Origin: a virus
IMG/VR virus record: IMGVR_UViG_3300027996_000207
Span: 1 to 21,043 of that record
Length of the DNA: 21,043 nucleotides
Direction: 5' to 3' (one strand)
Positions 1 to 21,043 of the stretch are shown here, piece by piece. Position 1 is the first letter of the stretch. The number at the start of each line of letters is the position of its first letter. The translations under genes and the position numbers were made by a program. The notes below the pieces were generated by a model. It did not search any database, was not told where the DNA came from, and worked only from the letters and a program-made list of their open reading frames with translations.

Positions 1-1387
1 TGCCAGTTCGGAAAAGACCGCCGCCGCCAGCCGCAGCTTGAGCCGCTCCAATATCAATCGTCCCGACAGTGCCAGATTCCCCGGCCTCAGTCTGTGTAAA
101 TGTGCCACGGCCAGCACCTTTCGCGGCTGCTAACGCGATAGTGAAATCACCGTTCGCCGGGTCGTTCCACGGCGTCACGTCATCGGCATAGGTAACAGAT
201 CCTATGATCGCAACCGCATCCAAGTCGCCTGTCTGACCCGACGTATTCGCCGCAGTGCCCGCACCAAATCCGCAATTAACCGCCTCTCCAAAATGGCGTG
301 ATCCCAAGCGGCTCACTCCATACCCGCCGTTGCTAACGGCGTTGCATGACTCAAGATAGAAAAGTCCGTATGAGTTCCCCCATAGCTGGAAACCGTCGCC
401 TGTATTATTGTAAGCATCGCACCTGATCGCGGAATGCAGCACGTTAGCGTTGTTGAGGCGAAACCCTATTCCGCCGTTATCGTATGCGATGCAATCAATC
501 AAGCTGGTGTTGCCGGACGTAAGAAACCCGGAAGAATTACTACCCGTATGTCCATGAGAAATGCACCGCAACGCCAGAGTTCCGACGGCAAAACCCCCTT
601 TGTTTGTGGTGTTCGACAGGTTGCAGTTGTACGCTTCACACTCCACGGCCCCGAAAGTAGCGAGCAGCCCGTTCCCCCGCATGCCCCTTACAACGCACCT
701 AATGTAATGACAATCCTCTGTGCCACTTGCATTGCCTGTCGCTCCGTTGTCTTTGAAAATCAGGTCGACTGCAATTGGGTTGAGTTGACTCGATGACTTG
801 TCCAGCAGTATATAACTCGCTCCGGTCGTCCCGCCGTCAATTGTTGCCCTGCCGAAATCTCCGTAGCTGGTCGTGTATCCCTGTATACGGAACCAGTTTG
901 AGAGTATCGCCATCCTCGCCGTGATGCTGTACGTCTGGTCGTTCTTTATATTGACCCGACCGAGATCTCCGGATGTATTGATGCAATACTGCGTGTTAAC
1001 GAAGTCAATTGGAAATGCTTCGGAACCCGAGGGTCCAGCCCATGCCCCTCCGACTTTTAACGTTGTATCCAGAGTTCCGTCGGCTGGTGCCGTGCCTGAT
1101 TTCGCCGACAGGCTGACAGTGATTGTCGTTGCGTCTCTCGCAGTGATACGACCGACGAACGGCGTCACCGTTGCAGCATCAGGATAGACAGACGCAAAGT
1201 CACCAACTGCGACACCATCACTGGAGGGATCGCCAGAAGCCACGGTGAAGACGCCGGTAGACTGGACCCATGACCCAGACGCATAGGTGAACGAAGCCGA
1301 TGTGCCCGGCTCTGTGGTGTCACCCGTCAACGTACCAGCATTGAGGTTCGAGCCGCCGCTACGGCAGCAGAAATTCGTGAACGCCAT
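1..1387 (-). CDS. Right-handed beta-helix fibre-like virion protein (3' end missing)
   Basis: I translated this by hand. The frame stays open from an ATG at 1387 to base 1, giving 462 codons with no stop, so the C-terminus lies outside the window. The protein begins MAFTNFCCRSGG and is rich in Gly, Asn, Thr and Ser. From about residue 210 it has irregular ~25-residue rungs (for example DCIAYDNGGIGF and CDAYNNTGDGF), typical of right-handed parallel beta-helix proteins such as tailspikes, fibres and pectate-lyase-like folds. Near the window edge it reads TIDIGAAQ, an ending I associate with planctomycete beta-helix proteins, so little is probably missing. The start follows the previous stop by one base (TGA-T-ATG). 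No catalytic residues can be assigned. A host-binding or appendage role is inferred. Confidence 0.75.
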   Translation of the reverse strand, partial: MAFTNFCCRSGGSNLNAGTLTGDTTEPGTSASFTYASGSWVQSTGVFTVASGDPSSDGVAVGDFASVYPDAATVTPFVGRITARDATTITVSLSAKSGTAPADGTLDTTLKVGGAWAGPSGSEAFPIDFVNTQYCINTSGDLGRVNIKNDQTYSITARMAILSNWFRIQGYTTSYGDFGRATIDGGTTGASYILLDKSSSQLNPIAVDLIFKDNGATGNASGTEDCHYIRCVVRGMRGNGLLATFGAVECEAYNCNLSNTTNKGGFAVGTLALRCISHGHTGSNSSGFLTSGNTSLIDCIAYDNGGIGFRLNNANVLHSAIRCDAYNNTGDGFQLWGNSYGLFYLESCNAVSNGGYGVSRLGSRHFGEAVNCGFGAGTAANTSGQTGDLDAVAIIGSVTYADDVTPWNDPANGDFTIALAAAKGAGRGTFTQTEAGESGTVGTIDIGAAQAAAGGGGLFRTG

Positions 1388-1388
1388 A

Positions 1389-1994
1389 TCAGCCCGCCCC
1401 TATCGCAGTTCCTGCAGCCGCGTATGCCGCTGCAATCGTAGCCCGGTCATGCGTGGCAAGTGCCGGGTTGATGGTTTCGTTCATCGCCTCAGCAACGTCA
1501 GCGTCGACAGCATCTGCTGCAGCCTGTGCCGCATCCTCAGCAACCACAGCCGCACGAACCGTCGTGATCTCTGCCTCGGTCGTAGTGCCGAATGCCAGTC
1601 CGCCACCGAACGACTGGAACTCTGTAATCTGATCGGCCGTCAGTAATCCCGCAGTCTGCAATCCCGCCATCCCCTCGGAAAACTGGAGAGCGATTGCGGC
1701 TTCGTTTGTCGACAGCGTCTCAGACGCACCGCCGAAAATCGCCGCCCAGAATTCGCCGAGCAGGTCAACCAGCGACTGCGGCAAATTGGACGCATCCAAT
1801 GCGACCTGAAATGCTCCGCTCATATCGGTCGGCCCGGATCGATACCACAGCGATTCACTGCGGAGCCACGCCCGAGCAGTCTCGTTAGGTATCGCGGTCA
1901 CGGTCACGGCAGATACTGCCGCTGACAGATCGGCGTCAGTCATGGCCTGCATCGTGGCGGACAGGTTTCGGTATTGATCGGTTGTGATTGCCAT
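1389..1994 (-). CDS. Unrecognised phage protein, probably virion-associated
   Basis: 201 residues, beginning MAITTDQYRNLSATMQAM. There is no signal peptide or membrane segment. The N-terminal 140 residues look mainly helical. The last 60 are Ala-rich with many A/E/D residues (around residues 150-175) and could form a helical or coiled segment. The ATG follows the previous gene's TAG by six bases, and the ribosome site is weak (GGAA in an A-rich spacer). It sits directly before the beta-helix gene, one base away, so a role in attaching or assembling the fibre is possible. That is inference from position only. I recall similar proteins from planctomycete phage-like regions but can name no family. 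Confidence 0.7.
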   Translation of the reverse strand: MAITTDQYRNLSATMQAMTDADLSAAVSAVTVTAIPNETARAWLRSESLWYRSGPTDMSGAFQVALDASNLPQSLVDLLGEFWAAIFGGASETLSTNEAAIALQFSEGMAGLQTAGLLTADQITEFQSFGGGLAFGTTTEAEITTVRAAVVAEDAAQAAADAVDADVAEAMNETINPALATHDRATIAAAYAAAGTAIGAG

Positions 1995-2000
1995 TTTTTT

Positions 2001-2372
2001 CTATTCCGGTGCGTATAGTTTTGTGATGATCTGCCGCTCGGTCGCCGCCTGCCCTTTTATTTCAATCGGTCGCGGGATCGTCGCGGGATTGTCGAGGGCG
2101 TTGAAGAGCACCCGATCCATTTCGTCCGCGGTTCGTAGATTGTCGCCCCTGCGGCGTCTTTTGGCAATCTTCTTCTGCCGTTTGCTCATTGCAATCGGAA
2201 TCGGTACCAGATGCTCTCCGAATCTGGCCTGCCGTTCCCTGAGCCACTCCACCTTGGCGGGACTGCCGGCAGCGTAACAGCACGGCCCCAGGATCTCGTC
2301 ATCGTCGCAAGCATGGATCGCGTCGACCACCTCCTGACTGGCCTTTGACGGTATTGATTCCTTCTTTTTCAC
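2001..2372 (-). CDS. Hypothetical protein with a basic central segment
   Basis: 123 residues from a GTG that overlaps the previous stop (GTGA). No family recognised. The N-terminal part is acidic and has a Cys-Cys pair (about residues 31-32). A strongly basic stretch follows near residues 62-76 (MSKRQKKIAKRRRRG). Two internal methionines could be alternative starts, but the GTGA overlap matches the rest of the operon. The basic patch could bind nucleic acid or a virion partner. It lies among small genes between the secreted protease fusion and the beta-helix protein. Confidence 0.6.
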   Translation of the reverse strand: MKKKESIPSKASQEVVDAIHACDDDEILGPCCYAAGSPAKVEWLRERQARFGEHLVPIPIAMSKRQKKIAKRRRRGDNLRTADEMDRVLFNALDNPATIPRPIEIKGQAATERQIITKLYAPE

Positions 2373-2803
2373 GGTGCCGGCTGATCCGGCAGGAAGTCCC
2401 CGATTTTGCCGAGCCCGATTTTTACGCTCGTGTCAACGCCTTCCACCACCGGTGCAGGATCCGCTGGATTCAGGATCTGACTCGCGAGAAATCCGCCGAT
2501 GCCGACGCCGGGCAGTGCAACACCGAGAGCCGCTGCGAGTAGCGGGGACATGCCACTGCGTTGTGGAGCGGCAGGTTGCTGAATCGTCACGTCTCCCAGG
2601 ATGGTGTCGCCCATGTCGTCGCCCTCCTGATCGCTTCCGTCATTCTTCCAGAGTTTCCGCCTCACTGCTCGGTTCTCCGCCTCCTGATTCCGGCGTGACA
2701 TCTCCGCCTGCTGCTCCACTGCTTTCGTTCCGATCACCCCCGCCCACAGTTCCAGCAGGCTCCGTTTCTGAAGCCATCTGTTCGTCCAGTCCTGATCTGA
2801 CAT
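2369..2803 (-). CDS. Small phage protein with a Gly/Ala/Leu hydrophobic segment
   Basis: 144 residues from an ATG at 2803. The first 60 residues are charged and helical (RRNQEAENRAVRRKLW). A GDTILGDVTIQQP segment follows, then a Gly/Ala/Leu-rich hydrophobic stretch (about residues 85-107, LLAAALGVALPGVGIGGFLA) that could be a membrane segment, then a soluble tail. I recall a similar order (charged helix, MGD..LGDV, hydrophobic segment) in other phage virion-region proteins. An internal ATG at 2614 has a much stronger ribosome site (AGGAGG, 8-nt spacer) and would give an 81-residue form. The longer form overlaps the preceding 80-residue gene by 164 nt in another frame, so the true start is uncertain. 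Confidence 0.55.
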   Translation of the reverse strand: MSDQDWTNRWLQKRSLLELWAGVIGTKAVEQQAEMSRRNQEAENRAVRRKLWKNDGSDQEGDDMGDTILGDVTIQQPAAPQRSGMSPLLAAALGVALPGVGIGGFLASQILNPADPAPVVEGVDTSVKIGLGKIGDFLPDQPAP

Positions 2804-2882
2804 CGTGCATGATCTCCTGAACTGTGCTGCGGTCACCGTGAGCGACCGCAGCAGCGATACCGTGCATCCAATCGTCAGACAT
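2640..2882 (-). CDS. Small acidic Gly/Ser/Glu-rich protein
   Basis: 80 residues. The start overlaps the previous stop as TAATG, which is good evidence that it is translated. The N-terminal 40 residues look helical (MSDDWMHGIAAAVAHGDR). The C-terminal half is disordered, Gly/Ser-rich and very acidic, ending EAETLEE. No family recognised. The C-terminal two thirds overlap the 5' part of the next gene in another frame. Small acidic tails of this type are common in phage assembly-associated proteins, but that is only an analogy. Confidence 0.55.
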   Translation of the reverse strand: MSDDWMHGIAAAVAHGDRSTVQEIMHDVRSGLDEQMASETEPAGTVGGGDRNESSGAAGGDVTPESGGGEPSSEAETLEE

Positions 2883-3178
2883 TACGGTCCAGCCTGAGTC
2901 GTTGGCGAGGCGATAGGCGTTGCATTCACGCCGCTCACTGCCCGACCTTCAAGCACGCCCACCTCGGCTAGGTTCGTCTGTACGGTCGCACCAATCGCAC
3001 CCATGACAGCGTCGAATACGCCGCGTGAGTTACGGTTGCTGGCTTGTATGTTGCCAGCAGACTCGACCATCATTTGCTGACTTACGTTTTCGGGGACATC
3101 TGAGGCCATTGTCGCTTCTCCTGGTAGTGTGATGACGCCATCTCCTGGCGTCGGAATCGGTGAAAGTTCGTCAGTCAT
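2882..3178 (-). CDS. Small hypothetical virion-region protein
   Basis: 98 residues. The ATG overlaps the stop of the secreted protease fusion (ATGA), which indicates translational coupling. The sequence is rich in Ala, Val, Gly and Thr with a low-complexity end. The middle (about residues 45-80) looks helical. No signal peptide, no cysteines, no recognised family. Its place between the protease fusion and the small acidic protein suggests a virion or lysis-region role, but nothing in the sequence proves it. Confidence 0.6.
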   Translation of the reverse strand: MTDELSPIPTPGDGVITLPGEATMASDVPENVSQQMMVESAGNIQASNRNSRGVFDAVMGAIGATVQTNLAEVGVLEGRAVSGVNATPIASPTTQAGP

Positions 3179-4371
3179 TTTACTTTCAACACTTGAACGT
3201 CGAACAGAATCGCCTCACCGGGCGTGTATTCTTCACGGTCGATTATATCGCCGCTCGCCCCGTCGATCAAAACGACCGGGCGTTTCATCTTTTCCAGTTT
3301 CTCAATCCTGCGGATCAGTGGCGTCAGATCCACAGTCGCATCACTCCCAGCCGGACCACGCGGTCCAGTAGCCCCCGGTCGCCCTGGCGGTCCCGGTATC
3401 GGACGGCTGATTGGGGTCGGTATTCGTGGAGGGTAGCACCTGCGGCAATTGGGATTCCTACACGGACCTGTGACGCAGCCGAGACTGAGCCCGACACCAA
3501 CGCCGATGCCCGATCTGTATTGCGCGGGTTCCCATTCTTCCAGCAGTTTGCGGAGCTTGCTCGCGCCAACATACCACCCATCATTCCGCGATTTGTTCTG
3601 TGCTGAGCAGATGCCGATTAATTCAAACCGGCTGTTAAAAAGTCCGCCGCCTGATCGTCCTTGTGGGGGGTATTCGCTGGCGAAAATGTCGCCGCCGTCG
3701 AGTGACGTGATCCGGCAACGCATCACGCTGACGCCCCTGCCGCCACTACACCCGACGCTCCAACACCCATCGCCAACTGCTGGGGTTGCATCTCCGGCGA
3801 TTACAGACGGCAGTGGGTGGGTATTGGAAACGACCACGAGCAACGCGATATCTGAGGTGTTGCTGACCGTCGCCGTGGTCGCTTGGTAGGTTCTCGTCTT
3901 ACCGTCGCGGAAGACGTCAACGCTGATGGGCTGTGCGGAGTCGCTCACCATATGTTTTGCAGTCGCAATAACCGTGCGTCCAGGCACGCTGGACAGGATG
4001 ACGCCCGAACCCATGCCGCCCGGTGTGCGGACTCGCACCGCTGCACGGATCGGACGCCAGTTATTGCGACCGCTCAGCCTGTCCTCGCACCGTCGCTGCC
4101 AGTCTGCGGACGTGCCTACGATCCTGTCGATTTCCACTCCGTCGTCGAGAAAGACAATCGTAGGCAGTAGCGTCACGCCGTGCTGTCGTACCGTGGCGGC
4201 TGTGGTTGCGTTGCCCGCATCAACGTGGTTCACAGTATAGGCACGCTGAAGGCGGACAAGTGACGGCTGAATCGAGCGGCAGGGCTGGCAGTAATCTGCC
4301 CCGAAATAGACGCCGGTGACGTCTGCGGCGGCTGTGGATGTCAGCAGGAGAATGGCGAGTAGGCATCTCAT
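3175..4371 (-). CDS. Secreted thioredoxin-like / trypsin-like protease / collagen-like fusion
   Basis: 398 residues from the ATG at 4371. I chose this start because it opens a clear signal peptide (MRCLLAILLLTSTAAA); an in-frame TTG at 4407 would add 12 residues before it. Domains in order: (1) thioredoxin fold, about residues 18-100, with a CQPC redox motif (Cys28, Cys31) and the cis-Pro segment LLPTIVF; (2) trypsin/HtrA-like protease, about 108-285, with a complete candidate triad: His140 (TAKHMV), Asp174 (SDIALL) and Ser240 (GRSGGG); (3) a Cys/Pro-rich linker; (4) collagen-like Gly-X-Y repeats, about 327-342; (5) a short helical and beta C-terminus. It probably acts outside the cytoplasm or on the virion. 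The next gene overlaps its stop as ATGA. Substrate unknown. Confidence 0.8.
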   Translation of the reverse strand: MRCLLAILLLTSTAAADVTGVYFGADYCQPCRSIQPSLVRLQRAYTVNHVDAGNATTAATVRQHGVTLLPTIVFLDDGVEIDRIVGTSADWQRRCEDRLSGRNNWRPIRAAVRVRTPGGMGSGVILSSVPGRTVIATAKHMVSDSAQPISVDVFRDGKTRTYQATTATVSNTSDIALLVVVSNTHPLPSVIAGDATPAVGDGCWSVGCSGGRGVSVMRCRITSLDGGDIFASEYPPQGRSGGGLFNSRFELIGICSAQNKSRNDGWYVGASKLRKLLEEWEPAQYRSGIGVGVGLSLGCVTGPCRNPNCRRCYPPRIPTPISRPIPGPPGRPGATGPRGPAGSDATVDLTPLIRRIEKLEKMKRPVVLIDGASGDIIDREEYTPGEAILFDVQVLKVK

Positions 4372-4403
4372 GCCGCGTAGGTTGCCAGAATTGCCCGAAT
4401 CCG

Positions 4404-4541
4404 TCAACCCGGTTCACGTTTTCGCTGCACCCGCAGCCGCTCCAGTTCGTCCAATGCCGCACCTAATGCCCTGCCGGTCGCCGTGTTGAGAATCGCCATC
4501 GCGTGACGTTTTCGCAGGTCTTCGATGTCGATTTCAGTCAT
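4404..4541 (-). CDS. Small charged helical protein (45 aa)
   Basis: A 45-residue reading frame starting MTEIDIEDLRKRH and ending in a basic tail (RKREPG). The ATG overlaps the previous stop (ATGA) and has a GAGG site 8 nt upstream. An ATG two codons earlier is too close to that site. The sequence looks like one or two amphipathic helices (ALDELERLRVQRKR). No family recognised. It lies between two genes with signal peptides but has none itself. Confidence 0.5.
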   Translation of the reverse strand: MTEIDIEDLRKRHAMAILNTATGRALGAALDELERLRVQRKREPG

Positions 4542-4867
4542 CGCCATGACCTCACCCTGAACCTTTCGCCGTTCGTCGCCGTTGCCGTCGCGTCACCCGT
4601 CAGCGTCATTCGGTAGTACGGCGTGCAAGTCCCCGGCGTTCCGCGTCCGTATCCCGTACCCTCAAATCGCCCGATGATCGCGAGCGGATGCCCGCTGATT
4701 CGATACCGAGCCATGTAGTCCGCTTTTCGCTGACATGCGGACTGATCGTCCTCTCGGATGCCGACAGCCCACGTCGTCACGGCTGGCCGGTAGTACGTCC
4801 GCCGACGTCTGGCGTCTGCGGGGATGGTGAGCGTGAGTAGGATCAGTAGTGTTAGGATCGGTCGCAT
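4538..4867 (-). CDS. Small secreted protein, unknown function
   Basis: 109 residues from the ATG at 4867. The N-terminus is a clean signal peptide (MRPILTLLILLTLTIPADA) followed by a basic RRRR patch. The mature part has two cysteines about 36 residues apart that could form a disulphide, in a region rich in Gly, Tyr and Arg (RKADYMARYRISGHP; FEGTGYGRGTPGTC). I recall similar small secreted proteins in planctomycetes but know no function. An 18-bp tandem duplication has copied the start region, so an upstream in-frame ATG (4885) would add MREYPT before the signal peptide. This is the first gene after the AT-rich intergenic region and its promoter candidate. Confidence 0.7.
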   Translation of the reverse strand: MRPILTLLILLTLTIPADARRRRTYYRPAVTTWAVGIREDDQSACQRKADYMARYRISGHPLAIIGRFEGTGYGRGTPGTCTPYYRMTLTGDATATATNGERFRVRSWR

Positions 4868-4901
4868 GGTAGGGTATTCCCGCATGGTAGGGTATTCCCG
4901 C
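4864..4901. repeat. 18-bp tandem duplication at a translation start
   Basis: The plus-strand unit GCATGGTAGGGTATTCCC occurs twice head to tail at 18-bp period. On the minus strand each copy carries an ATG in the same frame, so the duplication provides two in-frame starts six codons apart for the secreted 109-residue protein. Confidence 0.85.
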
Positions 4902-4923
4902 CCCTTTCGTCCTTAAAACCATG

Positions 4924-4940
4924 CCCTCTAAGAGAGAGGG
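4924..4940. other. Small inverted repeat in the leader of the secreted-protein gene
   Basis: CCCTCT and AGAGGG form a 6-bp stem around a 5-nt loop. In the minus-strand transcript it lies between the promoter candidate and the ATG at 4867. There is no clear T-tract after it, so it is a leader hairpin rather than a convincing terminator. Confidence 0.4.
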
Positions 4941-4966
4941 GGTATAGGAGGGGTAAGAGAGTATGT

Positions 4967-5015
4967 GTGTATGTTAATGGTTATAAGGATATAAGTATAT
5001 TACACTATATAAAAC
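4967..5015. other. AT-rich tract, possible origin or promoter region
   Basis: A ~50-bp stretch made almost only of A and T with TATA-like words, inside otherwise GC-rich DNA. It lies in the longest non-coding interval of the window (4868-5108), beside the primase gene and two palindromes. AT-rich unwinding regions next to replication genes are common phage origins. The tract also contains the -10 element of a promoter candidate. Origin function is inference. Confidence 0.35.
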
Positions 5016-5022
5016 ACTGCAA
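4994..5022 (-). promoter_or_regulatory. Candidate sigma70-type promoter for the secreted-protein genes
   Basis: On the minus strand TTGCAG (5022-5017) is followed after 17 bp by TATACT (4999-4994). The -10 box is good and the -35 box fair. It would drive the 109-residue secreted protein, the 45-residue protein, the protease fusion and the genes beyond. AT-rich DNA makes chance -10 boxes likely, so confidence is moderate. Confidence 0.45.
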
Positions 5023-5055
5023 AACTTTCGTCCCGAGGCTCCCGGATGGAAGGGG

Positions 5056-5073
5056 TTATGTCCCGTGACATAA
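5056..5073. other. Palindrome TTATGTC-CCGT-GACATAA
   Basis: A perfect 7-bp inverted repeat around a 4-nt loop, just after the primase gene. It shares the core GTCCCGTG(G)AC with the next palindrome (5085-5107), in the opposite orientation. No T-tract follows on either strand, so it does not look like an intrinsic terminator. It could be a protein-binding site, an origin element or an mRNA-end structure. Confidence 0.5.
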
Positions 5074-5084
5074 GTTAGCCGAGC

Positions 5085-5107
5085 AGTAACGTCCACGGGA
5101 CGTTACT
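5085..5107. other. Palindrome AGTAACGTCC-ACG-GGACGTTACT
   Basis: A perfect 10-bp inverted repeat around a 3-nt loop. It starts one base after the primase stop codon on the minus strand. There is no T-tract. The minus-strand reading shares GTCCCGTGGAC with the plus-strand reading of the palindrome at 5056-5073. A replication-related or transcript-end role is possible. Confidence 0.55.
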
Positions 5108-5108
5108 A

Positions 5109-7253
5109 TTATGTCCAGGCTTCTGGCCGGTTGATTGCCTTCACAATTGTGACTGGTCTGCCCCCCGTTGAAACGACTTCCTGAGTGATCTCATCACCGA
5201 GTGTCAGCGCGTCCAGGATCTCCCGGCGTTCCCGTGTTTTGAGCCATCTGGTCTTCCGTGTCAATTCGTTCATGCTCCACTCATCTTTGCTGCGGATCAT
5301 CCGCAGAACCTTTAGGTGATCTGCTTCGACCTGGTTGCCTGACAAGTGTTCCCCGGCTTTCGCCAGCATCCGCCGTGTGAGCCAGTTATTTAGCCGAATG
5401 GCTCGATCTGCGTCTTCGATGGAAATGGATGGCAGGGGCGTCCCTGGTGCCCATCTGGACGACGCAAACAGCAGTGCTATCTTGTTCGTCTTCTCTGCCA
5501 CCCGTGACCAGATAGCGGCATTCACGGGACTCTCAGACTTCCGCCGGTCGCTGATCGCCATTGCGTGTGTTTTCAGGCGTTCGCCTGCTTCTGCGGATGC
5601 GTCGATATTTGCGGGACTTCCGCCGTCAATACCTGCCAGGTTGCCGGAACCTGTTTCCAGTTCCATCCATGCCCGCGCCCGTTCGATGATTCCTGCCGGA
5701 ATCTCGCTGAACTCTGGCTCCTGATAGTCAACGTATTCCTCATTTTCGAACACCAAAAACCTGCCGATCAGCCCGTTTTGCATCTGGTCGTTGCTCACGC
5801 TTTCCCAGAACCCATCAGGGACGGACGTGCCGTACACTACGCAGTGCGGGTAGCTCAATTGCTTGACTTTGTTGGCGTCTCCGTAGGCGTCACCCATCCA
5901 AATGGAATCCGCTGACGAGTAAATCTGCATCAAAACGCTGGAGATATTCGCCAGATGCGGAGCCTGTTTACCTGCTGATTTCATGGTGGCGAACAGCATT
6001 CCGATTTCGTCAATCTGGAACAGTGTTCGCCAGTTGCCAGCCATCGCCGTGACAATCCCGGCATGGCTCCCGATCCGTTCAGGTCCGCAGACCTCCGGAG
6101 CTCCAGCGTGCAGAAGAATCTTGCGATTCAGTTTCCGGCTGTGGTCTTTCCCGGCCCCGGACGGAGCGAGCCCCATACTGTACAGGTTCGTCCGTGCTCC
6201 ACGGTACGCGACCTTTCCGCCCGTCAGTACCGACATGAGTGACAACGCCCCGGCCAGCGCCAGTTCAGGCAACGGGTAGAACGCCGTCCGCAGGTTGTGC
6301 TGTATCAGATCCCCGATCAGCCCCGGAATCTCCAAGCACAGATGATCATACGTCGGCGGAAGTGCCTTGAACTCCTCGAATTCCTTCATGATGCCGCTGA
6401 TGTTCACGCCGTCGTCAGTCGCTGGCAGAGGCATTTCTGATCGCTTGTCTGGCCGTGCCGTGCCGTTGCGGCTGGCGCTGGTCGTGACAGACTGTAGTTC
6501 AGCGTCTGACAGTGGCTCGCCGTTCCGTGAGTTCCAGACCTGCATGGACTGCCAGACCGCGTCCTCGTCCAGCCGTTCGCCGTCGTCGCCGGTCATGGCC
6601 CACAGATGCCCGGCCAGCCGGAACGCTGCGTTGTTGCGGTCACCCAGTCCGGCAGGCGATGCCCCGTCCACGTAGTTCTGCACCCGGCTATCCAGCGGGA
6701 AGCCACGCGACGGCACCGGCACCCGGACTGGCTTCTCCACGGGCATCAGGTATTCTCGGCAGATCCATTCCACGGCTGCCTGCCCGTTCTTTATCTCGTC
6801 CTGCCAATTGTACGTTTTGCCGGTCACTGTCCAGAATCTGGCGTGGTCGTAGACCTCGACCTGCTGTTTCTCGCCCTCGAACTGATGCGTGCAGCGAGCC
6901 CCTGGCAGCTTCGTTCCTCGCGTGATGAATTTGATGCCTTTGCCGCTCGGACTGATCTCAGCGTATGCCACGCCGTCCAGCCTGCCCACAATAGGGATTG
7001 CCCATTCCCGCAGGTTCCCGAAGGCGTCCAGACAGTTATCCAGATCCACGCCTGTGTACGGCTCCGCGATCTCAAACGCCAGCCCCGTGTGGAATTCCGC
7101 CGCGTCAACGGCGGTCTGGTAATCCGTCCACGTCGCGGGGTCATTTGATTTCGCTGCGTTGCCGTTCACCTGAATCGGGATCTTGTTTCCGTTCACGTCC
7201 TTCCAGCAATGCCATTGGTTCAATTCCTTCAGTTCCTGTGGTATCTGGTGCAT
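5109..7253 (-). CDS. Primase / DUF3987-type helicase-like replication protein
   Basis: 714 residues. The N-terminus IPQELKELNQWHCW is typical of phage primase-polymerase proteins. The primase part (about 1-165) has the acidic motif GVDLDNC (Asp70, Asp72), SPSGKGIKF (101-109) and RFWTVTG (139-145), matching the archaeo-eukaryotic primase pattern. A PriCT-like helical region follows (about 195-265, SDAELQSVTTSASRNG). The C-terminal half looks like DUF3987 or a related P-loop domain, with Walker A APSGAGKDHS (about 363-372) and Walker B LFQIDEIG (about 405-412). It probably primes and unwinds at the phage replication fork. No clear ribosome site precedes the ATG, which lies inside the end of the upstream reading frame, so coupled translation is likely. 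Two palindromes follow the stop. Confidence 0.85.
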   Translation of the reverse strand: MHQIPQELKELNQWHCWKDVNGNKIPIQVNGNAAKSNDPATWTDYQTAVDAAEFHTGLAFEIAEPYTGVDLDNCLDAFGNLREWAIPIVGRLDGVAYAEISPSGKGIKFITRGTKLPGARCTHQFEGEKQQVEVYDHARFWTVTGKTYNWQDEIKNGQAAVEWICREYLMPVEKPVRVPVPSRGFPLDSRVQNYVDGASPAGLGDRNNAAFRLAGHLWAMTGDDGERLDEDAVWQSMQVWNSRNGEPLSDAELQSVTTSASRNGTARPDKRSEMPLPATDDGVNISGIMKEFEEFKALPPTYDHLCLEIPGLIGDLIQHNLRTAFYPLPELALAGALSLMSVLTGGKVAYRGARTNLYSMGLAPSGAGKDHSRKLNRKILLHAGAPEVCGPERIGSHAGIVTAMAGNWRTLFQIDEIGMLFATMKSAGKQAPHLANISSVLMQIYSSADSIWMGDAYGDANKVKQLSYPHCVVYGTSVPDGFWESVSNDQMQNGLIGRFLVFENEEYVDYQEPEFSEIPAGIIERARAWMELETGSGNLAGIDGGSPANIDASAEAGERLKTHAMAISDRRKSESPVNAAIWSRVAEKTNKIALLFASSRWAPGTPLPSISIEDADRAIRLNNWLTRRMLAKAGEHLSGNQVEADHLKVLRMIRSKDEWSMNELTRKTRWLKTRERREILDALTLGDEITQEVVSTGGRPVTIVKAINRPEAWT

Positions 7254-7869
7254 CTGAATAAGGGTATCCCGTCATTGCCTCAAGCTGAGATTCAAGTTCT
7301 ATAACACGCTTCCTGAGTCGCTTTATTTCATGTGAGTCAGTCGCTGGTTGGTGCGCAGCTTCTGGGATTCTGCCATCGCTTTGCCTGAATCTTTCTTCTA
7401 TCTGGTCACATGCCGACCAGCAGTCCGCCTGGCTTCCAACGAAAAGGATCACGAAGTCTGAATGTATTTTTTGTTGAAGTAGTTGGTTGTTTTTGATCAG
7501 CACCTTTTCAAGACCGTCAACACGAAACCACTTCTGATTACGGCTGTACTCGACGACGTGCAGGCTATTGCTTTGGTTTCTTAGCTTTGATGCCTTTTTC
7601 CTCCTGACGAAATCTTGGTACTCCGGGCGACCCATAAAAACAGACTCCACGATTTCCCGTCGCCTTTCGCGGTCGAGTAAATTAGATTCTTCATCTGCAT
7701 TTAACCATATAACACGAATGTGGAATTTTGACCCCAGATGACGTCGAGCGTCCGCCATGTTTGACGCCTCAAGTACCCCAAACTGGCTCGCGTCTGTTTT
7801 GCTGAAATACGCGAATCTTCTGAATAGCATATCCCCGTTAGTAATTTTGGTGTTGTCGTCTATTTTCAA
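7141..7869 (-). CDS. Hypothetical protein of lower GC content, overlapping the primase gene
   Basis: 242 residues from a TTG overlapping the helicase stop (TTGA). An ATG at 7830 is an alternative start. No family recognised. The N-terminal 130 residues are mixed alpha/beta (FHIRVIWLNADEE), a middle part holds SDFVILFVGSQADCW, and a coiled-coil segment lies near residues 182-197 (IKRLRKRVIELESQLEAM). The last ~40 residues overlap the primase start by 113 nt in another frame and look like incidental coding, as if an earlier stop was lost. The DNA is visibly more AT-rich than its neighbours, suggesting later acquisition. It sits between a helicase and a primase, but no replication role can be read from the sequence. 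Confidence 0.65.
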   Translation of the reverse strand: MKIDDNTKITNGDMLFRRFAYFSKTDASQFGVLEASNMADARRHLGSKFHIRVIWLNADEESNLLDRERRREIVESVFMGRPEYQDFVRRKKASKLRNQSNSLHVVEYSRNQKWFRVDGLEKVLIKNNQLLQQKIHSDFVILFVGSQADCWSACDQIEERFRQSDGRIPEAAHQPATDSHEIKRLRKRVIELESQLEAMTGYPYSDAPDTTGTEGIEPMALLEGRERKQDPDSGERQRSEIK

Positions 7870-9575
7870 AACGGTAAGTCATCCTCTCCGAACGCATCAA
7901 CTATCACTGCTTCCTGTGTGTATTCTTCCGGTTCCGGTCGCTCGCTGTCAAATTCGACGCCGCGAATCCGCTGATACCGACCTTCCTTCTGCGTCGTGAT
8001 TCGCGCAGGCATCCGGCACATGTGCCGGTCCAGCATCCAGATTGCGTCCAAAACAGAGGTTGGCATTGGCTCGTTGCTGTGAGCATCCCACCATGCCTTC
8101 GCTTTCGTTGCCGCGAAGCCCACATGTTCGATGCACACCCACTCTTGAATCCTTGTTTCTGTCAGGTTGCCCAGGTCTTCATCGGTTGGCTGGCAATAGT
8201 AATCGATCCGCAGCGTCGGCGGCGCGTCCGGTGCCCCTCGCTTCGTGTGACGTGCCCAACTCACGGACGTGACAACCCATGTCTCTGGCCCCGTGTTGCC
8301 CGTCAGCAATGAATCCTCGTCTGCCTGCGCGTCGTGCCGTGGCTTGTTCTCGCACGGGAACTTGAACTGACATTCCGGGCACGTCCGGTAATTGATCGCA
8401 ACCGAGTTGCCGCAGTTTGGGCAGTCCTTTTCCTCGCCTTCACCGCCGCCCTCACCCGTAGTGACTTCGTCGCGTCCGTATTCCGGATCGTCCAGTGATC
8501 CGTGCCGCTTGATGTTCTCGCCAAAGTCCAGAATCAGCGCGTCGGTTTTACCTTCACATGTCCGAAGACCACGCCCCACGATCTGAGCAAACAGCCCCGG
8601 CGACATGGTCGCACGAAGCACAGCGATAGCGTCGATGCACGGCGCGTCGAATCCTGTCGTCAGTACGTTACAGTTGACGAGCCATCTGAGTTTCCCTTCC
8701 CGGAAGTCGGCCAGATGCTTCTGACGAATCATAGGGAACGTATCGCCCACGATCAGCCCGACTTCCTCGCCTGTGAATTTCTGTAATGCGTCTGCGACAT
8801 GTTCGGCATGAGCCACGCCCGCAGTAAACACCAATATGCTTTTTCGGCCAGCGCACTTCAGGATTGTTTCACGACATGCTGCGACCACGTTTGCATCTGT
8901 GTCGAATGCCTTCTCCGCTTCGCCGGGCACAAACTCACCGCCCCGCACTTTTATTTGTGAAGTGTCAACCTCTTCATCCGCTCGCTTGTTTGTGATCGGG
9001 CAGAGAAAACCTTCTTCAATTAACCTGCCGGTCTGTGACTCGTAACAAATGTTCTGGAACAGCTTATCCGGCCCACAGACGACGCCCTCGCCTGTTCGGA
9101 ATGGTGTTGCCGTCAGCCCGACCAGCCGGGCTTTCTGATTAAGTTCCGTGATGCCGTGCAGGAACGAGCCGTACATCGAACTGTCGCTGTCGCCGACCAG
9201 ATGCACTTCGTCAATTATTATCAGTTCGCGCCTGCCGAATTTCGCCGCGTCCCGGTAGACGCTTTGAATCCCTGCGCAAATCACGTCGTGATCGTAGTTG
9301 CGAATCTTCAACCCGGCAGAGTTTATGCCGACAGGAATATCAGGCAGAATCGTCTGGATCTTCTCGGCGTTCTGTTCGATCAGTTCCTTGCGATGCTGCA
9401 GCACGATCACCCGTGCGTCGTACTTGCGAGCCTGCTCCACCATCATGGCAATGACAAGCGACTTGCCCGCGCCGGTCGGCAGGACGATCACTGGCGAGCC
9501 TTCGGAGTGTCGCAGGTGATTCCATGCCGCGTCGTGGGATTCCTGCTGATAATATCTCGCAACTAGCTTACTCAC
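7866..9575 (-). CDS. SF2 DEAD/DEAH-type helicase with C-terminal zinc ribbon
   Basis: 569 residues from a GTG directly after an in-frame TAA. Superfamily 2 motifs in order: Walker A LPTGAGKS (32-39), DEVH box (122-125), TATPFR (155-160), NCNVLTTGFDAP (about 301-312) and motif VI QIVGRGLR (331-338). After the helicase core a four-cysteine zinc ribbon (Cys385, 388, 399, 402) follows an acidic Gly-rich linker. A ~165-residue tail of unknown fold ends in DDLPF, which resembles the acidic tips that partner proteins use to bind SSB-type proteins. It is probably a RecQ/UvsW/RadD-like remodelling helicase for phage replication or recombination. An intrinsic terminator separates it from the upstream DUF669 gene. 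Confidence 0.9.
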   Translation of the reverse strand: MSKLVARYYQQESHDAAWNHLRHSEGSPVIVLPTGAGKSLVIAMMVEQARKYDARVIVLQHRKELIEQNAEKIQTILPDIPVGINSAGLKIRNYDHDVICAGIQSVYRDAAKFGRRELIIIDEVHLVGDSDSSMYGSFLHGITELNQKARLVGLTATPFRTGEGVVCGPDKLFQNICYESQTGRLIEEGFLCPITNKRADEEVDTSQIKVRGGEFVPGEAEKAFDTDANVVAACRETILKCAGRKSILVFTAGVAHAEHVADALQKFTGEEVGLIVGDTFPMIRQKHLADFREGKLRWLVNCNVLTTGFDAPCIDAIAVLRATMSPGLFAQIVGRGLRTCEGKTDALILDFGENIKRHGSLDDPEYGRDEVTTGEGGGEGEEKDCPNCGNSVAINYRTCPECQFKFPCENKPRHDAQADEDSLLTGNTGPETWVVTSVSWARHTKRGAPDAPPTLRIDYYCQPTDEDLGNLTETRIQEWVCIEHVGFAATKAKAWWDAHSNEPMPTSVLDAIWMLDRHMCRMPARITTQKEGRYQRIRGVEFDSERPEPEEYTQEAVIVDAFGEDDLPF

Positions 9576-9611
9576 TTAACATGCCCCCAAATTTTCTGAG
9601 TCTTGACCTCC

Positions 9612-9647
9612 AAAAAGAAAAGCCGCCTGACCTTCCAGCCAGGCGGC
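9612..9647 (-). terminator. Intrinsic terminator after the DUF669 gene
   Basis: On the minus strand GCCGCCTG pairs with CAGGCGGC (8 bp, 10-nt loop) and is followed by TTTTCTTTTT. It lies just past the DUF669 stop (9661) and before the helicase start (9575), so part of the transcript should end here. Confidence 0.85.
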
Positions 9648-9660
9648 AGAGTCCAACAGC

Positions 9661-10125
9661 CTAAAACGGTGACGCTTTTTCCGTCGCTGGCTTATCTTCG
9701 AAAGCCTGCTCGACCATGTTTCCCTGAGCGGCTCGCGGCTTGTAGCCCTTGACCTCGTTCTGGTTGTTGCCGTCTAAGTCCTTGCGGACTTTTACAACAG
9801 CCGTCAGCGGCTTCGTGTGCAACTCTGACGAGTCTTTCGGTTCAAGGACGCCGACAGCCCGGCAGATGCTGGACAGCGTGCCCTTCGCGATCTGCACGGC
9901 CACGTCCGACTGGTTCACCAGATTCAGCCGGTCGAACAATCGCCGGTTCTGATACGTGCCGCCGAGCACCTGTAACTGCAGTTCCAGATACTTACCTGCC
10001 CCGTTCTTCGTTTGCTTCATGTTGCTGCCCATGATGATGACGTCATATTCGCCAGCGGGCAGGGCAGAAAACGCTTCGTTTGGCTCAACGTCCGCAGCGT
10101 TGAAGCCTTCCAGATTACCACTCAT
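9661..10125 (-). CDS. DUF669-family protein, likely ssDNA-binding
   Basis: 154 residues from the ATG at 10125. This start is set by AGGAG with a 7-nt spacer; the frame is open further upstream without such a site. The N-terminus (MSGNLEGFNAADVEP) and the core (LPAGEYDVIIMGSNMKQTKNGAGKYLELQLQVLGG) match the DUF669 pattern: short beta strands of an OB-like fold with K.T.NG.G.YL. The end is disordered (FEDKPATEKASPF) with a final Phe, as in SSB-type tails. DUF669 proteins commonly sit beside Sak4/AAA_24 ATPases, as here, and are thought to act with them in single-strand handling or recombination. The ssDNA-binding role is taken from the family and context. Confidence 0.85.
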   Translation of the reverse strand: MSGNLEGFNAADVEPNEAFSALPAGEYDVIIMGSNMKQTKNGAGKYLELQLQVLGGTYQNRRLFDRLNLVNQSDVAVQIAKGTLSSICRAVGVLEPKDSSELHTKPLTAVVKVRKDLDGNNQNEVKGYKPRAAQGNMVEQAFEDKPATEKASPF

Positions 10126-10165
10126 TAAACTTCTCCTAAAGGAAACTAAAAACCCAAACTCACTA

Positions 10166-10933
10166 CTACTTTTTCTTCGATGATCCATCTACCACAACGC
10201 CGTCGATGTCACCAGTGAAATGTTCAGCGTACGCATCCCACGTAAACGGGATTTCCGGCGGAAGTGCCAGGCGGCACTTTGCCTGAACGGCGGCGGTCTC
10301 CTGCGTCCGCACGTATCGCTCACCGTCGCTCACTGCGACTGTTCGCTCTTTATTGAATCCTTTGTCCTCTTTCCGCGTGAAGACGCGGTAGGACGCAAAC
10401 AGAACTTCGTCGCACCACTCCTGCACGAGTGCCGACGCGAGCGGATGAAGTGCAGGCTGATAGCGGTCATAGGAGTCCTGTTCCGGAGACTCAAAACGCT
10501 TGATGTCAGCATGTGCCAACAGTATCACGCCGATACCACGTTCCGTCCGTAGCCAGTCCAGAGCAAACGTGACGCGGTCCCAGTACGATAGCGACTGTTT
10601 GTATCCGGCCCCGTAGCCGATGTCCGCTATTGACTTCTTTTGCGCCGCGTCGGCTACTGCTTTGTGGATCAGCTTCTCCAGCCAGTCTGCGGAATCAATC
10701 GCCACGTATTTGAAGCTATGCTTTTCTTCCGCCAGCCACCGCAGTGCGTCCATGATCTGGTCGAAGTCCTTGATTAGATCCGACCGGCTGCAGTCAATGT
10801 CGTTCAGCCCGTCCTCGACATTAAGGAACAGGCAGTCTGGAGCCTGCGCCGCCCATGTCGACTTCCCGACGCCATGCACGCCATACAGCATGACCCGCCT
10901 GGCGGCTTTTTTCTTACCCTTCGTGATCTTCAT
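10166..10933 (-). CDS. Sak4-like (AAA_24) P-loop ATPase, phage recombination
   Basis: 255 residues. Walker A is GVHGVGKST (18-26); Walker B is the hydrophobic strand KYVAIDSADW (Asp80). The RecA-like order with GVGKSTWAAQAP, FLNVEDG and GVILLAHADIKRF is characteristic of the AAA_24/Sak4 group of phage ATPases, which promote annealing or strand exchange with a single-strand DNA-binding partner. The next gene encodes such a partner (DUF669). The ATG has AAGG with a 6-nt spacer. The C-terminus is basic (SSKKK). Confidence 0.85.
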   Translation of the reverse strand: MKITKGKKKAARRVMLYGVHGVGKSTWAAQAPDCLFLNVEDGLNDIDCSRSDLIKDFDQIMDALRWLAEEKHSFKYVAIDSADWLEKLIHKAVADAAQKKSIADIGYGAGYKQSLSYWDRVTFALDWLRTERGIGVILLAHADIKRFESPEQDSYDRYQPALHPLASALVQEWCDEVLFASYRVFTRKEDKGFNKERTVAVSDGERYVRTQETAAVQAKCRLALPPEIPFTWDAYAEHFTGDIDGVVVDGSSKKK

Positions 10934-10963
10934 CTTCTGCCTTTCGTTAAACCTAAAACCTTC

Positions 10964-11224
10964 TCAACATTGCTCTCGTTGTGTTTCCCGCCGATGCCGT
11001 CGCTCGATCCCTGACGCTTTGTTTAGGCATGTCGTGCAGACCTCGATCCCGTCGACCGAGTCAGGGAATCCGACGACCTTATGCTTCGTCGGCTTGTGGA
11101 ATGTGTGCTTGTTGCACTGCGTCCTCATGCCGCTACTGTCCGGGATGTGCAGCCGCTGGTCCTTCGGTTCCGTCAGTTGATGGTTGCTCATTTCGTGATG
11201 TAGCCACGCTTTGTAGTAGTACAT
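10964..11224 (-). CDS. Small Cys/His-containing protein
   Basis: 86 residues from an ATG at 11224 with AAGGG and a 7-nt spacer. A second ATG at 11191 (MSNHQLTEPK) would give 75 residues but has no clear ribosome site. One cysteine in QCNKHTFHKPTKH and a later CTTC pair, with nearby histidines, could bind zinc. The tail is basic (RRHRRETQR). It overlaps the upstream gene's 3' end by 92 nt if the first ATG is used. No family recognised; a small nucleic-acid-binding protein is possible. Confidence 0.55.
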   Translation of the reverse strand: MYYYKAWLHHEMSNHQLTEPKDQRLHIPDSSGMRTQCNKHTFHKPTKHKVVGFPDSVDGIEVCTTCLNKASGIERRHRRETQREQC

Positions 11225-11483
11225 TCCAGATCCCTTTCAGTTCTTCCCGGACTGCCGGTCTTCGTTTCGCCGTCGCCAGCAGACAGCGAATCAGTTCCTC
11301 CGCTCGTGGTCGCTGCTCGATCTTCGCGAGCCAGTGCCGCTCGTAGTTGTACCACTCCCGCCGCGAATGATCCGGCGGGAACTCCCCCTGATGAATCGCG
11401 GGGATTTCACGTTCCCTGTCGATAATCGACAACGTGTATTCGTGGACGCCGATATTCGGCGGGCAGCGGCTTTGGTCAATCAT
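11133..11483 (-). CDS. Hypothetical protein in the early gene cluster
   Basis: 116 residues; the start overlaps the end of the preceding small gene. The N-terminal region reads NIGVHEYTLSIIDRERE. It is followed by a charged helical part (RREWYNYERHWLAKIEQRPRAEELI). The C-terminal ~30 residues are low-complexity (TDGTEGPAAAHPGQ) and overlap the next gene in another frame. No motif or family recognised. It lies between the GAGRP-motif protein and the recombination pair. Confidence 0.55.
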   Translation of the reverse strand: MIDQSRCPPNIGVHEYTLSIIDREREIPAIHQGEFPPDHSRREWYNYERHWLAKIEQRPRAEELIRCLLATAKRRPAVREELKGIWNVLLQSVATSRNEQPSTDGTEGPAAAHPGQ

Positions 11484-11673
11484 CGCTTTCCCATCGCTTA
11501 AAATCCGCAGTCCGCCGCACCACGTCCTCGACTAGATCAGCCTGGGTTTTCTCGTGCTGCTGAAGATATCGCCGCAGCGTGGGCGTGAGCCGCAGCCCGG
11601 TGTTGATTTTGCGTTCCCCGCGATCTGCGGGACGCCCTGCACCTTCGCGTTTGCCGCCGCGTTTTTTGGTCAT
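11476..11673 (-). CDS. Small basic protein with KREGAGRP motif, possible DNA-binder
   Basis: 65 residues. The N-terminus MTKKRGGKREGAGRPADRG carries the KREGAGRP signature found at the start of many small phage proteins, often followed by a ribbon-helix-helix-like domain. Here NTGLRLTPTLRRYLQQHEKTQADLVEDVVRR fits a beta strand followed by two helices. It is therefore a candidate small transcription regulator or DNA-packaging-type accessory. The ATG overlaps the methyltransferase stop (ATGA). The function is inferred from pattern only. Confidence 0.6.
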   Translation of the reverse strand: MTKKRGGKREGAGRPADRGERKINTGLRLTPTLRRYLQQHEKTQADLVEDVVRRTADFKRWESDD

Positions 11674-12659
11674 GCTGTTTCCTCGATTAGTTCCTCGTCT
11701 TCGATCTCGTCAAACAGTCCCGGTCCGTCATCCTCAATCTTCAGCGACGGAGTGTTCAAGTTTCGTTTGGCCTGCCGGTAGTACGATGGCTTCAGTTCTA
11801 TTCCGATGCCACGCCGATTCATTTGATTCGCCTGGAATACCTCAGACCCGACGCCCATGAACGGCGTCAATACTGTGTCGCCCTCGTTGCTGTAAAGCGT
11901 CAGCAGCCGTTCGATCACGTCCAACTGCAACGGGCAAACGTGCTTTTCTTCTTCGTTCTCTTTGCTTTCGACGTAGGGCATCAACCGCCCTGTGCGGATG
12001 TCCATCCAGACCGGCGAAGCGTAGTGCCGCCAGATCCAATGACTCAGACGATTGGTTTTCTGGTCACCCTTGAAGTTGCGATACTTCTTCACGAGGTCTT
12101 CAGGTATCGGCGTTTCCCCCGCGTACGTTTTCAGCCCTTCCAGGTGCTGTACGGGCTCTTTGTTCTCACCGCCCTTGATGAACACCATAATGTAATCCGC
12201 TGGCCCCGCCTGAACCTGTGCCGAGTCTTTACACAGATCCATATGACGCAAGGTCTTCATTCGGGTACGTCTCGCGATCAACCACGGGTCTTTCCATATC
12301 GTTATCATGCAATCGTAATCAAAACCAGCATTGATGTGAGCGCGGACGATGTCGCCAGGGAAGTGCCGCTTCGTCAGTTTGCTTTTCGGCAGGTCCATGC
12401 AGTGAACCGCTGAAAGCCTGCCCGGCTTTGTCGCTCGGTAGATTTCGTTGACGATGAACTGATACTGTTCCATCCCCTCTTCGTACGTCACGCAGTTGCT
12501 CATGTCACGCGGGTCGTTGGAATAAGCGTACATTTGCGGGAACGGCGGTGAGTAGACCGAGAATCCGACCGACTGATCAGGAATCTTCGGCAGCACCTCC
12601 ATCGTATCAGCGTTGTAAATCGCGTATTCGTCGGTCAGTTCTTCTTCAATTATAGCCAC
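11670..12659 (-). CDS. Beta-class DNA methyltransferase (N4-C or N6-A)
   Basis: 329 residues from a GTG with GGAGG and a 7-nt spacer. The catalytic motif IV SPPF (37-40) comes before the SAM-binding motif I TPFMGVGS (265-272). This is the beta-class order of the N6-adenine/N4-cytosine DNA methyltransferases. Supporting features are CPLQLDVIERLL before motif I and GIGIELKPSYYRQAKRNL after it. Length is normal. The C-terminus is acidic (DEIEDEELIEE). It probably methylates phage DNA, possibly against host restriction. No nuclease partner is adjacent. The gene overlaps the end of the SNF2-like helicase by 10 nt, so the two are co-translated. Confidence 0.85.
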   Translation of the reverse strand: MAIIEEELTDEYAIYNADTMEVLPKIPDQSVGFSVYSPPFPQMYAYSNDPRDMSNCVTYEEGMEQYQFIVNEIYRATKPGRLSAVHCMDLPKSKLTKRHFPGDIVRAHINAGFDYDCMITIWKDPWLIARRTRMKTLRHMDLCKDSAQVQAGPADYIMVFIKGGENKEPVQHLEGLKTYAGETPIPEDLVKKYRNFKGDQKTNRLSHWIWRHYASPVWMDIRTGRLMPYVESKENEEEKHVCPLQLDVIERLLTLYSNEGDTVLTPFMGVGSEVFQANQMNRRGIGIELKPSYYRQAKRNLNTPSLKIEDDGPGLFDEIEDEELIEETA

Positions 12660-14026
12660 GCGGGCACCTCCATTTCGTTGATGTGATTGTTGATAATTTC
12701 CACGCCTTCTGCGTTGTGCATCTCAGCCACCAACGCCGCGAACATACGGTCCGCCTTAACTTGCTTGCTTTGCAGGTTCGCAGTCACCCCTTCTTCTCCC
12801 TCTGTCGCGACGACATCCACCCGGACGGGACCAACCCGACCGAACCGCAGCGAACGTCTGACGCACTGGTAGTATTGCTCGAATGAATGCGAAGGGAAAA
12901 ACACTTGATGCCCGCAGTGTTGATAGTTCATCCCGAAGGCTCCGATTTTCGGCTTCGTGACGAGCACCCGGAACTCGTTATTCGCGAACCCTGCCAGCCG
13001 TTCTTCTTTTTCTTCGTCGGAGTTGCATCCCGCAACCTGCACGGCTCCCGGTATCAACCGCTCCAGCAGGTCGCCCTCTGGATTGTATTGACACCAGACA
13101 ATCACGGGTTCATCGTGCGACGTTGCCAGGTCGCACGCCATCTGACAACGCTCGGCCATCGTGCGCTTCCGCTCCTCCCGTTGCTCTGCCAGTGTTGCTG
13201 CGATCCGAACGAATAGTTCACCGTCGAACCTGAACGTAGTCGGTACAACATGCTGAGTGATAATCAATTCCGGCAGCGTGAATCTGTCGTCGTCGTATCC
13301 CATGTCACGCGGCGACCTGATGGCCCTTGCCCACGAGCACACCCAACGCCAGAACGGCTCCTCAGAATACGGACGGAAAAAGTATTTCGCACGGTTCCAG
13401 AAGTCGCCCTCCTTGAACAGTGAGTGCCGCTTTTTATCCGACGACAGGAAGAACGTCCCGATCATGTCCGACTGCGTTAGCTCGCCCAGCGCTTCGGATA
13501 TCGTACCGAGTTCGATGAAATCATTCGGGGCCGCTGTCGCAGTCGCTCCGAGCCTGTACTGCATTTTCGACATAAACCGCGTCACTTGTTTTCGTCGCTT
13601 ACCGTCGAACGCTTTCAGGCAACTGATCTCGTCACCGACAACGCCGGCAAAGTCTGACGGCTCAAACTTGTGCAGACTCTCGTAATTTGTCACGGTGATA
13701 TTTGGCATCACGGCCCCGTCTCGCGACACCTGTGCGTCAATGTCAAACTTCACCGCCTCCCGAACAGTCTGAGCAGCCACAGCCAGCGGCGTCAGCACCA
13801 GTACCGGACGGTTTGTGTGCCTCACGACATTCTCAGCCCACACCAACTGCTGAAGCGTCTTGCCGAGTCCGCAATCCTCAAACAGTCCGCACCGGCCCTT
13901 CTGCACCGCCCACGCGGTGAGATCCCGCTGGAAGTCGAACAGGCAGTCCGGGAGAAATGTCGGTTCAAAACCTCCCATAGTATTTGATTGAGTCTTCCCC
14001 TCGATGAACTCACGATAACCGCTCAC
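12650..14026 (-). CDS. SNF2-like SF2 helicase/ATPase
   Basis: 458 residues from a GTG at 14026, chosen because GGAGG lies 7 nt upstream and the GTG overlaps the previous stop (GTGA). Motifs: Walker A DCGLGKT (51-57), GDEIS box II (131-135), motif III GATATAAPNDF (160-170), a C-terminal RecA-like domain with VIVWCQYNPEGDLLERL, and motif VI QCVRRSLRFGR (about residues 391-401). Compact phage SNF2-type ATPases of this pattern are often encoded near replication genes and methyltransferases. A DNA-translocating role in replication, repair or recombination is likely; the substrate is unknown. Confidence 0.88.
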   Translation of the reverse strand: MSGYREFIEGKTQSNTMGGFEPTFLPDCLFDFQRDLTAWAVQKGRCGLFEDCGLGKTLQQLVWAENVVRHTNRPVLVLTPLAVAAQTVREAVKFDIDAQVSRDGAVMPNITVTNYESLHKFEPSDFAGVVGDEISCLKAFDGKRRKQVTRFMSKMQYRLGATATAAPNDFIELGTISEALGELTQSDMIGTFFLSSDKKRHSLFKEGDFWNRAKYFFRPYSEEPFWRWVCSWARAIRSPRDMGYDDDRFTLPELIITQHVVPTTFRFDGELFVRIAATLAEQREERKRTMAERCQMACDLATSHDEPVIVWCQYNPEGDLLERLIPGAVQVAGCNSDEEKEERLAGFANNEFRVLVTKPKIGAFGMNYQHCGHQVFFPSHSFEQYYQCVRRSLRFGRVGPVRVDVVATEGEEGVTANLQSKQVKADRMFAALVAEMHNAEGVEIINNHINEMEVPAWL

Positions 14027-14535
14027 GCTTCCACCTCCCATGATTCATAGTCAATCGGAATACCCAACGCCTGAGCCATTTGAATCTCAGCCGTCACACC
14101 TTCGCTCTCGTCCCACCCTGGCAACTGCAACACCATCAGCGACGTTGACCGCGTAATCATCGCGTGGTCGCACGTCTTCCAATAATCCCAGTCAGTCGGC
14201 AGACCAGACCGCATCGCAATCGGATGGCTGTGTGCAATCGGCGAATAGACGACGTGGCCGAGCTTCATTAAGTGCCCGGCGTATTCGCACACAGCGTCGA
14301 ATCGATCTCGCCGTACGTCCTCGTCAGCGTGGCTGTACGGGCTGGCGATGTAAATCAGTTCGCTCATTCGCTTCCGTTCTCGCTGCGCGGCGGCTTTCGC
14401 TGTCCGCCGTTTTCGTTGTTCGTTCAGATATGTTCGGCAGGTTCGGCACTGCTTGCCGTGGCCCGGCTCTGGCTCGCCAATGCCGCATCGAGGGCAGACG
14501 CCCGCTGATACTCGTGTCAGGTATTGTGTGGTCAT
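14023..14535 (-). CDS. Zinc-ribbon fused to a DUF1937 domain
   Basis: 170 residues; the ATG overlaps the previous stop. Residues 14-33 form a zinc ribbon with two CxxC pairs (Cys14/17 and Cys30/33). A basic linker follows (about 39-56, rich in Arg/Lys/Ala). From Met57 the sequence (MSELIYIASPYSH) is the usual start of DUF1937, a nucleoside 2-deoxyribosyltransferase-like fold, with YIASPYSH, GHVVYSPIAHSHPI and DYWKTCDHAMI as family hallmarks. DUF1937 proteins normally begin near that methionine, so the zinc ribbon is an added domain. An internal start at Met57 could also yield the short form. Its biochemical role in phages is not known to me. Confidence 0.8.
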   Translation of the reverse strand: MTTQYLTRVSAGVCPRCGIGEPEPGHGKQCRTCRTYLNEQRKRRTAKAAAQRERKRMSELIYIASPYSHADEDVRRDRFDAVCEYAGHLMKLGHVVYSPIAHSHPIAMRSGLPTDWDYWKTCDHAMITRSTSLMVLQLPGWDESEGVTAEIQMAQALGIPIDYESWEVEA

Positions 14536-14702
14536 GCCGACGCCTCCACTTTTCGCCGCAGTTCAATTCCGCCGACGGCCTCAAAGTCCGCCAGCGTCGC
14601 TTCGCCCGTTTCGATCATGCCTGCGAAACATCGGAGCGTGAAATCACTCATGGGGCCGGCTGGTTTCAGGTAGTCCGCGATCTTCTTTTGAATGTCGTTC
14701 AT
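14532..14702 (-). CDS. Small hypothetical protein (56 aa)
   Basis: Hand-translated: 56 residues beginning MNDIQKKIADYLKPAG and ending RRKVEASA. Both ends overlap neighbours by the ATGA pattern, which strongly suggests a real, coupled gene. It looks fully helical with one cysteine. The arrangement LADFEAVGGIELRRKVEA resembles a small helix-hairpin fold. No family recognised. Confidence 0.6.
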   Translation of the reverse strand: MNDIQKKIADYLKPAGPMSDFTLRCFAGMIETGEATLADFEAVGGIELRRKVEASA

Positions 14703-14857
14703 GCTGTATCTTTCGTTATTGCCACGACGATGAAATCTCCATCGGGGTAAATGTCGAGTAATTCATCCGCCGCTTCCTGAGCTTCACGGAACGTGTCGAA
14801 TACATTGTGCGATTCGTCCGTGTAGCAATCGTCGGCGTTTTTTATTTTCCACCTCAT
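14699..14857 (-). CDS. Small hypothetical protein (52 aa)
   Basis: Hand-translated: 52 residues beginning MRWKIKNADDCYTDESHNVF and ending VVAITKDTA. The pattern (short strand, acidic helix EAQEAADELLDIYP, then strand FIVVAI) is a compact alpha/beta fold seen in many tiny phage proteins of unknown role. The ATG has GGGAG 8 nt upstream in an 18-nt sequence identical to that of the gene at 14910-15077. The stop overlaps the next ATG. Confidence 0.6.
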   Translation of the reverse strand: MRWKIKNADDCYTDESHNVFDTFREAQEAADELLDIYPDGDFIVVAITKDTA

Positions 14858-14872
14858 CGTCTCTGCTCCCGT
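14855..14872 (-). repeat. Copy 1 of an 18-nt translation-initiation repeat
   Basis: Minus-strand ACGGGAGCAGAGACGATG, identical to 15075-15092. Each copy contains a ribosome site (GGGAG) and the start ATG of a different small gene. Confidence 0.8.
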
Positions 14873-14884
14873 TGAAAGTTGAAA

Positions 14885-14900
14885 GCCCGCCGAGGCGGGC
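14885..14900 (-). terminator. GC-rich hairpin between small genes, weak terminator candidate
   Basis: GCCCGC pairs with GCGGGC around a 4-nt loop just after the TAA of the 55-residue gene. On the minus strand only a short TTTC follows, so termination would be partial. It may instead stabilise or separate mRNA segments. Confidence 0.45.
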
Positions 14901-14909
14901 GTGTGGTGT

Positions 14910-15077
14910 TTACAGTCCGGCCAGTTTGATCGCTCGGCGAATCGCCGCGACTCGAAGCGGCAACGCCCAGATGTCCCTGACGATCTGTTTCCGACCGACG
15001 CTGTCGCCAGCGGCGTCGCGTGATTGTGCCTGTTCGATCATGCTGGCAAGTGTTCGTTTTGCGTTTTCGTTGTTCAT
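14910..15077 (-). CDS. Small hypothetical basic protein (55 aa)
   Basis: Hand-translated: 55 residues beginning MNNENAKRTLASMIEQAQSR and ending RRAIKLAGL. It is helical and basic, and the C-terminal half (PLRVAAIRRAIKLAGL) could be an amphipathic helix. It is the first gene after a 115-nt non-coding gap and has GGGAG 8 nt upstream. A hairpin follows its stop. No family recognised. A longer frame across this region (14854-15150) is less likely because it has no ribosome site and a shadow-like composition. Confidence 0.6.
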   Translation of the reverse strand: MNNENAKRTLASMIEQAQSRDAAGDSVGRKQIVRDIWALPLRVAAIRRAIKLAGL

Positions 15078-15092
15078 CGTCTCTGCTCCCGT
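15075..15092 (-). repeat. Copy 2 of an 18-nt translation-initiation repeat
   Basis: Identical to 14855-14872. It carries the ribosome site and ATG of the 55-residue gene. Confidence 0.8.
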
Positions 15093-15192
15093 GTGTGTTG
15101 ATTGTGTCTGACAGGTGAACTATATCAACCATCGTCTGATTGTGTATCACTAATCCAGAACAATCTGACGGATTCGGGAAAGTATTACAGAA
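15093..15192. promoter_or_regulatory. Intergenic region with repeated GATTGT motifs
   Basis: About 100 bp of AT-richer DNA between the resolvase gene and the 55-residue gene. GATTGTGT occurs twice on the plus strand (15100-15107 and 15138-15145), and ACAATC occurs inverted (15160-15165). Such spaced short repeats suggest operator sites. The minus strand has TTGATA with a weak -10 (CACAAT) at 16-bp spacing, so a promoter for the small-gene group is possible but not convincing. Confidence 0.35.
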
Positions 15193-15627
15193 TCAATGTT
15201 TTTCCTCGTCAGTTATCGATATTTCCGTGCGTGGCAACGCCCCGTCACGGACGATCCATTTCGACAGCCGCAACTCGCACACCCGCGAGTCGTCACCGAA
15301 TGCGTGATTCTGCAGGCTATCCAGCACGCCTTTCGCCAGGTTGTCCAAATCAGGCTTCGTCGTCTTCACTTCCGCCAGCATCGGCTTCGTCTTCCACACT
15401 TTATTCAGCGGTCGGGGGAACCAGAACGTGATGCCAACCGACACCGCACCGGGCATCGGTGCCCCGTAGACTTTGCCCAGCGATTGCCAGACGAGCAGCA
15501 CTGCCCGCTTGTAATTGTGTATCGGATGATCCTTCGGGATGTACGCACCGCGCGGTCCTACGCGGTGGCGTGGTTGTGCGACGGGAACGCCGGGGACCGT
15601 GAAATGTACGCGGCGGGATGTTGTCAC
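15193..15627 (-). CDS. rusA: RusA-family Holliday junction resolvase
   Basis: 144 residues from a GTG at 15627, chosen because GGAGG lies 6 nt upstream and the codon overlaps the previous stop (GTGA). An upstream GTG at 15651 would add eight residues without such a site. RusA hallmarks are present: an N-terminal VPGVPVAQPRHR basic segment, KPDLDNLAKGVLDSL with the catalytic acidic pair (Asp93, Asp95), GDDSRVCEL (Asp112/113), and a conserved Lys in LSKW (123). RusA enzymes cut four-way DNA junctions as dimers. In phages they process recombination or replication intermediates before packaging. Length matches the family (about 120-150). Confidence 0.88.
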   Translation of the reverse strand: MTTSRRVHFTVPGVPVAQPRHRVGPRGAYIPKDHPIHNYKRAVLLVWQSLGKVYGAPMPGAVSVGITFWFPRPLNKVWKTKPMLAEVKTTKPDLDNLAKGVLDSLQNHAFGDDSRVCELRLSKWIVRDGALPRTEISITDEEKH

Positions 15628-15836
15628 GGTTTGCCTCCCCACTCTTGCCACTCCAGTATCTCGCGGCGATGTTCGCGGATTTTGCTGAGTGCCATCGCCA
15701 GATGTAACGCCGTTGATTGGTGCGAGTCGCTGACGTGGATCCGCTCGCCGTGCTGGTCACGGACGTGGCAGCAACCGCCATCAAGTATTTCTACCGACCA
15801 CGTGCCGCCGTCAAGTTCAATGTCTTCCTTCGTCAT
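15624..15836 (-). CDS. Small hypothetical protein (70 aa)
   Basis: 70 residues beginning MTKEDIELDGGTWSVEILDG. The first half looks like beta strands (TWSVEILDGGCCHVRDQHGERIHV), the second a helix (STALHLAMALSKIREHRREILEW). It has a Cys-Cys pair and several histidines. Start and stop both overlap neighbouring genes. No family recognised. Confidence 0.6.
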   Translation of the reverse strand: MTKEDIELDGGTWSVEILDGGCCHVRDQHGERIHVSDSHQSTALHLAMALSKIREHRREILEWQEWGGKP

Positions 15837-15997
15837 TTCAACTGCTCCAGAGAATCGACAGACTCCCCTTTTGTTTGCTTGTCTCGGTATTCGTTTTTGA
15901 AACGCTCCAGTGCCATGTCTTTGTCACTGGCAAATAGAATGATGTGCCGCCCCGTATTCGTCGTGATCTTGAATCGCTCTGTATCTGCCGTCAGCAT
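15833..15997 (-). CDS. Small hypothetical protein (54 aa)
   Basis: Hand-translated: 54 residues beginning MLTADTERFKITTNTGRHII and ending VDSLEQLK. The ATG has AGGA with a 6-nt spacer and the TGA overlaps the next ATG. A beta-strand start is followed by a charged helix (DKDMALERFKNEYRDKQ). It is the first gene after the structured element downstream of csrA. No family recognised. Confidence 0.6.
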   Translation of the reverse strand: MLTADTERFKITTNTGRHIILFASDKDMALERFKNEYRDKQTKGESVDSLEQLK

Positions 15998-16026
15998 CTC
16001 AGTTCCTTTTCGTTGTTAAAAATGAA

Positions 16027-16103
16027 ATACAGGGGAACCCTTAGCCCACGCCAGTCAGTGCCTCACGGGTCCAGGCCACAGACTGGCCGCCGACTCCCTG
16101 TAT
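16027..16103 (-). ncRNA. Candidate structured RNA element downstream of csrA
   Basis: In the minus-strand transcript ATACAGGG pairs with CCCTGTAT (8 bp) and encloses a second perfect stem, GCCAGTC with GACTGGC (7 bp). This is topped by a 6-bp stem with one bulge and a 9-nt loop beginning GGA (GGACCCGTG). A T-rich stretch follows the outer stem. The element fills the csrA to 54-residue-gene gap. It could be a 3' UTR structure, a complex terminator or a CsrA-binding RNA (GGA in a hairpin loop is the preferred Csr site). It is not a tRNA, and I match it to no known ribozyme. Confidence 0.45.
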
Positions 16104-16112
16104 CCCAAATTG

Positions 16113-16328
16113 TCAGACCCGAGCCGTCACTCGTTGACGTTCCTGCGGCTCGCTATCGCTCTCAGCAGTAGCCCGACTCTCCTCACGCAGAATCTGAATA
16201 TCCGCGTCTGCCTCGATCCGTATTCGCGTGGACGATCTGCCGCACTGGTGGACGATCAGCTTTGCGATCTGCCGACCGTCGCGGTACAGATACACGCCCT
16301 CGTCGATTTTTCTTGAAAGCACTAGCAC
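16113..16328 (-). CDS. csrA: CsrA/RsmA-family RNA-binding regulator
   Basis: 71 residues from a GTG with AAGGA 8-9 nt upstream. The start MLVLSRKIDEGVYL is the CsrA signature. The middle strands (IAKLIVHQ, STRIRIEAD) and ILREE (46-50) align with the second RNA-contact segment (HREE in the E. coli protein). Residues matching the known contacts are kept: Leu4, Arg6 and Arg48-Glu49. It is slightly longer than usual between strands 1 and 2, and has a ~20-residue hydrophilic tail. CsrA dimers bind GGA motifs (ANGGA), usually near ribosome sites, and repress or stabilise mRNAs. The phage copy may reprogramme host or phage translation. Its own leader holds 23 ACGGA motifs, so strong autoregulation or self-titration is likely. 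Confidence 0.85.
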   Translation of the reverse strand: MLVLSRKIDEGVYLYRDGRQIAKLIVHQCGRSSTRIRIEADADIQILREESRATAESDSEPQERQRVTARV

Positions 16329-16540
16329 GTTGCGTTTCCTTTCGTTCCGTCTCCGTATCCGTATCCGTATCCGTTTCCGTTTCCGTTTCCGTTTCCGTAT
16401 CCGTTTCCGTATCCGTCTCCGTCTCCGTATCCGTATCCGTCTCCGTATCCGTCTCCGTCTCCGTGTCCGTATCCGTATCCGTCTCCGGTCGCCAGAACTC
16501 CGCCTCCGGTCGCCAGAACTCCGTCGTCATGAAGTTGCAC
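16322..16540 (-). CDS. Possible Gly-(Tyr/Asp/Asn) repeat peptide leading into csrA
   Basis: A 72-residue frame from a GTG at 16540, which lies at ideal spacing (6 nt after GGAGG) from an excellent ribosome site, AAGGAGGTGAT. After VLATGGGVLATGDG it becomes a Gly-X dipeptide repeat (X = Tyr, Asp, Asn or His). It stops at a TAG that overlaps the csrA start region, so reading it would couple ribosomes into csrA. The repeat is the coding readout of the ACGGAN array. Every Gly is GGA and every X codon ends in C, so synonymous sites are frozen while X varies. That argues that the nucleotide motif, not this peptide, is under selection. A rival ATG frame at 16530 is discussed in the findings. The product may be only a leader peptide. 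Confidence 0.35.
   Translation of the reverse strand: MQLHDDGVLATGGGVLATGDGYGYGHGDGDGYGDGYGYGDGDGYGNGYGNGNGNGNGYGYGYGDGTKGNATC
16346..16488 (-). repeat. Tandem ACGGAN hexamer array upstream of csrA (23 copies)
   Basis: On the minus strand ACGGA occurs 23 times in exact 6-nt register from 16482 down to 16346; one further degenerate unit (CCGGA) lies at 16484-16488. The five-base core never changes. The sixth base is T (10), G (7), A (5) or C (1). ACGGA fits the ANGGA core bound by CsrA, and the array lies in the sense strand of the csrA mRNA leader. Candidate roles are a CsrA sponge or autoregulatory leader. Confidence 0.9.
16483..16523 (-). repeat. Two copies of a 20-nt direct repeat next to the hexamer array
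   Basis: The plus-strand unit CTCCGGTCGCCAGAACTCCG occurs at 16483-16502 and 16504-16523 (period 21). On the minus strand each copy contains two more GGAG words, extending the GGA-rich leader beyond the 23 hexamers towards the upstream ribosome site. Confidence 0.85.
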
Positions 16541-16868
16541 GAATCACCTCCTTGCAATCGATCATGGACACCACAGCCAACTCATGTACCCGCACCGTTC
16601 CGCAGTCGTCCGCTTTCGTTTCAGGCGTTGCGCCGTTCAGCGCAAGTTCTCCGAGTCCTTTGGTGGTGCCCCAGACCCGCAGATTCACCGCGTCCTGTAT
16701 GACGAGGTATTGCCCGTAAAACGAAACGTCGCCGGCGTAGACGAATCCACGTTGACATACGACGATCTTGAAACCGCCGGGTGCTGCCTCACGCGTTTCT
16801 GTCGGTGGCATTCGATCTTCCGCCGGTTCTGACAGCAACTCACGCAAATCGCTCATGCTCAATTCCAT
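16527..16868 (-). CDS. Phage protein of unknown function (DUF6948-like pattern)
   Basis: 113 residues from the ATG at 16868, with AAGG 9 nt upstream; a TTG further upstream is less likely. After a short helical start and a Pro/Glu/Thr linker comes a beta-rich core: KIVVCQRGFVYAGDV, YLVIQDAVNLRVWGTTKGLGELALNG, then TVRVHELAVVSMIDC. I recall this RVWGTTKGLGELALNGP pattern from small phage proteins, perhaps DUF6948, but cannot confirm it. It follows the 26-residue membrane peptide by one base. The last codons contain the strong ribosome site for the frame that leads into csrA. Confidence 0.65.
   Translation of the reverse strand: MELSMSDLRELLSEPAEDRMPPTETREAAPGGFKIVVCQRGFVYAGDVSFYGQYLVIQDAVNLRVWGTTKGLGELALNGATPETKADDCGTVRVHELAVVSMIDCKEVIRATS
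16543..16553 (-). promoter_or_regulatory. Near-perfect Shine-Dalgarno sequence AAGGAGGTGAT
   Basis: This matches almost the full complement of the 16S rRNA 3' end, the strongest such site seen in the window. It lies inside the last codons of the upstream gene and points to the GTG at 16540 rather than the ATG at 16530. It also contains a GGA, so bound CsrA could cover it. Confidence 0.7.
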
Positions 16869-16869
16869 A

Positions 16870-16950
16870 TCACTCACCCTTCTTCCCAAAGAACACAAAA
16901 CTCAGCATCGCCACCGCGGCGACACATGCCCATACTGTTACGTCAGACAT
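16870..16950 (-). CDS. 26-residue single-pass membrane microprotein
   Basis: Hand-translated: 26 residues, MSDVTVWACVAAVAMLSFVFFGKKGE. A ~17-residue hydrophobic stretch is followed by a basic KKG end, as in single-span membrane peptides with the C-terminus inside the cell. GGAGG lies 7 nt upstream, the ATG overlaps the previous stop (TGATG), and the stop is one base before the next ATG. This spacing fits a real gene. Phages use such peptides to modulate host membrane proteins or lysis; the specific role is unknown. Confidence 0.55.
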   Translation of the reverse strand: MSDVTVWACVAAVAMLSFVFFGKKGE

Positions 16951-17459
16951 CAAAACCCCTCCGGCAGCATGCAAGGATACCCTGTTGACCGCCGACAATC
17001 GACACCGTCAATCTTCGTCAGCTCCAGCGGCTGCGGCAGGTCGTACCGCATTTGATACTGACGGTCAGCCAGCACCTGCCAGACAAATCCGCACTGCCGC
17101 AGAAAACAAAGCACGTCGTCCTGGTCGTCAGGACACGTCACCGTGATCAGGTCGCGGCGATAACCCGTTTCCGCTCCCAGTTTGTTCAGAAGCCGCTGCA
17201 TGAGTTCGTAAGCGGCCCCGAAATCCCAGTCACCATCACAGGCCACGTTGGCGATATGTATCGATGACGGATGCAGCGTATACGCCATCCACCCGACGAT
17301 TTCCGTTTCGTCCTGCTCGCACACCATCGCGATTCCGTTGCGCAGTTTGCAATGTTCCAGCAGGTCGGCTTGATCCCACGCGTGCATGGCACCGAGTTCC
17401 AGTGCCTCCGTTATATCGCGGCGGATCAGCCAGCGGACGGTTAGTGGTTCACTGTCCAT
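16950..17459 (-). CDS. RimI-like GNAT acetyltransferase with degenerate acetyl-CoA loop
   Basis: 169 residues. The sequence VRWLIRRDITEALEL at the start, IVGWMAYTLHPSSIHIANVACDG and CFLRQCGFVWQVLADRQYQMRY follow the pattern of RimI-type N-acetyltransferases, especially those I recall from planctomycetes. The region that should hold the acetyl-CoA pyrophosphate loop (R/Q-x-x-G-x-G/A) reads DWDFGAAYELMQRL, so the usual Arg/Gln and first Gly are absent. It may use a divergent loop or be inactive. Likely targets, if active, are protein N-termini or side chains. The last residues overlap the start of the membrane microprotein gene. Confidence 0.65.
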   Translation of the reverse strand: MDSEPLTVRWLIRRDITEALELGAMHAWDQADLLEHCKLRNGIAMVCEQDETEIVGWMAYTLHPSSIHIANVACDGDWDFGAAYELMQRLLNKLGAETGYRRDLITVTCPDDQDDVLCFLRQCGFVWQVLADRQYQMRYDLPQPLELTKIDGVDCRRSTGYPCMLPEGF

Positions 17460-17637
17460 TTCTCAACCTCACATATTCCGGGTGATCCTTGTCATAGTCC
17501 CGCATTAACCGGCTGATCGCCTGTTCTCGATTCCGTTCGCTCACGTATCGCGTCGTTTTCATGACTGCCGCAAAGTAGCCGCGAGCGTGGTTGATAATTC
17601 GTTGCGTTTTGATTGTCTCTGCGAGGTCGTCGGTCAT
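17449..17637 (-). CDS. Small basic helical protein (62 aa)
   Basis: 62 residues beginning MTDDLAETIKTQRIINHARG. It is strongly helical and basic, with ERNREQAISRLMRDYDKDHPEYVRLRNG towards the end. The start overlaps the preceding stop (ATGA) and the end overlaps the next gene. No family recognised; nucleic-acid binding is possible from its charge. Confidence 0.6.
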   Translation of the reverse strand: MTDDLAETIKTQRIINHARGYFAAVMKTTRYVSERNREQAISRLMRDYDKDHPEYVRLRNGQ

Positions 17638-17990
17638 TTTTGTTCGTCCTTGAGTTTGTACGCGGTCACCGTCTTGCCAGACACCCGGCAGGTCTTAACA
17701 CCATCGGCAATGATGCGGCCACGCTTGAGTAATCCTGTATACCGTTTCCGATATGATTCGGTTTCGGTGTGCTTGCCGTCGCCTTCCAGGCAATTGAACA
17801 GCCGAGCGGCATCATCTGCCGCTTCGCGTGCTGTCTTCGGCCAGCGCCTGAACGCGGAAAGTAAACGGGATTCCAGCTTGCCGAGCTTGGGCAACATCTC
17901 ATCCGCTGCCGCGTGCGACGTGTCCGGGTCGGAGTGGCGTGCGATCTTTGGATCACGCTCGTCGTCGAATAGCGTTTGCTGGTGTGTCAT
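17634..17990 (-). CDS. Winged-helix-like phage protein, probable regulator
   Basis: 118 residues. The N-terminal RHSDPDTSHAAADEM is a motif I recognise from many small phage proteins. It is followed by a winged-helix-like pattern: LESRLLSAFRRWPKTAREAADDAARL, SYRKRYTGLLKRGRIIADGVKTCRVSGKTVTAYKL, with the last part as the wing. It is the first gene after the promoter and attenuator-like leader at 17991-18125, a common place for a regulator. Binding site and target are unknown. It starts four genes upstream of the microprotein/csrA cluster. Confidence 0.65.
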   Translation of the reverse strand: MTHQQTLFDDERDPKIARHSDPDTSHAAADEMLPKLGKLESRLLSAFRRWPKTAREAADDAARLFNCLEGDGKHTETESYRKRYTGLLKRGRIIADGVKTCRVSGKTVTAYKLKDEQK

Positions 17991-18004
17991 GTTTCACCCG
18001 GCAC

Positions 18005-18033
18005 AAAAAAACCTCCACGTCTGCCGGTGGAAG
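18005..18033 (-). terminator. Intrinsic terminator inside the early-operon leader
   Basis: On the minus strand CTTCCAC (18033-18027) pairs with GTGGAGG (18018-18012) with one G-U pair and an 8-nt loop, followed by seven Ts. It lies between the promoter (18125-18096) and the first gene (17990). It would stop both read-through from the nuclease gene and new transcripts, unless the competing hairpin pairing forms. Confidence 0.75.
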
Positions 18034-18070
18034 CGGCGAACGGGAGGAACCGAAGTTTTTAAGTTTTCTG

Positions 18071-18089
18071 CGTCGCCTTCCACGCGACG
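18071..18089 (-). promoter_or_regulatory. 5' leader hairpin whose loop complements the terminator arm
   Basis: CGTCGC pairs with GCGACG (6 bp) around the 7-nt loop GTGGAAG. The loop is a perfect complement of CTTCCAC, the 5' arm of the downstream terminator, so pairing the two would block the terminator. The hairpin begins about where transcription from the promoter should start. The loop also carries a GGA, the core of CsrA sites. Confidence 0.55.
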
Positions 18090-18095
18090 GGGGAC

Positions 18096-18125
18096 ACCAT
18101 AACCAAAACAGAATCTGTATGTCAA
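18096..18125 (-). promoter_or_regulatory. Strong sigma70-type promoter for the early operon
   Basis: A perfect -35 TTGACA (18125-18120), an 18-bp spacer and TATGGT (18101-18096) as -10; shifting by one gives TTATGG at 17 bp. It lies just after the nuclease stop codon and points to the winged-helix gene and the csrA-containing operon. Confidence 0.7.
18108..18118. promoter_or_regulatory. Operator-like palindrome ACAGAATCTGT in the promoter spacer
   Basis: A perfect 5-bp inverted repeat with one central base, exactly between the -35 and -10 boxes. A repressor bound here would block the promoter. It is short, so chance is possible. Confidence 0.4.
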
Positions 18126-18131
18126 CCCCAC

Positions 18132-18461
18132 TCAATAACTTTGATATTTGGCGTGTTGATTCGCGACCAGCGCGTCTGACAGGTTGCCACCGTCCGGCAG
18201 CAAAACCTCAGCTATGTATCTGCCGTACTTGCCCTGAGAATCCTTGAACGTCTCAACCGTCACGTCCTTGCCCAAAATCTGCGACCGCAGCCAGTCGCGT
18301 GCAAGTAATCCCGCCGGTCGTTCGGTGCCGCGAACCTCCCAGGCATTGATTCTGGCGAGCCGCAGACGCTCGACCCTGAACGTGTGAAATCCAAGATCGA
18401 CCCTGACTGTGATCGTGTCGCCGTCATAGACTTTTTGAACGAACGCGGAGTATTCGTACAT
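18132..18461 (-). CDS. Staphylococcal-nuclease-fold (SNase-like) nuclease
   Basis: 109 residues. SNase landmarks: VYDGDT (11-16, calcium-binding Asp15), RLRLARINAWEVRG (32-45) with candidate Arg34 and Glu42, and GKYGRYIAEV with Arg81. These match Asp21, Arg35, Glu43 and Arg87 of staphylococcal nuclease. The position of the metal ligand Asp40 is Asn39 here, a change seen in many phage and bacterial relatives (INAPE pattern). It has no signal peptide, so it probably acts inside the cell, for example degrading host DNA or RNA. It follows the small membrane proteins by one base. The early promoter begins just after its stop codon. Confidence 0.85.
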   Translation of the reverse strand: MYEYSAFVQKVYDGDTITVRVDLGFHTFRVERLRLARINAWEVRGTERPAGLLARDWLRSQILGKDVTVETFKDSQGKYGRYIAEVLLPDGGNLSDALVANQHAKYQSY

Positions 18462-18462
18462 G

Positions 18463-18666
18463 TCACTGCCCCGCCAGTAGTTTTTTCAGTTCGCCGATGT
18501 CCTCGCGAAGCTGCTCAAATTGTGACCGCTGCCGTTCCTCGACGACTGCGATCCGCTGGCCGTTGGCGACGACCTCGCCACTGATCCATCCGCAAAACGA
18601 GAACGCGACAGCCCCGAGGATGATCCACCCGGCCCATTTGATTTTCTGCATGTCGGCGTTGCTCAT
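18463..18666 (-). CDS. Small membrane protein with coiled-coil tail
   Basis: 67 residues: one N-terminal transmembrane segment (about 12-34, AGWIILGAVAFSFCGWISGEV) followed by a charged helix with coiled-coil character (VVEERQRSQFEQLREDIGELKKLL). This architecture resembles spanin-like or XhlA-type lysis accessory proteins, although XhlA has the reverse order. It overlaps the 66-residue membrane protein (ATGA). Together they form a likely lysis cassette. No endolysin is in the window to confirm this. Confidence 0.6.
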   Translation of the reverse strand: MSNADMQKIKWAGWIILGAVAFSFCGWISGEVVANGQRIAVVEERQRSQFEQLREDIGELKKLLAGQ

Positions 18667-18863
18667 TTCGGCTTCCCTGCTCGCGTGACGAACTGCCGCA
18701 CGGCTTCACTGGCTGCCACTGCCGTGATGATTGCCCCGAGTGCTTTGAGTTCTGTTTCGTCGAAGGTAGACGAAAACAGAAACAGCGAACCGAGTGCGGC
18801 CAGAAGGTACGTCGCGTGCATGGCCCATCGCCAGAACGGCGAAGCGGAATCTTTGATGTTCAT
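18663..18863 (-). CDS. Small membrane protein, holin-like
   Basis: 66 residues. One clear transmembrane segment (about 13-31, WAMHATYLLAALGSLFLF) and a second weaker hydrophobic helix (about 42-52, LGAIITAVAAS). The ends are charged, with a basic C-terminus (RAGKPK). Size and topology fit a class II-type holin. GGGAG lies 6 nt upstream of the ATG. The next gene, also a small membrane protein, overlaps the stop. No family match is claimed. Confidence 0.6.
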   Translation of the reverse strand: MNIKDSASPFWRWAMHATYLLAALGSLFLFSSTFDETELKALGAIITAVAASEAVRQFVTRAGKPK

Positions 18864-18929
18864 TCTGATCTCCCTTCGGCAGCGTCTTCCGCCACTGCCC
18901 GGTAACCGGAGGCCGTAACTATGGTTTCG

Positions 18930-19553
18930 TCAGTTTTGTATCTGGTCCGTGTCGGGAACGTACACACCCGCCGTATAGGACATGCTCCCAGCAGCGGTGG
19001 CATTATCGACGACGATTAGGAGCACGTCACCGCTTCCCGATCTTTGCTGGTATACGTCAAGGTCGGCGGGAATGCCTGCCTGAAATACCAGGTCCGCGTA
19101 ATCGTTGACAGTGGATGCTTCCACCAGCAGGTGAGTATGGACTGCCCGCCCGACTTCGCCCATCACATAGACTCCCGCACCTTTCGGAATGACCGCTGAG
19201 ATATTGTTATTGAACGTGACAGTATTGCCCGTGATCGATGCAACGTCGTTCGCTTCGATGCCTGCGTCGGTCATGTAACAGATCCAATCGTTCGCATCGA
19301 TTGTTTCCTGAGCACCTGCCGGCGTGACGTGCGGTGACGTGTCATCTAGTTTTAGTGTGGTCTGCCCGCTGGCAGCCTCGGCAGCCGCTAGCGTCGTGCC
19401 GATTGTCTTCATGAGGTAGATGTTGTGTGCAGTGGTGGAACATTTATAACGCATGTGCGTAAGTCGCGGGATGTGCCCCGCCAGTGGTGGAAACGCCTCC
19501 GTCACTTCTGCCCCGATTGACTGCGTCTGATATCCGGTCTGAAAAACTGGCAT
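18930..19553 (-). CDS. Likely virion structural protein, family not recognised
   Basis: 207 residues with AGGAGG 8 nt before the ATG, a strong site suggesting high expression. The sequence is rich in Thr, Ala, Val and Gly with predicted beta strands (NTVTFNNNISAVIPKGAGVYVMGEVGRAV; DVLLIVVDNATAAGSMSYTAGVYV). There is no signal peptide or membrane segment. The composition and the neighbouring decoration-like gene suggest a capsid- or tail-associated protein. A 66-nt gap without recognisable signals follows. Confidence 0.6.
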   Translation of the reverse strand: MPVFQTGYQTQSIGAEVTEAFPPLAGHIPRLTHMRYKCSTTAHNIYLMKTIGTTLAAAEAASGQTTLKLDDTSPHVTPAGAQETIDANDWICYMTDAGIEANDVASITGNTVTFNNNISAVIPKGAGVYVMGEVGRAVHTHLLVEASTVNDYADLVFQAGIPADLDVYQQRSGSGDVLLIVVDNATAAGSMSYTAGVYVPDTDQIQN

Positions 19554-19570
19554 GTTAAGAGCCTCCTAAG

Positions 19571-19972
19571 TTATGGCGTTGCAACGCCGCTGGTTCTAAT
19601 CTGTAAATCAAGGACCGTCGTACTGACTGCCCATCCTAAAAACGTGCCGAACTTGCCCGTTGCCAGGTCACTGATCGGCATGATTTTTCCGCTGCTTCCG
19701 ATCACGTACGCCGTGTTCGTCACGAGCGTGGCACCGGGTGTGATAAGTCCTTTTTTGACAATCTGGATTTTCACCCCGTCCTCACCATAGCCGATCACAA
19801 GACCTTTGCAGGCAGCAACCACAGCGGACGTATTTGCCGCTTTGTGGTATTCCTCGTCACTATGGAAATACAACGGCATCATTGGCGTGATTGTTTCGCC
19901 GGCGGTGCCTTCTATTGTTTCGGCTGTCGCGCCGAGTCGGACGTTTGCCGCTGTTATTGTCAGTTCTGCCAT
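19571..19972 (-). CDS. Head-decoration-like protein (DUF2190-like pattern)
   Basis: 133 residues from the ATG at 19972, fixed by GGAGAGG upstream; an in-frame start at 19996 adds eight residues without such a site. The protein is all-beta. An N-terminal strand pair (MAELTITAANVRLG) leads to GETITPMMPLYFHSDEEYHKAANTS, ACKGLVIGYGEDGVKIQIVKKGLITPGATL and YVIGSSGKIMPISDLATGKFGTFLG. These resemble small phage decoration or DUF2190-like proteins that stabilise capsids. The resemblance is from memory. It overlaps the upstream methyltransferase gene by 13 nt. Confidence 0.6.
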   Translation of the reverse strand: MAELTITAANVRLGATAETIEGTAGETITPMMPLYFHSDEEYHKAANTSAVVAACKGLVIGYGEDGVKIQIVKKGLITPGATLVTNTAYVIGSSGKIMPISDLATGKFGTFLGWAVSTTVLDLQIRTSGVATP

Positions 19973-21043
19973 GTCACCTCTCCAATGCCACCCCAACCAA
20001 CGCCCACGATCTTCTCAGCCGTCTGATGTTCCTGCTTGATCTCATTCCAGAGTTTGTCGACATGACAATCCTCTCGACGGTGTTTCAGTGCGTCCGCGAT
20101 ATCGTGAAAGTAAATCCGCTCCGGATCCAGCGTCTTCGCGAATTCCCAGTCAGTCGTGACGCCCGTCAATGTGTGGTCGCCGTCGATAAACACCGTGTCA
20201 AAGGAATTGTAATCATCACGCAACCTGTTCTGTATACCTGAATTCGCAGAACTGCCGGTGATTAGATTCAGTGCCGAGTTGTCCGCCTGCGGTGCAATGT
20301 CAACGCTGACAATCTGCATCTCCGGGAATCGGTGCCTGATGTGGTATTCGAGACCGCCGTGCTTGCTGCCGATCACCAGTAAACTGCGTGTACCGTCCAG
20401 TCTATCCAGCAGCCAGTCTAGTTCCCGCTGGTGCTGTTCCGTGCGAGGTCCGCCAATTCGGGCAACCTCCCACTCAAACGCCTGGTCAATCCACGCCGCC
20501 CAATTGTCAATATCATAGGGAGCCTTAAACGGTAGCCCATCGCCGAATATACAGGCGGCATTTTGTGCAGGAACGCAATCGCCGGGCCATGCTTCTGTCC
20601 CGCCATACGGTCCCTTAACGTCAGGGATTCCGCCGGCCAGTATCGTGGACGTCCTCGCCTGCCAGAATGTTCCGCTGTAGTGCCAGCGGTGCCCAGGTTG
20701 GAGCGGCATGTCGCCGTATGTTTTGAGTGCCCCGAAAAACGTGTAACCGGCTGCCATTGCCGCCGTCGCCTGATCGTGATTCAGTGCGACCATCTCCCAC
20801 ATCAAATCACACCACAGATGCACAGCTTCCATGTCGCGTGTATGTGCCCTAACGCCTTTGCAGTGCCCGTAAACGGTCACGCTGTCAGGTTCTGTCGCAT
20901 CAAGCAACGGTAGGGCCGCACGCAGCGTCTGGACCTCACCGGATCCCGTACCGTCGCCCTGTCCTTTGTTGACGAATTCCAGATACGTGAATCCGTCGCC
21001 CAGCGTATCCCGCACCGCGTCTGCCGATTCGGAGTCTGGACTG
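19960..21043 (-). CDS. Glycosyltransferase-like / class I methyltransferase fusion (5' end missing)
   Basis: At least 361 residues. The frame is open to the window edge (SPDSESADAVRDTLG precedes the first GTG), so the true start lies outside. The N-terminal ~200 residues (TVYGHCKGV, RLWxDLMWE-like pattern, HYSGTFWQAR, YGGTEAWPGD) resemble glycosyltransferase-like proteins. The C-terminal ~140 residues are a class I SAM methyltransferase: motif I LLVIGSKHGG, acidic strand end IVSVDIAPQ, and VFIDGDHTLTGVTTDWEF with FHDI, as in the Methyltransf_24 group. Such proteins modify sugars or surface polymers. A role in glycosylating virion or host surface is inferred. The ATG of the decoration-like gene lies inside its last codons. 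Confidence 0.7.
   Translation of the reverse strand, partial: SPDSESADAVRDTLGDGFTYLEFVNKGQGDGTGSGEVQTLRAALPLLDATEPDSVTVYGHCKGVRAHTRDMEAVHLWCDLMWEMVALNHDQATAAMAAGYTFFGALKTYGDMPLQPGHRWHYSGTFWQARTSTILAGGIPDVKGPYGGTEAWPGDCVPAQNAACIFGDGLPFKAPYDIDNWAAWIDQAFEWEVARIGGPRTEQHQRELDWLLDRLDGTRSLLVIGSKHGGLEYHIRHRFPEMQIVSVDIAPQADNSALNLITGSSANSGIQNRLRDDYNSFDTVFIDGDHTLTGVTTDWEFAKTLDPERIYFHDIADALKHRREDCHVDKLWNEIKQEHQTAEKIVGVGWGGIGEVTWQN

Follow-up and report, generated by a model that had tools for sequence, protein, structure and literature searches.

In a 21,043-nucleotide stretch of viral DNA (hereafter, the window; the whole of the sequence analysed), we identified a leader RNA whose 5′ hairpin and terminator hairpin carry fully complementary loops. 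The sequence comparisons below suggest that this RNA probably gates read-through into an early (replication) operon through a kissing-loop interaction. The leader is encoded on the minus strand throughout. It is bounded by a gene for a staphylococcal-nuclease-like endonuclease (18132-18461, minus strand), the last gene ahead of it, and by a gene for a 118-amino-acid protein.

The leader is preceded by a sigma-70-type promoter (18096-18125, minus strand; 10/12) in which TTGACA (18125-18120) and TATGGT (18101-18096) are separated by an 18-nt spacer; the perfect -35 box proposed in the first-pass annotation is thus present. A consensus scan of positions 17000-19000 returned this sense promoter as the only promoter-like match. 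Transcription is predicted to start near 18089, at the base of a 5′ hairpin, HP1 (CGTCGC-GTGGAAG-GCGACG, 18071-18089, from the fold), and the loop GTGGAAG (18083-18077) is indeed located at the position that annotation gave for its hairpin, the expected start site. HP1 and the terminator are separated by a linker that is rich in A and includes a small middle hairpin. This middle hairpin (AAC-UUCG-GUU, 18048-18057, read from the sequence) lies directly 5′ of the terminator and is outside the minimum-free-energy fold in the window. The predicted terminator hairpin, CCTCCCGTTCGCCG-CTTCCAC-CGGCAGACGTGGAGG (18012-18047), is followed by a tract of seven U (18005-18011), and an RNA starting at HP1 is predicted to reach this intrinsic-type terminator after about 80 nt. 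Within it, CTTCCAC (18033-18027) is the candidate partner of the HP1 loop: a 7/7 complement 43 nt downstream, as first proposed. Inspection by eye revealed no short open reading frame with a plausible ribosome site, and none that was conserved, and we therefore rejected a leader peptide.

The geometry of this pairing differs from the one originally suggested, in which CTTCCAC formed the 5′ arm of the terminator and its pairing with the HP1 loop turned the operon on. The most stable predicted fold of the window (-19.7 kcal/mol) caps the terminator hairpin with CTTCCAC as its apical loop; forcing this segment to pair as an arm with GTGGAGG gave -11.9 kcal/mol, 7.8 worse. The complementary segment likewise lies in an apical loop, on stems of 14-16 bp, in three of four relatives, the fourth being identical to the window. 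Because the partner folds as an apical loop, pairing in the window would be loop-loop ('kissing') and could coexist with the terminator stem, so that neither has to displace the other. An on-switch by loop-arm pairing therefore ceases to be the default interpretation. What survives of the attenuator-like leader first described is a conditional-looking terminator before an early operon and the pairing of a 5′ loop with that terminator; the loop-arm geometry does not. The energies given here are from ViennaRNA, in which kissing loops cannot be scored. As the overall fold stability of the window leader is unremarkable (z -0.65), the case rests on the complementarity and its conservation. The 7-mer match alone would mean little, because CTTCCAC is present six times in the whole window.

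The terminator stands at the entrance to a long run of replication genes. The first gene past it encodes the 118-amino-acid protein (17634-17990, minus strand; phrog_1123, function unknown), with its ATG 14 nt after the U-tract. Further replication and early genes follow on the minus strand (5109-16328), encoding CsrA-like, RusA-like resolvase, SNF2-type helicase, DNA methyltransferase, Sak4-like, SSB, helicase and primase proteins. In a related contig of 40.8 kb (L004), genes for terminase, portal, head protease and major head proteins lie upstream of the leader on the same strand, and RecT and a helicase are encoded downstream. Together, the genes around these two leaders place the element at the boundary between late structural and early replication genes. 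In every member of the leader family, the start codon lies 13-17 nt past the U-tract, which leaves no room for a promoter; transcripts of the first early gene must therefore read through the terminator, whether they begin at this promoter or farther upstream. The leader thus combines several parts of an attenuator: a promoter, a leader, a GC-rich hairpin with a U-tract, and a gene start without room for another promoter. Two further genes in the window are unusual in composition. An open reading frame at 16183-16557 (minus strand) encodes a long Thr-Asp/Thr-Glu repeat (TDTDTETETD...) from an imperfect 6-base DNA repeat and overlaps the start of the CsrA-like gene. A 410-amino-acid protein (3175-4407, minus strand) appears as an unusual fusion, with a weak N-terminal match to a thioredoxin domain, a weak match to a protease family further on and a Gly-Pro-rich, collagen-like stretch.

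To assess the conservation of the leader, we used the 118-amino-acid protein as a query, which yielded three related contigs (L002, L003 and L004), and then searched relatives of the SNF2-type helicase by script for two hairpins with perfectly complementary loops, the second being a terminator hairpin followed by a T-run. Across 3.1 million strand-bases, the script returned, apart from family members, only one chance-looking match (L052) and the leaders of L141 and L153, which were new. Five distinct leader records resulted (the window, L003, L004, L141 and L153); the leader of L002 is identical to that of the window and is counted with it. All have a common layout: TTGACA is followed by a 5′ hairpin where transcription should begin, then by a small middle hairpin, by a terminator whose loop spans 6-8 nt and by a start codon. 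TTGACA is kept in the four leaders other than the window, and in all five the -10 box lies 6-7 nt upstream of HP1, so that the RNA is expected to begin with HP1. Weak -10 boxes are found in the window, L003 and L141. L003 and L004 have an HP1 of GTTGC-GAGCAG-GCRAC and a 14-bp terminator stem whose apical loop, CTGCTC, pairs with GAGCAG at every position. L141 and L153 have TTGACA upstream of an HP1 of GTCGA-GTGCAACA-TCGAC and a 7/7 loop pair, GTGCAAC/GTTGCAC, in which 6 nt of GTTGCAC are unpaired in the predicted terminator loop; their flank, TTTTTTCATGGAGTAA, resembles that of L003 and L004. Counterparts of the middle hairpin are folded in L003, L004 and L141/L153, and the sequences suggest that a third hairpin just before the terminator seems general in the family. 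It is larger in L141 (about 187-203) and L153 (about 877-893), where it reads CAGGG-GAGA-CCCTG.

The family appears small, as most SNF2-helicase relatives with long flanks (for example, L139, L146, L147 and L150) have no such leader. The element was also absent from SNF2-helicase relatives in bacterial genomes (L294-L339), from Synechococcus phage S-H1 and from Rhodobacteraceae phage LS06-2018-MD05. L340 was rejected as a member: it has the 3′ flank pattern in common, and its terminator is unrelated. A search with the 118-amino-acid protein of 294 genomes from the phylum of L310 (a Planctomycetota MAG) gave one marginal match. As a control, we used a loose DNA pattern; among the matches listed, no unrelated one joined a full loop match with a T-run.

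The complementarity of the two loops is kept throughout the family, with compensatory changes, which answers the question of its conservation in related phages. The three loop pairs (GTGGAAG/CTTCCAC, GAGCAG/CTGCTC and GTGCAAC/GTTGCAC) are all fully complementary over 6-7 bp, so that each presents perfectly complementary apical loops on two stable hairpins. Between the window and L141, loop positions 4 and 7 differ by exchanges of G-C and C-G in which both sides changed; the window and L003 are separated by one paired deletion and no fewer than two double changes. The stem of HP1 also varies in a compensatory manner (C-G, U-A, U-G; C-G, A-U), as do the terminator stems. These counts come from a hand alignment by structural element, as MAFFT misaligns the L141 group. 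Own loop pairs were predicted at -8.0 to -10.2 kcal/mol and cross-lineage pairs at +0.1 to -3.4 kcal/mol. With one pair shared by L003 and L004 and another by L141 and L153, there are three distinct pairs in total (n = 3). The loops of all lineages are alike (G-N-G-...-A), suggesting that the three pairs are probably homologous to one another; because they look related, the independent evidence is a handful of compensatory events and not 19 base pairs.

The simplest alternative is coincidence, in which an ordinary late-operon terminator happens to be preceded by a chance promoter and an accidental 7-mer match. The position of the terminator at the late/early boundary and the six copies of CTTCCAC in the window speak for such a reading. 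We therefore compared the family with a null set of 464 terminator-like hairpins from 3.2 Mb of unrelated loci, each paired with hairpins 20-75 nt upstream. None of the 540 unrelated hairpin pairs had six or more complementary loop bases, and 3 of 540 had five, whereas all three distinct loop states of the leader family have at least six. Together with the double changes, this comparison makes coincidence very improbable.

Conservation of the loop sequence itself bears on another idea, that CsrA encoded in the same operon binds the GGA in the HP1 loop and closes a feedback loop. CsrA-like genes are found in the early operons of the window (16113-16328, minus strand; PF02599 match) and L004 (5660-5869), and their products are 48% identical to each other. 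However, the GGA occurs only in the window-type loop (also in L002), and the loops of L003, L004, L141 and L153 lack it. We therefore rejected a CsrA-regulated leader, as a conserved loop GGA is missing even though L004 also has a CsrA-like gene.

We propose that the loop of HP1 very probably pairs with the terminator's apical loop in a kissing complex. By hand estimate, the linker of 26-36 nt could span HP1, the kiss and the terminator stem stacked end to end in one RNA. Most likely, the kiss would catch the loop of the terminator on its exit from the polymerase and help the terminator to close; the product would be compact, an RNA of about 85-95 nt with a hairpin at each end. Read-through would then result from whatever occupies or opens HP1, or from linear pairing between HP1 and the 5′ arm of the terminator, which may form in the nascent RNAs of the window, L003 and L004. 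As to the direction of control, our guess from this model leans towards a kiss that promotes termination: it is favoured as a termination aid over antitermination because it is compatible with a closed terminator whose loop points away from the polymerase.

A classical attenuator would reverse this logic, with the HP1 loop and 3′ arm pairing linearly with the 5′ arm and loop of the terminator to form an antiterminator that would exclude the terminator and switch the operon on. Nascent RNA without the terminator 3′ arm is predicted to fold in this manner in the window, L003 and L004 (-16.1, -12.4 and -16.3, respectively). However, the linear fold is not predicted for L141, in which HP1 stays closed, and so linear antiterminator pairing does not appear to be the common denominator of the family. 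The full terminator is also more stable than the alternative, and Watson-Crick complementarity stops at the loop edges: outward extension is absent in the window and L141 and amounts to at most one G-U in L003 and L004. We regard such an attenuator as improbable as the main mechanism, although in our model the same 6-7 bp could serve two states, the kiss and the linear pairing.

The history of the leader differs from that of its neighbours. The flanking genes of the window and L003 are 96% and 90% identical in nucleotide sequence, compared with 64% for the leader and 53% for the terminator hairpin. Between L003 and L004, flanking genes are 82% and 71% identical and the leader 91.5%. Thus, the flanking genes join the window with L003, apart from L004 (81% and 68%), whereas the leader joins L003 with L004, apart from the window. 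Because the two groupings disagree, we conclude that the leader is swapped as a cassette, both loops together, between closely related phages. Positions 1-350 of L002 are a natural recombinant, with an L003-type end of the nuclease gene joined to a window-type leader and the switch near 90-115; the rest of L002 differs again, its SNF2 helicase being 55% identical to that of the window.

Such exchange would also suit an RNA that acts in trans. A terminated RNA of about 90 nt, if it accumulated, could kiss nascent leaders of the same type and enforce termination, serving as copy-number feedback or as superinfection immunity in the style of the P4 CI RNA, and its specificity would be set by the loop pair. 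The loop pairs are orthogonal between lineages, the disagreement of leader and flanks and the L002 junction are as expected from exchange of a specificity cassette, and hairpins at both RNA ends are found in stable small RNAs. However, both partners are present on each RNA, where intramolecular pairing should outpace intermolecular pairing, and neutral segments also undergo cassette exchange. We consider trans self-recognition unlikely, albeit the strongest of the alternatives. In its fullest form, a self-recognising RNA with a swappable loop-loop code would shut the replication operon of same-code phages only, providing immunity or copy control without protein; judged from the sequences, this is a shade less likely again. 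The preferred reading remains a kiss within one leader RNA.

Several known systems share parts of this arrangement. The early replication operon of satellite phage P4 is controlled by premature termination in an untranslated leader, involving leader-encoded RNA complementarity (PMC4825925). P4 immunity (CI RNA, seqA/seqC) and the leader described here have in common an early replication operon, a terminator in the leader and RNA complementarity. In P4, however, the targets of a processed RNA are separate sites that flank it on both sides, whereas here the apical loops of the 5′ hairpin and the terminator are involved; complementarity was found only between these two loops, and not to separate sites in the style of seqA/seqC. 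With this other layout, the leader falls outside the P4 system. Attenuators of the pT181 type also place an intrinsic leader terminator under the control of loop-loop contact (PMC4878617). That contact resembles the one proposed here, but in pT181 the RNA that contacts the 5′ hairpin is an antisense RNA from the opposite strand, and the terminator arm is sequestered by an antiterminator. In the leader described here, the loop of its own terminator would be the partner of the 5′ hairpin. No antisense promoter was found over the leader in a consensus scan of 17000-19000, which a weak one could escape, and on this basis we do not assign the leader to the pT181 type.

Fully complementary loops are also a feature of ColE1, whose RNAI and RNAII loops are 7 nt. 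The sequence of these loops sets specificity (PMC9458437). By contrast with the single transcript described here, in which only the loops match, RNAI and RNAII are sense and antisense RNAs that are complementary over their full length and act on primer formation. In riboswitches, intramolecular loop-loop pairing in a leader is represented by the L2-L3 contact of the purine riboswitch. The guanidine-II riboswitch provides another case (PMC7357161). Riboswitches differ from the present leaders in having a conserved ligand-binding core, whereas here the second loop is that of the terminator and the loop sequences change while remaining matched.

The prohead RNA (pRNA) of phage phi29 is likewise short and has two hairpin loops that are complementary to each other (PMC7357161). 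It raises a structural role in which leader RNAs kiss head to tail between molecules to form a multimer and the adjacent operon plays no part. A phage RNA needs no more than two hairpins with matching loops to build such a ring or chain (phi29 pRNA, PMC7357161). However, the phi29 kiss is a 4-bp intermolecular one in an RNA of other architecture with a packaging role, and the leaders have neither the three-way junction nor the end-helix domain of pRNA. Their second hairpin is a terminator sited 13-17 nt before a gene, ahead of an operon. Rfam scans of three leaders gave no family at the gathering threshold, pRNA included; weaker matches to NsiR1, gntR-DTE and others fell below the gathering score, look like chance and were rejected. 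A structural RNA is thus very unlikely, about on a par with coincidence.

By analogy with these systems, the proposed leader is like RNA-controlled attenuation with a kissing-loop recognition step. To our knowledge, no described leader has a 5′ hairpin that kisses the terminator's own apical loop, and a full-text search of mainly open-access literature returned none. Attenuators and kissing loops, taken separately, are familiar elements. If the proposed mechanism is correct, these phages would possess a very compact, protein-free switch of about 85-95 nt whose specificity is easily re-coded, and a part of the terminator that is generally regarded as inert, its loop, would prove able to act in regulation.
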